Origin: Rhizobium oryzihabitans
GTDB lineage: Bacteria; Pseudomonadota; Alphaproteobacteria; Rhizobiales; Rhizobiaceae
Direction: 5' to 3'
Assembly (NCBI RefSeq): GCF_010669145.1
Contig: NZ_CP048632.1
Location: 2,624,501-2,688,500, forward strand
DNA length: 64,000 nt
How positions within the stretch are numbered: the first letter of the stretch is position 1; every line of letters begins with the position of its first letter. The translations under genes and the position numbers were made by a program. Of this stretch, positions 1 through 64,000 are shown one piece after another. The notes under the pieces are model-generated. The model saw nothing but the letters and a program-made list of their open reading frames with translations, had not been told where the DNA came from and ran no database searches.

Positions 1-1
1 C

Positions 2-337
2 GCACTGCACAGGCGCGGCCCTTCGCTTTCCGACAAATATGTGAGTTTTGGAAATCTGAGCATCGATCCGAAAAGCAACGAAATCAGTATTGCCGGTTCC
101 ATAATCGAGTTTCGGCGCCGGGAGTATCTGGTGCTTGAAGCCTTGATGCGCCGGCCGAACCGCATCGTCACACGATCCAATCTGATCGAGGCGGTTTACA
201 CCCTGGACGACGAGATCGAGTCGAATGCTCTCGATGCCCATATCTCCCGGATCAGGAAGAAGCTTGCGCAGGCCGAAGCCACGGTCGAGATAAGGGCCGT
301 GCGCAACATCGGCTATCTCATCCGGTTGAATACATGA
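2..337 (+). CDS. Response regulator, OmpR/PhoB-type C-terminal domain (5' truncated by window edge)
   Basis: The reading frame is open from the left edge, so only the last ~111 codons are present. The visible part is a winged-helix DNA-binding domain: a segment beginning FRRREYLVLEALM (helix 1 region), then the LDAHISRIRKKL recognition-helix signature and a terminal IRNIGYL-like hairpin (here VRNIGYLI). The phospho-acceptor receiver domain must lie outside the window. The stop overlaps the histidine kinase start by four bases (ATGA), so the pair is translationally coupled and is almost certainly a cognate two-component system. The GTG at 41 is internal; the frame continues upstream of it. Regulatory targets are not evident. 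Confidence 0.9.
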   Translation, partial: ALHRRGPSLSDKYVSFGNLSIDPKSNEISIAGSIIEFRRREYLVLEALMRRPNRIVTRSNLIEAVYTLDDEIESNALDAHISRIRKKLAQAEATVEIRAVRNIGYLIRLNT

Positions 338-1770
338 AGGAAAAACGAAACGGATCCCTGCGATGGGCGCTGATGAAGCGCCTTTTCGCCCTGCAGGCAT
401 TCCTGCTCGTCCTGTTTGTCATCCTTCTCGTCGGCTGGATCTGGATCATCGATCCACGGCTGGAGGGCGCCAATGAAGAGGCTGTTCGGATTGTTGCGGA
501 AAGCGTGACAAGGGATGCGCAGGGGCGCGCGCAAGTGTTGCCCACGCCCGGCTTGGTAGAGCTGAAACAGCGCTATCCCAATCTTTGGTTCGTGGTGCGG
601 AATGCCGATGACATCGTGCTGCAATATGGAGAAATCCCCACACCCGCCTTGGCGGCGGATTTTCCCCGAAGCATCGAAAGAGCGCGCCTGGACGCCGGGG
701 AAACAGTCCGGGCCACGATGGAAAACCGCGATACGCCGGCCGGGCGGCTGCAATTCATTGCCGGGACGGAGAAAGGCTTCCCGAATGACGGCCTCAGTCT
801 CTGGATCAACATTCAGCTGGATCTGGAAAAAGATGCCAATGGCGACATACGCTGGCTTACCGTGCTGCCGGGTGTAGGCTTCATCATCCTTATCGTCGTC
901 GTGCCCATGCTGATCCTGACCGGCATCGCGACGTTGCTCGTGACCCCGAGAGCGGTCGGCCGTTCATTGAGTGGTCTGATTGAAACGGTCAAACAGGCGA
1001 AGTCGATCAATTTCGAAAACCGTTCCGCCCGTATCGACCGTTCCAAGGTGCCCAGTGAAATCATTCCGCTGGTGGATGCCTTCAATGTCGCGCTCTCCAA
1101 GCTCGATGAGGGATATAATCGTCGTAACCGCTTTCTTGCCGATGCCGCGCATGAGTTGCGAACGCCGATTGCAATTGCGCGTGTCCGGGCCGACCTTTTG
1201 CCCGATGACGCGCTGAGCCGGCAGCTCCGGGCCGATATTGATCGTCTCACACGCGTCGCCCATCAGCTGCTGGAGATGCAGGCGGTCGGCGCGGTGGAAT
1301 TGCCTGCCGTGCAGCAGGATCTGAACGCACTTGTCGAGCGCATCGCGACCGATCTTGCCCCGATCGCGATGGATGCCGGTTACGAGTTCGATTTCGAACC
1401 GAGCGAAAGCCATGTGGTGTTGACGATGCAGACGTCGATTGTCGAGATGGCGGTCGTCAATCTTGTCCGCAACGCCATCGATCATGGCGGCGGCAAGGGC
1501 GCTATCATGATCCGGGTCGGTGCTGCGGGTTTCATTGATGTTTGCGATGAAGCCCCGGGCATTCCCGTCTCCGAGCGCGAGCAGGTGTTCGAGCCGTTTC
1601 ACCGCATCAACACGAATTCGCCGGGAGCCGGCCTCGGCTTGAACCTGGTCCAGAAGGCGGCCGAGCTTCATGGCGGACGTGTGCTGTTTGTCGATCTCGA
1701 TCCCGGTTTTTGTGTGCGTCTGGAAATTCGATCCGTCTCATCGAAAAATGTTGCAGTTGGAAGCGAATAG
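334..1770 (+). CDS. Sensor histidine kinase (two-component system)
   Basis: This 478-residue membrane sensor kinase has a transmembrane helix at about residues 18-39, a periplasmic sensor region to ~175, a second membrane segment at ~177-203 followed by a HAMP linker, a HisKA dimerisation helix with phospho-acceptor His273 (AAHELRTP), and an HATPase_c domain with N-box Asn380 (NLVRNAIDH), a G1-like box DEAPGIP (405-411), F-box FEPFHRI and G2 box GAGLGLNLV. The first glycine of the usual DxGxG box is replaced by Ala407. The start ATG overlaps the response-regulator stop, which fixes both the start and the partnership. The stimulus is unknown; the sensor region resembles no ligand-binding fold I can name. 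Confidence 0.92.
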   Translation: MKEKRNGSLRWALMKRLFALQAFLLVLFVILLVGWIWIIDPRLEGANEEAVRIVAESVTRDAQGRAQVLPTPGLVELKQRYPNLWFVVRNADDIVLQYGEIPTPALAADFPRSIERARLDAGETVRATMENRDTPAGRLQFIAGTEKGFPNDGLSLWINIQLDLEKDANGDIRWLTVLPGVGFIILIVVVPMLILTGIATLLVTPRAVGRSLSGLIETVKQAKSINFENRSARIDRSKVPSEIIPLVDAFNVALSKLDEGYNRRNRFLADAAHELRTPIAIARVRADLLPDDALSRQLRADIDRLTRVAHQLLEMQAVGAVELPAVQQDLNALVERIATDLAPIAMDAGYEFDFEPSESHVVLTMQTSIVEMAVVNLVRNAIDHGGGKGAIMIRVGAAGFIDVCDEAPGIPVSEREQVFEPFHRINTNSPGAGLGLNLVQKAAELHGGRVLFVDLDPGFCVRLEIRSVSSKNVAVGSE

Positions 1771-2053
1771 GCTGCGGATGGCGCGATGAATCGCGTCCGT
1801 GACAATGAAATTCCTTACGATTTAGTTTAGGAAATTCTTCTAAGTATATTAAATAAATCACTTATTTTGAAGAAAATTTACGGCGTGCAATGCAGGCGTA
1901 ACTCTCGCGGGGAAAATGCCCTTATCTGCTGAGCTCATCCGCATCTCGTGCTGATTTGCGCAAGCAGGCTAACGGGAGCCGGTTTCCGGTTCTTCAACGC
2001 GAACTGAAACCCTGCAAGCGCCTATGGCGCATCGGTTTCCCCTGGAGTCATTC

Positions 2054-2683
2054 ATGTCGATCATCAAAAAATCGCTTGTCGCCGTGACCATCGCCATTGC
2101 GGCTGCAACAGGCGCCTATTCCGCCGATCTTACGAATTACAATACGCAGCAATCCTTTGATTACGGCAATCAACCGGCCTTCTCATGGGGCGGCGCCTAT
2201 GTCGGTGCGCATGGCGGCGTCGCCTCCCCAAGGTTGAACCCATTGGCCAGCGGCCGTGGACTGACAGGGGGCGTGCAGGCCGGTTATAATTTCCAGTTCG
2301 GCTCCGGCGTTGTCGGCGCTGAAATCGAAGGTTCTTACCTCGGGAACGACGCGCGCGTGCCGAACGGCCGGTTGAGGGAGCGTTTCCGTGGTGCGGCCAA
2401 GATGAAGGCCGGCGTGGCGCTTGACCGCACGCTTGTTTACGGCACCGCCGGCCTGACCACCACGAAGTTCAAGGATGGAAACGGCGTCACGGGTCCCGAT
2501 GGCTGGAAGCAGGGCTATCTGGTTGGCGCGGGTGTCGAGCAGAGCTTCGGCGGCGGCCTGTCGGCCAAGTTTGAATATAATTATGTCAGCACCGGAAATG
2601 TGTCGACAACGACAGCCAGCGGCAGGTCGAAGACCGATGTGAGTGATCATGTCATCAAGGCCGGCCTGAACTATCGCTTCTGA
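2054..2683 (+). CDS. Outer-membrane beta-barrel protein (Omp25/RopB-like)
   Basis: I chose the ATG at 2054 because GGAG lies just upstream and because it places a clean signal peptide (KK followed by a hydrophobic alanine-rich stretch, cleavage near AYSA-D) at the N-terminus; an in-frame ATG 30 bases upstream would bury it. The mature ~185 residues alternate aromatic/hydrophobic and polar residues, contain GGAYVGAHGG and GVQAGYNFQF strand motifs, and end in LNYRF, the C-terminal Phe signature recognised by the BAM machinery. This is typical of the small eight-stranded porin-like proteins abundant in Rhizobiales (Omp25/Omp31/RopB group). The gene stands alone; the 280-base AT-rich leader after the kinase gene presumably holds its promoter, but I see no clear motif. 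Exact function is unknown. Confidence 0.85.
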   Translation: MSIIKKSLVAVTIAIAAATGAYSADLTNYNTQQSFDYGNQPAFSWGGAYVGAHGGVASPRLNPLASGRGLTGGVQAGYNFQFGSGVVGAEIEGSYLGNDARVPNGRLRERFRGAAKMKAGVALDRTLVYGTAGLTTTKFKDGNGVTGPDGWKQGYLVGAGVEQSFGGGLSAKFEYNYVSTGNVSTTTASGRSKTDVSDHVIKAGLNYRF

Positions 2684-2728
2684 CCGGTTCATCCGATGAC
2701 AGATTTCAGGGAGAATGTTCAAAAGAAC

Positions 2729-2757
2729 GCCGCCGCTTTAAGCATCAAAGCGGCGGT
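2729..2757. terminator. Bidirectional intrinsic terminator between convergent genes
   Basis: A 10-bp GC-rich stem (CCGCCGCTTT / AAAGCGGCGG) closes a 7-base loop between the convergent omp and lipoprotein genes. On the minus strand the stem is followed by a T-rich run (GTTCTTTT), so it fits best as the terminator of the lipoprotein gene and may also stop transcription from the omp gene. Confidence 0.75.
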
Positions 2758-2789
2758 CAAACAGGCTGGAATTTGAAATCCCGAAACGG

Positions 2790-3176
2790 TCATTCGCATT
2801 CTAGCGAAGGCTGCCGGAAACTCGTGACATACCATTCTCCACCGGAATTGCGTGTGAAGAACGTGTAGAAGCACTCTATGCGCTCCACATAACCCGGCGT
2901 CTCGGACACTTCGTAACGCTCGCCACGCCGTGTTGTCCGTACTTCACCACTCGACGACCCCGCGACCGCCTGCGTCTTGTTTTTTCGCCACTGATAGGCC
3001 TGCTGTCCTGCGCCGAGGCTGTAAATATTGTCCGGCGGCCCGTAGTCCAGCATCACGCTGCTGATGGGCGCGCCGATGTAGCTTTTCATCACTGTCGAGG
3101 CACAGGCCGAAAGCATGATCGACGCGGTGACAAGGGCGATCGCCGCCGGGAAGGCGGGTGACGATCTGTCGGACAT
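2790..3176 (-). CDS. Small lipoprotein, hypothetical
   Basis: This 128-residue protein begins at the ATG at 3176, preceded at ideal spacing by a strong GGAGGAG ribosome-binding site; a longer in-frame start 33 bases upstream lacks one. The N-terminus is a lipoprotein signal: a hydrophobic stretch ending MLSAC, with the lipobox cysteine at about residue 24. The mature part carries a GAPISSVMLDYGPPDNIYSLGAG segment of the type seen in small SmpA/OmlA-like lipoproteins and two more cysteines near the C-terminus. It is probably anchored in the outer membrane or periplasmic face. No function can be assigned; it is not obviously part of the adjacent gra regulon. Confidence 0.8.
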   Translation of the reverse strand: MSDRSSPAFPAAIALVTASIMLSACASTVMKSYIGAPISSVMLDYGPPDNIYSLGAGQQAYQWRKNKTQAVAGSSSGEVRTTRRGERYEVSETPGYVERIECFYTFFTRNSGGEWYVTSFRQPSLECE

Positions 3177-3281
3177 GGGTAATTCTCCTCCGATGCGGTA
3201 AGTTTCCACAGGGATAGGAACCAGCCATTACAAGTACATTGCACGTGAAGACCGTGATGCGGGCAGTGAGTTTCCGGGTGA

Positions 3282-3779
3282 TCAGAGACTGGCGATGTTG
3301 CGGCCGATATGGCGCAGGATGCTTTTGAAAAGTTTCACTTCCGCAGGGTCGAGGCCCTCGATTGCGGTTTTTTCGAACATGGCCGCGATGGGCATGAGTT
3401 CGTCGGCTAGTTCCTCGCCCTTTGCTGTCAGCGTGATGCGCACGATGCGCGCGTTGTCGGCCGGCCTGACACGGCTGACGAGATTGCGCCTGACGAGCTG
3501 GCCAACGAGCCGGGAGAGCGTGGAAATCTCCACCGATACCATGTCGGAAAGCTCTGTCAGCGTCTTGCTCTCATCTTGTCTCAACGCCGCCAGCACGCGG
3601 TACATTGGCAGGGTCATATCGTAGGATGCCAGCCTTACGGAGAAGCGCTCTCCAAGCCGAACGCCCACCCAGTTGAGCAGATAGGGTACAGAGTCAGTGA
3701 ACTGATAGGACACAAGCAAAACCCCGTTTGAGAACAACGTGCGCAGAGGATGCGACGCACCCATCGGCTGTACCGGCAT
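3282..3779 (-). CDS. graR: MarR-family transcriptional regulator of the gamma-resorcylate genes (GraR)
   Basis: This 165-residue protein has the MarR winged-helix fold: helices around YRVLAALRQDESKTLTELSDMV, a recognition helix EISTLSRLVGQLVRRNLVSRVR and the wing PADNARIVRITLTAKGEEL. It is transcribed divergently from graD across a 140-bp gap that holds nested inverted repeats, the usual MarR arrangement. Gene order matches the published graRDAFCBEK cluster of Rhizobium sp. MTP-10005, where graR is the MarR-type member. By family analogy it probably represses the catabolic genes until an aromatic ligand binds. The start is uncertain because no strong ribosome-binding site precedes the ATG at 3779. 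Confidence 0.85.
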   Translation of the reverse strand: MPVQPMGASHPLRTLFSNGVLLVSYQFTDSVPYLLNWVGVRLGERFSVRLASYDMTLPMYRVLAALRQDESKTLTELSDMVSVEISTLSRLVGQLVRRNLVSRVRPADNARIVRITLTAKGEELADELMPIAAMFEKTAIEGLDPAEVKLFKSILRHIGRNIASL

Positions 3780-3855
3780 AATCCATCTGTTTCAATAGCT
3801 TCACTCCGGAAGATGGGGGAATGCGAGGCAAAATCGCGGCATTTAGCAGTGGAAA

Positions 3856-3884
3856 AACATTTGCATTGACAAATGTTGCAAATG
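3856..3884. promoter_or_regulatory. Candidate GraR operator (nested inverted repeats)
   Basis: Two overlapping perfect dyads lie in the graR-graD gap: AACATTTG (3856-3863) with CAAATGTT (3870-3877), and CATTTGCA (3858-3865) with TGCAAATG (3877-3884). Their size suits a MarR dimer. The 10-base core AAATGTTGCA recurs, inverted, upstream of graK, which supports a shared regulator. The site lies 36-64 bases before the graD start. Confidence 0.6.
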
Positions 3885-3919
3885 AAAATAACTAAGAATG
3901 CAGGATTTGGGAGGATCTC

Positions 3920-4459
3920 ATGACATCAGCATTGTTTGGCCTGAACAATCTTGCGCCTGAAGGTGTCGGCCAGAATTTCCGTACGACGATGCGCCGTTTT
4001 CCGGCGACCGTGACGGTCATCACCGCCTGTGCCTCGGGTGATCAGCGCGACCACGGCATGACGGTCACGGCCGTTACATCGGTCTCGATGGAGCCGCCCT
4101 CTCTTCTGGTTTGCCTGAACAATCGCACGCTGCTGCACGAATTGCTGCTCTGCCGGCCCGATTTCATCGTCAATGTGCTGACGCAGGATCAGATCGCCCT
4201 GTCCGATGCTTTCAGCGGCAAGGTGTCGCCGGAAGAGCGTTTCCGTAACGGCGACTGGCAGCGCCACGAAAACGGCGTTCTCTATCTGCCCCAGGCCCAT
4301 GCCGCCATCGCCTGCCGCCGTGTCGCGGCAATGCCATATGGAACGCATACGGTGTTTATCGGGCAGGTGGTTTCGGCCGATGTCAGCGAGACGACGCGGC
4401 CGCTGCTTTATGAAAACGCCCAATATTGCGCCGCAAGCCCGGCAGGCGTGCCCGCCTGA
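3920..4459 (+). CDS. graD: Resorcinol hydroxylase, flavin reductase component (GraD)
   Basis: This 179-residue protein belongs to the flavin reductase-like (HpaC/RutF) family. Family features are FRTTMRRFPATVTVITA near the N-terminus, the GMTVTAVTSVSMEPPSLLVCLNNRT flavin-binding region and a conserved GTHTVFIGQV strand late in the protein. It would use NADH to reduce free flavin for the oxygenase encoded next (graA), a two-component monooxygenase converting resorcinol to hydroxyquinol. A GGGAGG ribosome-binding site lies 8 bases before the ATG. It is the first gene of the graDAFCBE operon and is preceded by the candidate GraR operator. The assignment as reductase partner rests on family membership and on synteny with the known gra cluster. 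Confidence 0.88.
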   Translation: MTSALFGLNNLAPEGVGQNFRTTMRRFPATVTVITACASGDQRDHGMTVTAVTSVSMEPPSLLVCLNNRTLLHELLLCRPDFIVNVLTQDQIALSDAFSGKVSPEERFRNGDWQRHENGVLYLPQAHAAIACRRVAAMPYGTHTVFIGQVVSADVSETTRPLLYENAQYCAASPAGVPA

Positions 4460-4511
4460 TATTTCCCGGCCATATTATTACCGGCCAAGTCATTTCCGGA
4501 AGGAGACAATC

Positions 4512-5741
4512 ATGAACGATATGAGCCATGCGCCGCAGTCGGCGCAAACGAACCCGCATGTCCGCCTCGCCAGCCGCGTTGCCGGCATAGCCGATCTTTT
4601 CCGGTCGAGCGCCAGACAGACCGAGGAAGCCCGGCGCGTTCCCGCTGCCCATATCAAGGCGCTGCGCGGCATCGGTTATTTCGATATCGTCAAGCCCCGG
4701 GCTTTCGGCGGCAAGGGTGGCGAATTCGCCGAACTTGTCGAAGCCAATATAGAGCTTTCGGCCGCCTGCGCGTCGACCGGGTGGGTTGCCGGCCTGCTTT
4801 CCGCCCATCAGTGGCTGCTGGCGATGTTTCCCGAAGAGGCGCAGGCCGATGTCTGGGGTGAAAACCCCGACGCACTTCTGTGCGGTTCCTATGCGCCGGT
4901 GAAGATGGCGGAGGCGGCCGATGGCGGTTATCGCCTGAGCGGCAAATGGGCCTTCGCCTCGGGCTGCGAGAATGCGCAATGGTCTCTCTGCGCAGCCATC
5001 CTGCCGCCGCAGGGCGAGGGCAAGCCGGTTCCCGCCTTCCTTCTCGTGCCCGCAAGCGAATATGTCGTTGAAGATACCTGGCATGTGGTGGGTCTGGCCG
5101 GCACGGGCTCCAAGACGCTCGTTCTCGATGACGTCTTCGTTCCCAAACACCGTGTTCTGACCTTTCCCGACGCCACCAGCGGCAACACGCCCGGCGGACG
5201 CTATTATGAGGAGGAAGGCCTCTTCAACATGCCGCTTTTGACCGGCATTCCTTCCTGTCTCGCCTCAACGGGCGTCGGCGCGGCCAAGGGCGCGCTTGCC
5301 GCCTATGTCGATCATGTCGGCGGCCGGGTGACGCGTGGCGCGGTAGCGGGCGGCAACAACCGCATGGCCGAATTTCCGACCATCCAGCTGCGTGTCGCGG
5401 AAGCGGCGGCGAGCGTCGATGCGGCTTGCGAAATCCTGCTGCGCGATGTTGCCCGGGCACAGGCGCTTTCGCAGGCCAGGGTCGAAGGCAGGGCGGAATT
5501 TACGGTGGATGACCGCCTTGTCAGCCGTCGCGGCCAGTCCTTTTCCGTCTCTCTGGCGCTGCGCGCCGTGCAGTCGCTCAACGATTCCACCGGCGGTGTC
5601 GGGCTTGATCTTTCCAATCCCGTCCAGCGGGCCTGGCGGGATGCCAATGCGGTCGGTCGCCATATCAGCATGAACTGGGATGCCGTGGGCACCATGATCG
5701 GACAGAGCATGCTGGGTCTCGAACCCAAGGGCCAATATTGA
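4512..5741 (+). CDS. graA: Resorcinol hydroxylase, oxygenase component (GraA)
   Basis: The open frame extends far upstream through graD, but the gene begins at the ATG at 4512, preceded by GAAGGAGA. This gives 409 residues, normal for group D (acyl-CoA dehydrogenase-fold) flavin monooxygenases such as HsaA and TftD relatives. Visible family features are an N-terminal helical region with EEARRVPAAHIKALRGIGYFDIVKP, the ASTGWVAGLLSAHQWLL helix, the central beta-domain segment GYRLSGKWAFASGCENAQW and C-terminal DSTGGVGL with RAWRDANAVGRHISMNWD. With FADH2 or FMNH2 from GraD and O2 it would hydroxylate resorcinol to hydroxyquinol (1,2,4-trihydroxybenzene). Order and context match the known gra locus. 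Confidence 0.88.
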   Translation: MNDMSHAPQSAQTNPHVRLASRVAGIADLFRSSARQTEEARRVPAAHIKALRGIGYFDIVKPRAFGGKGGEFAELVEANIELSAACASTGWVAGLLSAHQWLLAMFPEEAQADVWGENPDALLCGSYAPVKMAEAADGGYRLSGKWAFASGCENAQWSLCAAILPPQGEGKPVPAFLLVPASEYVVEDTWHVVGLAGTGSKTLVLDDVFVPKHRVLTFPDATSGNTPGGRYYEEEGLFNMPLLTGIPSCLASTGVGAAKGALAAYVDHVGGRVTRGAVAGGNNRMAEFPTIQLRVAEAAASVDAACEILLRDVARAQALSQARVEGRAEFTVDDRLVSRRGQSFSVSLALRAVQSLNDSTGGVGLDLSNPVQRAWRDANAVGRHISMNWDAVGTMIGQSMLGLEPKGQY

Positions 5742-5786
5742 CCGCTCATCTGGCGGCAAATGAACAGCGATTTCGGAGGAAACAAC

Positions 5787-6770
5787 ATGCAAGGCAAGGT
5801 CGCTCTCGAAGAGCATTTCGCAATCCCGGAAACACTTCAGGATTCGGCCGGGTTCGTGCCCGGTGACTACTGGAAGGAACTGCAGCATCGCCTGCTCGAC
5901 ATTCAGGATACGCGCCTGAAGCTGATGGATGCGCATGGCATCGAGACCATGATCCTGTCGCTGAATGCACCGGCGGTGCAGGCCATTCCCGACACGAAGA
6001 AGGCGATCGAGATTGCGCGGCGCGCCAATGACGTTCTGGCTGAAGAATGCGCCAAGCGGCCGGACCGTTTCCTCGCCTTCGCAGCCCTACCTTTGCAGGA
6101 CCCGGATGCGGCGACCGAGGAATTGCAGCGTTGTATCAACGATCTCGGTTTCGTCGGCGCGCTCGTCAACGGTTTCAGCCAGGAAGGTGACGGCCAGACG
6201 CCGCTTTACTACGATCTGCCGCAATATCGCCCGTTCTGGGGTGAGGTGGAAAAGCTCGATGTGCCTTTCTACCTGCATCCGCGCAATCCGCTGCCGCAGG
6301 ATTCGCGTATCTATGATGGTCACCCCTGGCTGCTTGGCCCCACCTGGGCATTCGCGCAGGAAACGGCTGTCCATGCGCTGCGTCTCATGGCATCAGGTCT
6401 GTTCGACGAGCATCCGCGCCTCAACATCATTCTCGGCCATATGGGCGAGGGCCTGCCCTACATGATGTGGCGCATAGACCACCGCAATGCCTGGGTTAAG
6501 CTGCCGCCGCGCTATCCGGCCAAGCGCCGTTTCATGGATTATTTCAACGAGAATTTCCATATCACCACCTCGGGCAATTTCCGCACCCAGACCCTTATCG
6601 ACGCCATTCTCGAAATCAGCGCCGACCGCATCCTGTTCTCCACCGACTGGCCGTTCGAGAACATCGACCACGCTTCGGACTGGTTCAACGCGACGAGCAT
6701 CGCCGAGGCCGACCGGGTGAAGATTGGCCGCACCAATGCGCGCCGCCTGTTCAAGCTCGACGGAGCCTGA
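5787..6770 (+). CDS. graF: Gamma-resorcylate (2,6-dihydroxybenzoate) decarboxylase (GraF)
   Basis: The start at 5787 has GGAGGAA upstream and yields exactly 327 residues, the length of the characterised Rhizobium/Agrobacterium enzyme. It is an amidohydrolase-superfamily (ACMSD-type) metal-dependent decarboxylase. The residues I recall as metal ligands fall at the expected positions: Glu8 and His10 (LEEH), His164 (FYLHPRNP) and Asp287 (FSTDWPFEN), together with His218 (ILGHMGEG) of the active site. It removes CO2 from 2,6-dihydroxybenzoate non-oxidatively and reversibly to give resorcinol, the substrate of GraAD. It sits 16 bases after graA is finished apart from its leader and 3 bases before graC, inside the operon. 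Confidence 0.93.
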   Translation: MQGKVALEEHFAIPETLQDSAGFVPGDYWKELQHRLLDIQDTRLKLMDAHGIETMILSLNAPAVQAIPDTKKAIEIARRANDVLAEECAKRPDRFLAFAALPLQDPDAATEELQRCINDLGFVGALVNGFSQEGDGQTPLYYDLPQYRPFWGEVEKLDVPFYLHPRNPLPQDSRIYDGHPWLLGPTWAFAQETAVHALRLMASGLFDEHPRLNIILGHMGEGLPYMMWRIDHRNAWVKLPPRYPAKRRFMDYFNENFHITTSGNFRTQTLIDAILEISADRILFSTDWPFENIDHASDWFNATSIAEADRVKIGRTNARRLFKLDGA

Positions 6771-6773
6771 GCC

Positions 6774-7829
6774 ATGCAGGCGTTCGTCTACACGGCCGCC
6801 CCGGCCCGCATCGTCTTCGGCGCGGACAGTTCAGTGGGCGTGGCGGGGGAAATCCGCCGCCTCGGCTTATCTCGGGCGCTGGTGCTTTCCACCCACCAAC
6901 AGAAGGGTGATGCGGAAGCCTTGGCCGCTCGGCTCGGCCCACTGGCTGCGGGTGTCTTTTCCGATGCGACCATGCACACACCAGTCGAGGTGACGAAAAG
7001 GGCGGTCGATGTTTATCGTGCGGCCGGTGCGGATTGCGTGGTGTCGCTGGGCGGTGGTTCCACCACCGGTCTCGGCAAAGCAATCGCCTTGCGCACTGAT
7101 GCGACGCAGATCGTCATTCCGACGACCTATGCCGGCTCCGAGGTGACACCCATTCTCGGCCAGACGGAAAATGGTGTGAAGACCACCATGCGCGGGCCTG
7201 AAATCCTGCCGGAAGTGGTGATTTACGATGCGGAGCTGACACTCGGACTGCCTGTCGCCATCAGCATGACGAGCGGGCTGAACGCCATGGCGCATGCGGC
7301 GGAAGCGCTTTATGCGCAGGACCGTAATCCGATCGTCAGCCTGATGGCGATGGAGGGATTGCGGGCGATGGTCGAGGCGCTTCCCGGCGTGAGTGTGCAG
7401 CCGCAGGATATCAAGGCGCGGGAAACGGCGCTTTACGGCGCATGGCTATGCGGCACGGTGCTGGGTGCCGTCGGCATGTCGCTGCATCACAAGCTTTGCC
7501 ATACGCTGGGCGGTAGTCTGGACCTGCCGCATGCGGAAACCCATGCGGTGCTTCTGCCGCATACCGTCGCCTATGTGGAAGAGGCGGTGCCGGATCTGTT
7601 GGCGCCGCTTGCGGCACTGGTTGGCGGCAGGGCCGGGGCAGGACTTTACGACTTTGCCGCCCGGCTTGGTGCGCCGGTTAGTCTTGCCGCGCTCGGCGTG
7701 CGGCCGGAAAATCTCGATCCTATGGCCGAGCTTGCGACGGCCAATCCTTACTGGTGCCCGCGGCCAATCGAAAAAACCGCGATCCGCGCCCTGTTGCAAC
7801 GCGCCTTCGAGGGCGCACGGCCGGAGTGA
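6774..7829 (+). CDS. graC: Maleylacetate reductase (GraC)
   Basis: This 351-residue protein belongs to the iron-containing alcohol dehydrogenase superfamily, maleylacetate reductase branch. The N-terminal half has the dinucleotide-binding signature GGGSTTGLGKAIAL and PTTYAGSEVTPI; the C-terminal helical half carries the metal-site-type histidines in GLNAMAHAAEALYA and in HHKLCHTLGG...HAETHAVLLPH. It would reduce maleylacetate to 3-oxoadipate with NAD(P)H, the last step of the hydroxyquinol pathway before beta-ketoadipate degradation. A GGAG motif lies 9 bases before the ATG, and only 3 bases separate it from graF. Downstream 3-oxoadipate enzymes (pcaIJF type) are not in this window and must be encoded elsewhere. 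Confidence 0.9.
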   Translation: MQAFVYTAAPARIVFGADSSVGVAGEIRRLGLSRALVLSTHQQKGDAEALAARLGPLAAGVFSDATMHTPVEVTKRAVDVYRAAGADCVVSLGGGSTTGLGKAIALRTDATQIVIPTTYAGSEVTPILGQTENGVKTTMRGPEILPEVVIYDAELTLGLPVAISMTSGLNAMAHAAEALYAQDRNPIVSLMAMEGLRAMVEALPGVSVQPQDIKARETALYGAWLCGTVLGAVGMSLHHKLCHTLGGSLDLPHAETHAVLLPHTVAYVEEAVPDLLAPLAALVGGRAGAGLYDFAARLGAPVSLAALGVRPENLDPMAELATANPYWCPRPIEKTAIRALLQRAFEGARPE

Positions 7830-7841
7830 TGGGAGGAAGAC

Positions 7842-8732
7842 ATGACGGACATGAACACGACCGGTGACGACGGCTATTTTGTCGAGGAACGTTCGGCCGA
7901 AACCGTGATCGCCCGTATGCGCGATTGCGACGATCCGCGCCTCAAGGAGATCATGGCGGTCGTTACCCGCAAACTTCATGAGGCGGTGAAAGAGATCGAA
8001 CCGACCGAGGAAGAATGGATGAAGGCAATCCATTTTCTTACTGAGGTCGGCCAGATCTGCAATGAATGGCGGCAGGAGTGGATCCTGTTTTCGGATATTC
8101 TCGGCGTCTCCATGCTGGTCGATGCGATCAACCATCGCAAACCGAGCGGCGCGTCGGAATCCACCGTTCTTGGGCCTTTTCATGTGGCCGATGCGCCGGA
8201 AATGCCGATGGGCGCCAATATCTGCCTGGACGGCAAGGGCGAGGACATGCTGGTGACCGGCCGCATCCTCGATACCGATGGAGTGCCGGTCGCAGGCGCC
8301 CGCATCGATGTCTGGCAGGCCAATGACGAAGGTTTCTACGACGTGCAGCAGAAGGGTATTCAGCCCGATTTCAACCTGCGCGGCGTCTTCATCACCGGTG
8401 ATGACGGGCGCTACTGGTTCCGGGCGGCGAAGCCGAAATATTACCCCATACCGGATGATGGCCCGGTCGGGCAGCTGCTGCGGGCCATGGGGCGGCATCC
8501 CTACAGGCCGGCGCACCTGCACTATATTGTTTCAGCGCGGGGGTTTACCACGCTGGTCACGCATATTTTCGATCCTGATGATCCCTACATCCGTTCGGAC
8601 GCGGTTTTTGGCGTGAAGGAAAGCCTGCTGGCCGACTTCCAGCGGGTGGAGGATGCGGAAAAGGCCGGGGATCTGGGTTTCACTGGCGGCTGGTTCTGGT
8701 CGGTGAACCACGATTTCGTGCTCGCCCGATGA
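7842..8732 (+). CDS. graB: Hydroxyquinol 1,2-dioxygenase (GraB)
   Basis: This 296-residue intradiol ring-cleavage dioxygenase has an N-terminal helical dimerisation domain (to ~105) and a C-terminal beta-sandwich with the family signature DTDGVPVAGARIDVWQAN. Likely Fe(III) ligands are Tyr166 (GFYDVQ), Tyr201 (KYYPIP), His225 and His227 (RPAHLHY). It opens hydroxyquinol between the vicinal hydroxyls to give maleylacetate for GraC. Catechol dioxygenases share the fold, but operon context and the LL-type length favour the hydroxyquinol enzyme. A GGGAGGA site precedes the ATG; the stop overlaps graE by four bases. Confidence 0.9.
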   Translation: MTDMNTTGDDGYFVEERSAETVIARMRDCDDPRLKEIMAVVTRKLHEAVKEIEPTEEEWMKAIHFLTEVGQICNEWRQEWILFSDILGVSMLVDAINHRKPSGASESTVLGPFHVADAPEMPMGANICLDGKGEDMLVTGRILDTDGVPVAGARIDVWQANDEGFYDVQQKGIQPDFNLRGVFITGDDGRYWFRAAKPKYYPIPDDGPVGQLLRAMGRHPYRPAHLHYIVSARGFTTLVTHIFDPDDPYIRSDAVFGVKESLLADFQRVEDAEKAGDLGFTGGWFWSVNHDFVLAR

Positions 8733-9058
8733 CAGGCGCAGGTGATCGTCCAGGGCTTTACGTGCGCTTTGCCGAAAGTGATCCCGCTGCCGTTGAGCAA
8801 CGGGCGGCGCAGATGGATGCTCACAAGGCTCATTTGCGCAATGAAGATGGTTTGCCGGAAGGGTTCAGAATTCTCGCATCCGGGCCGATGCAGGCGGAGC
8901 GCGGCGGTTCTGCCGCCGCTCTCATCATCGCTGAGGCCCGTTGCATCGAGGATGTCATCGCTTTCAGCGACGCCGATCCATTTGTCATTCATGGCGTCTA
9001 TAGTCGCATTCGTATTTTGAACTGGATACCGACGCTGTCGAGGGTTTCCGGGCTGTAA
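8729..9058 (+). CDS. graE: YciI-family small protein (GraE)
   Basis: This 109-residue protein begins in a four-base ATGA overlap with the graB stop. It has the ferredoxin-like YciI/dimeric alpha-beta barrel pattern: a strand GLYVRFAE, a helix with HKAHLR, GFRILASGPM, then the hallmark DADPFVIHGVY near the C-terminus. YciI-like proteins occur beside many aromatic-catabolism genes; some are lactonases or chlorohydroquinone dehydrochlorinase-like, but no activity is established for the gra member as far as I know. Its place as the last gene of the catabolic operon matches graE of the described cluster. A role in handling an unstable ring-cleavage intermediate is only inference. Confidence 0.8.
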   Translation: MTGAGDRPGLYVRFAESDPAAVEQRAAQMDAHKAHLRNEDGLPEGFRILASGPMQAERGGSAAALIIAEARCIEDVIAFSDADPFVIHGVYSRIRILNWIPTLSRVSGL

Positions 9059-9110
9059 CGCGTTTGAAATCCACGTCAGCGATGGCGGTTGATCACCATT
9101 AATATTTCAA

Positions 9111-9136
9111 TTGCAATTTTTGCAAATGCAACATTT
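9111..9136. promoter_or_regulatory. Second candidate GraR operator, upstream of graK
   Basis: Two TTGCAA hexamers (9111-9116 and 9120-9125) are followed by ATGCAACATTT. On the minus strand 9121-9136 reads AAATGTTGCATTTGCA, sharing its first 10 bases with the operator between graR and graD. The site lies about 150 bases before the graK start in a 229-base gap, suggesting graK has its own GraR-controlled promoter. Confidence 0.5.
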
Positions 9137-9287
9137 AATCGAAGGCGGGTGATATCGGCGATAGGTGTCTTGACAGGAGCGGGACACATATCAGGGTGGA
9201 GCAAGCCGGGTACCCACGGAGCAATCGCAAGAACGGGAAGACGTCGATCCATTCCGGATGGCGCGTTCATGCGTGAAAGGGAGGAAT

Positions 9288-10574
9288 ATGTCCACGAATT
9301 ACATGAGCGCCGCTTCAGTGCGGACGAAAAACCCGGCCGGCGTCATCGCGACATGCGGCCTGATGATCATGTTCGACGGGTACGATCTGGTCGTATACGG
9401 CGCGGTTGCACCGGCGCTGCTGAAAGAAGGGGCCTGGGCGCTTAATCCGGCCATGGTTGGGCGGGCCGCGGCGCTGACGCTGTTCGGCATGCTGCTCGGC
9501 GCATTGTTTGCCGGTACCATGGCGGATCGCATCGGCCGCCGGAAGGTCGTGCTCATCAGCCTTGCGGGATTTTCAGCGATGATGATCGCCTCGGCCATGA
9601 CGCCGAACTTCCTCGCCTTCGAAATCACCCGCTTCCTGGCTGGTCTCGGCCTTGGCGCGCTTTTGCCGACGGTGACGGCGCTGGTGCTGGAATTCTCGCC
9701 GCCCCAACGCAGGGCGCAGGCAAATTCCCTGTCCTTCCTCGGTTACCTTATCGGCGGCATCATTTCCGGCCTCATGGGCATCCTTCTTCTGGAGAGCTAT
9801 GGCTGGCGTCCGCTGATGCTGATCGGCGGCCTGCCGCTCATTCTTCTGCCGCTGTTCATGCGGTTCCTGCCGGAATCGCCGGAATGGCTGGCGAGCAAGG
9901 GCCGGCAGGCGGAAGCTGACGGAATTTGCGACACCTACGGCCTGCAACGCATCGTGCCGCATGCCAAGATTCAAAAGGGCGGCGTGGGCGCACTGTTCTC
10001 GGAAGGCCGGCTGCTTTCGACGCTGAATGCCTGGGGCATTCACTTTTGCTCGCTGCTCCTCACCTTCGGCATGGTCAACTGGCTGCCCACCATCATGAAC
10101 AAGATGGGTTACGATATCAGCTCGGCGCTCAGCTTCTCGATCATGCTCAATGTCGGGGCCGCGATCGGCATCCTTGTGGGTGGGCGTTTTGCCGACAAGG
10201 GCAACGTCAAGGTGGTGGTGGCGGTTCTCTTTGCCATCGGTGCCGCCTCGATCTGGGCTCTCACGGTGAACAAGGGGCCGCTTCTCTATCTCTTCGTCGC
10301 CCTTGCCGGTGCCGGAACGATTGGAACCCAGATTCTTGCCAATGTTCTGGTCGGGCGGCTTTACCCCGTCCATATCCGCGGCACGGGCCTTGGCTTTTCG
10401 CTTGCGGTCGGCCGATTGGGCGGCATTGCCGGCCCCATGATCGGCGGCCTCGTGCTGCAGCGCGGGCTGGCGCCGGAGTGGAACTTCTACATTTTCGGCT
10501 CGGTCGCACTGGTCGGACTGGCGCTGACCGTGTTGACACTGCTTTACCGCACCTCAGGCGACGGGCGGGTTTGA
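9288..10574 (+). CDS. graK: MFS aromatic acid:H+ symporter (GraK)
   Basis: The ATG at 9288 follows AGGGAGG; an earlier in-frame ATG at 9258 has no such site. The 428-residue product has twelve hydrophobic segments and the MFS motif ADRIGRRKVV in loop 2-3, repeated as GGRFADKGNVK after helix 8, plus MIMFDGYDLVVYG in helix 1, characteristic of the aromatic acid:H+ symporter group (PcaK, BenK, MhpT relatives). It most likely imports gamma-resorcylate or a related hydroxybenzoate across the inner membrane. It is separated from graE by 229 bases that hold a GraR-like operator, so it probably forms its own transcript within the regulon. A hairpin follows its stop. Confidence 0.85.
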   Translation: MSTNYMSAASVRTKNPAGVIATCGLMIMFDGYDLVVYGAVAPALLKEGAWALNPAMVGRAAALTLFGMLLGALFAGTMADRIGRRKVVLISLAGFSAMMIASAMTPNFLAFEITRFLAGLGLGALLPTVTALVLEFSPPQRRAQANSLSFLGYLIGGIISGLMGILLLESYGWRPLMLIGGLPLILLPLFMRFLPESPEWLASKGRQAEADGICDTYGLQRIVPHAKIQKGGVGALFSEGRLLSTLNAWGIHFCSLLLTFGMVNWLPTIMNKMGYDISSALSFSIMLNVGAAIGILVGGRFADKGNVKVVVAVLFAIGAASIWALTVNKGPLLYLFVALAGAGTIGTQILANVLVGRLYPVHIRGTGLGFSLAVGRLGGIAGPMIGGLVLQRGLAPEWNFYIFGSVALVGLALTVLTLLYRTSGDGRV

Positions 10575-10585
10575 CGAATGGCGTT

Positions 10586-10615
10586 GCCAGCTGCGGATTG
10601 ACATCCGCGGCTGGC
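10586..10615. terminator. Bidirectional terminator between graK and telA
   Basis: A 13-bp stem with one mismatch (GCCAGCTGCGGAT / ATCCGCGGCTGGC) closes a TGAC tetraloop and is followed by CTTTAT. It fills the gap between the convergent graK and telA stops; its right arm ends one base from the telA stop codon. Confidence 0.65.
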
Positions 10616-10616
10616 T

Positions 10617-11945
10617 TTATGCTTTGCGGGAAACGGGCGCGATGGTCGCCATCTGCTGCAATGTCCGTTCGTTGACACGTTTGGCCCGTGCCAGCGCATC
10701 GTCGCGATCTTCCGGCAGGGTATAGGTCATATAGGAGAGCGAGGTTTCGAGGTCGTTGTTGTTGTGACCGAGAATGGCGGCGAAATAGCTGTTCTTGGTG
10801 ACGTGGGGCGGGGCGAAATTGTGATATGCGACTTCCGCGTAAAGGTGCCGCAGGCCATAGGGCTTGGGAAGTTCTTCCTTCGGCCAGAGATCCTCAAACA
10901 GATTAAAAACCGTGTCCCTGAGCAGCAGGCGGGTTTCCGATGAAAAATCATCGATCGACATGCCGTGCCACAGTTTTCCCTGCCCGCTTGCGCGCAGGCG
11001 CTGATAGGCGGAGAGAATGGCCGCGGAGCGGGCAAGAACCGGAATTTCGTAGGTAATCCCGTACTTCGTTCCTTCGCCCTGCTTGGTCTTGGCCTGGCCG
11101 TTGAACAGGATGCTCCATTTGGAAACGCCCTTGCCATAGGGGGCGGGCGAAAACTCAGCCTGTGTGAAGATCTCATAGGGGCGTCGTCCCGTCATGCCGA
11201 TCAGGCCGATGCCGATCATCAGGGGATCGTCGGACTGGAGATTGTCGGCGCAGATCTTCAGCACCTGTTTATAATTCTCGAATGTAATCAGTGCGCCATG
11301 CTTGTTGGCGATCTTCTCCATCTTGACCCGCCGCGCATCGTCATACATCGCGGCGTCGCCAGTGGCGATCTTCAGCATTGGATGGTCGTCGCCGAAGGCT
11401 TCGCGGATGGCGTTGCGGTATTTCGTGATGTAGGAAATGATCGTCGTCTGGGCTCTGCCCTTCATGATGCTGATTTCAGCGTCCCACAAGGCCTGCATCT
11501 CTTCCTTCGTACCCATGCCGTTCATCGCCGAAATGAAATCGGCAATACGCAGAAGAACGGTTGGCTTCCGGCCGGCGGTGTTGAATTCCGCCCGTTCGAT
11601 TTTTTCGACAATCGATGCCGCCACCCCGGTTTTCGGATAGTCCGCCCGCTCGATATAGGTGTTCAGACGCTCCCGCAGCTTTTTCATGTTGCAGATGGCA
11701 AGCGGCGTGCTCTTCGGGCCGAATTCGGCCTTCAGGGCGTAGCGATATTTCATGATGTAAAGTTCAAGCGTCTTTTCCGTGCGGCCATTGTCGAAATGGT
11801 AGCGAACCTCGGCGTCCCAGAGGTCGCGGATTTTCTTGTTTCGCAATGCATCGCTGCTTTTCATCGCCTCTCTGACGCCAGCGACGAACTGGTCGATGCG
11901 TTCCACGAGGACGGGTGTTTTTGTCTTTCGCTTTAAGGCGGGCAT
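10617..11945 (-). CDS. telA: Hairpin telomere resolvase (protelomerase) TelA
   Basis: This 442-residue protein is the Agrobacterium telomere resolvase, which cuts replicated telomere junctions and reseals them as covalently closed hairpins, maintaining the linear replicon of the genus. The tyrosine-recombinase-like active site is complete: Arg255 (TGRRPYE), Lys286 (NGQAKTK), Arg366 (YGLRHLY), His394 (LGHNNND) and nucleophile Tyr405 (LSYMTYT). Length and positions agree with the characterised TelA. The two N-terminal regions share a repeated motif: LWDAEVRYHFDNGRTEKTLELYI near 43 and LWDAEISIMKGRAQTTIISYI near 153. A CAGGGAG site precedes the ATG. It is not a phage integrase; no phage genes surround it. 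Confidence 0.95.
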   Translation of the reverse strand: MPALKRKTKTPVLVERIDQFVAGVREAMKSSDALRNKKIRDLWDAEVRYHFDNGRTEKTLELYIMKYRYALKAEFGPKSTPLAICNMKKLRERLNTYIERADYPKTGVAASIVEKIERAEFNTAGRKPTVLLRIADFISAMNGMGTKEEMQALWDAEISIMKGRAQTTIISYITKYRNAIREAFGDDHPMLKIATGDAAMYDDARRVKMEKIANKHGALITFENYKQVLKICADNLQSDDPLMIGIGLIGMTGRRPYEIFTQAEFSPAPYGKGVSKWSILFNGQAKTKQGEGTKYGITYEIPVLARSAAILSAYQRLRASGQGKLWHGMSIDDFSSETRLLLRDTVFNLFEDLWPKEELPKPYGLRHLYAEVAYHNFAPPHVTKNSYFAAILGHNNNDLETSLSYMTYTLPEDRDDALARAKRVNERTLQQMATIAPVSRKA

Positions 11946-12190
11946 GCGGCGGCTCCCTGAACCGGTCCGAAAATATAAAATCCATGGTTGGCAATCAACA
12001 GAGGCATGGTTGAGGAAACGCCATGAACATTCGCCGCCGGCCGGGTTCTTTTGAATAATAATTTAATCGATTCCGCAAGCGTGGGTGGCGATCGAAGACG
12101 GGTTTCGAACTGCCGCTGGTCATTCAGGGGAGTTTGAAGGCTGCGGGAGGTGATGTTTCTGGGGAGGGAACATGCAAATTCATGGTCGGA

Positions 12191-12212
12191 GCTTCGGAAA
12201 TTCTCCCGAAGC
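12191..12212 (-). terminator. Weak hairpin after acvB
   Basis: GCTTCGG (12191-12197) pairs with CCGAAGC (12206-12212) 19 bases past the acvB stop, but no T-run follows on the minus strand. The rest of the 285-base gap between telA and acvB shows no gene or other motif that I can identify; it must hold the telA promoter. Confidence 0.3.
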
Positions 12213-12230
12213 CCCTCAGGTTAAAATGTT

Positions 12231-13616
12231 CTATTTAGGCAGCCGGGTCTTCAGCGATGTCACAATCCGCTTTGCAAGCGCCTCATAGTCTTCGTCGAAA
12301 TGGTGACCACCTTCAATGGCGATCGTCTCGACACCCTTCGCCTTCAAACCGGGGCAGGGGTCTTCATCCTCTTCCTCCGTGCCGTATACGCACTGTATCA
12401 GCTTCGGATCGATCTTGGCGATGTCATCCACCGTCTTGCCGCCCTTGCCTTCGCCAGCCACGCCAAGCCAGCCCTGAACGGAAATTTCGAAGTCCACTTC
12501 CGTCGACAAGCCCAGCAGGGAGAGCTGCACGACGTGGGATTTCGCGCGTTCCGGCAGAAGATTATAGGTTGCAGGAATGATGTCGGCACCGAAGGAATAG
12601 CCGATCAGCACGACATTGCGAACTTTCCATTGCTTGCGATAGGTGTCGATGATGCGTGCAAGGTCGCCCGCCACTTCCTGCGGCTGTTTTTCTTTCCAGA
12701 AATAACGCAGGGCATCGACGCCAATCACGGGAATGCCCTGTTTCTGCAGCGCGCCACCCACTTCTTCATCGAGGTCGCGCCAGCCGCCGTCGCCGGAATA
12801 GATCACCGCCATGGTGTCCATGACAGGGCTCGTTTCCAGAACCTTGATGGGCAGGCCGAGCGGGCTGTCGGTGTCACCGGCGGCGTCGATCTGGTCGGAA
12901 AGCGTCTGCGTCAGGATTTCGTCCGCCTTGTCATCCACATCCGTCACGTCGATATCGGGATGCAGCTTGACGAGCGCGTTGACGTGGTCGCGGCCCTTCT
13001 GATCCGCAGCGGGCGTAAACAGCACGCTGACGGGTGCGGGCAGCGGACCATCGGTCAGACCATAGACCGTTTCGCCATCGACCTTGTCCTTGGTGGCGGG
13101 GGTGCAGAGTATCTTTTGAAGCGGCAGACCTGCTTTCGGGTCGACGGCGACGGCGTCGCGGACGGTCGAGACCGGGCTTTGCGCGATCATGGCCAGCGCC
13201 AGCGTTCCGCCCTTGCCGATGCCGGTGAGGATGGGCTGGCGGTAGCTGCTGGTGCCGGCGGTGCGCTGGATTTGCTGCGAGAGCGACTCGATGTCCGAGA
13301 TCATATAGATGCACTCGTCCTCATCGGCCTCGAGCGCCTTCATATATTCCTTGAAATCGATGCCGACCACGGCGGCACCCTTTTCCACCAGCGCCTTGGC
13401 GCGTTCTTCATCGGCATTCGTCCATCCATCCGCATCGGAAATCAGAAAGACGCTGGCGAGGATTTCGCCATCCGGCAGAATGATATGCTCGGCGGGGATC
13501 ATGCCGGTCTCATAGGCCGGCTTGTCCTGCGAAAAAGCGGCGCTGGACGTAAACAGCGGGGAGGTCAACAGGGCGGAAGCGGCAAGCGCCGCCTTCAGCA
13601 TGCTGGATTTTCTCAT
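12231..13616 (-). CDS. acvB: AcvB, VirJ-family lysyl-phosphatidylglycerol hydrolase
   Basis: The start at 13616 overlaps the lpiA stop by four bases (ATGA), defining an lpiA-acvB operon. The 461-residue product has a signal peptide (about 1-29) and should be periplasmic. It consists of two related alpha/beta-hydrolase-like halves: the motif SDADGWTNADEE near 60 is repeated as SGDGGWRDLDEE near 274. Only the C-terminal half keeps a nucleophile elbow, GYSFGAD with Ser341, and a late His438/439. AcvB of Agrobacterium is reported to hydrolyse lysyl-phosphatidylglycerol made by LpiA and is needed for virulence; VirJ of Ti plasmids corresponds to the C-terminal half. The function here follows from that family knowledge. 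Confidence 0.92.
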   Translation of the reverse strand: MRKSSMLKAALAASALLTSPLFTSSAAFSQDKPAYETGMIPAEHIILPDGEILASVFLISDADGWTNADEERAKALVEKGAAVVGIDFKEYMKALEADEDECIYMISDIESLSQQIQRTAGTSSYRQPILTGIGKGGTLALAMIAQSPVSTVRDAVAVDPKAGLPLQKILCTPATKDKVDGETVYGLTDGPLPAPVSVLFTPAADQKGRDHVNALVKLHPDIDVTDVDDKADEILTQTLSDQIDAAGDTDSPLGLPIKVLETSPVMDTMAVIYSGDGGWRDLDEEVGGALQKQGIPVIGVDALRYFWKEKQPQEVAGDLARIIDTYRKQWKVRNVVLIGYSFGADIIPATYNLLPERAKSHVVQLSLLGLSTEVDFEISVQGWLGVAGEGKGGKTVDDIAKIDPKLIQCVYGTEEEDEDPCPGLKAKGVETIAIEGGHHFDEDYEALAKRIVTSLKTRLPK

Positions 13617-16213
13617 TTTCCGATCACTCCTCTGACGCCGCCGCTGATCAGAACCGTCGCGTCCATCAGCGCCAGAGCGGCATCTGCGCCGTTCTGCACG
13701 GCGAGGTAACGCGGTTCCCATTTCGGGTGGAACTTCGCCTTGAAGGCGCGAAGGCCCTTGAAGTTGTAGAAACGTTCGCCGTGTTCGAACAGCGTGCTGC
13801 CGATGCGGTCCCAGACGGGTGCTGCATCGCGCTTCGACATGCCGGACATGGGCGCCATGCCGAGGTTGAAGCTTTCATATCCCGCCTCGCGCAGATGCTG
13901 CATGATGCTGACGAAGAGAAAATCCATCGAGCCGCGCGGCGCATCCGGTGAAAAGCGCATGAGATCGACGGTGGCTTCCTTTTTCGTGTGCGTCACCATC
14001 AGATTGGCGAAAGCGGTGATCTTGCCGTCCTTGCGCAGAATGGCGACGGGCTGGGACAGGATGTAATCCGGCTCGAAAGCGCCAAGCGAAAAGCGTTTTT
14101 CCCGCGTGTTGTGATGCGCAAGCCAGCTGTCGGAGACCTGTTTCAGCTCATCCAGAATGGCCGGCACCTGCGCCCGTTCGATGACTTCGAAGGTCAGCCC
14201 ATCACGCGCGCCGCGGCTGAGCGACTGGCGCAGGTTCGCGAGCTTGCCGCCCTTCAGCTCGAAGGCGGTGAGATCGACCAGGGCCAGTTCGCCGAGCTTG
14301 AAGGCGCGCAGGCCGGCATCGGCACAATGGGAGAGAAGGAAGGGCGATATCTGGTAGAAGGCGGCGCGTGCGCCTGCCGAGCGGGCGGCCTCGACAAATT
14401 GCCAGACGAGATCGGGGAAATCCTCCTCGTCGCCGACCGGGTCGGCAAAGGCGATCCAGGAGCGGCCCTGAATGCCGTACATGATGAAGGCATTGCCGCT
14501 TTCCGAGAACATCACGTGCTTGTCGCCCATGCGCACCAGATTGGCGTCAGCCGCATCCTGCGTCATCACGATGTCAGTCGCGCGCACGACGTCGTCGGCC
14601 TCGATCGCGTCCGGTCTATAGGCGACCGGCCGCATGAGGCTGAAGATGGCGATGGTGGAAGAGGCGAGTACGAGGCCGAGAAGAGCGCGCAATCCGCGCG
14701 GCGCTTCTTCGGAGAATTCGAACTGCCACCACAATGTCTGGCTGTAATCCGTATCGCGGTAGACGAAGAGCAGGATGGTTGCCGCGCCCGCGACGATGAC
14801 GGCCATGGCGGCGAGCCAGCTTGGGCCCAGCGCCTGCTTTACCAGCGAGGCATGGCGGTTGAAGCTGCGCATATTGGCGGCAAGGGCCGCGATGAAGACG
14901 CCGAGGATGGCGGCCTCGAAGACCGCGATGGCCTTGAGAAGGGAGAGAACCAGCGCCAGCGACGCGGCGACCAGCGCAATCCACCAGGCGCCGTCAAGCC
15001 GTTGGCCGAGGCCGCGCGAGGCGACGACGAGCACGAGGCCGAGAATGCTGGTGAGAAAATGCGCGGCCTCGATGATCGGCAACGGCACGAAATTGGACAG
15101 GAAGTCCAGATTGCTGTCCGGCGTCGGCGTCACGCTCGAGAAGATCAGCATGGTGCCGAGGATCATCGCGAAGGTTGACAGCAGCGGCGGCGCGAGCCTG
15201 ACGGCAAGCTGGCTGATATCGGAGACTACGGGTTTTGCCGCGAACTGCTTCATTTCCGAGACGAGCATCACCAGAATGGCGACCACCAGCGGCAGGACGT
15301 GATAGATCACGCGGTAAAGAACGAGGCTTCCAAGCAGCTGGTCAACGCTGATGGCATTGCCGAGGCCCGCAACCATCACGGTCTCGAAGACACCGAGACC
15401 GGCCGGCACGTGGCTGAGGACGCCGAGGCCGACGGCGGTGGCGTAGATCGCGAAGAATGTCGGCCATCCGAGATGGGTGTCGGGCAAGAGCACGTAAAGT
15501 ACGGAGGCTGAGGCGGCGATATCGAAGGCCGAGACAAGGAATTGGCGCGAGGATGTGCGGCTGTCGGGAAGGCGAAGACGCCATGCGCCGAGCCGGATCG
15601 TATGGCCGTTGCGCCCGACATAGGCCGCGACGACGAGCACCGCGATGACGGCGAGTGCTGCGCCTCTGAGGATGACAGCATCAACCCCGATGATGGCGGC
15701 GATGCGCGGCGCGACGATGAAGGTGGAGACGGCGCTGACCGAAAGCAGGCCCAGCCCGAAGGAAAGCGTGACGAAGGCGATGACGCGGGCGATTTCGCCG
15801 GGCGAAAGCCCAAGGCGCGAATAGGCACGGAAGCGGATCGCGCCGCCGCTCAAAGGACCGAAACCGGCGGTGTTGCCGATGGCATAGGCGGCAAAGGCCG
15901 TCGCCGCCATGGGCGGGAACGGCAGCTTGCGGCCGATATATTCGATCGCATTGGCGTCGTAGAATATCAGCGCCAGAAAGCTGAGCGCGGTAAAGAGGAT
16001 GGCGAGGAGCACGGCCGAAACCGAGGTCTGCGTCAGCGCGTCGATGACATCGTCATAGCGGACTTCCGACGTCAGGTGATAGATGGCGAAGGTCATCATC
16101 ACGAAGACCAGCGTGATGGCGATCGCCGTCAGATAGGGCCGGTTTCTGGCAAAGAAGCTTTCAACCGCGGATTCTGCGACGTCGGTCTGTGTGATTTCGC
16201 TCTTGTCTGCCAT
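13613..16213 (-). CDS. lpiA: Lysyl-phosphatidylglycerol synthase/flippase LpiA (MprF family)
   Basis: The product has about 866 residues. Roughly the first 550 hold many membrane helices (UPF0104/flippase-type, including the SGGAIRFRAYSRLGLSPGEIARV loop), and the last ~300 form the cytosolic GNAT-like DUF2156 synthase domain that transfers lysine from Lys-tRNA to phosphatidylglycerol (segments NAFIMYGIQGRSWIAFADPVG and FNLGMAPMSGM are typical). Lysyl-PG lowers membrane negative charge under acid stress; the coupled acvB product removes it in the periplasm. The start is uncertain: an ATG at 16240 is followed in frame by one at 16213, and neither has a strong ribosome-binding site; I prefer 16213 for its charged, MprF-like N-terminus. 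Confidence 0.9.
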   Translation of the reverse strand: MADKSEITQTDVAESAVESFFARNRPYLTAIAITLVFVMMTFAIYHLTSEVRYDDVIDALTQTSVSAVLLAILFTALSFLALIFYDANAIEYIGRKLPFPPMAATAFAAYAIGNTAGFGPLSGGAIRFRAYSRLGLSPGEIARVIAFVTLSFGLGLLSVSAVSTFIVAPRIAAIIGVDAVILRGAALAVIAVLVVAAYVGRNGHTIRLGAWRLRLPDSRTSSRQFLVSAFDIAASASVLYVLLPDTHLGWPTFFAIYATAVGLGVLSHVPAGLGVFETVMVAGLGNAISVDQLLGSLVLYRVIYHVLPLVVAILVMLVSEMKQFAAKPVVSDISQLAVRLAPPLLSTFAMILGTMLIFSSVTPTPDSNLDFLSNFVPLPIIEAAHFLTSILGLVLVVASRGLGQRLDGAWWIALVAASLALVLSLLKAIAVFEAAILGVFIAALAANMRSFNRHASLVKQALGPSWLAAMAVIVAGAATILLFVYRDTDYSQTLWWQFEFSEEAPRGLRALLGLVLASSTIAIFSLMRPVAYRPDAIEADDVVRATDIVMTQDAADANLVRMGDKHVMFSESGNAFIMYGIQGRSWIAFADPVGDEEDFPDLVWQFVEAARSAGARAAFYQISPFLLSHCADAGLRAFKLGELALVDLTAFELKGGKLANLRQSLSRGARDGLTFEVIERAQVPAILDELKQVSDSWLAHHNTREKRFSLGAFEPDYILSQPVAILRKDGKITAFANLMVTHTKKEATVDLMRFSPDAPRGSMDFLFVSIMQHLREAGYESFNLGMAPMSGMSKRDAAPVWDRIGSTLFEHGERFYNFKGLRAFKAKFHPKWEPRYLAVQNGADAALALMDATVLISGGVRGVIGK

Positions 16214-16494
16214 GTGCTTTATCCAGCGCCCATTTCCCAAGGTTGGCGAACCACAGGAATGTGTCGCTAATTCGTTTCGGTTGAGGAAATGTGATTAGCA
16301 GAAAAGCATGAAGTGTCGATGTGGAGTTTGTGACTGTTCATCCCATGAATTTCGCCAAGTCTAAAGGCTAAATTGCAACTATGGAATGCATGATTTGCGG
16401 GATTGTTCCGAAAGGCAGTCAATTGACCGTTGCGGTTGCTTGGTGACGGGGTTTGATGCGACTACACGCTCCTTTCAATTGAAGGAGAATGCAA

Positions 16495-16788
16495 ATGAAC
16501 ATGCCCACAAGAATAGTGATTTCGCTCATCGTCGCCATCGTGGCGGGCGGCGGTTACATGACCGTTGACAAGATGCGGGGCGCCGAATGGGTCGTTTCGC
16601 CGCAGCAGATCGCCGATGCCAAGGCGAGCGGACAGGCCGGATATGAAGAGCGTCCGGGAACGGTAACGGTTCTGCCGATCCGCAGCGAAACGGCGGATGC
16701 GCTGCCGGTCAAATGGGCGATGATTGCCGTGGTTGCCGGTCTTCTGGCGTTTCGCGCCACGGGCAAAAAGAAAGCGGCAAAGGCCTGA
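16495..16788 (+). CDS. Small two-helix membrane protein, hypothetical
   Basis: This 97-residue protein starts at the ATG at 16495, placed 7 bases after AAGGAG; the ATG at 16489 is too close to that site. It has an N-terminal hydrophobic helix (RIVISLIVAIVAGGGYM), a ~45-residue hydrophilic middle rich in charged residues, and a second helix (WAMIAVVAGLLAF) ending in a lysine-rich tail (TGKKKAAKA). The topology suggests both ends in the cytoplasm with the middle in the periplasm. I do not recognise the family. It is divergent from lpiA and convergent with the dipeptidase gene, so it is probably monocistronic. Confidence 0.7.
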   Translation: MNMPTRIVISLIVAIVAGGGYMTVDKMRGAEWVVSPQQIADAKASGQAGYEERPGTVTVLPIRSETADALPVKWAMIAVVAGLLAFRATGKKKAAKA

Positions 16789-16808
16789 GGGCCCGCCGCT
16801 CTTCTCTC

Positions 16809-16863
16809 TCCGGCGCGGTTGCGCGCCGGACGAAGGATGAAAACGGGGCGCTTTACGCGCCCC
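16809..16863. terminator. Two convergent terminator hairpins
   Basis: Two perfect stems lie between the convergent small-membrane-protein and dipeptidase genes. TCCGGCGCG / CGCGCCGGA with a GTTG loop (16809-16830) follows the plus-strand gene. GGGGCGC / GCGCCCC (16845-16863) spans the dipeptidase stop codon and is followed on the minus strand by GTTTTC, fitting the dipeptidase terminator. Confidence 0.65.
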
Positions 16864-17893
16864 AGCTTTTCTCCAGCACGCGCACCCAGTTGCCATGGCA
16901 GATCTTGGCGAGTGCGTCGTCGTCATAACCGCCCTTGCGCAGAGCCTCGACCAGCAATTGCAGGTCGGCTGCATCCTTCATGGCGGCGGGAATGGTGGTG
17001 CCGTCGAAGTCCGAACCGAGGGCGACGTGATCGATGCCGATGCGGTTGACGATATAGTCCACGTGGCGGACCAGTTCGTTCAGGTCCGTGTTCGGGTTCT
17101 TCACGCCATCCTGACGCAGGAACAGAACGCCGAAATTGATGCCGGCAAGGCCGCCCGTGTCGCGGATGGCGTCCAGCTGGCGGTCCGTCAGGTTGCGGCT
17201 GTGATTGCACAGCGCATAGGCGTTGGAATGCGATGCCACCAGCGGCGCATCGGAAATCTTGGCGATATCCCAGAAACCCTGCTCGTTCATGTGCGACAGG
17301 TCGACCATGATCTTCAGTTCGTTGCAGGTCTTCACCAGTCGCTTGCCGGCATCGGTGAGGCCGGGGCCAATATCCGGCGTCGACGGGAAACGGAAGGGAA
17401 CACCGTAAGCGAATATGTTCGGGCGGCTCCAGACCGGTCCGAGCGTGCGGAGGCCTGCCTCATGCAGCACGTATAATGCATCCAGATCGGCGCCGATCGC
17501 TTCTGCGCCCTCGATATGGAACACGGAGGCGAAGGCGCCTTCAGCCATGGCGCTGCGAATATCGGCGGCCGTGCGGCAGATCTTGAGTGCGCCTGCGGAT
17601 TGCTTCTCGGCGCGGAACAGCAGCCCCGCCATCGCAAGCGTCGCCTTCAGCGCGTCCGCCTCGGTCGGTGTCGAATAATCGCCGTTTGCGTCCTTTTCCA
17701 TGCTGAGCGAGGGCACGTAGGCGGCGCAGAGACCGCCGGCCAGGCCGCCCTTCTTCGCACGCGGCAGGTCGATGTGGCCGACCGTATCCCCTTCGATGAG
17801 AAGCGTTTCGGGAGAAGCATTGCCCGATCGCCATAACCGCAGAAGCACGTCGTTGTGGCCGTCAAAGACGGGTACGGTTTTTTCATCGGTCAT
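16853..17893 (-). CDS. Membrane-type dipeptidase, peptidase family M19
   Basis: This zinc dipeptidase of ~346-348 residues has the M19 (renal dipeptidase) metal centre. Numbered from the upstream start at 17899, His15 and Asp17 (GHND), bridging Glu130 (HIEGAEA), His203 (DLSHMNEQGF) and His224 (ASHSNAYAL) are visible, with a late GSDFDG. M19 enzymes cleave dipeptides and, unusually, accept a D-residue at the C-terminal position. No signal peptide is present, so it is probably cytosolic here. It is divergent from the adjacent Dpp-type importer, implying that it processes imported dipeptides. Two ATGs lie six bases apart; the second (17893) is better spaced from the AAAGGTGA site. Confidence 0.88.
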   Translation of the reverse strand: MTDEKTVPVFDGHNDVLLRLWRSGNASPETLLIEGDTVGHIDLPRAKKGGLAGGLCAAYVPSLSMEKDANGDYSTPTEADALKATLAMAGLLFRAEKQSAGALKICRTAADIRSAMAEGAFASVFHIEGAEAIGADLDALYVLHEAGLRTLGPVWSRPNIFAYGVPFRFPSTPDIGPGLTDAGKRLVKTCNELKIMVDLSHMNEQGFWDIAKISDAPLVASHSNAYALCNHSRNLTDRQLDAIRDTGGLAGINFGVLFLRQDGVKNPNTDLNELVRHVDYIVNRIGIDHVALGSDFDGTTIPAAMKDAADLQLLVEALRKGGYDDDALAKICHGNWVRVLEKSWGA

Positions 17894-18131
17894 GGTCATT
17901 CACCTTTGGATATGCGGAGCCGCGCGGGCGCGCGTCCGTCAGACTTTGTGGGAATTGGTAGAGGAAAGGTCAAGGCGGGAGCAAATGCAATCCGTGCATA
18001 GGCTCTGCCAAATTTGGAATTGGTCGCGCCTCGTTTGCTCATGGTAATCGCGGGGAAACATAAAAAAAATGACTGGATTGGGGCAGACCCATACCGTTTT
18101 CCGAAAAATAAGGTCCGAAAGGGGATTTTCG

Positions 18132-19727
18132 ATGATTTCAAGACGCAACCTGCTGATTGCTGGCGCAGCCGTACCGTTCCTGTCCTATGCGCGCATTCCG
18201 GCATTCGCCGCAACGCCCAAGGATATTCTGGTCGTTGCGCAGCAGCTGGACAACATGACGAGCCTTGATCCGCATGAAGGCTTCGAAGCCGTCGGCGGTG
18301 AAATCATGTCCAACATGTACCAGAAGCTCGTGCGCGCCAATCGCGAAGATTCCACCAAGGTCGATCCGGTCATCGCGAAATCCTGGGAAGCCGATGCTGA
18401 CAGCAAGGTCTTCACCTTTGTCATCGGTGACGAAGCGACCTTCTCCAGCGGCGCGAAAGTCACGGCGGAAGATGTTGCCTTCTCGCTGCAGCGCGCCATC
18501 AAGATGAACAAGAGCCCGGCCTTCATCATCAGCCAGTTCGGCTTCACTGCTGAGAATGCCGAGACGACCATCGTTGCCGCCGATGACAAGACGGTGAAGC
18601 TGACGACGGCGAAGCCGACCGCCATCTCCTTCCTGCTTTATTGCCTCTCCGCCAATATCGGCGCGATCGTCGAAAAGAAGGCGGTTCTCGCCAATGCTTC
18701 CGGCGAAGATCTCGGCAATGGCTGGCTGCAGAAGAACAGCGCCGGTTCCGGCGATTTCATGCTTCAGGCCTGGAAGCCGAGCGAAAGCGTCGCACTCACG
18801 GTCAACCCGAACGGCCCTTACAAGGGTAACATCAAGCGCATCATCCTGCGCCACGTCACCGATCCGTCTTCCCAGCTTCTGATGCTGCAGAAGGGCGATA
18901 TCGACATTGCCCGCGACCTCACTTCGGAACAGCTGCGCAGCGCGCAGAATGACGCGAATATCGAGCTGGATCGCAAGAGCATTGCCTCGCTGGTGCTGAT
19001 CTCGCTCAACCAGGGCAATGAGAACCTTGCCAAGCCACAGGTCTGGCAGGCCATCAAATGGGCGCTGGACTACAAGGGCATGCAGGAAAACATCGTTCCG
19101 CTGTCCCACAAGGTTCACCAGAGCTTCGAGCCGGAAGGTTTCCCCGGCGCCGTCAACGACATCCCGTTCCAGCGGGACGTCGAAAAGGCCAAGGCACTGA
19201 TGGCGGAGGCCGGCCTTGCCGACGGTTTCGAAATCAGCATGGACCACTATTCCGCGCAGCCCTATCCGGACCTGGCGCAGGCCATCCAGGCAAACCTTGC
19301 TGATATCGGCATCAAGGTACGTCTGCAGTCGGCTGAAAACCGTCAGGTCCTGACCAAGATGCGCGCCCGCGAGCACCAGATGGCGCTTTCTGCATGGGGT
19401 ACGGATTATTTCGATCCGCATTCCAACGCGGATGTCTTCAACATCAACAAGGACAATGGCGACGACGCCAAGTCGAAGCCGTTCCTGTGGCGTTCGCGTT
19501 TCAAGAACGACGATTTCGCTGCCAAGGCGGAAGCCGCCCGCGACGAGAAGGACCCGGCAAAGCGCGTGGAGCTTTATGAAGCCCTGCAGCGCGAGCACAT
19601 GCAGAACAGCCCGTTCGTCTTCATGTTCCAGACGACAAAGACGGCTGCCTTCCGCAAGGGCGTTTCCGGTTTCGAACTCGGCGTTCTCTCCGAGGGCAAT
19701 TCCTACCACGATGCGAAGAAAGCGTGA
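18132..19727 (+). CDS. Peptide ABC transporter, periplasmic binding protein (SBP family 5)
   Basis: The ATG at 18132 follows AAAGGGGA; the frame opens 63 bases earlier without signal features. The N-terminus MISRRNLLIAGAAVPFL is a twin-arginine (SRRNLL) export signal with cleavage near AFA-A. The 531-residue protein matches family 5 (DppA/OppA) solute-binding proteins: an early DPHEGFEAVGGEIMSNMYQKLV segment, TAEDVAFSLQRAIK, and a late FMFQTTKTAAFRKGVSGF. It would capture short peptides in the periplasm for the two permeases and two ATPases that follow. The gene faces away from the M19 dipeptidase gene across 238 bases, which hold no obvious operator. Confidence 0.88.
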   Translation: MISRRNLLIAGAAVPFLSYARIPAFAATPKDILVVAQQLDNMTSLDPHEGFEAVGGEIMSNMYQKLVRANREDSTKVDPVIAKSWEADADSKVFTFVIGDEATFSSGAKVTAEDVAFSLQRAIKMNKSPAFIISQFGFTAENAETTIVAADDKTVKLTTAKPTAISFLLYCLSANIGAIVEKKAVLANASGEDLGNGWLQKNSAGSGDFMLQAWKPSESVALTVNPNGPYKGNIKRIILRHVTDPSSQLLMLQKGDIDIARDLTSEQLRSAQNDANIELDRKSIASLVLISLNQGNENLAKPQVWQAIKWALDYKGMQENIVPLSHKVHQSFEPEGFPGAVNDIPFQRDVEKAKALMAEAGLADGFEISMDHYSAQPYPDLAQAIQANLADIGIKVRLQSAENRQVLTKMRAREHQMALSAWGTDYFDPHSNADVFNINKDNGDDAKSKPFLWRSRFKNDDFAAKAEAARDEKDPAKRVELYEALQREHMQNSPFVFMFQTTKTAAFRKGVSGFELGVLSEGNSYHDAKKA

Positions 19728-20742
19728 CATTGAACAAGCGCGTCAAAAGCATATCGTCGATACTGAGCAGCGTCATTCTGACGCTGTTCGGTTTGATGGT
19801 CATCACCTTCATGATCGGGCGCGTCATGCCCGTCGATCCCGTCATTGCAGCGGTCGGCGACAACGCGCCTGAAGACGTCATCGTGCGCGTGCGTGCGGAA
19901 ATGGGCCTCGACCAGCCGCTGGTCGTGCAGTTCTTCCATTATGTCTCGCAGGTTCTGCACGGCGATTTCGGTAACTCCATCCTGACCCGCAATCCGGTCT
20001 GGGTGGATATTACCCGCGTCTTCCCGCCACGTTCGAACTTGCCACGGCAGCCCTCATTCTCGCAGCCCTGATCGGCATTCCGCTCGGCGTCTGGGCCGCC
20101 GTCAGGCAGGGCAAGACGACCGACCAGATCATCCGCATCGTCTGCCTTGCCGGCCATTCCGTGCCCGTCTTCATGCTGGCGCTGATTTCGCTGCTGGTAT
20201 TTTACGCCACGCTCGGCGTCGCGCCCGGACCGGGCAGGCAGGACATCATCTATGACGGCATGATCTCGCCGGTCACCGGCCTGATGACTGTCGACACGCT
20301 GCTTGCCGGCGACTGGGGCGCGTTTTACGACGCACTTGCCCATATGGTGCAGCCGGTCTGCATTCTCGCCTATTTCAGCATGGCCTATATCACCCGCATG
20401 ACGCGCGCCTTCATGATCGACGCGTTGAAGGGTGAATATGTCATCACCGCCCGCGCCAAGGGCCTGTCCGCCATGACCGTCATCTGGGGACACGCCTTCC
20501 CGACGGTTGCCGTGCAGCTCGTCACGGTTCTCGCACTCACCTATGCCGGCCTTCTCGAAGGCGCCGTGGTGACGGAAACCGTCTTCAGCTGGCCGGGCCT
20601 TGGCCAATACCTCACCGTCTCGCTCATGAACGCGGACATGAACCCCGTCGTCGGAGCAACCCTGTTGATCGGCCTGATCTATGTCGGCCTCAACCTGCTC
20701 GCAGACGTGCTTTACCGAGTAATGGATCCTCGCGTTCGATGA
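19724..20742 (+). pseudogene. Dpp-type peptide ABC permease 1, frameshifted (DppB-like)
   Basis: The 5' part (GTG at 19724, overlapping the preceding stop as GTGA) encodes a normal DppB N-terminus including GLDQPLVVQFFHYVSQVLHGDFGNS, then shifts to nonsense after about codon 101. The other frame resumes immediately with ATFELATAALILAALIGIPLGVWAAV and continues to a normal C-terminus with the EAA-loop region (DALKGEYVITARAKGLSAMTVIWGHAFP). Restoring one G near 20026 (CCCGCC to CCCGGCC) gives one continuous ~339-residue permease with six membrane helices. The rest is undamaged and the operon is otherwise intact, so a sequence error is more likely than real inactivation. Confidence 0.85.
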
Positions 20743-21641
20743 TGTTAGCTAATTTCAGAAACTGGGCTCTGGATGAGACTCCGCATTCCCGCAGCCAGGC
20801 TGCCTGGGGAAACCGGTACCGCATCTGGCTGAACCTCAAGTCCAACCCGCTGGCGGTGATCGGTCTGACCATCATCGTCGTCTTCATTGCGCTGTCTTTG
20901 CTGGCGCCGCTCATCGCGCCTTACGATCCGGCCGCGCAGAACCTCGGCAACCGCCTTGCCTTCCCGAATGCCGCGCACTGGTTCGGCACGGATGAGCTGG
21001 GCCGTGATATCCTTTCGCGCATCCTTTACGGCGGCCGTGTCACACTCGGCATGGTCATCGCCGTCGTCGTTCTCGTCGCGCCGATCGGGCTCGCCATCGG
21101 CTGCATCGCCGGTTATTTCGGCGGCATCGTCGATACGGTGCTGATGCGGGTGACGGACGTGTTCCTGGCCTTCCCGCGCCTTATCCTCGCGCTCGCCTTC
21201 GTCGCGGCGCTGAAGCCCGGCGTCGAAAGCGCCATTCTCGCCATCGCGCTCACCGCATGGCCGCCTTATGCGCGTCTTGCGCGCGCCGAAACCATGACGG
21301 TGCGCGGCAGCGACTTCGTCGCGGCCTACCGGCTGACCGGCGCTTCCGCCTGGCGCATCATCGCCCGTCACATCGCGCCGCTCTGCGTGCCGAGCCTTAT
21401 CGTGCGCATCACGCTCGACATGAGCTCGATCATCATCACCGCCGCCAGCCTCGGCTTCCTCGGCATGGGTGCCCAGCCGCCTTCGCCGGAGTGGGGCGCG
21501 ATGATCGCAACCGCCAAGCGCTTCATCTTCGAACAATGGTGGGTCGCCACCATTCCGGGCATTGCCATATTCCTCGTTTCGCTCGCCTTCAACTTCCTTG
21601 GTGATGGTCTGCGCGACGTGCTCGACCCGAAGGGACATTGA
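20739..21641 (+). CDS. Dpp-type peptide ABC permease 2 (DppC-like)
   Basis: This 300-residue inner-membrane permease overlaps the preceding gene by four bases. It has the DppC/OppC N-terminal extension before the first helix (NPLAVIGLTIIVVFIALSLLAPLIAPYDP), the GTDELGRDILSRILYGGRVTLGM signature and the EAA loop MTVRGSDFVAAYRLTGASAWRIIARHIAP that docks onto the ATPase subunits. It ends FNFLGDGLRDVLDPK, the usual C-terminus. Three bases separate it from the first ATPase gene. Confidence 0.9.
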   Translation: MMLANFRNWALDETPHSRSQAAWGNRYRIWLNLKSNPLAVIGLTIIVVFIALSLLAPLIAPYDPAAQNLGNRLAFPNAAHWFGTDELGRDILSRILYGGRVTLGMVIAVVVLVAPIGLAIGCIAGYFGGIVDTVLMRVTDVFLAFPRLILALAFVAALKPGVESAILAIALTAWPPYARLARAETMTVRGSDFVAAYRLTGASAWRIIARHIAPLCVPSLIVRITLDMSSIIITAASLGFLGMGAQPPSPEWGAMIATAKRFIFEQWWVATIPGIAIFLVSLAFNFLGDGLRDVLDPKGH

Positions 21642-21644
21642 GCC

Positions 21645-22475
21645 ATGCTGGTCGAAATCGAAAATCTGAAGATCGCTTTCCAGACCCGTACCAGCCGTTT
21701 CGAGGCGGTGCGCGGTGTTTCCATGAAGCTTGGAACCGAAAAGCTCGGCATCGTCGGTGAATCCGGTTCGGGCAAGAGCCTCACGGCGCGTGCGCTGATG
21801 AAGCTTCTGCCCTCCAATGCCGATATCAGGGCCGACAAGCTCTCCTTCGACGGTATCGACGTGCTTTCCGCCAGCGAAAAGCAGATGCGCCAGATCCGGG
21901 GGAAACGGGCGGGTTTCATCCTTCAGGACCCGAAATATTCGCTGAATCCGGTCAAGACCATGGGCGCACAGATCGCGGAAGCATGGCGCGCCCACAAGGG
22001 CGGCAGCAAGCGCGCGGCCATGGAAGCGGCCATCGCCCTGCTCGATCAGGTGAAAATCCGCAATCCGCGTCAGGTTGCGTCGTCCTATGCGCATGAGGTT
22101 TCCGGCGGCATGGGCCAGCGCGTGATGATCGCCATGATGCTGGCGCCCGATCCGGAACTCCTGATCGCCGACGAACCGACCAGTGCGCTCGACGCCACGG
22201 TACAGGCGGAAATCCTGCGGCTGATCGAGGAGCTGGTATCTGAACGCGGCATGGGCCTCATCCTCATCAGCCACGACCTGCCGCTCGTCTCGCATTTCTG
22301 CGACCGCGTCGCCGTCATGTATTCCGGCCGGGTGATGGAGGAGCTGAAGGCGTCCGAACTCCTGAAGGCCGAACATCCCTATACAAAGGGACTTCTGAAC
22401 TGCATTCCCTCGCTGACGCATCCGCGCGAGCGTCTTCCCGTTCTCAACCGTGATGCAGCGTGGTCCAGCCAATGA
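21645..22475 (+). CDS. Peptide ABC transporter ATP-binding protein (DppD-like)
   Basis: This 276-residue ATPase has Walker A GESGSGKS, the Q-loop within AGFILQDPKYSLNPV, signature SGGMGQRVMIAMML, Walker [13 protein letters not shown] and the switch histidine in LISHDLPLV. The C-terminus ends HPYTKGLLNCIP, the oligopeptide-transporter-type extension. The signature SGGMG differs slightly from the LSGGQ consensus, as is common in the D subunit of Dpp/Opp systems. It overlaps the next ATPase gene by four bases, and the two would form a heterodimer. Confidence 0.9.
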   Translation: MLVEIENLKIAFQTRTSRFEAVRGVSMKLGTEKLGIVGESGSGKSLTARALMKLLPSNADIRADKLSFDGIDVLSASEKQMRQIRGKRAGFILQDPKYSLNPVKTMGAQIAEAWRAHKGGSKRAAMEAAIALLDQVKIRNPRQVASSYAHEVSGGMGQRVMIAMMLAPDPELLIADEPTSALDATVQAEILRLIEELVSERGMGLILISHDLPLVSHFCDRVAVMYSGRVMEELKASELLKAEHPYTKGLLNCIPSLTHPRERLPVLNRDAAWSSQ

Positions 22476-23212
22476 TCGACGTCGATAATCTCCGTATCAA
22501 GTTCGGCGACCGTGAAGTGGTGAAGGGCGTGTCCTTTTCGGTCGAAAAGGGCGGCAGCTTCGGCATTGTCGGCGAAAGCGGCTCGGGCAAGTCCACCATC
22601 CTGCGCGCCATGGCCGGTCTCAACGAAAGCTGGGAAGGCCGCATCGCCTTTGCCGGCAAGGACGCGCCGCTGAAGCGCACGCCGGAATTCTTCCGGCAGG
22701 TGCAGATGGTGTTTCAGGATCCTTACGGGTCGTTGCATCCGCGCCAGACCATCGACCGTATCCTCAGCGAATTGCCGCTGGTTCACGGCATGGACAATAT
22801 CGAAAAACGCATCCAGCAGGCCTTGTCGGATGTGGCCCTGCCGCAGGCGGTGCGCTTCCGTTACCCGCACCAGCTTTCCGGCGGCCAGCGCCAGCGTGTG
22901 GCGATTGCGCGTGCGTTGATTGCCGACCCGCAGGTGCTGCTGCTCGATGAGCCGACTTCGGCGCTCGACGTTTCGGTTCAGGCGGAAATCCTGAACCTGT
23001 TGCAGGACCTGCGTGCGGCGCGCAACCTCACCTATATCCTCGTCAGCCACAATCTGGCTGTTATCGCGCATCTTTGCCCGCAGGTGGGCGTGATGCTGAA
23101 CGGTGAAATGGTCGAGCAGCTGAGCGCGGGCGATCTGCGCGAGGGCCGTATCAAGCACCCACATACGGAAGAGTTGCGCAGCCTGAGCATCAGGCTGGAA
23201 GAGCCGGCCTGA
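22472..23212 (+). CDS. Peptide ABC transporter ATP-binding protein (DppF-like)
   Basis: The start at 22472 overlaps the previous stop (ATGA); a GTG 12 bases upstream is less likely. The 246-residue product has Walker [10 protein letters not shown], signature [15 protein letters not shown], Walker [12 protein letters not shown] and switch HNLAVIAHL. It pairs with the DppD-like subunit. The C-terminus is shorter than a typical DppF. It is the last transporter gene; a palindromic repeat separates it from the D-aminopeptidase gene, which may still be co-transcribed. Confidence 0.9.
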
Positions 23213-23223
23213 AGTTGGTTTGG

Positions 23224-23328
23224 GATGACGGAGAGGGAGCACAAGCTTTCCTCCGTCATCCTCGCTCCTGAGGCGAGGATCCATGCACCCGTGAGAGGTA
23301 GGTCCTCGGGTCAAGCCCGAGGATGACG
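23224..23328. repeat. Palindromic extragenic repeat, family 2, copy A
   Basis: Three palindromes are stacked in the gap after the dppF-like gene: GATGACGGAG / CTCCGTCATC (23224-23233 and 23251-23260), ATCCTCGC...GCGAGGAT (23258-23280) and TCCTCGGG / CCCGAGGA (23303-23323). The last unit, followed by GATGACG, is repeated in the gap before the LysR gene at 24.9 kb. Such mosaic palindromes are common between rhizobial genes. Confidence 0.8.
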
Positions 23329-23391
23329 TCGAATATGCCGCGTCGGTTCCTCGTCCGTCCGGTTTTCAATGAAGACACAAGAGACCGAACA

Positions 23392-24903
23392 ATGTCACAG
23401 CAATTCGACTGGAACGCCGCTTCAACGCTTGCCGAGAGCTTCGTCTCGCAATGGGCGGGCAACGAGCCGGGCGGGGCAGTCATCGGTTTCGATCTCGACG
23501 GCATCCGTTTCGCCCATGCGGGTGGCGTGGAAAGCCTTTCCACCTTCACACCCTTCACGCCGAAAAGCGTGGTGCGTTATGCCTCCGTCACCAAACACGC
23601 CTTCTGCGCCATGGTGCTTGCCCATTCTGATCTGATCGGGCTTGACGATCCGCTGGGCAAGCATCTGCCGGAGCTGCAATTGCCGCTCCGCGACGTCACG
23701 GTCGGGCAGGCGCTGGATATGAGCGGCGGGTTGCCGGACACGCGCGAATGCCTCTCGCTGCTTGGTCTTTCCGTCTACACCGAAACGAAGGCCGGTCCGC
23801 TTCTCGACTATATCTCGCGGTTGACCCGACTGAACTTCGATGCCGGCAGTGAGGTTTCCTATTCGAATACCGGCTATCGTCTGGTGGAAGCGGCGCTGGA
23901 GCGCCATGGTTTCCGTTTCGATGATTTCGTGCAGGCGCAAATTGCCGGCCCGTTCGGCGTTTTCCTGAAGGCGCCGGATGTCTGGAACGATCCGGTCGAT
24001 GGATTGGTACCCGGCTACTGGAAGGCGGAAAGCAACTGGCAGCTCTCGGCAGCCGGCCTGCATATTTCCGCTTCGGGCAGTCTTGCCGGCAGTGCCGAAG
24101 CGCTGACCCGCTGGCTGCAGGGCCTGATGCGGGGTGAGGGCAGCTTGGCGGGCGTTCTGGACGGGCTTTCCACCGAGCGGCCGCTCGCCGATGGACGGAT
24201 GAGCGAATATGGCCTCGGCCTGCGCTGGTCGCACCTTGGCGACAGGCGCTTCGTCGGTCACGGCGGTTCGCATCCGGGATACAAGACCTATTTCCTGCTC
24301 GATCCGGAAAACGGCACGGGTTTCGTCGTGGTGTCTAACCGCGAGGATACCAACGGCTTCAAGATCGCGCTGGAAAGCATGGCGGCCCTGACAGGTCTGC
24401 CTTTGCCCAAACCCGCCGCCAGCCTGCCGGAAGGCCTTTATGTTACTGAAAGCGGACCGTGGTGGCTGGAGATCAAGGGCAGCACATCCACTTTCATCGA
24501 TGGCGACGACACGCTTTATGAAGATGCCGATGGCTGGGTGTCATCGCGTTCGGCATCGTCGCCCATGCACCTGAAGCTCGAGGGTGATGCGATTATTGGG
24601 GAGGCAGGCCACGCCGCCCGCCGCTTCCTGCCGGTAGGCGATCATGCTGTGCCCGATGATCTTTCGGGGTCGTGGCGCTCCGATGAGGGAGCGGAATTTG
24701 CGATCAGCGGCTCCTCGCTGACGATGGGCATCGGCCCAACGCGACGCAGCATGCCTCTGAAGGCACTCGGCAATGGCCGTTTCCTCTTCACGCTGATTGA
24801 TGGGCCATGGACGAAGCGTGTCTGCCTCAATCGTTTGGGCGATGACCGGATCGAGCTGGTTTCCAGCCGCGCACGGATGATCGAATATTCGCGAAGCCGC
24901 TAA
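23392..24903 (+). CDS. D-aminopeptidase (serine beta-lactamase fold, DAP-like)
   Basis: The start at 23392 follows weak upstream signals but gives a 503-residue protein that aligns with D-aminopeptidase of Ochrobactrum anthropi (about 520 aa). The catalytic domain (1 to ~330) carries Ser65-x-x-Lys68 (YASVTKHAF), Tyr157-x-Asn159 (SYSNTGYR) and His290-Gly-Gly (VGHGGSHPGY), very close to the numbering of that enzyme. Two C-terminal beta-barrel domains follow, including RRFLPVGDHAVPDDLSG, where DAP places a loop into the active site. DAP releases N-terminal D-residues from peptides. No signal peptide is seen, so it should act in the cytosol on peptides delivered by the adjacent importer. Confidence 0.85.
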   Translation: MSQQFDWNAASTLAESFVSQWAGNEPGGAVIGFDLDGIRFAHAGGVESLSTFTPFTPKSVVRYASVTKHAFCAMVLAHSDLIGLDDPLGKHLPELQLPLRDVTVGQALDMSGGLPDTRECLSLLGLSVYTETKAGPLLDYISRLTRLNFDAGSEVSYSNTGYRLVEAALERHGFRFDDFVQAQIAGPFGVFLKAPDVWNDPVDGLVPGYWKAESNWQLSAAGLHISASGSLAGSAEALTRWLQGLMRGEGSLAGVLDGLSTERPLADGRMSEYGLGLRWSHLGDRRFVGHGGSHPGYKTYFLLDPENGTGFVVVSNREDTNGFKIALESMAALTGLPLPKPAASLPEGLYVTESGPWWLEIKGSTSTFIDGDDTLYEDADGWVSSRSASSPMHLKLEGDAIIGEAGHAARRFLPVGDHAVPDDLSGSWRSDEGAEFAISGSSLTMGIGPTRRSMPLKALGNGRFLFTLIDGPWTKRVCLNRLGDDRIELVSSRARMIEYSRSR

Positions 24904-24941
24904 CGGTCTGAAACCGATCCCATCGCGTCCCGCAAACTCGA

Positions 24942-25019
24942 CGTCATCCTCGGGCTTGACCCGAGGATCCATTGTCGCGCGTGGATCGTGGATCCTCGGG
25001 TCAAGCCCGAGGATGACGG
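24942..25019. repeat. Palindromic extragenic repeat, family 2, copy B
   Basis: Two facing copies of the unit TCCTCGGGnnnnnCCCGAGGA, at 24946-24968 and 24992-25012, are flanked by CGTCATCC and GGATGACGG, so the whole element is also a large inverted repeat. It lies between the D-aminopeptidase and LysR genes; an artificial upstream extension of the LysR frame runs through it. Confidence 0.85.
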
Positions 25020-25153
25020 AGAGAGAGGTTTGGCACCGTCTATCCGTAGTTTCGGGCTTTCTAAAAGGGTTTCAATCAGCCCTTATTGCTCCTAATAAAG
25101 ACCCCATGTTCCGGTTGAAGGCCGGGACGACATCTTTGTGGGAGAACAGGCCC

Positions 25154-26050
25154 TTGGAAGTCAAATGGCTCGAGGATTTCCTGGCGCTGGCCGGAACGCT
25201 CAATTTTTCGAAGGCGGCGGATGAGCGGCATGTGACGCAATCCGCTTTCAGCCGAAGGATCAAGCAGTTGGAAGCCTGGGTGGGCGCCACGCTGGTCGAC
25301 CGCGCCTCTTATCCCTCCCGGCTGACCGAAGCGGGGGTGAAATTCGTGCCGGTGGCGCAGGAAACGCTGAAACAGCTTTACCACGCCCGGCGCACTCTGC
25401 TTCAGGAGGAGGGGGCGGATGCGAAGACCGTGCGACTGACGGCGCTGCACACGCTGTCTTTCACCTTCTTTCCAGACTGGCTGAAAAGGGTAAACGAGAC
25501 GGCGGGGCCGCTGTTTTCAGTTTTGAGGCCCGATTCCGGCAGCATGGAGGAAAACCTTAATTCGCTGGTGGATGGGCAGAGCGATTTCCTTTTGACCTAT
25601 GCCCATCCCGAAGTGCCGATGCTGCTCGATGCGCAGACCTTCGAGTTCCGCGTGCTGGGTGCAGAAAATATCATTCCCGTTTCCGCGCCGGCGAAAGATG
25701 GTTCACCGCTGCATGAACTCGTGGAAAACGCGAAGAAACCCTTTGCATATCTGGATTACGAAAAGGCGTCGTTCTTCGGGCCGCTGCTGCGCGATCTCTT
25801 GAGCGCGCGCCTGCCGCAGTTCGAGCGGGTGCATGAGGGTAGCATGTCGGTGGGGCTGAAAGCCATGGCAATGGCTGGCTGGGGTGTCGCCTGGGTGCCG
25901 GAAAGCCTGATGCGGCACGAGCTGGACAGCGGCACGCTGGTGCGTGCCGCGGATCACAGTTTCGATATTGCCGTCGATATCAGGCTTTATCGTTCCAAGG
26001 AGAACCGCCGCCCCGTTGTCGAGCGCATATGGGCGGTTCTCGAAGATTGA
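25154..26050 (+). CDS. LysR-family transcriptional regulator
   Basis: The frame is open from 24956, but that part lies in a palindromic repeat and is not LysR-like. Homology begins at the TTG at 25154 (VKWLEDFLALAGTLNFSKAA), 9 bases after GGGAG, giving 298 residues, the normal LysR size. The N-terminal helix-turn-helix reads HVTQSAFSRRIKQLEAWVGATL; the remainder is the periplasmic-binding-protein-like effector domain. An ATG at 25106 would add 16 unrelated residues. It lies between the D-aminopeptidase and transaminase-like genes and is the obvious candidate regulator of the D-peptide block. Confidence 0.83.
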   Translation: MEVKWLEDFLALAGTLNFSKAADERHVTQSAFSRRIKQLEAWVGATLVDRASYPSRLTEAGVKFVPVAQETLKQLYHARRTLLQEEGADAKTVRLTALHTLSFTFFPDWLKRVNETAGPLFSVLRPDSGSMEENLNSLVDGQSDFLLTYAHPEVPMLLDAQTFEFRVLGAENIIPVSAPAKDGSPLHELVENAKKPFAYLDYEKASFFGPLLRDLLSARLPQFERVHEGSMSVGLKAMAMAGWGVAWVPESLMRHELDSGTLVRAADHSFDIAVDIRLYRSKENRRPVVERIWAVLED

Positions 26051-26056
26051 TCGTGG

Positions 26057-26923
26057 TCAGATCGCCGTGCGGCGGGCGTTTTCGAGATAAAGCGCGCGCA
26101 GGCGGCTCACCAGCGGGCCGGGCTTGCCATTGCCAACCGGCTTGCCGTCGATCTTCGTCACTGAAACCACGAAGTTGGAGGCGCTGGTGAGGCACGCCTC
26201 ATCGGCATTCAGCGCCTCTTCCAGCGTGAAAGGCCGCTCTTCCAGCGTGAAGCCGGCTTCCTTGGCCAGTTGCAGGGCGGCAAGGCGGGTGCAGCCGGGC
26301 AGGGTCTTGTTGCTGTTGCCGCGGGTGATGATCTTCCTGTCGCCGGTGATGATATAGGCGGTGGAGGATGCGCCTTCGGTGACAAAACCGTCCTCGATCA
26401 TCCACGCCTCGTCGCAGCCTTCGGCCTTGGCGATGCGTTTTGCCATCACCTGCGGCAGAAGGCAGACGGTCTTGATGTCGCGGCGCTCCCAGCGCTGGTC
26501 GGGAACGGATTTGACCGCAAGGCCCGCCTCTTCGACAGGGGTGCCGATGAGTTTCTTGGCTTGGGTGAACATCACCAGCGTCGGCTTCAAATCAGCGGAG
26601 AACAGGAAGTTGCGGTCTTCCGCACCACGCGTCAGCTGCAGGTAGATCATGCCTTCGACGAGGTTGTTGTCGGCGATCAGGCGGCGTTCGGCCTCGACGA
26701 TTTCCTTCGTCGTGACCGGCAGCGGCACGTCGATTTCACGGGCGCTGCGTTCAAGCCGGGCCATATGCAGGTCGCTGTCAATCAGCTTGCCTTCCAGAAC
26801 GGAGGTGACTTCATAAATGCCGTCGCCGAACAGGAAACCGCGGTCGAAGATGGAAAGGCGGGCGTCCGCCTCAGGCAGGAATTCGCCGTTGAGGTAAACG
26901 ATGCGACCGGGTTGGCTAGTCAT
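26057..26923 (-). CDS. Class IV aminotransferase, D-amino-acid transaminase-like
   Basis: This 288-residue PLP enzyme has the fold-type IV pattern: VYLNGEFLPEADARLSIFDRGFLFGDGIYEV at the N-terminus, Schiff-base Lys151 (RRDIKTVCLLPQV), the pyridine-N-contacting Glu183 (FVTEGASS) and the phosphate-binding GNSNKTLPG loop. Its DIK lysine context and length resemble bacterial D-amino-acid transaminase more than branched-chain transaminase, though aminodeoxychorismate lyase shares the fold. It would convert D-amino acids to 2-oxo acids. It is convergent with the LysR gene (6-base gap) and 20 bases downstream of the DmpA-type peptidase gene, with which it likely forms one transcript. Confidence 0.82.
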   Translation of the reverse strand: MTSQPGRIVYLNGEFLPEADARLSIFDRGFLFGDGIYEVTSVLEGKLIDSDLHMARLERSAREIDVPLPVTTKEIVEAERRLIADNNLVEGMIYLQLTRGAEDRNFLFSADLKPTLVMFTQAKKLIGTPVEEAGLAVKSVPDQRWERRDIKTVCLLPQVMAKRIAKAEGCDEAWMIEDGFVTEGASSTAYIITGDRKIITRGNSNKTLPGCTRLAALQLAKEAGFTLEERPFTLEEALNADEACLTSASNFVVSVTKIDGKPVGNGKPGPLVSRLRALYLENARRTAI

Positions 26924-26943
26924 GAAAACTCCGTCTGGAAAGG

Positions 26944-28002
26944 TCAGGCTGAAAGAAGGGTTTTGAGGGTATCGATGGAAATGGCCTCGACAGTTGAGAC
27001 TTTGCCGGTTGCGGCATTGAAGCCTATTGTCGTCGTTGCCGTGCAGAGCGAATTGAGGATCGCCTCTTCGCTCGCCTCTATGGCGGCCTCGAACAGCGGC
27101 GAAATCGCATCGTTGGAGAGTTCAGGGAAATCGGCGACGGCCTTGCGGCGCGCAGGTGTTTTGCGAAGCCGCTCGTCGGTCGAAAATGCCAGTGCATAGT
27201 CGCCGGAACCATTGCTGAGTGCGGCGCCCGTGCGGGCCAGCCCGCCGAAGCTTCTGGCGGCCAGACGCTTCAGATTGCGGGAGGAAAGCGGCGCATCGGT
27301 TGCGATGATGATGACGATCGAGCCGTCCTTGTCCTTGTGCTCCGGGCTCACATAGGGCTTGCCGCAGACGAGGAGATGGCCGCCATAGTTGGACTGTACG
27401 AGAACGCCGAGCGTATAGGTCTCTCCGGCGATGGTGACGATGCGCGAGGCGGTGCCGATACCGCCTTTCATGCCGAAAGCGACCGTACCGGTTCCGGCAC
27501 CCACGCCGCCCTCGGCCACCGGGCCTGTGGCCGCGTTTTGCAGCGCGGCTGATATCTCATCGACCGTCGGCCGGCCGGCACGGATGTCGTTCAGGCGGGA
27601 ATCGTTGGTTTCGCCGACGACGGCATTGATCGAGACGACTTTCTCATTGCCCGGCTGCGCCAGCGTATGGCGGTTGATTGCCTCGATGGCCCGGCCTGTC
27701 GCCAGCGTATTGGTGAGGATGACAGGTGTTTCGAGCTCGCCGAGTTCCTCGATCTGGGTGGAGCCGGCGAATTTGCCGAAGCCGTTATAGACGGCGAAGG
27801 CGGCGGGCACCTTGTCCTGAAAGAGATTACCGCCATGCGGAAGGATCGCGGTTGCGCCGGTGCGGATCGTGTCGCCTTCGATGACGGTCGAGTGGCCGAT
27901 GGTCACGCCTTCGACATCGGTGATGGCGTTGAGCGGGCCGGTCTCGAAATGGCCGGGCCGGAAACCGATATCGCGCAGTCTCTGGCGGGTCGTCTGATGC
28001 AT
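26944..28002 (-). CDS. DmpA-type L-aminopeptidase / D-esterase (family P1/S58, N-terminal nucleophile)
   Basis: This 352-residue protein matches DmpA of Ochrobactrum anthropi: GPLNAITDVEGVTIGHSTV at the N-terminus, LTNTLATGRAI, VVGETNDSRLNDIR, GGVGAGTGTVAFGMKGGIGTASR, and the autoproteolysis site Gly227-Ser228 followed by IVIIIATDAPL. Self-cleavage makes alpha and beta subunits and exposes Ser228 as the N-terminal nucleophile. LARTGAALSNGSGD beyond it is also characteristic. These enzymes release N-terminal L-residues from peptides and amides, and some cleave beta-peptides. It lies upstream of the transaminase-like gene in the D-peptide block. Confidence 0.87.
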   Translation of the reverse strand: MHQTTRQRLRDIGFRPGHFETGPLNAITDVEGVTIGHSTVIEGDTIRTGATAILPHGGNLFQDKVPAAFAVYNGFGKFAGSTQIEELGELETPVILTNTLATGRAIEAINRHTLAQPGNEKVVSINAVVGETNDSRLNDIRAGRPTVDEISAALQNAATGPVAEGGVGAGTGTVAFGMKGGIGTASRIVTIAGETYTLGVLVQSNYGGHLLVCGKPYVSPEHKDKDGSIVIIIATDAPLSSRNLKRLAARSFGGLARTGAALSNGSGDYALAFSTDERLRKTPARRKAVADFPELSNDAISPLFEAAIEASEEAILNSLCTATTTIGFNAATGKVSTVEAISIDTLKTLLSA

Positions 28003-28144
28003 CGGGCGATCACTTTTGCGGAATGCAGGCTGAAATTGGAGCGGGCGCGGCTTGCGAAAAGCTTTGCCTGTCCGAACGTTAGCCTAGTTCTCCGCGAAAC
28101 GGCATCGCAAAAATGGAATAGTTTTATGCGGGCAATGGATGCGC

Positions 28145-29107
28145 TCAGGAGGCGCGTTGCGCGGTTTCGCCTCCACGCTCCAGCCATTGCCACATGGCTT
28201 CCTCGGTCTCTTCGCGCGTGGGCGCGCCGACGCGGCCGCCGAAGACGGTGCATTTGAGTGCGGCGGCAACGGAGGAGAGCCGGATGGCCGCGCGGCTTTC
28301 CATGCCCTCAGCCATCGCAAGCGCAAAGGTGCCGTGGAAGATGTCGCCCGCCGCCAGCGTATCTACCGCCTCGACCTGCATCGTTTCCTGAAAATGCACG
28401 GTCGGATCGCCAGCTTCCGTCCAGTAGCAACCTGCTGGTCCGGCGGTGACGGCGATGAAGGTCTGCGGGTAGCGGGCATGCAGCACCGGCAGCATGGCTT
28501 CCACGACCTCAAGCCCCGTCAGCCGGGCGGCGGCGGGTTCGGAAAAAACGATGTGGGTTGCGGCAGGCGCGAGCTTTTCAAGGGTTTCGACGGGCGCGAC
28601 ATCACCATCCAGAATGGCGGGTTTGCCGAGGGCGCGTGCCACCGTCAAAACATCGAGCGCCAGTTCCGGCCAGCGCACATCCACCAGAACGGCGTCGAAA
28701 GTGGCGAGGTCTGCCGGCGTGCAGGAGCGCTTCTTCTCGTGCAGCCGGTGATCGTAGAAAGGCACGATCAGCCGTTCGCCACGATCATCGATTATGATTG
28801 TCGAGAGTGCGGAACGAGCACCGGCGGCGACCGTCATGCCTGATGTGTCGATGCCGCTTTCGGCGAGGTCGCGCAGGATACGGGTGCCGGTCTCGTCGTC
28901 GCCGACTGCACCCCACAGGCTGGCGTGGCCGCCCATGCGGTGCACCGCATAGGCCGCGCTGGATGCCATGCCCTCGGCAATCTGCAGCATCTCATAGGGC
29001 AGGACCTTGCCTTCGCCCTTCGGCATGTCATGGACGCGAAACAGCGTGTCGAGCACGGCAGCGCCCACGCACAGCACATGCCTGCGGCTCTCGTGTTGGC
29101 TCTCCAT
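28145..29107 (-). CDS. PfkB-family sugar kinase (YihV-like)
   Basis: The ATG at 29107 is preceded by GAAGGGTGACGG; the frame opens nine bases earlier at a GTG too close to that site. The 320-residue product is a ribokinase/PfkB kinase with the C-terminal catalytic motif DTLAAGDIFHGTFALA, whose Asp is the general base, and an N-terminal GDDETGTRI segment. Segments LVDVRW, ILDGD, VFSEPAAARLTG and ALKCTVFGGRVGAP closely recall E. coli YihV (sulfofructose kinase), but I cannot confirm the substrate. It is 22 bases downstream of the sugar ABC ATPase gene, so it likely phosphorylates the imported sugar or a derivative. Confidence 0.82.
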   Translation of the reverse strand: MESQHESRRHVLCVGAAVLDTLFRVHDMPKGEGKVLPYEMLQIAEGMASSAAYAVHRMGGHASLWGAVGDDETGTRILRDLAESGIDTSGMTVAAGARSALSTIIIDDRGERLIVPFYDHRLHEKKRSCTPADLATFDAVLVDVRWPELALDVLTVARALGKPAILDGDVAPVETLEKLAPAATHIVFSEPAAARLTGLEVVEAMLPVLHARYPQTFIAVTAGPAGCYWTEAGDPTVHFQETMQVEAVDTLAAGDIFHGTFALAMAEGMESRAAIRLSSVAAALKCTVFGGRVGAPTREETEEAMWQWLERGGETAQRAS

Positions 29108-29128
29108 GCCCGTCACCCTTCTCAGTTC

Positions 29129-30187
<1,059 letters not shown>

Positions 30188-30218
30188 GTGGATGTTCCCG
30201 TATTTTTAATTGGTTGGT

Positions 30219-31055
30219 TCAGCCGCCCTTGACGGCGCCGGCGGTCAGGCCCGCCACGATCTGTTTCTGCGCGAACATTGTGAGCAGCAGCACCGGCAGC
30301 GTCACGATCAGCGCGGCGGCGGCAAGCGGTCCCCAGCTCACCTGTTCGAAGGAGAGCATGTTGTAGACCGCGACCGGCAGGGTGCGCGTTTCACGGCTGG
30401 CCAGCACGATGCCGAAGACGAAGTTGTTCCACGAGAAGATGACCGCGAGGATGAAGGAAACGACGATACCGGGCTTGGCGATCGGCAGCGCCACCAGCCG
30501 GAACACCTGCCAGGAGGACGCGCCGTCAATGCTTGCCGCCTCTTCCAGCTCCTTCGGCGTGGTCTCGAAATAACCGATCATGATCCAGACCACGATAGGC
30601 ACCGTCACCACCAGATGGATGATGATCTGCGGCCAGAGCGTGCCCAAGAGGTTCAGCCATTGGAACAGCAGGAACAGCGGGATGAGGAAGGAGAGGCCGG
30701 GCGTCATGCGGGCGATCATGATCACGACGGCCGATTTTTCCGCCTTCAGCCGCGCGATGCCGTAACCGGCGGGCACGCCGATCACCAGCGCCAGAATGGT
30801 GGCGGCACCCGTGACGAGGACCGAATTCCAGAAATAGAGGAAGAAATTATTCTCCTCGAACACCTTCACATAGTTCGACCAGGCGAAACGTTCGGGGATG
30901 AGGATTGGCGGGTAGGCGCCGTTGTCGATTTCATATTTCAGCGACAGCGAGATCATCCACATAAAGAACAGGATGACCGGCGAGATCATCACCAGCGCCA
31001 CGAAGAACAGGCCGATGCGATCAAGCGTCTTGCGTTTCAGGATTTTTGCAGACAT
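30219..31055 (-). CDS. Carbohydrate ABC permease 2 (CUT1, MalG-like)
   Basis: The start at 31055 shares one base with the stop of the preceding permease gene (TGATG); an earlier in-frame start would overlap it. The 278-residue product has six membrane helices and the MalG-type EAA loop FETTPKELEEAASIDGASSWQVFRLVALPIAKPG that couples to the ATPase. It ends LTAGAVKGG, the usual CUT1 C-terminus. Confidence 0.9.
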   Translation of the reverse strand: MSAKILKRKTLDRIGLFFVALVMISPVILFFMWMISLSLKYEIDNGAYPPILIPERFAWSNYVKVFEENNFFLYFWNSVLVTGAATILALVIGVPAGYGIARLKAEKSAVVIMIARMTPGLSFLIPLFLLFQWLNLLGTLWPQIIIHLVVTVPIVVWIMIGYFETTPKELEEAASIDGASSWQVFRLVALPIAKPGIVVSFILAVIFSWNNFVFGIVLASRETRTLPVAVYNMLSFEQVSWGPLAAAALIVTLPVLLLTMFAQKQIVAGLTAGAVKGG

Positions 31056-31993
31056 CAGCGATCCTCCATCTCGTTCCATTGCGAGCGCTGGCGCACCATC
31101 AGAAGCACGAAGGAGAGCGCCACGATGATGATGAAGAAGACGACGGCCATGGCCGAGCCGTAACCGATGTCGTAATAGGCGAATGCCGTGTTGTAGAGAT
31201 AGATGTTGATGGTTTCGGACGCCGTGCCGGGTCCGCCCTGCGTCATCGCATAGATGATGTCGAAGCTTTTGACGGCGTCGATGGAGCGGATGATGACGGC
31301 GATCATCAGGAACGGCGCAATCATCGGCATGGTCAGGTAACGGAACTTCTGCCAGGCATTGGCGCCGTCGATTTCGGCGCTCTCATAGGGCTCGCGCGGC
31401 ACGGCAGCGAGACCACCAAGCACGATCAGCATGACCAGCGGCGTCCATTGCCAGGTCTCCACCAGCACCAGCGAGGGGATGACGGTGGACTGGTTGTAGA
31501 TCCATTCCAGCGGGCCGATGCCGATGAAGGATAGCAGATAGTTCAGGACGCCGAGCTGCGGGTGGAACATCATGGTCCAGACGAGCGCGATGGCGACCGG
31601 GGTCGCCATCATCGGCATCACGAAGACGCCGCGCAGGAAACCGCGCAGCGGAAACTGCGCATCGAAAACCAGCGCCGCCAATGTTCCAAGGAACAGCGGG
31701 GCGACGACCGACAGCACGGTATAGATGAGCGTGTGCCAAAGCGATTCCCAGAAACGTCCGTCACTTGCGAGCCGGATGTAGTTCTCGAAACCGATAAAGC
31801 TCTGCTCCTGTCCGAGCGTCCAGCGATGCGCGCTCATCCAGAGCGTAAAGACCCATGGAAAAACGATCACCGCCGAGATGACGACAAGTGCCGGTATGAC
31901 AAAGGGCCAGTAGTTGGGAGCAAGCCTTGCCGGCCTGCTCCCTTCCTTGCGACTGACGCCTGTTTTGGTGTTTTCGATGCTCACGGAGGCCAT
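31055..31993 (-). CDS. Carbohydrate ABC permease 1 (CUT1, MalF/UgpA-like)
   Basis: This 312-residue membrane protein starts within the stop of the binding-protein gene (TAATG), so the two are translationally coupled. After a charged ~30-residue tail it has six helices and an EAA loop VPREPYESAEIDGANAWQKFRYLTMPMIAPF. It forms the translocation pore with the MalG-like partner. Confidence 0.9.
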   Translation of the reverse strand: MASVSIENTKTGVSRKEGSRPARLAPNYWPFVIPALVVISAVIVFPWVFTLWMSAHRWTLGQEQSFIGFENYIRLASDGRFWESLWHTLIYTVLSVVAPLFLGTLAALVFDAQFPLRGFLRGVFVMPMMATPVAIALVWTMMFHPQLGVLNYLLSFIGIGPLEWIYNQSTVIPSLVLVETWQWTPLVMLIVLGGLAAVPREPYESAEIDGANAWQKFRYLTMPMIAPFLMIAVIIRSIDAVKSFDIIYAMTQGGPGTASETINIYLYNTAFAYYDIGYGSAMAVVFFIIIVALSFVLLMVRQRSQWNEMEDR

Positions 31994-33324
31994 TATCCCT
32001 CGCTACGCGCCAGAACGGGTGCGAACTGTTCCGTCGCCTTCTTGAGTTCGGCCGCCGGATCCGCGCCGCCGATCATGTTGGTGAGGCCGACGCCGTAGAT
32101 GTCGCGGAACTCCGTCACCGGAATGATGACGGGCAGGGCAAGCTGCGAGACCTTGCCGGAACCGACGACCGCATCCAGCCAGGCGGCCGGCATCTTTACG
32201 CCTTCGCGCACCTTCTGGTCTTCGAGGATGGATTGGCGGAACGGAACACCGGCACCGGCCTGCAACAGACGCGCGCCCATTTCATGCGAAATCGCCCATT
32301 GGCAGAAGAGGTAAGCGGCTTCCTTCTTGCTGCTGGCTTCGACAACGCCGAGACCATCGCCGAAGGTGCCGGCGGCCTGCGTTGCAGGGCCCTTCGGCAT
32401 GACGCCGTAACCGACTTTGCCGACGACGCGGGATTTTTCCGGGTTCTCGATCGGCGGTGCAAAACCGACGCCATCGAACCACATGCCGATCTTGCCCTGC
32501 AGGAAGGCCGACTGCGCTTCCGCCCAGTTGAAGCCGGAGACGCCGGGAGGGGCTGCCTTGGTCATCAGGCGCTGGTAAAGCGCTGCCGCTTCCACCGCTT
32601 CCTTGGATTCGGTATCGATCTTTCCATCTGCGCTGATCGGCTTTGCGCCGTAACCCAGCATCAGCGAGGTCCAGACGGGGGTATTGGCATTCTTCAGGCC
32701 ACGGGCGACGAAACCATAGGTGTTGGTGGAGGGATCGGTGATCTTTTCCGCCGCGGTCACCAGTTCCTCGAAGGTTTCAGGGTATTTCAGGCCCTTGGCT
32801 TCGAAGAGTTCCTTGTTCCAGTAGACGATCCAGTAGTCCACCGAGAAGGGCAGCGAGCGCAGCACGCCGTCACTATCCTTGGCAAACAGCATGCCGGCCT
32901 CGGCAAAATCCTTTTCAACCAGCGACGGATCGGTGAGCGACGGGTCCTTCAGGAAGCCGCTGATATCGGCAAGCCATTTGCCCTTTTCGAACTGACGCTT
33001 CTGGACGTGATAGCTCAGATGCACCACATCGAAGCTCGGCTTGCCGGAGGAAAGCTCGATCACCACCTTCTGGCGCTGCTGCTGTTCCGGGGTTGCCTCG
33101 GCATTGACCTTGATGCCGGTCAGTTCTTCGAATTCGCCGAGATATTTGATCAGCGTTTCGCTGCGCGGGCTTTTGACGAGGTTGACCTCAAGCGTGGTGC
33201 CGGCGTGTTTTTTCCAGTTGACCGCCGCCGATGCCGGGCGAATGCCGAGCATCGCGCCGCCGCCAAGCGCCGCCGTGCCTGCCAGAAAGGCGCGACGCGT
33301 GGGGTTGAGCAATGAATGCGTCAT
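31993..33324 (-). CDS. Carbohydrate ABC transporter binding protein (SBP family 1)
   Basis: This 443-residue protein has a twin-arginine signal (PTRRAFLAGTAALGGGAML, cleavage near ASA-A) and the family 1 extracellular sugar-binding fold: SETLIKYLGEFEELTGIKV, YWIVYWNKELFEAKGLKYPETFEEL and a C-terminal MIGGADPAAELKKATEQ helix. A GGAGGAG site lies 7 bases before the ATG. Ligand is unknown. It is the first gene of the SBP-permease-permease-ATPase-kinase run, with the GntR gene about 100 bases upstream in the same orientation. Confidence 0.9.
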   Translation of the reverse strand: MTHSLLNPTRRAFLAGTAALGGGAMLGIRPASAAVNWKKHAGTTLEVNLVKSPRSETLIKYLGEFEELTGIKVNAEATPEQQQRQKVVIELSSGKPSFDVVHLSYHVQKRQFEKGKWLADISGFLKDPSLTDPSLVEKDFAEAGMLFAKDSDGVLRSLPFSVDYWIVYWNKELFEAKGLKYPETFEELVTAAEKITDPSTNTYGFVARGLKNANTPVWTSLMLGYGAKPISADGKIDTESKEAVEAAALYQRLMTKAAPPGVSGFNWAEAQSAFLQGKIGMWFDGVGFAPPIENPEKSRVVGKVGYGVMPKGPATQAAGTFGDGLGVVEASSKKEAAYLFCQWAISHEMGARLLQAGAGVPFRQSILEDQKVREGVKMPAAWLDAVVGSGKVSQLALPVIIPVTEFRDIYGVGLTNMIGGADPAAELKKATEQFAPVLARSEG

Positions 33325-33429
33325 GTCAGTTCTCCTCCAGATTAGCCGGAAATTCTCCTCACCCCGGCTTGTTGCTTATTTTCCTGCAATCCCGGCGCAG
33401 GACCCTCTTCAGTCCCTGCCGGAATTGCC

Positions 33430-34086
33430 CTAAACCGCCAGCGCCCTGTCCCTTGCGTTGCGGATATGGGCGGTCAGCCGCTCCACGGCGTCTTCGACGG
33501 ATCGCCGCTCGATGGCCTCTAGAATGGCGAGATGTTCCTTCATCACCGATTTCACATGGCCGGCGATGCGGAAGCGCTCCTGATTGATGAGGCGCATCTT
33601 GATGGAATTGACCCGATAGGCGTTCGAGATGATCGAATTGCCGAGCGCATCGATGAAAGCATCGTGCATGCCCCAGTCCACCTGCTGCGCATGCTGGTCC
33701 AGTTCCGGTGATTCCCCACCGTTTTCAGCCGCTTCGGCAATATCGCGATGCTGTTTCAGGAGCTTCGCGATGGTTTCGTCGGAGGCCGAACGGGTAAAGA
33801 GCGCCACGGCCTCCTTTTCGAGAAAGATACGGAACTGGAACGCCTCGCGGATGAGGTTGATGTCGATATGGGCAACCTGCAATCCCCGCTGCGGCACGGT
33901 CTTGATCAGACCTTCCGCCTCCAGCCGTGGAATTGCCTCCCGGATCGCGCCCAGCGGCAGACCCGTCAATTCAACGAGGCGGCGTTGCGAGATGAATTGC
34001 CCCGGGCGAACGTCGCGCGAGAGAAGGTGATGCGTAAAGCTTTCATACGCCCGTTCCCGCAATGTCTGTTCGCCGGTATCGTCCAT
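33430..34086 (-). CDS. GntR-family (FCD) transcriptional regulator
   Basis: I place the start at the ATG at 34086, seven bases after GAAAGG, giving 218 residues. The N-terminal winged helix reads SQRRLVELTGLPLGAIREAIPRLEAEGLIKTVPQRGLQV; the C-terminal all-helical FCD domain binds the effector, with candidate metal-site histidines in DQHAQQVDWGMHDAFIDALGN and HVKSVMKEHLAILEAI. It lies between the sugar importer and the aldolase gene in one orientation, so it likely regulates both. A 14-bp near-palindrome at 35032-35045 is a candidate operator. Confidence 0.87.
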   Translation of the reverse strand: MDDTGEQTLRERAYESFTHHLLSRDVRPGQFISQRRLVELTGLPLGAIREAIPRLEAEGLIKTVPQRGLQVAHIDINLIREAFQFRIFLEKEAVALFTRSASDETIAKLLKQHRDIAEAAENGGESPELDQHAQQVDWGMHDAFIDALGNSIISNAYRVNSIKMRLINQERFRIAGHVKSVMKEHLAILEAIERRSVEDAVERLTAHIRNARDRALAV

Positions 34087-34107
34087 GCTCAACCTTTCAA
34101 GGTCTGT

Positions 34108-34992
34108 TCAGGCGGCCTGTTTGCGAAACAGCGCATCAAATGCACCTTCGATCTGCCGCCGGTCCTCCGGTGAAATAGCAACGAGCGGCGCGCGCACGTC
34201 AGACCAGATATTTTCCCCTGTCGTGTGTGATACCAGCACCTTGACGGCGGGCGTAACCGGGAATTTCAGAAGTTCCACAACAAGATCGACGATGCGTGGG
34301 TCGTCCTTGCCGTCAACGGCCATGGCACGGACTTCCTGCGTCAGGAAATTGGCGACGCCTGATATCGCGCCCTGACCGCCGAGGCGAACGCCCTTGGCGA
34401 GATCGCGCTCATCGCCGATCAGGATGGCGAGATCGCCGTGGTCCTTCAGCAGACGCTCGGTATGGCTCCAGTTGCCGGAGGAATCCTTCACACCGGTGAC
34501 GATTCCCGGGAAGGCCTTCTTGAGACGACCCACCAGTTCGACCGACAGTGTCACCATGGTCACGGAAGGGATGTTGTAGACGAGAATGTCGCGTGCGCCC
34601 TTGCCGATCTTTTCGAAAACCGCCGAGAACCAGGCAAACAGCCCGTCATCGCTGACATTCTTGAAATAGGAGGGCGGGGCGAGAAGAATATTGCGAGCGC
34701 CTGCGTTCAGGGCCTCGGCGGATTGTTCGGCCGCATCCTCGATTGAATCCACGAGAACGCCGGTGACCAGACGGGAGGGTGCAATGCCTGCCTCGATGAA
34801 GCGGGAGAGAATGACTTGCCGTTCGCGGCTACCGACCGAGCAACCTTCGCCCGTGGTACCGAAGAGCGTTACGCTGTCGCAGCCATTTTCAAGGCAGCGG
34901 CGGGCATGGGCGATCATGGCGTCGATATCGACCGTTCCATCCGCTTTGAAAGGGGTTGTCAGGGCTGCCGAAAGGCCGAATTTCTGGGTCAA
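34108..34992 (-). CDS. DapA-superfamily aldolase/lyase, not a true dihydrodipicolinate synthase
   Basis: The start is a TTG at 34992, eight bases after GGAGGAG. The 294-residue TIM-barrel protein has the class I aldolase core: FGTTGEG (Thr pair), Tyr in DILVYNIPSV and Schiff-base Lys in VTGVKDSSGNW. Where dihydrodipicolinate synthase has YNVPxRT, with the Arg that holds aspartate semialdehyde, this protein has YNIPSVT, so lysine biosynthesis is unlikely. A 2-keto-3-deoxy sugar acid aldolase or dehydratase role fits its place beside a GntR/FCD regulator, a sugar importer and a sugar kinase. The actual substrate is not evident. Confidence 0.82.
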   Translation of the reverse strand: MTQKFGLSAALTTPFKADGTVDIDAMIAHARRCLENGCDSVTLFGTTGEGCSVGSRERQVILSRFIEAGIAPSRLVTGVLVDSIEDAAEQSAEALNAGARNILLAPPSYFKNVSDDGLFAWFSAVFEKIGKGARDILVYNIPSVTMVTLSVELVGRLKKAFPGIVTGVKDSSGNWSHTERLLKDHGDLAILIGDERDLAKGVRLGGQGAISGVANFLTQEVRAMAVDGKDDPRIVDLVVELLKFPVTPAVKVLVSHTTGENIWSDVRAPLVAISPEDRRQIEGAFDALFRKQAA

Positions 34993-35031
34993 TTAAGATG
35001 CTCCTCCAAGGTGACCGCGAATTGATGGCAC

Positions 35032-35045
35032 ACTGACATGTTAGT
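35032..35045. promoter_or_regulatory. Candidate GntR/FCD operator upstream of the aldolase gene
   Basis: ACTGACATGTTAGT is a 14-bp near-palindrome (one mismatched pair) about 40 bases upstream of the TTG start of the aldolase gene, the first gene of the minus-strand set. FCD-type GntR proteins often bind such sites. The rest of the 309-base gap to the heme oxygenase gene is AT-rich toward its right end; I see no iron-regulator box that I would defend. Confidence 0.4.
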
Positions 35046-35301
35046 TGTAAAGAGGTAATCGCAATATGACTGTTCGGAAGGAGAAGGTGACGGAATTCGC
35101 CTCCAAGTCAGGCTGAGGATCATCCTTGTGCGGGGGCGGAATGGAACGATTACCTCGGTCAAGGCAGCGGCTGTTTCATCACGACGACAGTTGGCCTATC
35201 CTCTCTGCGGAGGGAGCGGATAAATGCGAAAATAAAATTTGACTGTTGGAGTAAAGATTTTTATCAGGCAGTCTGAATATAGGGATAAAGGGACTATCAT
35301 C

Positions 35302-35913
35302 ATGACCATTGCGGAGCCGTCAGCGCCTGTAGCAGAGATCGAGCAGAGCCGCGTCAAGCGCCTGAAAGCGGCAACGCGCGGCGCACATGGCGGTCTCGAT
35401 GCCTTCATCATGGCAGCGAAGCCGTTCGAGAGCCGGGAGAACTTCGGCAAATTCGTGGAAACGCAGTATCTTTTCCATCGCGATCTCGATGTCTTCTTCG
35501 CCAATGCGACGCTTGACGGCCTGCTTCCCGATCTCAAAGGCCGCCGCCGTCTGGCGATGATCGAGCAGGACCTTGCCGATCTCGGCCACGCAATTCCCGA
35601 AACCGTGGCACCACGCTTTACCAGCGAGACGCCGTTCGATCTGCCGGAGGCCATGGGCTGGCTTTACGTGGTCGAAGGCTCCAATCTCGGCGCGGCTTTC
35701 CTTCTGAAAGATGCAGCCAAGCTTGGCCTCACCGAAGAATTCGGCGCGCGCCATCTGGCCGGCGCTCCGGAAGGACGTGGCCTGCACTGGCGCACTTTCA
35801 CCGCCGCGCTTGATGAAATTGCGCTGACGGTTGAAGAGGAAGAGCGGGTTGTCGCGGGCGCCGAGGCTGCCTTCCGGGCCGTGCATGCTTATGCGCAGCA
35901 GCGCCTCGTCTGA
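35302..35913 (+). CDS. Biliverdin-producing heme oxygenase-like protein
   Basis: The ATG at 35302 is chosen because the 21 upstream in-frame residues do not resemble the family; AAAGGGA lies before it. The 203-residue product matches bacterial heme oxygenases of the BphO/PigA group: an N-terminal RVKRLKAATRGAHGGLDAF helix with proximal His29 and the distal-helix signature GWLYVVEGSNLGAAFLL, where two glycines line the heme pocket. It would open heme to biliverdin, CO and iron with reduced electron donors. No heme-uptake or phytochrome gene adjoins it, so its role (iron supply or bilin for a photoreceptor) is undecided. It is monocistronic as far as can be seen. Confidence 0.8.
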   Translation: MTIAEPSAPVAEIEQSRVKRLKAATRGAHGGLDAFIMAAKPFESRENFGKFVETQYLFHRDLDVFFANATLDGLLPDLKGRRRLAMIEQDLADLGHAIPETVAPRFTSETPFDLPEAMGWLYVVEGSNLGAAFLLKDAAKLGLTEEFGARHLAGAPEGRGLHWRTFTAALDEIALTVEEEERVVAGAEAAFRAVHAYAQQRLV

Positions 35914-36005
35914 GATTTCGGCATAGCTTTGCGATTGTTGTCCTCATCGCGCAGACGTGCCCCGTTGCGCGGGTGTGTTCGATTGAGTCATAAAGTCCCT
36001 GCGGC

Positions 36006-36117
36006 GTCACCCCGGACTTGATCCGGGGTCCAGTGCGATCAAGTCCTTGATCGCGAAAGACTCCTCTCACGGCGCAGACGCGCCGTGGCTGGATGCCGGA
36101 TCAAGTCCGGCATGACG
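36006..36117. repeat. Palindromic extragenic repeat, family 1, copy 1
   Basis: Four palindromes in a fixed order make up this ~112-base element: CCCCGGACTTGATCCGGGG, GCGATCAAGTCCTTGATCGC, CACGGCGCAGACGCGCCGTG and GCCGGATCAAGTCCGGC, bounded by GTCAC and GACGG. Nearly identical copies occur at 40672-40784 and, inverted, at 48574-48684. It resembles the RIME-type intergenic repeats reported in Rhizobiaceae; exact identity is unconfirmed. Confidence 0.85.
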
Positions 36118-36224
36118 GAGGTGAGCATTTCGGATGCCGTGCCACGCTCTGCGACCGTTTAGAGGGTCTCCCATTTCCCGCACATTATGTTCGGTATTTG
36201 CTGAATAAACAGGCAAATATTTTT

Positions 36225-36296
36225 ACCAAATGATAAAAATTTTATCTTTTGGTCAAGGCTTGATGCGCCTCAAAATTTTATCCATTTGATAAAATT
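36225..36296. promoter_or_regulatory. Tandem inverted repeats upstream of rutA (candidate operators)
   Basis: Two AT-rich dyads lie 80-150 bases before rutA: ACCAAATGATAAAA (36225-36238) with TTTTATCTTTTGGT (36240-36253), matching at 13 of 14 positions, and AATTTTATC (36274-36282) with GATAAAATT (36288-36296). A further half-site TTTTATTTGGTC follows at 36299-36310. The shared GATAAAA core suggests cooperative binding by one regulator of the rut operon, RutR or another. Together with the palindromic repeat, these account for the 462-base gap after the heme oxygenase gene; I see no gene in it. Confidence 0.5.
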
Positions 36297-36375
36297 ATTT
36301 TATTTGGTCTGGCACAGAACCTGCTACTCTTTTGTCAAGTCAGGAGACACCTGACGCTAAAAAGGGAACAGCAAA

Positions 36376-37467
36376 ATGGAAGTTGGTGTTTTTATCCCGA
36401 TCGGGAACAATGGGTGGCTTCTTTCCGAAAACGCGCCGCAATACAAACCGAGCTTCGACCTGAACAAGGCGATCACGCTCAAGGCGGAGCAATATGGTTT
36501 CGACTTCGCGCTGTCGATGATCAAGCTGCGCGGTTTTGGCGGCAAGACCGAGTTCTGGGACTATAATCTGGAATCCTTCACGCTGATGGCGGGCCTTGCC
36601 GCCGTCACCTCCAAGATCAAGCTGTTCGGCACGGCCGCAACGCTGGTCATGCCGCCGGCCATTGTTGCCCGCATGGCGACGACCATCGATTCCATTTCCG
36701 GCGGCCGTTTCGGCATCAACCTGATTACCGGCTGGCAGCGTCCGGAATATAGCCAGATGGGGCTTTGGCCGGGTGACGATTATTTCGGCGACCGCTACGA
36801 ATATCTCGGCGAATATACTTCCATCTTGAAAGAGCTGCTGACAGACGGACAATCGGACTACAAGGGCAAGTTCTTCCAGATGGACGATTGCCGCATGAAG
36901 CCGGTGCCTCAGGGCGACGTCAAACTCATTTGCGCCGGTTCCTCCAATTCCGGCATGGCGTTTTCGGCCAAGTTCGCTGACTACAGCTTCTGCTTCGGCG
37001 TCGGCGTTAATACGCCGAAAGCTTTCGCCCCCACCAATGAGCGGCTGCTGGCGGCAACGGAAAAGACCGGCCGCGAGGTTAAATCCGTCGTGTTGACGAT
37101 GGTGCTTGCCGAGGAAAAATCCGAGGATGCCTGGGCGAAATGGGAGCACTACAAGGCGGGTGCGGATGAGGATGCGATCAAGTGGCTCGGTCTGCAAAGC
37201 GCTGTCGATACCAAATCCGGCTCCGACACCAATGTCCGGCACATGTCCAATCCCGTCTCGGCGGTCAACATCAACATGGGAACGCTGATCGGCTCCTATG
37301 AGGAAGTGGCGGCCATGCTGGACGAAATGAGCGAAGTGCCGGGAACGGGCGGCGTCATGCTGACCTTCGACGACTTCCTCGAAGGCGTCGAGAAATTCGG
37401 CAAATATGTGCAGCCGCTGATGAAGAGCCGCGCGCATGTTCAGGCTGCACTGGAGGCTGCGGAATGA
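36376..37467 (+). CDS. rutA: Pyrimidine oxygenase RutA
   Basis: This 363-residue flavin-dependent monooxygenase belongs to the bacterial luciferase-like family and matches RutA over its length: [23 protein letters not shown] at the N-terminus, [13 protein letters not shown], the FMN-site region [19 protein letters not shown] and a C-terminal [12 protein letters not shown]. With FMNH2 from RutF and O2 it opens uracil between N3 and C4 to give peroxyureidoacrylate/ureidoacrylate. It is the first gene of rutABCDEF and overlaps rutB by four bases. The long AT-rich leader carries paired inverted repeats. Confidence 0.93.
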
Positions 37468-38204
37468 GTGAAGCCGTCGTGGCGGGTTACAAGGGGCCGG
37501 AAAGCCGTTCGGAAAGCGTGACGCTTCCCGCCCGGCCGGAGCCGATCACCCTGAAACCCAGCGAGACCGCCGTTGTCGTGGTCGACATGCAGAACGCCTA
37601 TTCGACCGAGGGCGGTTATGTCGATCTGGCCGGTTTCGATATTTCCGGGGCCAAGGGCACCATCGCCAACATCAAGAAGACGCTGGATGCGGCACGGGCG
37701 GCGGGCGTTCAGGTCATTTATTTCCAGAATGGCTGGGACAAGGACTATGTCGAGGCGGGCGGGCCGGGTTCGCCCAACTGGCACAAGTCCAATGCGCTGA
37801 AGACGATGCGCAAGAGGCCGGAGCTGCAGGGCCAGCTCTTGGCAAAGGGCACGTGGGACTATGCAATCGTCGACGAGCTGCAGCCGCAGCCCGGCGATAT
37901 TCTGGTGCCGAAGACGCGTTATAGCGGTTTCTTCAATACCAATATGGACAGCGTGCTGCGCGCCCGTGGCATCCGCAATCTGGTCTTCGTCGGTATCGCC
38001 ACCAATGTCTGCGTGGAAAGCTCGCTGCGCGACGCCTTCCATCTCGAATATTTCGGGGTGATGCTGGAGGATGCCACACATCATCTCGGGCCGGACTATA
38101 TCCAGCAGGCGACGGTCTACAATGTCGAGAAATTTTTCGGCTGGGTCGCCACCGTCAATGATTTCTGCGGCGTCATTTCGCAGGCCGCACCCGTCAGCGC
38201 TTGA
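37464..38204 (+). CDS. rutB: Ureidoacrylate amidohydrolase RutB
   Basis: This 246-residue isochorismatase-family hydrolase begins in an ATGA overlap with rutA. The catalytic triad is visible: Asp in [10 protein letters not shown], Lys in [10 protein letters not shown] and nucleophile Cys in [15 protein letters not shown]. It hydrolyses ureidoacrylate to carbamate and aminoacrylate, releasing ammonia in the process. The C-terminal [14 protein letters not shown] segment is typical of RutB. Confidence 0.92.
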
Positions 38205-38229
38205 TATCCAACCACAAGAGGAGAACGAA

Positions 38230-38616
38230 ATGCCGAAGAAGATTGTCGTGCCCGCCGGCACCAGCAAACCCATCGCTCCCTTTTCACCGGGAACCCTTGC
38301 CGATGGCGTGGTTTACGTTTCCGGCACGCTGCCTTTCGACAAGGACAATAATGTCGTGCATGTGGGCGATGCGAGCGCGCAGACCCGCCATGTTCTGGAG
38401 ACCATCAAGTCCGTCATCGAAACCGCCGGCGGCACGATGGAGGACGTGACGATGAACCATATCTTCATCACCGACTGGGCCAACTACCAGGCCGTCAACA
38501 CGGTCTATGCCGAATATTTCCCCGGCGACAAGCCGGCGCGTTATTGCATCCAGTGCGGCCTCGTGAAGCCCGACGCGCTGGTGGAAATCGCCACCGTCGC
38601 CCATATCGGCAAATAG
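38230..38616 (+). CDS. rutC: Aminoacrylate peracid reductase/deaminase RutC (RidA family)
   Basis: The ATG at 38230 follows GAGGAGAA; the open frame extends far upstream inside rutB, but that is not coding. The 128-residue product is a RidA/YjgF trimer-forming protein with [28 protein letters not shown] and the active-site Arg in [12 protein letters not shown]. RutC promotes conversion of aminoacrylate toward malonic semialdehyde. It is 25 bases after rutB and 13 before rutD. Confidence 0.92.
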
Positions 38617-38629
38617 GGCGAAACGGCAG

Positions 38630-39421
38630 ATGATGCATTTCGAGGTTCATGGCCGGACTGATCCTGAGGCACCCACAATCCTGCTGTCATCGGGACTGGG
38701 CGGATCGGGCTCGTATTGGGCACCGCAGATCGAAGCCCTTTCCGATCATTTCCGGATCGTCACTTACGACCATCGCGGAACCGGCAGGACTGGCGGCGAG
38801 GTGCCGCTGGAGGGCGGCATATCGGCGATGGCGGATGATGTGCTGGAAATCGCTTCGGCGCTTAACCTCGAGAAATTCCACTTCATGGGTCATGCGCTTG
38901 GCGGTCTGATCGGCCTCGATATCGCGCTGCGCCAGCCCGGCCTTATCGACAGGCTCGTTCTTATCAATGCCTGGAGCAAGGCGGATCCGCATTCCGGGCG
39001 CTGCTTCGATGTGCGGATCGAGCTTCTGGAGAAATCCGGTGTCGAGGCTTTCGTGAAAGCCCAACCGCTGTTTCTTTATCCGGCCGCCTGGATGTCGGAC
39101 CATCAGGAGCGGCTGGCGCGGGACGATGCCCATGGCGTCGCGCATTTTCAGGGCAAGGCGAATGTGCTTCGGCGCATCGCGGCGCTGAGGGGCTTCGATG
39201 TGGATACCCGCCTCGGCGAGATCGGCAATCCGGTTCTGGTGGTGGGCACGAAAGACGATCTTCTGGTGCCCTACACCCGCTCCCTGCGTCTCGTTGAGGG
39301 TTTGCCGCATGGCGAACTCTGCCTTCTCGATTTCGGGGCGCATGCGGTCAATATTACCGAAGCTGACCTTTTCAACGCTCGGCTTTTGCAGTTTCTGCTA
39401 CCGGCAACACGAACATTCTGA
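38630..39421 (+). CDS. rutD: RutD, alpha/beta-hydrolase-fold protein of the Rut pathway
   Basis: This 263-residue protein matches Rut[83 protein letters not shown] and a late [10 protein letters not shown]. The nucleophile elbow reads GHALG, with Ala instead of Ser; the E. coli protein, as I recall, shares this, so it is a family trait and not damage. RutD is thought to speed aminoacrylate or carbamate breakdown; the step also happens spontaneously. It sits between rutC and rutE in a tight operon. Confidence 0.9.
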
Positions 39422-39437
39422 CGGGATTTTTAGGACA

Positions 39438-40028
39438 ATGACCACAGCACTCGACGACAAGGCACTTGCAGCACTTTTCACCGCGGCGCGCACCCATAAT
39501 GGCTGGGCTGACAGGCCGGTCGGCGACGAGACGCTGAGAGAGCTTTACGATCTGACGAAGATGGGTCCGACCTCGGCCAATTGCTCGCCGGGGCGTTTCG
39601 TGTTCGTGCGCAGCCAGGAAGCGAAAGAAAAACTGCGGCCGGCGCTTTCTTCGGGCAATCTCGAAAAGACCATGGCAGCACCCGTCACCGTGATCGCCGC
39701 CATCGACCGCGAATTTTACGAGAAACTGCCGATGCTGTTTCCGCATGCCGATGCCCGTTCGTGGTTCACCTCCAGCCCTGATGTGGCCGAGGAAACGGCC
39801 TTCCGCAATGCCACGTTGCAGGCGGGTTATCTCATCCTAGCAGCCCGGTCGTTGGGACTGGATACCGGGGCAATGTCCGGTTTCGACAAAGGCAAGGTGG
39901 ATACGGCGTTTTTCGCAGGCACGACGTGGAAGTCCAATTTCCTGATCAATCTCGGCTATGGCGATCCGTCGAAACTCTTCGGTCGCCTGCCGCGCCTTGG
40001 CTTTGAAGAGGCCTGTGTCCTGGCTTGA
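39438..40028 (+). CDS. rutE: Malonic semialdehyde reductase RutE (nitroreductase family)
   Basis: The ATG at 39438 follows TTTAGGAC and starts the RutE homology; the frame opens earlier within rutD. The 196-residue flavoprotein belongs to the HadB/RutE branch of nitroreductases: [44 protein letters not shown] and [22 protein letters not shown]. It reduces malonic semialdehyde to 3-hydroxypropionate with NAD(P)H, removing a toxic aldehyde. Confidence 0.92.
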
Positions 40029-40054
40029 GGGCCTGTTAAGGAAGGATAGTTTAG

Positions 40055-40579
40055 ATGCAGATGATGTCTCTTGAAAAGGAAGCGGATATGGAGACGAAGA
40101 CTGCACAGCAGCGCAGCCTCGAATACAGAAACGCCATGGCGCGGCTCGGTGCGGCGGTCAATATCGTCACCACGGATGGTGCGGCAGGCCGGGCGGGCTT
40201 TGCCGCGACGGCGGTTTGCAGCGTTTCCGACAATCCGCCCACGCTTCTCGTCTGCCTCAACCGCAATGCCTCCGCGTACAAGGTGGTGAAGGCTAACGGC
40301 GTCATCTGCATCAATACGCTTGCTTCAAAACACGAGGTGCTGAGCACCCTCTTCGGCGGCAAGACGCCGGCGGAAGAGCGTTTCGCCGCCGGGAGTTGGG
40401 GTGTGCTTGAAACCGGTGCCCCGGTTCTGGAGGACGCGCTCGTTTCCTTCGATTGCCGCATCCGCGAGGCGCATGACGGCGGTACGCATGATATTCTGAT
40501 CTGCGAGGTTGTGGATATGAAGATCAATGAAGGTGATGAGGCGCTGATGTATTTCAACCGGCGTTACCGGGTGCTTTGA
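40055..40579 (+). CDS. rutF: FMN reductase RutF
   Basis: This 174-residue flavin reductase supplies FMNH2 to RutA. Family features are [57 protein letters not shown] and [19 protein letters not shown] lies 8 bases before the ATG at 40055; an internal ATG at 40088, also with a ribosome-binding-site-like AAGGAA, would give 163 residues, close to the E. coli length, so the start is open. It is a paralogue of GraD in this window. The operon ends here: no rutG permease gene follows, and a palindromic repeat and hairpin lie downstream. Confidence 0.9.
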
Positions 40580-40671
40580 GCGCGGTCTTTTGAAAGTTGG
40601 AAGTGGCGGCAGTCTATCGACAAAGTCCCGTGGAACGGTTCTGTTTGGCGCGGCCATAGCATCCGCACACC

Positions 40672-40784
40672 GTCACCCCGGACTTGATCCGGGGTCCAGC
40701 GCGATCAAGTCCTTGATCGCGTAAGACTCTTTTCACGGCGCAGACGCGCCGTGGCTGGATGCCGGATCAAGTCCGGCATGACGG
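40672..40784. repeat. Palindromic extragenic repeat, family 1, copy 2
   Basis: This is a near-exact direct copy of the four-palindrome element at 36006-36117, in the same orientation. It differs at a few positions, for instance CAGCGCGATC for CAGTGCGATC. It occupies the gap between the convergent rutF and pntB genes. Confidence 0.85.
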
Positions 40785-40817
40785 ACGAAACGTATCGTCG
40801 TTTCTCAGAAATTCGAA

Positions 40818-40843
40818 GGCGTTTCCGGCCTCCCGGAAACGCC
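40818..40843. terminator. Terminator hairpin after pntB / rutF
   Basis: A perfect 11-bp stem (GGCGTTTCCGG / CCGGAAACGCC) with a four-base loop ends nine bases before the pntB stop. It is followed by CTTTTC on the plus strand and by a TTCGAATTT stretch on the minus strand, so it may work in both directions. Confidence 0.7.
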
Positions 40844-40851
40844 CTTTTCAT

Positions 40852-42297
40852 TTACTTGATCAGCGGCAGAAGGTCGTTGATCGACTTCTTGGCGTCGCCG
40901 TAGAACATGCGGGTATTGTCCTTGTAGAACAGCGGGTTCTCGATACCGGAATAACCCGTGCCCTGGCCACGCTTGGAGACGATGACCAGTTTGGACTTCC
41001 ACACTTCCAGAACCGGCATGCCGGCAATCGGCGAGTTCGGATCGTCCTGGGCCGCCGGATTGACGATATCGTTGGAGCCGATGACGATGACGACGTCGGT
41101 ATTGGGGAAGTCGTCGTTGATCTCGTCCATTTCCAGCACGATGTCGTAGGGCACCTTGGCTTCAGCCAGCAGCACGTTCATGTGGCCGGGAAGACGGCCT
41201 GCCACCGGGTGGATGGCGAAGCGCACGGTCTTGCCGTCGGCGCGCAGCTTGCGGGTCAGTTCGGAGACCGCCGCCTGCGCCTGCGCCACCGCCATGCCGT
41301 AGCCGGGAACGATGATGACGCTGTCGGCGTCATTCAGCGCTGCGGCAACGCCTTCTGCGTCGATCGCCACTTGCTCGCCCTCGATTTCCATCGCCGGACC
41401 CGTCGTGCCGCCGAAGCCGCCGAGGATGACCGAGATGAAGGAGCGGTTCATGGCCTTGCACATGATGTAGGAGAGGATCGCACCCGAGGAGCCGACCAGC
41501 GCGCCTGTCACGATCAGCAGATCGTTGCCGAGCGTGAAGCCGATGGCGGCGGCGGCCCAGCCGGAATAGCTGTTCAGCATCGAAACGACGACAGGCATGT
41601 CGGCGCCGCCGATACCCATGATCAGGTGATAACCGATGAAGAAAGCGGCCAGTGTCATCAGCACCAGCGTCCAAGCGCCCGCGCCGTTGCAATACATGAT
41701 GAGCAGCACGAGCGACAGGATTGCAGCGCCGGCATTGAGCAGATGTCCGCCGGGCAGCTTCTTCGCCTTGCCGTCCACCTTGCCGGCAAGCTTGCCGAAG
41801 GCGACGACGGAGCCGGTGAAGGTGACCGCGCCGATGAAGACGCCGAGGAAGACCTCGACCTTCATGATCGCCAGTTCAACTGGCGTCTTGTGGGCGAGGA
41901 TGGCGGAAAAGCCGGTCAGCAACGAACGCGCGGTCTCATCGAGCGAGGCGACATGCGCTTCCTCGATATGGGCGTTGAAGCCGATGAAGACGGCGGCGAG
42001 GCCGACGAAGGAGTGAAGGGCTGCAACAAGCTGCGGCATTTCGGTCATCTGCACGCGGCTTGCGACGAAATAACCGAGAACGGAGCCGCCCGCCAGCATC
42101 AGCAGCACAACGAGCCACTGCCCGACGCCCTTGCTGATTTCAGGGCCGAAGACGGTGGCGACAATGGCGAGGCCCATGCCTGTTATGCCGTACCAGACGG
42201 CGCGTTTTGCGCTTTCCTGTCCGGAAAGGCCGCCAAGAGAAAGGATGAAAAGAACGGCTGCGGCAACATAGGCCGCGGAAACGATACCAATGGTCAT
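40852..42297 (-). CDS. pntB: NAD(P) transhydrogenase subunit beta PntB
   Basis: This 481-residue protein has the PntB layout: an N-terminal membrane domain with about nine helices (to ~275, including [53 protein letters not shown]), then the cytosolic NADP(H)-binding domain III with the [15 protein letters not shown] fingerprint, [21 protein letters not shown] and [15 protein letters not shown]. The complex uses the proton gradient to reduce NADP+ with NADH. It lies 19 bases downstream of the pntA C-terminal segment on the same strand. Confidence 0.93.
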
Positions 42298-42316
42298 AAA
42301 CTGTCCCCTACACGGC

Positions 42317-43890
42317 TCAGGACTTCTGGAACATGGCGAGCATGCGCCGTGTCACGAGGAAACCGCCGACGATGTTGATCGTCGCGATCAGGACGGAAAG
42401 CGAGGCGAGGATCACCACCAGCCAGTTGCCGGAACCGATCTGCAGCAGCGCGCCGATGATGACGATGCCGGAAATCGCGTTCGTCACCGCCATCAGCGGT
42501 GTATGCAGCGAGTGGCTGACATTCCAGATGACCTGGAAGCCGACAAAGCAGGCGAGCACGAAGACGATGAAATGGCTCATGAAACTTGCCGGCGCATAAA
42601 GGCCGACGAGAAGCAGGACCGCCGTGCCGGCGACGAGCAGACCGACCTGGCTTTTCGTCTGGGCTTTGAACTCGGCGCGTTCCTTGGCGTGCTTTTCCTC
42701 CGGCGTCAGCTCCTTAGCTTTTTCCTTTGGTTTCTGCGCGGCAATGGCCTGGATCTTCGGCGGCGGCGGGGATAAGTAATTTCACCCTGATAGGTGACCG
42801 TCGCGCCACGGATGACATCGTCTTCCATGTTGTGAACGGGCTTGCCGTCCTTGGCGGGCGTCAGATCGGTCATCATGTGACGGATGTTGGTGGAATAGAG
42901 CGTCGAGGCCTGTGTGGCCATGCGGCTCGGGAAGTCCGTGTAGCCGATGACGATGACGCCATTGTCGGAAACGACGCGCTGGTCGGGAACCGTGAGATCG
43001 CAATTGCCGCCGCGCTCGGCGGCGAGGTCGATGATAACCGAACCCGGCTTCATCATCGCCACCATGTCGGCGAGCCACAGTTTCGGGGCGTCGCGGCCCG
43101 GGATCAGCGCCGTGGTGATGACGATATCGATCTGCGGTGCAAGCTCGCGGAATTTTTCGAGCTGCTTCTCGCGGAATTCCGGCGAGGAGGGAGCGGCGTA
43201 ACCGCCGGTGGCGGCGCCGTCCTGCTGTTGGTCGGCGAAATCGAGATAGACGAATTCAGCGCCCATGGATTCGATCTGTTCGGCCACTTCCGGGCGAACG
43301 TCGAAGGCATAGGTGATGGCGCCGAGCGAGGTGGCCGTGCCGATGGCGGCGAGACCGGCAACACCTGCGCCGATGACCAGCACCTTGGCGGGCGGCACCT
43401 TGCCGGCGGCGGTGACCTGACCGGTGAAGAAGCGGCCGAAATTATTGCCGGCCTCGATGACCGCGCGATAACCGGCGATATTGGCCATGGAGGACAGCGC
43501 GTCCATCTTCTGGGCGCGGGAAATGCGCGGCACCATGTCCATGGCGATGACATTTGCGCCCTTTTCCTTCGCCTGTTCCAGAAGGTCCTTGTTCTGGGCT
43601 GGGTAGAAGAACGAGATCAGCGTCTTGTCCGAAGACAGGCGATCAATCTCCGACGTTTCCGGCGGACGAACCTTGGCGATGATGTCGGAACCGGCGTAAA
43701 GCGCATCGGCGCTGTCGACGATTGTTACACCGGCGGCGCGATAGGCGTCGTCGGAAAATCCCGCCGCCTTGCCTGCTCCGGTTTCGAGGATGCAATCATA
43801 TCCGAGTTTCTGCAATGCCTGGGCGCTGTCGGGCGTCATACCGACGCGCGCTTCGCCCTCATATAATTCCTTAGGCGTCCCGATCTTCAA
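42317..43890 (-). pseudogene. pntA: NAD(P) transhydrogenase subunit alpha PntA, frameshifted
   Basis: The first ~370 codons encode the NAD-binding domain I ([56 protein letters not shown]). The frame then runs into [18 protein letters not shown] and stops at 42706. The minus-one frame resumes exactly there with [12 protein letters not shown], a charged linker and helices including [20 protein letters not shown] and [30 protein letters not shown], to a stop at 42317. That second frame has no ATG, GTG or TTG between its upstream stop and codon M at 42580, inside the membrane domain. One extra C in the run at 42768-42771 restores a 524-residue PntA, close to the E. coli single-chain length. Confidence 0.82.
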
Positions 43891-44030
43891 AATGGCTCTC
43901 CCTCTGCCTGAAAATACAGGGGGGTCATAACCTATTCAGGGGGGCTTTGTCTCCATATTGATTTTGTCTTGCCTGCGACGCAATGACAGCCCCTGCGACA
44001 GTTCGTTCGATATTGCGGTTCGCCGCGCAA

Positions 44031-44060
44031 TAAAAGAACCCGGCGCCTGCGCGCCGGGTT
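44031..44060 (-). terminator. Intrinsic terminator of the MFS gene
   Basis: A perfect 10-bp stem (AACCCGGCGC / GCGCCGGGTT) with a CTGC loop, followed on the minus strand by CTTTTATT, lies 26 bases past the stop of the minus-strand MFS gene. It is a strong intrinsic terminator. Confidence 0.85.
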
Positions 44061-44085
44061 CCGAAAATGTCCGTCAGGACGTGGC

Positions 44086-45969
44086 TCACTCCATGGTGTG
44101 GATGTCGCGATCCTTGGTTTCCGGCAGGAACAGCAGGCCGATGACCAGCGTGATGCCTGCGAAAATGATCGGATACCAGAGACCATAGTAGATATCGCCC
44201 TTCGCAGCGCTCATCGCAAAGGCGGTGGCGGGCAGAAGGCCGCCGAACCAGCCGTTGCCGATGTGATAGGGCAGCGACATGCCGGAGTAGCGGATGCGGG
44301 TCGGGAACAGTTCGACCAGCAGGGCGGCGATCGGGCCGTAGACCATCGTCACATAGATCACGAGGACAGTCAGAACCGCAATGATGACGACCCAGTTCAC
44401 GGCGGCCGGATCGGCAACCATGGCGAAGGTGCCGCCGCCGGCAATGCTGTATACGGCCATTTCGGCTGCTCCGGCGGTTTCCGCCGGTGTCAGCAGCTTG
44501 TCCGCCACCAGCTTGTCGGTTGCCACCATTTTCTTGTCGGTGGCGCGAACCGCGTCGGCATTGAGGCCGAGTTCCGGGTTTGCGGCAATGAAGGCGTCCA
44601 GTTTCGCATCCGGCACCTGCACCGCGCCGCGCACCAGCGGATAGCCGCTGTCGTGCAGTGCGATGTTGACCTGCTTCTGGAATGCCTTGTCCTTGGCGGC
44701 GGCATCGGCACCGGCTGCGATAGCATCGTAGCTGGCAATGGTGGCATCGCCGATCTTGACGCTCGCCGGCTGGCCTGCCGTTCCCGCGACGACGTCATAG
44801 GGAACGGAGTTGCGTGTCAGGAACGAGGTGGCGATGTCGCAGGATGTGGTGAATTTCGCCGTGCCTGTCGGGTTGAACTGGAACTTGCAGTCGCCGGGGG
44901 CAGCGGTCACGGTGGCGCGAACGGTGGATTGCGCTTCCGCAAGTGCCGGGTTACCCGCCCAGGTGAGCGCCTTGAACAGCGGGAAATAGGTCAGCATGGC
45001 GAGAACGAGGCCGGCCATGATGATCGGCTTGCGGCCGATCTTGTCGGAAAGCCAGCCGAAGATCACGAAGAAGCTGGTGCCGAGGATGAGCGCTGCCGCG
45101 ACCATGATATTGGCGGACTGGCCGTCCACTTTCAGAATGCTCTGCAGGAAGAACAGCGCGTAGAACTGGCCTGTGTACCAGACGACGGCCTGACCGATGA
45201 CGGCGCCGACGAGGGCAAGCAGGGCGATCTTGGCATTTTTCCACTGGCCGAAGGCTTCGCTGAGCGGCGCCTTGGAGGTCTTGCCCTCTTCCTTCATCTT
45301 CTTGAAGGCGGGGGATTCGTTCATTTTCAGACGAATCCAGACCGATACGCCGAGCAGCAGAACCGAAACGAGGAAGGGAATGCGCCAGCCCCAGGCGGCG
45401 AAGGCTTCCTTGCCGAGTGCGAACTGCACGCCGAGAATGACCACCAGCGACAGGAACAGGCCGAGCGTCGCCGTCGTCTGGATCCACGAGGTGTAATAAC
45501 CCCTGCGGCCATTCGGGGCGTGTTCGGCCACGTAAGTTGCGGCACCGCCATATTCGCCGCCGAGCGCCAGACCCTGAAGCATGCGCAGGACGATCAGGAT
45601 GATCGGAGCTGCAATGCCGATCTGGGATGCACCGGGCAGGACGCCGACGAGGAAGGTCGAAACGCCCATGATGAGAATGGTGATCAGGAAGGTATATTTA
45701 CGGCCGACAATGTCGCCCAGACGGCCGAACACCAGCGCGCCGAAGGGGCGCACGAGGAAGCCTGCGGCAAATGCCAGAAGCGCGAAGATATTGCGTGTCG
45801 TTTCCGGATACTGGCTGAAGAAGTTCGCGCCGATATAGATCGCGAGCGAGCCGTACAGATAGAAATCGTACCATTCGAAGACTGTTCCGAGAGAAGAGGC
45901 GAAAATCACCTTCTTCTCCTCACCCGTCATGGGACGGGCGGCGCCGCTCACGGCTGCAACGTTTGCCAT
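44086..45969 (-). CDS. MFS transporter, metabolite:H+ symporter (MHS) type with large extra domain
   Basis: The ATG at 45969, seven bases after GGAGG, gives 627 residues. The N-terminal part is MHS-like: ASSLGTVFEWYDFYLYGSLAIYI, the loop 2-3 motif FGRLGDIVGRKY and GLALGGEYGGAATYVAEHAP. After the repeated motif GWLSDKIGRKP and the next helix, a hydrophilic insertion of ~185 residues (about 340-525) precedes the last helices (WVVIIAVLTVLVIYVTMVYGP). Normal MHS carriers have ~430-450 residues. By helix count the insertion is periplasmic; it has two cysteines (361 and 377). Substrate is unknown. The gene is alone, with its own terminator. Confidence 0.85.
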   Translation of the reverse strand: MANVAAVSGAARPMTGEEKKVIFASSLGTVFEWYDFYLYGSLAIYIGANFFSQYPETTRNIFALLAFAAGFLVRPFGALVFGRLGDIVGRKYTFLITILIMGVSTFLVGVLPGASQIGIAAPIILIVLRMLQGLALGGEYGGAATYVAEHAPNGRRGYYTSWIQTTATLGLFLSLVVILGVQFALGKEAFAAWGWRIPFLVSVLLLGVSVWIRLKMNESPAFKKMKEEGKTSKAPLSEAFGQWKNAKIALLALVGAVIGQAVVWYTGQFYALFFLQSILKVDGQSANIMVAAALILGTSFFVIFGWLSDKIGRKPIIMAGLVLAMLTYFPLFKALTWAGNPALAEAQSTVRATVTAAPGDCKFQFNPTGTAKFTTSCDIATSFLTRNSVPYDVVAGTAGQPASVKIGDATIASYDAIAAGADAAAKDKAFQKQVNIALHDSGYPLVRGAVQVPDAKLDAFIAANPELGLNADAVRATDKKMVATDKLVADKLLTPAETAGAAEMAVYSIAGGGTFAMVADPAAVNWVVIIAVLTVLVIYVTMVYGPIAALLVELFPTRIRYSGMSLPYHIGNGWFGGLLPATAFAMSAAKGDIYYGLWYPIIFAGITLVIGLLFLPETKDRDIHTME

Positions 45970-46476
45970 TGTCTGTCCTCCACAGATGTCAAATGAGCGC
46001 ATTGCGGAGCCCTGTCTCTCCTCCGGACTCCCCCTTGAGGGTGCAATGCGCATGACATCAGAGTGACAGAAAATTAACCCCAATAAGAGCGATGCTTTCG
46101 GATTATGACTTTAGTCTAATGTATAACGTGCAAAAATGTCGCAGGGCGGTTTTTGCATCTTCGCGCCGGGTGGCCCTGGACATGCCTTTTTTCTTGACAC
46201 AACAGAGAAACCTTCTAATAGCTTCTCGCGAAGAAGGAGCATCACCTTGCGCAGGCATGTTGCAGACATGATTGTCATGGAAGGACCGGCACAATCCGCC
46301 GGCGATGATCCGCGTCTTTCTTATTCTATCCGAATTACGGCCAAAACGACGATTAAAACCGTCTAACGTCTCTGGCCACCGCTCTCTCCCCGGTTTGGCT
46401 GGGGATCGAGGAAGCCGCAATGCGATGCGGGTTCCCACCTCACCCAAAAGAGGAGAGACAGAAAGAGAGCTTGATC
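45970..46476. other. 507-base intergenic region before asd, with a possible sigma70-type promoter
   Basis: The gap between the divergent MFS and asd genes shows no convincing gene; frames of 76 and 114 codons inside it have no ribosome-binding site or protein-like composition. A TTGACA hexamer at 46194-46199 is followed after 16 bases by TAATAG, a plausible but weak promoter for asd that would leave a leader of ~250 bases. AGGAGAGACAGAAAGAGAG precedes the asd start. No riboswitch could be recognised. Confidence 0.4.
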
Positions 46477-47511
46477 ATGGGTTTCAAAGTTGCAATTGTA
46501 GGCGCCACCGGCAATGTCGGTCGCGAAATGCTCAATATCCTGGCCGAACGTGGTTTTCCCGCAGATGAAGTCGTGCCGCTTGCCTCCTCCCGCTCGCAGG
46601 GCACGGAAGTCTCCTATGGCGACCGCACGCTGAAGGTTGCCAACCTCGAAAATTACGATTTTTCCGACACGGATATTTGCCTGATGTCGGCCGGCGGCGA
46701 GATTTCCAAGAAGTGGTCGCCGAAGATCGGCCAGCAGGGCTGCGTTGTCATCGATAACTCTTCCGCATGGCGCTATGATCAGGACGTTCCGCTGATCGTG
46801 CCGGAAGTCAATGCCGATGCCGTCGAGGGCTTTACCCGCAAGAACATCATCGCCAACCCGAATTGCTCCACGGCCCAGCTCGTCGTCGCGCTGAAGCCGC
46901 TGCATGACTTCGCCAAGATCAAGCGCGTCGTTGTCTCCACCTATCAGTCTGTTTCCGGCGCCGGCAAGGAAGGCATGGACGAGCTGTTCCAGCAGACCCG
47001 CGCCGTCTTCGTGGCCGATCCGGTCGAAACCAAGAAGTTCACCAAGCGCATCGCCTTCAACGTCATTCCGCATATCGATGTCTTCATGGAAGACGGTTAT
47101 ACCAAGGAAGAGTGGAAGGTTCTGGCTGAAACCAAGAAGATGCTCGATCCGAAGATCAAGGTGACCTGCACGGCCGTGCGCGTTCCCGTCTTCATCGGCC
47201 ATTCGGAATCGGTCAACATCGAGTTCGAAAACGAGATCACCGCCGATCAGGCGCGCGATATCCTGCGCGAAGCGCCGGGTTGCCTCGTCATCGACAAGCA
47301 CGAGGATGGCGGCTACATCACGCCGGTTGAATCTGCCGGTGAGGACGCGACCTATATTTCGCGTATCCGCGAGGATGCAACGGTCGAAAACGGCCTCAAC
47401 ATCTGGGTCGTTTCGGACAATCTGCGCAAGGGTGCAGCACTCAACGCCATCCAGATCGCCGAACTGCTGGTCAATCGTGGTCTCATCAAGCCCCGCAAGG
47501 CGGCTGCCTGA
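46477..47511 (+). CDS. asd: Aspartate-semialdehyde dehydrogenase Asd
   Basis: The ATG at 46477 begins the Rossmann fold MGFKVAIVGATGNVGREML; the frame opens 57 bases earlier without homology. The 344-residue enzyme has catalytic Cys130 (IANPNCSTAQLVVALKPLHD), the QSVSGAGKEGMDEL loop and the late substrate-binding segment RVPVFIGHSESVNIEF. It reduces aspartyl phosphate to aspartate semialdehyde with NADPH, supplying lysine (and diaminopimelate), threonine and methionine. A terminator hairpin follows, so it appears monocistronic. Confidence 0.95.
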   Translation: MGFKVAIVGATGNVGREMLNILAERGFPADEVVPLASSRSQGTEVSYGDRTLKVANLENYDFSDTDICLMSAGGEISKKWSPKIGQQGCVVIDNSSAWRYDQDVPLIVPEVNADAVEGFTRKNIIANPNCSTAQLVVALKPLHDFAKIKRVVVSTYQSVSGAGKEGMDELFQQTRAVFVADPVETKKFTKRIAFNVIPHIDVFMEDGYTKEEWKVLAETKKMLDPKIKVTCTAVRVPVFIGHSESVNIEFENEITADQARDILREAPGCLVIDKHEDGGYITPVESAGEDATYISRIREDATVENGLNIWVVSDNLRKGAALNAIQIAELLVNRGLIKPRKAAA

Positions 47512-47538
47512 TACCATTTTTTAAGGTTCGTTAAGTAT

Positions 47539-47574
47539 AACCCGTCTGTTCTGTGTGGGGCAGGCGGGTTTTCT
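47539..47574 (+). terminator. Intrinsic terminator after asd
   Basis: AACCCGTCTG pairs with CAGGCGGGTT (one mismatch) around a 12-base loop and is followed by TTCT, the whole lying 28 bases after the asd stop. Confidence 0.7.
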
Positions 47575-47727
47575 GATTGGTGACGATCACGGCCAGTTTA
47601 TTTGCAGGCCTTGCTGCCGAAAGGCAATTTAGGCCGCCAAAAGTCAATTTTGGCACCTGAATTCATACAGCGGTGACGTTTTTGTTCTCGGGATGAATTC
47701 CCCAAAGGATATCGAAGGCAGATTTTG

Positions 47728-48542
47728 ATGCGGGCAATGAAGGCAATCCTGGCTGGTGTGGCCATGGTCTCGGTTTTGGCAGCGACGCCGGTTCTGGCTG
47801 CGCAATGCGGCAATACTTCGGCAGGGTTTGAGGCCTGGGTCGGCGCCTTCAAGCAGGAAGCGGCGGGCCGTGGCGTCAGCGCTTCGGTGCTTGATCGCGC
47901 TTTCGCCGGCGTTTCCTACAACCGGGCCACTATCAGCGCCGATCGCGGCCAGCACAGCTTCAAGCTGTCCTTCGAACAGTTCATGCAGAAGCGCGGCGGT
48001 CAGACGATCATTTCGCGCGGCAAGACCATGAAGAAAAACAACGCCTCTCTCTTCGCCTCGATCGAAAGAGCCTACGGCGTGCCGGCCGGTCCGCTGCTCG
48101 CCATCTGGGGCATGGAAACCGGTTTCGGCGGCTTCATGGGCAACCAGCACACGCTTTCCGCCGTCGCGACGCTTTCCTTCGACTGCCGCCGTTCGGATTA
48201 TTTCACCGAGCAGCTTTATGCAGCCCTCAAGCTCGTTGGCAGCGGCTCGCTGAACGTCAACGCCAAGGGTGCAGCCCATGGTGAAATCGGCCAGACACAG
48301 TTCCTGCCGTTGAACGTCGTGCGCTACGGCGTGGATTTCGACCGCGACGGACGGATCGATCTCGTCGGCTCGCGTGCCGATGCCCTGGCCTCCACGGCCA
48401 ACTTCCTTGTCGGCCACGGCTGGCAGCGCGGTGCCGGGTACCAGCAGGGCAGGCAAATTATGCGGCCATCCAGGGCTGGAACGCTGCAAGCGTCTATCAG
48501 CAGGCCATCGCCTTCATCGGCAAGGCTATCGACGGCCAATAA
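47728..48542 (+). pseudogene. Lytic murein transglycosylase (MltB family), 3' frameshift
   Basis: The ATG at 47728 begins a signal peptide (MKAILAGVAMVSVLAATPVLA). The catalytic domain is intact: SIERAYGVPAGPLLAIWGMETGFGGFMGNQ with catalytic Glu130, LSFDCRRSDYF and AAHGEIGQTQFLPLNVV. After GAGYQQG the reading frame becomes atypical and runs on to 48651 into a palindromic repeat. Shifting frame at about 48450 gives QANYAAIQGWNAASVYQQAIAFIGKAIDGQ and a stop at 48542, the normal end of this family. One missing C (GGCAGG for GGCCAGG) explains it. The enzyme cleaves peptidoglycan glycan strands in the periplasm; only the last ~30 residues are affected. Confidence 0.83.
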
Positions 48543-48573
48543 GGCTGCTTTCCACGGAGTGGAAGCTCTCTTC

Positions 48574-48684
48574 CGTCATGCCGGACTTGGTCCGGCATCC
48601 AGCCACGGCGCGTCTGCGCCGTGCAAGAGTCTTACGCGATCAAGGACTTGATCGCGCTGGACCCCGGATCAAGTCCGGGGTGAC
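48574..48684. repeat. Palindromic extragenic repeat, family 1, copy 3 (inverted)
   Basis: This copy is the reverse complement of the element at 36.0 and 40.7 kb, with the same four palindromes in reverse order; one unit reads GGACTTGGTCCGG in place of GGACTTGATCCGG. It fills the gap between the convergent transglycosylase and carbonic anhydrase genes. Confidence 0.85.
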
Positions 48685-48721
48685 GAAGTTGAATGTTATT
48701 GGCGGCGACTACGCGTCTAAA

Positions 48722-49363
48722 TCACAGATCCGGACGACGAAAATCACCTGTCTTGCCGTCCATCACCCACAATTCGCCGGTCGAAATATCGAACCAAGCG
48801 CCATGCAGCTTGACCTTGCCGGCGGTTTCCTGTGCCTTGACGAAGGGGAAGCCGCGCAGATTGGCGATGGAGTTGCGGATGGAAACGCGTTCCAGCGCCG
48901 TCTGGCGCTCGGATGCGGTCATGACATCGTTGCTCTGGATCTGCTCGGCCGCTGATTTGACCATGTTCATCCATTTGCCGATGAAGTCGCCCGGCGACAG
49001 CGGCTCAAGATTGGGGTCGAGCGCTGCCTGAATGCCGCCGCAGCGGCCGTGGCCCATGACAACGATATCCTTCACCTTCAGAACCTGAACGGCATATTCG
49101 ATGGCCGCCGAGGTGGCGTGGTATTGCCCGTCCGGCTCGAAGGGCGGCACCATGTTGGCGACGTTGCGGACGACGAAAAGCTCTCCCGGTCCGCAGTCGA
49201 AAATGGTTTCCGGCGCCGAACGGGAGTCACAACAGGCAATGAACAGGGTCTGCGGTTTCTGTCCGGTCTCGGCCAGAACGCGATATCTTTCGCGCTCGTC
49301 GGCATAGCGGCCGCTCATGAAGTTCTTGTAGCCGTTGAGAAGGTTTTCCGGAAAATCTTTCAT
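48722..49363 (-). CDS. Beta-carbonic anhydrase
   Basis: This 213-residue enzyme has the beta-class zinc site: Cys45-x-Asp-Arg within FIACCDSRSAPE, then His105 and Cys108 in VVMGHGRCGG, with VRNVAN and the ATSAAIEYAVQVL dimer helix between them. It interconverts CO2 and bicarbonate in the cytosol. No signal peptide is present. The ribosome-binding site is weak (CGATAG), but the ATG at 49363 is the family start. The adjacent cysteine pair CC before Asp is slightly unusual. Confidence 0.92.
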   Translation of the reverse strand: MKDFPENLLNGYKNFMSGRYADERERYRVLAETGQKPQTLFIACCDSRSAPETIFDCGPGELFVVRNVANMVPPFEPDGQYHATSAAIEYAVQVLKVKDIVVMGHGRCGGIQAALDPNLEPLSPGDFIGKWMNMVKSAAEQIQSNDVMTASERQTALERVSIRNSIANLRGFPFVKAQETAGKVKLHGAWFDISTGELWVMDGKTGDFRRPDL

Positions 49364-49437
49364 CTATCGCAGTACCGTTGTGCTTGGACCAAGATCACGG
49401 GGCGAACCTGGTGCGTTGAAGACCAATTCCTGAAGCG

Positions 49438-50313
49438 CTATTTGCGCTTGCTGCGTGAAGGATGCAAGAGATGACGCATCTGCACCATGGCCATGGGTGT
49501 GGAAAGACTTGAAGAATCGGTCTCAAGCGTCAGTTCGTTCATCTCGCGTTTTTTCGTGCGGGCCAGAATTTCGAACACGCTGGCGGTGGCCAGCTGCAGC
49601 GCCTTTTCATCATCCAGGCCTTCGAGCAGGCGGGCGAGGAACAGCGCGGACATGAGGTCGCCAAGCCCGTTCGGCGCATTCTCGATGGCGCGGTGTTCGG
49701 CAAGCAGGGCGTGCCTGCCGCTGAGATAAAGATTGCCGGTGCCGCCCGCCATCATCGGCACGGCCGAGGTGACCAGCATTTTCGGCGGCCCGAGTGAGAG
49801 CGCCGCATCCATGATGGCATTGTTGCTTTCAAGCTCGGCGCCGCTCATCCAAGCCAGTTCGTAGCGGTTTGGTGTCGCGACGGTCGCAAGCGGGATGAGG
49901 TGATCGCGGATCGCTTCGGCGGTCTCAAGCGGAATGTAAAGGCCGCCCAGATCGCCCATAACCGGGTCGCAGGCATAAATCAGCGCCGGGTTCTTTTCCT
50001 TCAGATTGCGGATCAGCCTTGCGACGGCGCGCACCTGTGCGGCGCTTCCGAAATAACCGGTCAGAACGGCCTTGACCTCGCCAATCCATTTGGCGTTTTC
50101 AAGATCGGTCATGGCCTTGTCAAAGTCGTCGTCCTGAAAGCGCATCCGTGTAGAGGGGCCGTGGCCGGGGTGCCAGGGCATGACGATGGTGGGCACCGCC
50201 CAGACCGGATACCCCAGGGTCTCCAGCGCAAAGACCGCTGCGCGATTGCCGACGGAACCACGCATGACGTGGCTGGAAATGACGATGACGGCGCCTTGGG
50301 TATTTTCCTGCAT
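49438..50313 (-). CDS. pdxY: Pyridoxal kinase PdxY
   Basis: The ATG at 50313 has AAGAAGG five bases upstream and gives 291 residues (E. coli PdxY has 287); an ATG at 50337 would add eight residues without such a site. Family features are VIVISSHVMRGSVGNRAAVFALETLGYPVWAVPTI, LTGYFGSAAQV, YACDPVMGDLGGLYI, PNRYELAWMSG and the anion-hole/catalytic motif NGLGDLMSALFLARLL with its Asp. It phosphorylates pyridoxal (and possibly pyridoxine) in the PLP salvage pathway. The downstream gap to the carbonic anhydrase gene shows no terminator. Confidence 0.9.
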   Translation of the reverse strand: MQENTQGAVIVISSHVMRGSVGNRAAVFALETLGYPVWAVPTIVMPWHPGHGPSTRMRFQDDDFDKAMTDLENAKWIGEVKAVLTGYFGSAAQVRAVARLIRNLKEKNPALIYACDPVMGDLGGLYIPLETAEAIRDHLIPLATVATPNRYELAWMSGAELESNNAIMDAALSLGPPKMLVTSAVPMMAGGTGNLYLSGRHALLAEHRAIENAPNGLGDLMSALFLARLLEGLDDEKALQLATASVFEILARTKKREMNELTLETDSSSLSTPMAMVQMRHLLHPSRSKRK

Positions 50314-50596
50314 CACGGCCTTCTTGCTTTCAAACATCGCAGAAAGCCCGCAAGAACCCCTGCCTAAAGATCAAGATGCGCTCTCATGACATATCGCAAG
50401 GCCGGTTTCCACCGTTAATCCCGCAAGGGTCTGTCCCGCAAAAGGATGGGCGGCACGCTTTTCGTCCGCTCAACCGTCGCGGCTACAGCGCCGGGTTGTC
50501 ATTGCGGGATCGCTGGCTGTCCTGCCTTTTTGTTTAGGCATCGGGTTTTCCGAAAACCGCGATACACTTTTCGGCCCGATGCCCTATAGTTGCATT

Positions 50597-52057
50597 ATGC
50601 TCGATCTCGTCATCGCCTATTGGCCGCATATCCTTGCCGTTCTCTCCATTTTGATGGGAACCGTGGCGGCCGTGCACGCAACCATGACGAAGGAGGAGGT
50701 CCGCTCGGCGCTTGGCTGGGTGGGCGTCATCGTGCTGTCGCCGATTGTCGGTGCCGTCATCTATGCCATTGCCGGCATTAACCGCATTCGCCGGTCTAAC
50801 ATCACGCAGCAGCGATCCTTCATGCTGGACGAGATCATGGATCGCGTGGCGCGTCTCGACGCGAGCGGCGAACTCATCGCCGCTCGGTTCGGACGCCGTT
50901 TCGAGGCGATGAAGACGCTGGGTGACCGGGTGACGCGCCATGCGCTGACAACGGGAAACACAATCGAGCCGCTTGTGACCGGTGATGCCGCTTATGCCGC
51001 CATGCTGGAAGCGATCGGGGAGGCGAAGCGGTCGATCATTCTCGAAACATATATTTTCGACAATGACAGGATCGGCGCGCGCTTTGTGACGGCGCTGGAA
51101 AGGGCGAAGTTTCGCGGCGTTGAAGTCAGGGTGCTCATCGATGCCGTGGGTGCGCGTTATTCCGTACCGAGCATTCTGCCGACGCTCAGGGAAAAGGGCA
51201 TCGTCGCCGATGTCTTCAACGGCAATGTCATCATGGGGCTGCGCCTGCCCTATGCGAATTTGCGCACCCACCGCAAGATACTGGTGGTGGACGGGCGCAT
51301 CGCCTTTAGCGGCGGCATGAATATCCGCGAAGGTTTCACCTTCGAATTCGGTGGCGAAAAACAGTCGCATGACACCCATTTCAAGATCAGCGGCCCGGTT
51401 GTGTCTGATTTTTTCTCCATCGCGGCGGAGGACTGGCGGTTCACGACGGGGGAGCGTCTGGATCAGCCGGTCTGGGACATCGCCATTCCTGATGGCGTAC
51501 CGGGATCGCAGATCGTTGCGCGGGTCTCCTCTTCCGGACCGGACAGGAGCATCGAGACCAGTCACAAGATGCTGATGGGTGCGTTTTCCGTCGCCCGCTC
51601 CTCCATTCTCATCATGTCGCCCTATTTTCTCCCCGATCGGGAGCTTATTTCGGCACTCATTACCGCAGCGAGGCGGGGGGTCGTGGTGGATATCATCGTG
51701 CCGCAGAGCAACAATCTGGTGCTTGTGGACAGGGCGATGACGGCGCAGTTCGACCAGATGCTGAAGAATTACTGCCGTATCTGGCGGGCAACGGGGGCTT
51801 TCAATCATTCCAAGCTTCTGGTGATCGATGAGCGCTGGACCTATATCGGCTCTTCCAACCTCGATCCGCGTTCCCTGCGGCTGAACTTCGAAATCGATCT
51901 CGAAGTCATGGATGAGGAATTTGCCGCGACGATCGGAAATCGCATCCGGGATGCGCGGGCGAGCGCTTTACCGGTCCGGCTGAGCGAACTGAATGCGCGG
52001 CCATTCGTTGTCCGTCTGGGGGAGCGTGTCCTGTGGCTCGCTTCGCCTTATCTTTAG
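50597..52057 (+). CDS. cls: Cardiolipin synthase (phospholipase D superfamily)
   Basis: This ~486-residue membrane enzyme has two N-terminal helices (LVIAYWPHILAVLSILMG and VIVLSPIVGAVIYAIAGI) and two HKD motifs, THRKILVVDGRIAFSGGMN and NHSKLLVIDERWTYIGSSNLD. It joins two phosphatidylglycerol molecules, or phosphatidylglycerol with another phospholipid, to make cardiolipin. Two in-frame ATGs lie 18 bases apart (50579 and 50597), neither with a clear ribosome-binding site; I prefer the second, next to the membrane helix. A long hairpin begins at its stop codon and the nuclease-fold gene follows. Confidence 0.9.
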   Translation: MLDLVIAYWPHILAVLSILMGTVAAVHATMTKEEVRSALGWVGVIVLSPIVGAVIYAIAGINRIRRSNITQQRSFMLDEIMDRVARLDASGELIAARFGRRFEAMKTLGDRVTRHALTTGNTIEPLVTGDAAYAAMLEAIGEAKRSIILETYIFDNDRIGARFVTALERAKFRGVEVRVLIDAVGARYSVPSILPTLREKGIVADVFNGNVIMGLRLPYANLRTHRKILVVDGRIAFSGGMNIREGFTFEFGGEKQSHDTHFKISGPVVSDFFSIAAEDWRFTTGERLDQPVWDIAIPDGVPGSQIVARVSSSGPDRSIETSHKMLMGAFSVARSSILIMSPYFLPDRELISALITAARRGVVVDIIVPQSNNLVLVDRAMTAQFDQMLKNYCRIWRATGAFNHSKLLVIDERWTYIGSSNLDPRSLRLNFEIDLEVMDEEFAATIGNRIRDARASALPVRLSELNARPFVVRLGERVLWLASPYL

Positions 52058-52096
52058 AGCGCCATGCGTCCGAAAGGACGCATATAGGACGCTCTA
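52055..52096 (+). repeat. Long hairpin starting at the cls stop codon
   Basis: An outer stem TAGAGCG (52055-52061) / CGCTCTA (52090-52096) encloses a perfect inner stem ATGCGTCC / GGACGCAT with a GAAA tetraloop. The cls stop TAG is the first base triplet of the outer arm. It may be a terminator, though no T-run follows, or a member of another intergenic palindrome family. Confidence 0.6.
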
Positions 52097-52127
52097 AGCC
52101 CTTTTATCTGCGCGGAGACATTGCAGC

Positions 52128-52973
52128 GTGAAGAAAAACGGTTTGCTCCATAGTGAAAAAACGGCCCTGGCGAAGACCAGCAGCCTCCCGGCCTTCGTCA
52201 TGCAGTCATTGCGCGACCGCCGTCAACGGCAGAATGCGGAGCAGGCGAAGACAGACCATTCCTTTCCCGTCATCGCTTCCTACAATGTGCATAAATGCGT
52301 GGGCCGCGACCGCAAGTTCGATCCGGATCGCACCAGCCGCGTCATTCAGGAGATCGGTGCTGACATCATCGCGCTGCAGGAGGCGGATAGCCGCTTCGGC
52401 GAGCGCACGGGCCTGCTTGATCTCGCCCGACTGGAGCGGGAAAGCGGGCTCATTCCCGTGCCGGTGCAGGCCGGGGTAAAGGCACATGGATGGCACGGCA
52501 ATGTCGTGCTGTTCAAGGAAGGCGCGGTGAGGGACGTTCATACGCTGAAATTGCCGGGGCTTGAGCCGCGCGGTGCGCTTGTCGTGGAACTGGACCTGAA
52601 AAGCGGCGGCACGCTGCGCATCATCGCCGCGCATTTCGGTCTTCTGAGACATTCCCGCGCCCAGCAGGCCAAGGCGCTTATCGGTCTTCTGGACGCGCGC
52701 GATGAATGTGCGACCATTCTGATGGGAGACCTGAATGAATGGCGTCTCGGCAACGGTTCGTCGCTCAATACGTTCAGGGACGCTTTCGGCGTCCTGCCAC
52801 CCGCCGTGCCGAGCTTTCCGTCCAATCTGCCGGTGCTGGCGCTCGACAGGATCATCGCCAATCGCGAGGGGCTGATCGAGCAGGTGGAGGCGCATGACAG
52901 CGCGCTGGCGCGCATCGCCTCGGACCACCTGCCGCTGAAGGCCGCAATCCGGACTGACCTGCTTCCGGCCTAG
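52128..52973 (+). CDS. Endonuclease/exonuclease/phosphatase-fold protein
   Basis: This 281-residue protein starts at a GTG 10 bases after GGAG. It has the EEP superfamily core: ASYNVHKCVGRD with Asn, LQEAD with the metal-binding Glu, MGDLNEW with Asp/Asn, and SDHLPL with the catalytic Asp-His pair. The first ~45 residues are a poorly conserved basic extension; a later ATG at 52200 is possible. Such proteins beside cardiolipin synthase genes are common in rhizobia and may act on phosphodiesters or lipids, but the substrate is unknown. An IS element is inserted so that its target duplication CTAG re-forms the TAG stop, leaving the protein intact. Confidence 0.82.
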   Translation: MKKNGLLHSEKTALAKTSSLPAFVMQSLRDRRQRQNAEQAKTDHSFPVIASYNVHKCVGRDRKFDPDRTSRVIQEIGADIIALQEADSRFGERTGLLDLARLERESGLIPVPVQAGVKAHGWHGNVVLFKEGAVRDVHTLKLPGLEPRGALVVELDLKSGGTLRIIAAHFGLLRHSRAQQAKALIGLLDARDECATILMGDLNEWRLGNGSSLNTFRDAFGVLPPAVPSFPSNLPVLALDRIIANREGLIEQVEAHDSALARIASDHLPLKAAIRTDLLPA

Positions 52974-54390
52974 CACTACTTTGGCAGATTCGTGCAAGCC
53001 TGGTTTGAGATGATTTGCGCTCTCACTTTTGGGGCGCGATATGGCGGATTGGAATACGGAGCTTTCAGCATTTTTGCAGCCGTTTCTGGAGAAGCTTGGA
53101 CACAAGAAACGGCGACAGATGTGTCCACTTTATGTGTCGGGGCTTATCGGCCCCGGAGACCGCAAAAGTATTGAGCCGATGGCGGAACGGTTCGCTCCAG
53201 GCCAGTATGACCGCCTCCACCATTTCATTTCCGACGGCCTTTGGGATGCTGTTCCTCTTGAGGCCGAGCTCGCGCTGCAGGCGGACAGGATCGTTGGCGC
53301 ATCCGATGCGTTTCTGGTGATTGATGACACCGGCCTGCCGAAGAAGGGTGATCATTCGGTCGGAGTCGCGCCGCAATACGCCTCGATGCTGGGCAAGAGA
53401 GCAAATTGCCAGACGCTGGTGTCGGTGACGCTTGCGCGAGAAGAGGTGCCGGTCCCGGTTGGCCTGCGTCTGTTCCTGCCGGATAGCTGGATCGGTGATC
53501 AGGAGCGCATGGCGAAGGCTGGGGTCCCAGACGACATGCGGACCTCTCGCACGAAGCCGGAGATTGCTCTTGCCGAGATCGATCGGTTGATCGTGACCGG
53601 TGTCCGGTTTGGCACAGTGCTGGCTGACGCAGGTTACGGCCTGTCGGCTGCGTTCCGAAAGGGCTTGAGTGAACGTGGCCTCACCTGGGCGGTCGGTATC
53701 CCCAAGCATCAGAAGGTTTATCCCGATGATGTCGGATTGATCTTTCCCGTCTCCGGTCATGGCCGTCCTCGCAAGCATTCGATCCCCGACACCCTTTCGG
53801 TTGCCGCCGAAACGATGTTGGCATCTGCAAGCTGGAAGAAGGTCAGTTGGCGCCGCGGCACAAAAGGTCGCCTGACCGCACGGTTTGCAGCATTGCGCAT
53901 CCGGATCGCCGATGGCACGCCGCAGCGCATCTATGACAAGGGACAGCAGCACATGCCGGGCGAAGCGGCCTGGCTAGTTGGCGAATGGCGATCAAACGAC
54001 GAGCGCAAATACTACCTGTCCAACCTGCCCGTCGATGCGACATTGAAAGTGCTGGCGGCCGCGATCAAGGCGAGATGGGTCTGCGAACAGGCACATCAGC
54101 AGATGAAAGAGGAGCTCGGTCTCGATCACTTCGAGGGCCGATCGTGGCAAGGCCTACATCGGCACGCTCTGATGACGATGATCGCTTATGCTTTTCTCCA
54201 GCACCAGAGATTGCAAACTGCAAAGTGGGAAAAAAAAGAAGCAAAGAGTTCGCCGAGGGCCGCCTGAACCGACCTTGCCAGCCGTCCGTCGAGCCGTGAT
54301 CAATGCGCTTGCTATACCGACAGCACAGATCCGATGTCCGCACTGTCAACAGCACTTTCAAAGCAAAAATTCAATTCTGCCAAAGTAGTG
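52974..54390 (+). mobile_element. IS701-family-like insertion sequence, complete
   Basis: The 1417-base element is bounded by perfect 15-bp terminal inverted repeats, CACTACTTTGGCAGA at 52974 and its complement ending at 54390, and flanked by a CTAG direct repeat (52970-52973 and 54391-54394). A four-base YTAR target duplication is characteristic of the IS701 family. One transposase gene fills it. Intact ends, an uninterrupted transposase and an exact duplication indicate recent insertion. Confidence 0.92.
53041..54267 (+). CDS. IS701-family transposase (DDE_5)
   Basis: This ~408-residue DDE transposase has the first catalytic Asp in FLVIDDTGLPKKGDHSVGV, the second in TVLADAGYGLSAAFRKGL and the Glu in QQMKEELGLDHFEGRSWQGLHRH. 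The N-terminal part includes YVSGLIGPGDRKSIEPMAER, usual for IS701-group enzymes. I start at ATG 53041; a TTG at 53029 is an alternative. It is the only gene of the element and shows no frameshift or stop. Confidence 0.9.
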   Translation: MADWNTELSAFLQPFLEKLGHKKRRQMCPLYVSGLIGPGDRKSIEPMAERFAPGQYDRLHHFISDGLWDAVPLEAELALQADRIVGASDAFLVIDDTGLPKKGDHSVGVAPQYASMLGKRANCQTLVSVTLAREEVPVPVGLRLFLPDSWIGDQERMAKAGVPDDMRTSRTKPEIALAEIDRLIVTGVRFGTVLADAGYGLSAAFRKGLSERGLTWAVGIPKHQKVYPDDVGLIFPVSGHGRPRKHSIPDTLSVAAETMLASASWKKVSWRRGTKGRLTARFAALRIRIADGTPQRIYDKGQQHMPGEAAWLVGEWRSNDERKYYLSNLPVDATLKVLAAAIKARWVCEQAHQQMKEELGLDHFEGRSWQGLHRHALMTMIAYAFLQHQRLQTAKWEKKEAKSSPRAA

Positions 54391-54459
54391 CTAGGCCCTG
54401 TTGACAAAGTCCTCCGTCGTCGAGAAATATCCGGCCCGTCAAGCGTTCGGAGGGATGCG

Positions 54460-54978
54460 TTGCCACCGTCTTCAGCAGTTTTCGAGAAGTACCGATCCGC
54501 GCTTATATCGCAACCGTTGTCGGCGGTCTGGCGAGGTCATGGCTCAGCGATTTTCTTGGAGTTTGGCCACTTGTCTCCTCGAGTGAAGCGCGATGGGTCT
54601 GCCGGAAATCCACGGGGCGACCTCACCGTCATGATCCAGTGGAGTTGGCGAATTGAAAATGAGGACGCTATCCTGTGTGGGAGCTGGAGCGACGAAGAAG
54701 GTTGGGAAGCAGTCTTCAAGTCGCTGATCGGCCGCAAAGTTCAAGATGCCTCGATATACGGGCGACTTCCGGAACTCTCGATTGCGTTGACCGGTGGCCT
54801 TTATGTAGCGTCGTTCATGACCGCCGAGGGCCAGCCCGAGTGGACCATATTTGATCGTTGCGCCGAGCAGCAGAAATCCAGCTACATCGCAGTTCGCAAT
54901 GGCCAAATTTATGAAGACTTGGATGCGGAAATGGCTTTCGTCATCGCCGACCCGATTCTAAAATCGCCTGAAGCATGA
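54460..54978 (+). CDS. Hypothetical protein
   Basis: The frame is open from inside the IS, but a TTG at 54460, five bases after GGAGGG, is the likely start, giving ~172 residues. The segments VWRGHGSAIFLEFGHLSPRVKRDGSAGNPRGDLTVMIQWSWRIE and ILCGSWSDEEGWEAVF, followed by LIGRKVQDASIYGRLPELSIALTGGLYVASFMTAEGQPEWTIFD, have the regular strand pattern of a real globular protein and resemble unnamed proteins I have seen in other proteobacteria. No catalytic motif or membrane segment is visible. It is bracketed by the IS701-like element and an IS5-type remnant, suggesting a mobile neighbourhood. Confidence 0.65.
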   Translation: MPPSSAVFEKYRSALISQPLSAVWRGHGSAIFLEFGHLSPRVKRDGSAGNPRGDLTVMIQWSWRIENEDAILCGSWSDEEGWEAVFKSLIGRKVQDASIYGRLPELSIALTGGLYVASFMTAEGQPEWTIFDRCAEQQKSSYIAVRNGQIYEDLDAEMAFVIADPILKSPEA

Positions 54979-55005
54979 TTCAATACTTCCTTTTAGGAGG
55001 ATGCT

Positions 55006-55068
55006 TTGGCTCGTGGAGACCTGACCGATCCAGAGTGGCGCATAATAAGTTCCCGCAATATCAGGTAA
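55006..55068 (+). pseudogene. Remnant of an IS5-type transposase (N-terminus only)
   Basis: From TTG at 55006, after TAGGAGG, the sequence encodes LARGDLTDPEWRIISS, the typical first residues of IS5-group (IS427-like) transposases, then loses similarity and stops. No downstream transposase sequence follows, so only the 5' tip of the gene survives. It is evidence of an old insertion and deletion at this site. Confidence 0.6.
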
Positions 55069-55073
55069 AGCGT

Positions 55074-55274
55074 TCAGAGCCTGTGCGCTGCCGCAAGGTG
55101 GCTGCGCGAACGGGCTTCCAGCAACGATGTGCGAATGGCCTCCATCAGCCGCTCGCGGTTGTTTCTGGTCTTGCCCCTGTCCAGATTCTGTGCGGAAAGC
55201 GCAAGGTCCAGACCTTCATGCATCACTATCGAATAGGCAACGGTTGTTGCCCAGGATTCGTAATCCTGCTCCAT
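55074..55274 (-). CDS. Small hypothetical protein, possibly 3' truncated
   Basis: This 66-residue frame starts at an ATG preceded by AGGGG at good spacing. The protein is helical and charged (EQDYESWATTVAYSIVMHEGLDLALSAQNLDRGKTRNNRERLMEAIRTSLLEARSRS), resembling a natural small cytosolic protein; the last ~8 residues (HLAAAHRL) may derive from the IS remnant it abuts, so the original gene may have been longer. A palindrome 12 bases upstream of the start is a candidate operator. I do not recognise a family. Confidence 0.5.
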   Translation of the reverse strand: MEQDYESWATTVAYSIVMHEGLDLALSAQNLDRGKTRNNRERLMEAIRTSLLEARSRSHLAAAHRL

Positions 55275-55288
55275 CATGTAGCCCCTGA

Positions 55289-55303
55289 ACTAAATCATTT
55301 AGT
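55289..55303. promoter_or_regulatory. Palindrome upstream of the small hypothetical gene
   Basis: ACTAAATCATTTAGT is a 15-base palindrome, perfect apart from its centre base, 15 bases upstream of the small minus-strand gene at 55.1-55.3 kb. Its position suits an operator covering the leader of that gene. The remaining gap to the RND terminator is AT-rich and without recognisable genes. Confidence 0.45.
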
Positions 55304-55495
55304 CCGAATCACCCTGTTCTTGGAAATTACCACAAAATGCAAAGCATAAAATAGCATTGTTTCTTTTGATGTTCGTCAATGCGGCCGAATATATTAGGTT
55401 TCCGGAGCTTCTAGTGAGATGCAATGTCCCGATTGTTGTCGCTTAAGTATTTGAAACGGATTCTATTTCAGAAAAATCGCATGAACGTTTTGTGT

Positions 55496-55530
55496 CATGA
55501 AAAACGCCGCGCATCGGGGGATGCGCGGCG
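55496..55530 (-). terminator. Intrinsic terminator of the RND efflux operon
   Basis: A perfect 11-bp stem (CGCCGCGCATC / GATGCGCGGCG) with a GGGG loop is followed on the minus strand by TTTTTC. It lies ~40 bases past the mexF-like stop. Confidence 0.88.
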
Positions 55531-55568
55531 GGCTTGCGTCGAAGGTTGCGGTGGATGGGAGTGTGGTT

Positions 55569-58500
55569 TCAGCCGGCCTTTTCGAGCTTGTAGTCCGAAT
55601 TGGCCGGTTCTTCCTGCTTGTGCTGGATGAGCGGACGGTTGCCCGCCAGCTTGCGAACCAGCACATAGAATACCGGTGTCATGAAGATGCCGAAGAACGT
55701 CACGCCGATCATGCCGGAGAACACCGCGACACCCATGGCGGCGCGCATTTCCGCACCCGCACCGGTGGAGACGACCAGCGGCACCACGCCCATGATGAAG
55801 GCGAGTGAGGTCATCAGGATCGGGCGAAGGCGAAGCCGGCTTGCCTCGACTGCCGCCTGAAGCGGCGTTCGTCCCTCGAATTCCAGCTCCCGGGCGAATT
55901 CCACGATCAGGATCGCGTTTTTCGCCGAGAGGCCGACAAGGACGACAAGGCCGATCTGCGTAAAGATGTTGTTATCCCCTCCCGTCAGCCAGACGCCGGT
56001 GAGGGCAGCCAGCACACCGAGTGGCACGATCAGAATGATCGCGATCGGCAGTGTGAGGCTTTCATATTGCGCAGCCAGGACGAGATAGACCAACAGCAGC
56101 GCCAGCGGGAACACGACGATACTGGAGTTGCCAGCCAGAATCTGCTGGTAGGTCAGGTCCGTCCATTCGTAGTCGATGCCGGCGGGCAGGGTTTCGGCAA
56201 GGATTTTTTCAATCGCTGCCTGTGCCTGTCCGGAAGAGTAGCCCGGTGCCGGACCGCCGTTTATATCGGCCGCAAGGAAGCCGTTATAACGGTTGGTGCG
56301 TTCCGGTCCCGTCGTCGCATCCACCTTCAGCAGCGTCGATAGCGGGATCATCTGACCCGTTGCGGAGCGTACCTTCAGGCGGCCGATATCTTCCGCATGG
56401 GCGCGGAACTGCGCGTCTGCCTGCACACGCACGCTGTATGTCCGCCCGAAGGCGTTGAAGTCGTTGACATAAAGCGAACCGAGATAGATCTGCAGCGTCT
56501 GGAAGACGTCGCTGACGGAAACGCCCAGCTGCTCGGCCTTGGCGCGGTCGAGGTCGGCGAAGAGCTGGGGCACATTGATCTGGAAGCTGGAGAAGATACC
56601 CGCCAGCTCCGGCGTCTGGTATGCCTTGGCGATCACTGCCTTTGTCGCTTCATCGAGCGTCTGGTAACCGTAACCGGCACGATCCTCGATCTGCAGCTTG
56701 AAGCCGCCCGTCTGGCCGAGACCGTTGACCGGCGGCGGCGGGAACATGGCGATGAAGGCATCCTGAATGCCTGCATATTTCTGGTTCAGCTGCATGGCGA
56801 TGGCGCCGCCCGACAGTTCCGGCGTCTTGCGGTTTTCGAAGTCGTCAAGAACCGCAAAGACGATGCCCGAGTTGGAGCCGATGGTGAAGCCGTTGATCGA
56901 CAGGCCGGGGAAGGCGATAGCATGGCTGACGCCCGGCTGTTCAAGGGCGATGTCGCTCATCCGCTTGATGACGCTTTCCGTGCGATCAAGTGTTGCTCCA
57001 TCAGGAAGCTGGGCAAAACCGATCAGATACTGCTTGTCCTGCGCCGGCACGAAGCCGCTCGGAACGGTGCTGAACATGCTGTAGGTGGCTGCGACCAGCG
57101 CCATATAGACGATCATCACCAGGCTCTTGCGCGTCACCAGCCCGCCCACGGTTTTGCCGTAGCCATTGGAGGCGGCCCCGAAGGCGCGGTTGAAGCCACG
57201 GAAGAACCAGCCGAACAGCCGGTCCATGACGCGGGTCAGCCAGTCTTTCGGCGCGCCATGTTCCTTCAGCAGCAGGGCTGCAAGAGCGGGCGACAGCGTC
57301 AGTGAGTTGATCGCCGAAATGACGGTGGAGATGGCGATGGTCAGCGCAAACTGCCGGTAGAACTGTCCGGAAAGGCCTGAGATGAAGGCGAGCGGCACGA
57401 AGACGGCGACCAGAACCAGCGCAATGGCGATGATCGGGCCGGAGACTTCACGCATCGCCTTGTAGGTGGCGTCACGCGGGGACAGTCCGTTTTCGATGTT
57501 TCGCTCGACGTTTTCGACGACCACGATGGCGTCATCCACCACGATGCCGATGGCGAGCACGAGCCCGAACAGCGTCAACGCGTTGATGGAGAAACCGAAG
57601 GCATACATGACGGCGAAGGTGCCGATGATCGAGACCGGAACGGCGATCAGCGGAATGATCGAGGCGCGCCAGGTTTGCAGGAAGAGGATGACGACAAGCA
57701 CCACGAGGCCAACGGCCTCGAGGAGTGTGTCAACGACCTTCTCGATGGAGGAGCGTACGAATTTTGTCGTGTCGTAGACGATCTCGTATTTTACGCCATC
57801 CGGCATCGCCAGCTGCAGATTGTCCATGGTGGCACGGACATTGTCGGCGATTTCGATGGCGTTGGAGCCCGGGCCTGCAGCACGGCGACAGCGACGGCGG
57901 GTTCGCCGTCGAGCAGCGAGCGCAGCGTGTAGTCGGCAGCGCCGAGTTCGATGCGGGCGACATCGCGAAGGCGGGTGATTTCACCGTTGGCGCCGCTCTT
58001 GACGATGATGTTGCCGAATTCTTCCGGCGTGGTCAGACGGCCCTGGGCATTGACGTTGAGCTGCAGGTCGACGCCGTTCGGGCTTGGGGAAGCGCCGATG
58101 ACGCCGGCTGCGGCCTGCACGTTCTGCTGGCGGATGGCGTCCGAGACGTCGCTGGCGGCGAGATCATGCTCGGCCACCTTCTGCGGATCGAGCCAGACGC
58201 GCATGGAATAGTCACCCGCGCCGAAGACCTGAACCTGGCCTACGCCTTCGATACGGGCGAGCCGGTCCTTGACGTTCAGCGTTGCATAGTTGCGCAGATA
58301 GGTGATGTCATAGGCATCTGTCTTCGAGACGAGGTTGACGACCATGATGAAGTCGGGCGAGCTCTTGACGGTGGTGATGCCGAGTGCGCGGACTTCCGCC
58401 GGCAGGCGCGGTTCGGCCTGCGACACGCGGTTCTGCACCAGCTGCTGCGCCTTGTCGGGGTCGGTGCCGAGCTTGAAGGTGACGGTCAGCGTCAGCACGC

Positions 58501-58762
58501 CATCGGACGTCGCCTGGCTGCCCATATAGAGCATGTCCTCGACGCCGTTGATCTGTTCCTCAAGCGGCGTGGCGACGGTTTCAGCGATAACGGCCGGGTT
58601 CGCGCCGGGATAGGTGGCGCGGACGACGACGGATGGCGGAACGACTTCCGGATATTCGGAAATCGGCAGGGCGCGCATGCCAAGAAGGCCTGCCACCACG
58701 ATCAGGATCGATAGAACGCCGGCGAATACCGGCCTATCGACAAAAAATCTGGAAATATTCAT
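55569..58762 (-). pseudogene. RND multidrug efflux inner-membrane pump (MexF/AcrB-like), frameshifted
   Basis: The N-terminal part, from ATG at 58762, is a normal HAE1-RND start (MNISRFFVDRPVFAGVLSIL; SEYPEVVPPSVVVRATYPGANPAVIAETVATPLEEQINGV), closest in pattern to MexF. After about residue 295 (EPAVAVAVLQA) it goes out of frame and stops near 57791. The next frame begins APGSNAIEIADNVRATMDNLQ and runs to 55569 with FGLVLAIGIVVDDAIVVVENVERN, which holds the proton-relay Asp pair, and a normal C-terminus. One extra C at 57871-57873 restores ~1064 residues, the usual RND length. It exports drugs from periplasm or inner leaflet with the upstream MexE-like adaptor; no outer-membrane channel gene is adjacent. 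Confidence 0.87.
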
Positions 58763-58895
58763 ATCCAGTCCCTCTCCGGGTATATTTTGGAATGCAAAGG
58801 CCGTTCCGGCGGCTTTTCTGCCGCCGGTGAAGGCCGGTTCTGTCTGAAGGGGCGTCTCGCGAAAGCGCGGGACGCTTACTGATCAAAGAGGAGGG

Positions 58896-60086
58896 TTACT
58901 GCGAAGCAGCAACCTTGTCTTCCGCTTGTGGTGCGATGGTCGCACCGGGACGAATGCGCTGCAGGCCGTTGACAACAATCGTATCACCGGCGGCAAGGCC
59001 GCTATCGATGATGCGCTGGCCATCGGCTGGTGCGCCCGGCTTGATCTGGCGGTAGCTCACCTTGTTTTCGGCGTCGACCACGAAGACGAAGCGCTTGTCC
59101 TGATCCGTGCCGATGGCGCGATCACTGATGACGATGCGGTTTTCCGGCTTGGGTTCACCCATGCGCACCCGCACGAACTGACCCGGAATGAGCCTGCCAT
59201 CAGGGTTCTCGAAGACGGCGCGCACGCCGATGGTGCCGCTTGCCGAATCCACCTGGTTGTCGATGAGATGCAGCGTGCCCTTGATCGGCGTGCCTTCATC
59301 CGAAAGCGTGCCGATTTCCACCGGGATCTGTTCCAGAGCGGGCAGGGCGTCGGTCGTCTTCGGCAGTTCGGACAGCGCCTTGGCCACGACGCCTTCGCTG
59401 GCGTTGAAGCTGGCATAGATCGGGTTGACCGAAACCAGCGTCGTCAGGGCAGGCGATGTCGAGCCGGCGGCAACAAGGTTGCCGGCGGTGATCTCGATCC
59501 TGCCGACCTTGCCGGAAACCGGCGCGATGATCTCGGTATAACCGAGATCGAGCTGGGCCGTCGTCAGTGCGGCGCGGGCGGCGCGAAGCTGGGCTTCGGC
59601 ATCCGCAAACGAGCTTTGCCGCTGGTCGAGATCGCTCTGGGAGATCGTGCGATTGTCGGAAAGCCTGCGGCCGCGGTCGAGTTCCGTCTTGGCAAGGCTG
59701 ACCTTGGCCTCGGCGGAGGCGACCTGGGCTTCAGCGCCCAAAACCGCGGCCTGATAGGGGGCCGGATCGATGGTGAAGAGGGCGTCGCCTTCCTTCACCA
59801 GCGCGCCTTCGCGGAAATGCACGGCCTTGATCTGGCCTGCAACGCGGGAGCGGATCTGCACCCGGTCAACGGCTTCCAGACGGCCGGAAAACTCTTCCCA
59901 GCGCATCACATCGCGGCTTTCCACCTTGGCGACGGTAACAGGGATTGCGGGCGTTTCGGCAGGCGTGGAGGCAGCCGTCGCATCGCGGCTGGCGGGGAGG
60001 TCGAAAATGAGTGCTGCGGCTGCAACGGACATAGCAAGTCCGATACCGGCGCCCGTCAGGGCCCGGCGCTTTGTGGTCAGCGTCAT
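58896..60086 (-). CDS. RND efflux periplasmic adaptor (MexE/AcrA-like)
   Basis: This 396-residue membrane-fusion protein follows AAGGAGAAACCC. An N-terminal hydrophobic anchor (GAGIGLAMSVAAAALIF) precedes the lipoyl/hairpin/beta-barrel layout: VTVAKVESRDVMRWEEFSGRLEAVDRVQIRSRVAGQI, FREGALVKEGDALFTIDPAPYQAAV, an alpha-hairpin rich in Ala/Glu/Leu, DLGYTEIIAPVSGKVGRIEIT and a C-terminal DGQRIIDSGLAAGDTIVVNGLQRIRPG. No lipobox is seen, so it is anchored by the helix. It lies 133 bases upstream of the pump gene on the same strand. Confidence 0.9.
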   Translation of the reverse strand: MTLTTKRRALTGAGIGLAMSVAAAALIFDLPASRDATAASTPAETPAIPVTVAKVESRDVMRWEEFSGRLEAVDRVQIRSRVAGQIKAVHFREGALVKEGDALFTIDPAPYQAAVLGAEAQVASAEAKVSLAKTELDRGRRLSDNRTISQSDLDQRQSSFADAEAQLRAARAALTTAQLDLGYTEIIAPVSGKVGRIEITAGNLVAAGSTSPALTTLVSVNPIYASFNASEGVVAKALSELPKTTDALPALEQIPVEIGTLSDEGTPIKGTLHLIDNQVDSASGTIGVRAVFENPDGRLIPGQFVRVRMGEPKPENRIVISDRAIGTDQDKRFVFVVDAENKVSYRQIKPGAPADGQRIIDSGLAAGDTIVVNGLQRIRPGATIAPQAEDKVAASQ

Positions 60087-60141
60087 GGGTTTCTCCTTGG
60101 CTCCGATCAGGAGCCGATCAGTTTCTCAATAAATGCTGTAT

Positions 60142-60939
60142 TCAGTGTTTTATCTGGTCAACGAAGGTCTTGAACTCCGAACAGACGGATGAGACCCATC
60201 CGCCGCCCTCTCCTTGATAAAGCCCCGTCCAGCCGATGCCGGCGGGGAAAACATGCTGCCGGACGCTGACACCGGAGGCGATGAGCCTGTCGGCATAACC
60301 GACCGTTTCGTCGCGCAAAGGGTCGTCCTCGGCGGTAAAGATCAGCGCCGGCGCCACCCGGTTCAGCCGCGTGCACTGGCAGGGCGCGGCATAGGGGTGG
60401 AAAAACCCGCAGGCCTTGGCAAGGTAATGGCTCCAGCCATCCGCCCAGCGCTGGCGCATGCCGATCCTGTCCGCGTCGCGGAAGGATTCCGTCGTCATCA
60501 TCGGGTCGATCATGGGCGACAGAAGTATTTGACCGGCAAGCTTGCCAGGCATGCGGTCACGGGCCTTGAGCGCAAGCCCCGCCGCCACATTGCCGCCTGC
60601 CTCTTCGCCGGCCACGAACAGCAGCGATTTCGCGCCGCCATAATGCTTGCGGTCCCGGCTCAGATGATCGAGCGCTTCGAACGCGCAATCCATCGCCATC
60701 GGAAACTCGTTGCCGGACGGCTTGCTATAGTCAGCCTCGACAACGATCGCGCCGCTCTCCGCCAGGGCTCTTGCTACCGGAAGCTCCGGGCAATTGCCGC
60801 CCTTTTCAAGAAACGAACCGCCACGCAAATAAAGGATCACGGGTGGGTGGCTGCAGAGGCCCGCACTTTCATATCGGCGCACGGAAAGCTCTGATGTGGA
60901 GCCCCCACAGCGTTCGATATTTTCCCAGTGCGCTTTCAT
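60142..60939 (-). CDS. HSL-type alpha/beta-hydrolase fold protein lacking catalytic residues
   Basis: This ~265-residue protein has the hormone-sensitive-lipase/esterase architecture, but each key site is altered: the oxyanion HGGG is LRGGSFL, the nucleophile motif GDSAGGN is GEEAGGN (Ser to Glu) and the terminal HxF histidine loop reads PAGIGWTGLY; only the acid (AEDDPLRDE) remains. It is therefore probably not a serine esterase. The start is uncertain: ATG 60939, near a GGATCA site, or ATG 60978. It lies 56 bases upstream of the mexE-like gene in the same direction and is divergent from a LysR gene, so it may be the first gene of the efflux operon. Confidence 0.75.
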   Translation of the reverse strand: MKAHWENIERCGGSTSELSVRRYESAGLCSHPPVILYLRGGSFLEKGGNCPELPVARALAESGAIVVEADYSKPSGNEFPMAMDCAFEALDHLSRDRKHYGGAKSLLFVAGEEAGGNVAAGLALKARDRMPGKLAGQILLSPMIDPMMTTESFRDADRIGMRQRWADGWSHYLAKACGFFHPYAAPCQCTRLNRVAPALIFTAEDDPLRDETVGYADRLIASGVSVRQHVFPAGIGWTGLYQGEGGGWVSSVCSEFKTFVDQIKH

Positions 60940-61073
60940 CTGATCCGGTCCCGTGCACCGCCATCGGCAGCTCACCATATTTGCAAAATCTGAAATTCAT
61001 ATTATTGTTCGGGAGGAAACGATCAAGTACGTCAAAATGAAAACACTATTCCAAATAAACGGATAATAACACC

Positions 61074-61973
61074 ATGGATCAGCTTTCTGCCATGCGGGTC
61101 TTCACACGTGTCGTCGAAACCGGCAATTTCAGCCGCGCCGCGACAGCGCTGAACATGCCCAAAACCACCGTTACCAACATGGTGCAGGCGCTTGAGGCGC
61201 ATTTGCAGACAACGCTTCTCAACCGCACTACGCGGCGGGTCATGCTGACAACGGACGGCGCTCTCTATTATGAGCGGGCCTCGCAGATTTTGTCGGAAAT
61301 CGAAGAGCTGGATGGCAGCATGTCCAGCGCGCAGGTGCAGCCGTCAGGCCGGTTGCGCGTGGAAATGGCCGGTGTCTTCGCGGACCTCGTGGTTATCCCA
61401 CATCTTTGCGAATTTTACCAGCGCTATCCACAAATCCGTCTCGATCTGGGCGTCGGCGACCGGCTGGTCGATTATATCGCGGAGAATGTCGATTGCGCGC
61501 TCCGCGTCGGCGTGCTGCGCGATCAGTCGCTGATTGCCCGAAAAGTCGGCGAGTTGAGATTCGAGACCTTCGCCGCCCCTTTCTATATCGAAAACTTCGG
61601 CATGCCCGAAAAACCGGAGGATCTGGAGAACGGCCACTATTGCGTGGGTTACCTCAACGCCACCACAGGCCAGATCATGCCGGCCTCCTTCGACAACGGC
61701 GTGCGCAGCGTCGAACTGACCCCGAACTATGTGGTGTCAGTCAATGACAGCCGCACCTATCTCAACGCCGCACTTGCCGGCATGGGCATCATACAGCTTC
61801 CCGTCTTCATGGTGAAGGATGCGCTGGCAAAGGGGGAACTGGTGCCGGTTCTACCGGAATGGCGGCGCGAGCCCATGCCTATTTATGTCGTTTATCCGCA
61901 GACCCGGCATGTGACCAACAAGGTCCGCGTTTTTGTCGACTGGCTGGCCAAGCTGGTTCATGGCCTGGTTTGA
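61074..61973 (+). CDS. LysR-family transcriptional regulator, divergent from the efflux operon
   Basis: This 299-residue protein has the LysR helix-turn-helix (MDQLSAMRVFTRVVETGNFSRAATALNMPKTTVTNMVQALEAHLQTTLLNRTTRRVML) and a two-lobed effector domain with VGVLRDQSLIARKVGEL and a late GMGIIQLPVFMV. It belongs to the group that often controls neighbouring efflux or oxidoreductase genes. The 95-134-base divergent gap with the hydrolase-fold gene should hold its operator; I see no clear T-N11-A site worth asserting. Regulation of the MexEF-like operon is inferred from position. Confidence 0.88.
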   Translation: MDQLSAMRVFTRVVETGNFSRAATALNMPKTTVTNMVQALEAHLQTTLLNRTTRRVMLTTDGALYYERASQILSEIEELDGSMSSAQVQPSGRLRVEMAGVFADLVVIPHLCEFYQRYPQIRLDLGVGDRLVDYIAENVDCALRVGVLRDQSLIARKVGELRFETFAAPFYIENFGMPEKPEDLENGHYCVGYLNATTGQIMPASFDNGVRSVELTPNYVVSVNDSRTYLNAALAGMGIIQLPVFMVKDALAKGELVPVLPEWRREPMPIYVVYPQTRHVTNKVRVFVDWLAKLVHGLV

Positions 61974-62007
61974 GGTTCCCTTACCGGCAGGCCGCCATTT
62001 ATGCCAG

Positions 62008-62906
62008 TCATCTCCCCACCCTTGCAGCGACAAAATCGATGAAGGCGCGAACGCGCGCTGCAAGATGTTCATGGCCGGCATAAACGGCGTGGATCACCTC
62101 CATCTCCTCGGCATTATAATCCTCCAGCACAGGCACGAGCAAACCGGCCTCGATGTCCGGTTCGATGTGAAATTCTCCGACCCTTCCGAGCCCGAGGCCT
62201 GTCAGGCATAGCCTTCGCATGGCCATGCCGCTGTTGACCGAGACGTTACCGGTGATGGGGAGGCGGTACACCTCCGTCGAGCCAGGATCGCGGAAGGGCC
62301 ATTCGTTGAGGCTGCGGCTGAAATTGAAGCTGAAGCAGTTGTGGTGCATCAAATCCTGCGGCGTTTCCGGCATGCCGTGTTTTTCGATATAGGCGGGGGA
62401 GGCGACGATGACCCGGCGGACTTCCTTCAGCTTTCGCGCCTTAAGGGACGAATCTCCCATGCTACCGGAGCGGATGGCGATATCGGTGCGCTCCTCGATC
62501 AGGCTGATGACGCCGTCGGTCAGCGAGATATCCAGCTCGATTTCCGGATAAAGTGACAGGAATTCTGGCGCGAGCGGCAGGAGGTAGCGTTCGCCGAAAC
62601 CGAGCGTGGCGTTGATGCGCAGCAGGCCGCGCGGCACCACCTTGCCGCCGCTCGCCACGATCTGCTCTGTCTCTGCTATGTCAGCAAGAATGCGCCGTGC
62701 TCGGGAAAGATAGATTTCTCCCTCGGGTGTCAGCGTCACAAGCCGGGTGGAGCGAGCGAGAAGGCGGGTGCCGAGACGGTCTTCGATGCGGGTGACGAGT
62801 TTGCTCACTGCCGAGGGGAGAGCTTCAGCCTGCGTCCGGCGGCGGAAAAACTGCCGAGTTCGGCTGCCGCCACGAAGACTTCCATTTCTCCGGCCCGATT
62901 GTCCAT
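62008..62906 (-). pseudogene. LysR-family transcriptional regulator, frameshifted near the 5' end
   Basis: An ATG at 62906, with AGGTGG upstream, starts a proper LysR N-terminus (DNRAGEMEVFVAAAELGSFSAAGRRLKLSP), but the frame stops at once (RQ-stop). The adjacent frame continues with the rest of the helix-turn-helix (AVSKLVTRIEDRLGTRLLARSTRLVTLTPEG) and the complete effector domain to 62008. Adding one base in the CCCC run at about 62815-62818 restores LSPSAVSKLV and a ~299-residue regulator. As in the other frameshifted genes, the flanking code is undamaged. It is divergent from the MFS gene at 63.1 kb, which it probably regulates. Confidence 0.82.
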
Positions 62907-63009
62907 TGCCGCACCACCTGTGAAACTAATTCAAAGGCCTTTATCCGATCTTGCCGATTATCATGCAAGTCCCCGTCCCCCATATTGCGCTCATACAATT
63001 GACCCAACC

Positions 63010-63055
63010 GGACAGCGTCGCTGTCCAAATGATCCAACCGAACAGCGCCTGCTGT
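63010..63055. promoter_or_regulatory. Tandem short dyads between LysR and MFS genes
   Basis: Two successive units share CCAACCGrACAGCG: GGACAGC / GCTGTCC (63010-63026) and AACAGC / GCTGT (63041-63055). They lie 43-88 bases before the MFS start in the divergent gap, where a LysR protein would bind. This is suggestive only. Confidence 0.35.
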
Positions 63056-63097
63056 CAGAACGCCCGCGATCGCTATCGGGGCGAAGAGGTATTCGTC

Positions 63098-64000
63098 ATG
63101 CCATTGGCCATATTTGCCTTGACGATCGCGGCTTACGCGATCGGGACTACGGAGTTCGTCATCGTCGGCCTTTTGCCGACGGTCGCCAACGATCTTCATA
63201 TCACCCTGCCGCTTGCCGGCCTCATCGTCAGCGTTTATGCGCTCGGCGTTACTTTCGGCGCACCGATCCTGACAGCGCTTACCGGCAAGATAGAGCGAAA
63301 GCCGCTCCTGCTCGGCCTCATGGCCCTGTTTATCGTCGGGAACACCGCCGCGGCGCTGTCGCCGAGCTATGGGACGCTTCTCGTCGCGCGGGTGCTTGCC
63401 GCCTTCGCTCATGGCGTTTTCTTCTCTGTCGGTGCGACGATCGCTGCCGACCTCGTGCCGGAAAACCGCCGTGGCTCGGCGATTGCCATGATGTTCATGG
63501 GGTTGACCGTCGCCATCGTCACCGGCGTGCCTATCGGCACCTATATCGGTCAGATCTTTGGCTGGCGCGCCACCTTCTGGGCCGTTGCCGCTCTTGGTGT
63601 TGTCGCTTTTGCCGGCATCGCTTCCCTGTTGCCTTCGACGCTGAAGAAAGCGCCGCCCGCAAGCCTCCTCGATCAGGTCCGCGTGCTTGGTTCCGGTCGC
63701 CTGCTGATCGTCTTTGCCATGACTGCGCTCGGTTACGGCGGTACCTTCGTCGCCTTCACCTTCCTCGCGCCGATCCTTCAGGACGTCACCGGCTTCTCCG
63801 AAAAGAGCGTCAGCCTGATTCTCGTGCTCTACGGCATCGCCATCGCTGCCGGCAACATCGGTGGCGGCAAGATCGCCAACAGCAACCCGGTCAGGGCGTT
63901 GATCGGCCTCTTCCTGGCGCAGGCTATCGTGCTGCTCGTCTTCTCCTTCACCGCGGTCTCGCCTGTGCTGACCCTGATCACGCTGGTGGCGCTCGGTTTC
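63098..64000 (+). CDS. MFS efflux transporter, DHA1 type (3' truncated by window edge)
   Basis: From ATG 63098, preceded by GAAGAGG, an uninterrupted frame runs to the right edge (~301 codons). It begins LAIFALTIAAYAIGTTEFVIVGLLPTVANDL, the signature of the AraJ/YdhP/arabinose-efflux-permease group, and continues with GVTFGAPILTALTGKIERKPLLLGLM (loop 2-3 motif), ARVLAAFAHGVFFSVGATIAADLVP and GVPIGTYIGQIFGWRATFWAVAALG (helix 5 motif C of drug:H+ antiporters). Nine or so helices are visible. Probable drug or sugar exporter; substrate unknown. It is divergent from the frameshifted LysR gene. Confidence 0.88.
   Translation, partial: MPLAIFALTIAAYAIGTTEFVIVGLLPTVANDLHITLPLAGLIVSVYALGVTFGAPILTALTGKIERKPLLLGLMALFIVGNTAAALSPSYGTLLVARVLAAFAHGVFFSVGATIAADLVPENRRGSAIAMMFMGLTVAIVTGVPIGTYIGQIFGWRATFWAVAALGVVAFAGIASLLPSTLKKAPPASLLDQVRVLGSGRLLIVFAMTALGYGGTFVAFTFLAPILQDVTGFSEKSVSLILVLYGIAIAAGNIGGGKIANSNPVRALIGLFLAQAIVLLVFSFTAVSPVLTLITLVALGF

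What the first reader, a model, noticed from the sequence alone, without database searches (positions are those of the whole stretch)
16853..28002. A catabolic block that looks specialised for D-amino-acid-containing peptides
Seven functions lie together: an M19 dipeptidase (a family tolerant of C-terminal D-residues), a Dpp-type importer, a D-aminopeptidase with the DAP triad, a LysR regulator, a D-amino-acid-transaminase-like enzyme and a DmpA-type peptidase. Single members are known, for example DAP and DmpA from Ochrobactrum, but the set reads as a complete route: import, trimming from the N-terminus whichever the stereochemistry, and deamination to oxo acids. Likely sources are peptidoglycan fragments, non-ribosomal peptides or opine-like compounds. 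I do not know of a description of this combined system.
Basis: inference. Interest (0 to 1): 0.72.

Follow-up and report, generated by a model that had tools for sequence, protein, structure and literature searches.

The report
Rhizobial D-peptide uptake and breakdown regulon
A set of genes for taking up and dismantling peptides that probably contain mirror-image amino acids travels together through many soil and plant bacteria and shares a conserved control site, which offers a testable natural role for enzymes so far known mainly as laboratory tools.

Summary
The window is from an Agrobacterium; M19 dipeptidase, Dpp-type importer, DAP-like S12 hydrolase, LysR, class IV transaminase (DAAT) and S58 (DmpA-type) peptidase lie as stated. 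The importer gene dppB is frameshifted here but whole in 42 of 44 relatives' orthologues. The block is real: of 58 loci found with the S12 gene alone as bait, 34 carry all ten genes. New evidence: (1) a LysR-type palindrome, ATGCA-N5-TGCAT, sits between M19 and the importer in 44 of 44 loci (at most one mismatch); (2) in 5 of 5 sampled genomes where DAAT-S58 lies elsewhere, both separate loci carry the exact palindrome, so they look like one regulon; (3) elsewhere S58 and the same LysR stand beside M55 peptidases, a family named D-aminopeptidase; (4) the S12 model matches Ochrobactrum D-aminopeptidase over its full length. Best reading: a regulated route that imports D-residue-containing peptides, trims them inside the cell and transaminates the D-amino acids. 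Stereospecificity and natural substrate are untested; opines are not supported. A new variant of a known kind; no description was found in the open-access library searched.

The parts
16853..17899 (-). M19 dipeptidase, probably cytoplasmic (no signal peptide seen by eye)
17985..17999 (.). LysR-type palindromic operator ATGCA-N5-TGCAT in the divergent M19/SBP promoter region
   Evidence: 42 of 42 intergenics within 1 mismatch, shuffles 5 of 840; the two loci left out there also have it; recurs at unlinked partner loci
18132..19727 (+). SBP family 5 substrate-binding protein of the importer (longest ORF from 18069)
   Evidence: PF00496 252.6 bits; nearer E. coli DdpA (187 bits) than DppA (105 bits)
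19724..20742 (+). DppB-type permease gene, split by a frameshift (gene calls 19724-20071 and 20161-20742)
   Evidence: ORF of at least 310 aa in 42 of 44 orthologues
20739..21641 (+). DppC-type permease
   Evidence: PF00528, OppC_N; best NCBIfam score D,D-dipeptide permease PRK09881 309.4, below cut-off 434; just over the cut-off of Opp2C 'nickel transporter permease' (300.7 against 300)
21645..22475 (+). DppD-type ATPase
   Evidence: PF00005; conserved in the block
22472..23212 (+). DppF-type ATPase
   Evidence: PF00005; conserved in the block
23392..24903 (+). S12 serine hydrolase of DAP architecture (longest ORF from 23323)
25154..26050 (+). LysR regulator of the unit
   Evidence: PF00126, PF03466; 16 of 18 family-wide hits lie within 10 kb of S12/DAAT/S58/M55 hits
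26057..26923 (-). class IV transaminase, D-amino-acid transaminase type (DAAT)
   Evidence: PRK06680 398.3 bits, cut-off 320; linked clade in the tree
26944..28002 (-). S58/P1 family peptidase (DmpA-type)
   Evidence: PF03576 358.2 bits; Gly-Ser nucleophile site aligned to DmpA Ser250

Best explanation
The block is a LysR-controlled catabolic regulon for small peptides that contain D-amino acids. The binding protein and the Dpp-type ABC importer bring peptides into the cytoplasm. There a DAP-type S12 enzyme removes N-terminal (probably D) residues, the S58 enzyme removes other N-terminal residues, M19 splits the last dipeptides including those with a C-terminal D-residue, and the transaminase turns the freed D-amino acids into 2-oxo acids. 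The LysR protein binds ATGCA-N5-TGCAT between M19 and the importer and switches both arms on when substrate is present. Shown by computation: gene content, conservation, rearrangement and replacement of members, the shared palindrome, folds and catalytic residues. Inferred: D-specificity, direction of transport, order of steps, inducer, and that this LysR binds this palindrome.
Against: No enzyme was assayed. S12 is only about 20% identical to DAP and its fold family includes esterases and beta-lactamases. DAAT has Phe where the Bacillus-type enzyme has H100. S58 relatives also cut beta-peptides (PMC10531186 passage). Of 58 named loci 10 lack LysR, DAAT and S58 in the stretch held and 10 others lack importer and LysR. 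The palindrome is missing upstream of S58 inside the block (0 of 41) and between S12 and LysR (0 of 37), in the LysR-side regions of L076, L077, L127 and L081, and in Paracoccus. S12 relatives at 42-51% identity have no M19, DAAT or S58 nearby in Ketogulonicigenium robustum, Pseudoroseomonas and Nitratireductor. Importer naming is mixed: SBP and DppC score higher with E. coli Ddp, but DppB, DppD and DppF with Dpp, and DppC just passes a nickel-permease model. dppB is split in this very strain.
Confidence: 0.7

Rival explanations
1. A general dipeptide/oligopeptide scavenging system with stereo-tolerant enzymes: mostly ordinary L-peptides are used and D-residues are incidental.
For: A paralogous M19-SBP-DppB-C-D-F operon lies elsewhere in the same genome (L068), and M19 hits are common (76 of 121 genomes). 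S58 and M19 families accept L-substrates (recalled).
Against: General scavenging does not need a D-amino-acid transaminase or a DAP-type enzyme; the linked DAATs form their own group in the tree, and partner loci carry M55 peptidases.
Confidence: 0.12
2. A pathway for one special amide or beta-peptide natural product (for example beta-amino-acid peptides, a non-ribosomal peptide or a beta-lactam-like compound) rather than for D-alpha-peptides in general.
For: BapA and DmpA cut peptides with N-terminal beta-amino acids (PMC10531186 passage); S12 folds also include esterases and beta-lactamases; DAAT His replaced by Phe; scattered, partly plasmid-borne distribution.
Confidence: 0.12
3. Cell-wall recycling: the block handles the cell's own peptidoglycan peptides, not food peptides.
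For: M19 relatives were solved with L-Ala-D-Ala and L-Leu-D-Ala mimics; D-Ala is abundant in wall peptides (recalled).
Against: Only 13 of 121 family genomes have the S12 gene, too patchy for housekeeping; it occurs on 31 plasmid or megaplasmid records. Foreign wall fragments remain possible within the best explanation.
Confidence: 0.05
4. The ABC system imports nickel or a nickel-chelate, and the hydrolases are neighbours.
For: DppC passes the NCBIfam Opp2C 'nickel transporter permease' cut-off by 0.7 bits; plasmid records name it nikC; NikA is the top NCBIfam model for the binding protein, at 102.8 bits.
Against: 102.8 is far below the NikA cut-off of 393; the PDB best match is a peptide/signal-molecule binder and NikA scores 52.3 against 139.9 bits; four peptide- or amino-acid enzymes are conserved with it and no nickel enzyme is.
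Confidence: 0.02
5. Opine-like compounds are the substrate (part of the first reader's list).
For: Agrobacterium host; Dpp-type binding proteins include opine binders such as AccA.
Against: Binding protein scores 39.5 bits with AccA against 139.9 with its best match; none of the ten proteins matches an opine dehydrogenase or oxidase family in Pfam; the block occurs in many other genera.
Confidence: 0.02

Closest known systems
E. coli ddpXABCDF (D-Ala-D-Ala dipeptidase and transporter, NtrC/RpoN-controlled)
   Same: Dpp-family ABC importer encoded with an enzyme for D-residue dipeptides; window binding protein nearer DdpA (187 bits) than DppA (105), DppC nearer DdpC (249) than E. coli DppC (206). 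Operon function as in PMC8743547 passages.
   Different: Dipeptidase is M19, not the M15 DdpX; adds S12, S58, DAAT and a LysR gene; the DppB part, DppD and DppF score higher with E. coli Dpp (144, 223, 179) than Ddp (114, 219, 159); no Ddp or Dpp NCBIfam cut-off is reached.
Ochrobactrum anthropi D-aminopeptidase DAP (1ei5)
   Same: Same three-domain architecture and all six conserved residues named in PMC3347556.
   Different: About 20% identity; DAP proper is a separate gene in 11 of 121 family genomes, never at the S12 block; no match at E 1e-80 in this genome.
DmpA (1b65) / BapA / Pyrococcus 2drh, S58 (P1)
   Same: Family and Gly-Ser nucleophile site; DmpA Asn218 also conserved by my count on the printed alignment.
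   Different: Nearest is 2drh (249.5 bits) rather than DmpA (192.5); DmpA Tyr146 is Asn here.
Rhodobacter sphaeroides M19 dipeptidase 3fdg/3ly0
   Same: About 50% identity over the whole chain; 3ly0 holds an L-Ala-D-Ala phosphinate mimic.
   Different: That enzyme's gene context was not examined here.
Bacillus-type D-amino-acid transaminase (1daa)
   Same: Family, PLP lysine (K145) and R98.
   Different: H100 position is Phe in 47 of 47 block members including the window; below the TIGR01121 cut-off (220 against 277.45).
Peptide-importer operon of Rhodobacteraceae strain LCG007
   Same: Authors propose uptake and intracellular hydrolysis of D-amino-acid-containing peptides (PMC11747546 passages).
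   Different: [quoted passage not shown] no M19/S12/S58/DAAT set or operator in the passages seen.

Membership tests
DAP (S12 D-aminopeptidase) | Conserved residues S62, K65, Y153, N155, H287, G289 | tested here: met
   Aligned to S88, K91, Y180, N182, H313, G315 (526-aa numbering) (residue list PMC3347556)
DAP (S12 D-aminopeptidase) | Three-domain architecture of 1ei5 | tested here: met
   [not shown]
DAP (S12 D-aminopeptidase) | NCBIfam PRK13128 curated cut-off (443 bits) | tested here: not met
   71.7 bits, so DAP-like, not a DAP family member
DAP (S12 D-aminopeptidase) | C-terminal loop with an acidic residue near the active site (Asp481; role recalled) | tested here: inconclusive
   Nearly invariant Asp in the corresponding loop, but four columns off in the alignment; no coordinates inspected
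DAP (S12 D-aminopeptidase) | D-stereospecific N-terminal cleavage | not testable with these tools
   needs assay
S58/P1 (DmpA-type) | Family profile and Gly-Ser autocleavage nucleophile | tested here: met
   PF03576 358.2 bits; Ser228 aligned to DmpA Ser250, Gly-Ser kept in 52 of 52 rows
S58/P1 (DmpA-type) | DmpA Tyr146 | tested here: not met
   Asn in the window and in 2drh, Leu in BapA; S58 member, not a DmpA orthologue
M19 dipeptidase | Family profile and conserved motifs | tested here: met
   PF01244 364.6 bits. Rows: GSDFDG 61 of 61; SHSN 60 and THSN 1 of 61; SHMN 58 and SHLN 1 of 61 (one AHIT, one gap); FDGHND 43 of 61, the other 18 gapped at that N-terminal place in my gene calls. Metal-binding role of the motifs recalled
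D-amino-acid transaminase | NCBIfam PRK06680 cut-off | tested here: met
   398.3 against 320
D-amino-acid transaminase | TIGR01121 equivalog cut-off | tested here: not met
   220 against 277.45
D-amino-acid transaminase | R98-x-H100 carboxylate pair (role recalled) | tested here: not met
   Arg kept, His replaced by Phe; unlinked mid-identity DAATs also have Phe (17 of 17), so not cluster-specific
E. coli ddpXABCDF system | M15 D-Ala-D-Ala dipeptidase | tested here: not met
   none of the ten proteins matches an M15 family in Pfam
E. coli ddpXABCDF system | importer equivalog cut-off | tested here: not met
   PRK09881 309.4 against 434
E. coli ddpXABCDF system | NtrC/RpoN control | not tested
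   not examined
Nickel importer (Opp2/Nik) | NCBIfam Opp2C permease cut-off | tested here: met
   DppC 300.7 against 300
Nickel importer (Opp2/Nik) | NikA binding-protein cut-off | tested here: not met
   102.8 against 393

The most novel reading that the evidence does not exclude
A dedicated, horizontally mobile D-peptide regulon of alphaproteobacteria: one LysR subfamily with the operator ATGCA-N5-TGCAT governs interchangeable modules (importer, S12 or M55 D-aminopeptidase, S58, M19, D-transaminase), linked or split over the genome, tuned to a specific D-residue natural product from soil or the rhizosphere, and giving DAP- and DmpA-type enzymes a physiological role.
Probability: 0.4. Interest if true: 0.72.

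Novelty: new variant of a known kind. Interest (0 to 1): 0.55.

Why it matters
DAP-, DmpA- and D-transaminase-type enzymes are used to make and resolve D-amino acids, yet their natural roles are little known (recalled). A conserved regulon with a defined candidate operator makes the question testable: find the inducer and substrate, and D-peptide turnover in soil and rhizosphere gets genes that can be counted. It also offers a screen for D-peptidases: genes beside this LysR and palindrome.

Tried and rejected
Opines as substrate: rejected as above. 'S12 is the DAP orthologue': rejected by the NCBIfam cut-off and by finding true DAP as a separate gene in 11 of 121 genomes. True DAP beside a Dpp-type importer was seen in G162, G263 and G253, 3 of the 11 genomes looked at, so no general claim is made. 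Phe in place of DAAT H100 as a mark of the cluster: rejected, since unlinked DAATs share it. Palindrome upstream of S58 in the block: not found. Presence of the palindrome alone in 64 kb proves nothing (one hit; 2.7 expected within one mismatch); only its conservation and placement count. Class-wide search: 2 of 385 genomes with S12, one being the window's own, so the spread beyond the family rests on plasmid records and G307. G307 has no M19 in the stretch read. Literature: nine searches and one on M19, in an open-access library only, listed no description of this combined system; two returned no paper. Papers: passages only (abstracts among them) of PMC11747546, PMC3347556, PMC6403190, PMC8743547, PMC10531186; all others as search listings.

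Control caveats: the shuffles keep single-base composition only, and the loci are related, so 44 of 44 is not 44 independent events. The 25 loci counted were chosen as module loci; nine of the 25 have no exact site, and one of the 16 exact sites lies inside a permease gene (L176). Neighbour counts were made by hand from printed coordinates. Two loci (L055, L066) fell out of the set because of gene calling; one search shows they have the site (one mismatch; exact).
Full report
What is there. Ten genes fill 16853-28002: M19 (-), then diverging from it SBP-DppB-C-D-F-S12-LysR (+), then, convergent with LysR, DAAT and S58 on the minus strand 20 bases apart. The nearest named relative is Agrobacterium arsenijevicii (96% identity of S12). 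M19, S12 and S58 start without an evident signal peptide while the binding protein has one with an RR motif (read by eye), so hydrolysis is expected after import. The DppB-type gene is split between two frames; 42 of 44 orthologues in named relatives are whole, the exceptions being L064 and L066.

Is it a unit? The S12 protein alone was used as bait in named genomes: 58 loci. tblastn with the window's genes, recounted by script, gives 34 of 58 with all ten genes; 10 with M19-importer-S12 only (Brucella/Ochrobactrum type); 10 with M19-S12-DAAT (5 of these with S58) but no importer or LysR; L038 and L057 with all but the importer; L028 (M19, S12, LysR) and L060 (DppC-D-F, S12) are short contigs. 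The kinase and UgpC genes downstream of the block are shared by the 13 closest Agrobacterium-type loci only; the MprF-like gene upstream by 23. Gene order also changes while content stays: Paracoccus aminophilus pAMI5 (LysR and DAAT on the M19 side), Microvirga (M19-importer-S12-DAAT, LysR further on), Pseudochrobactrum (M19-importer-S12-LysR, no DAAT or S58 in the stretch), Neorhizobium NCHU2750, whose record names the last two genes dat and dmpA, and G307 of another order, without M19.

Family-wide test. The same 121 genomes were searched with S12, M19, DAAT, S58, SBP, M55 and LysR. S12 is in 13. M19 lies within 10 kb in 12 of 13, an orthologous SBP (66% identity or more) in 8, DAAT in 7, S58 in 6. 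Of 25 S58 hits 15 lie within 5 kb of a DAAT hit, 9 of them outside the block. Such a pair exists in 11 of 13 S12 genomes and 3 of 108 others (kinship not corrected). Of 18 LysR hits 16 lie within 10 kb of S12, DAAT, S58 or M55 hits.

The sister locus type. M55 (PF04951, 'D-aminopeptidase') has 13 hits, 7 of them within 1 kb of S58; none of the 25 S58 hits is near both M55 and S12. In L075, L076, L077, L126 and L127, S58-M55 is followed by a LysR (41-49% identical to the window's) and, divergent from it, an Amidohydro_3 protein and another Dpp-type importer (Pfam run on L075, the others by similarity to it and by the PF04951 search). L075-L077 also have DAAT beside S58; L126 and L127 do not. 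L129 and L131 show parts of this set. L074 has DAAT, M55 and S58 beside another Dpp-type importer without the LysR, and L128 has M55-S58 without LysR or importer in the stretch. A tree of 63 DAATs puts those linked to S12, S58 or M55 on one side of a split (24 rows, support 93/81; 23 rows 99/90), with L080 and L081, apart from unlinked DAATs; the exceptions are L026 and L030, which have a DAAT of another clade by S12. Two unlike D-aminopeptidase-type enzymes thus take a place next to the same S58, LysR and DAAT lineages, and a DAAT was replaced by another DAAT in place.

The operator. The M19/SBP intergenic region holds ATGCAATCCGTGCAT at 17985-17999, a palindrome with LysR-type T-N11-A symmetry (motif class recalled). 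Best matches within one mismatch occur in 42 of 42 intergenics (22 exact) against 5 of 840 shuffled regions; the two loci left out there have it too. Among M19-S12 loci, the three with LysR keep it (0, 1, 1 mismatches) and the ten without LysR do not. The nine intergenics whose loci lack LysR nearby (Brucella type) still have it, exactly. In G165, G266, G255, G243 and G225, where DAAT-S58 lies elsewhere, both loci carry an exact copy; in G165, G266 and G255 the only LysR hit is at the DAAT-S58 locus. So a LysR acting in trans can explain the copy at the block. In 25 module loci (368,314 bases) 16 exact copies occur, 15 in module promoters, against a mean of 0.75 in Markov sequences. It is absent upstream of S58 within the block, has no site within one mismatch in L074, L076, L077, L080 and L081, none in the LysR-side region of L127 (one one-mismatch site lies just before its S58), and none in Paracoccus. 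Among other clusters Microvirga and Pseudochrobactrum have it exactly, Neorhizobium NCHU2750 and G307 with one mismatch. Whole genome: nine exact palindromic sites in the window's genome; the other eight were not followed up.

How it most likely works. See best explanation. Each enzyme's D-activity is inference from family and fold; the strong new evidence is that the genes belong to one regulated pathway. Against it stand S12 relatives without M19, DAAT or S58 nearby in K. robustum, Pseudoroseomonas and Nitratireductor, a K. vulgare locus with S12, a LysR at 40% and a Dpp-type importer but M20 and S9 peptidases instead of M19 and DAAT, the missing members in some loci, and the split permease gene in this strain.

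Novelty. Importer-plus-D-dipeptidase operons are known (E. coli ddp, PMC8743547 passages), and uptake of D-containing peptides has been proposed for one marine strain (PMC11747546 passages). The present combination, the sister M55 type and the shared palindrome were not found in the open-access searches listed under Tried and rejected. Hence a new variant of a known kind.

Noticed in passing
19724-20742: DppB-type permease gene frameshifted; 42 of 44 relatives' orthologues whole. Real lesion or assembly error unknown.
   Followed up: partly
L068 (G000:C4) 7706-15126: Paralogous M19-SBP-DppB-C-D-F operon followed by another LysR gene in the same genome, with unbroken permease genes; M19 hits occur in 76 of 121 family genomes.
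   Followed up: partly
window 24904-25153: Long inverted repeat (CCTCGGGCTTGACCCGAGG and its partner) between S12 and LysR, like an intergenic palindromic repeat element; a similar reading (MDPRLRSEDD) lies upstream of S12.
   Followed up: no
L026:11524-12390, L030:12354-13220: DAAT of a different clade sits by S12 in A. cavarae and an uncultured Agrobacterium MAG: in-place replacement.
   Followed up: yes
L153, L154: True DAP gene 10-16 kb from a further DAAT (62%) in two genomes, with ABC-type genes between.
   Followed up: no
L159, L161, L164: True DAP orthologues next to Dpp-type importers in three genomes.
   Followed up: no
L070:8841-11653, L071:8044-10800: Amino-acid-type ABC importer genes between DAAT and S58 in two genomes.
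   Followed up: no
L080:8179-10136: M19 (68%) directly beside DAAT (59%) with no S12, importer or palindrome in 18 kb.
   Followed up: no
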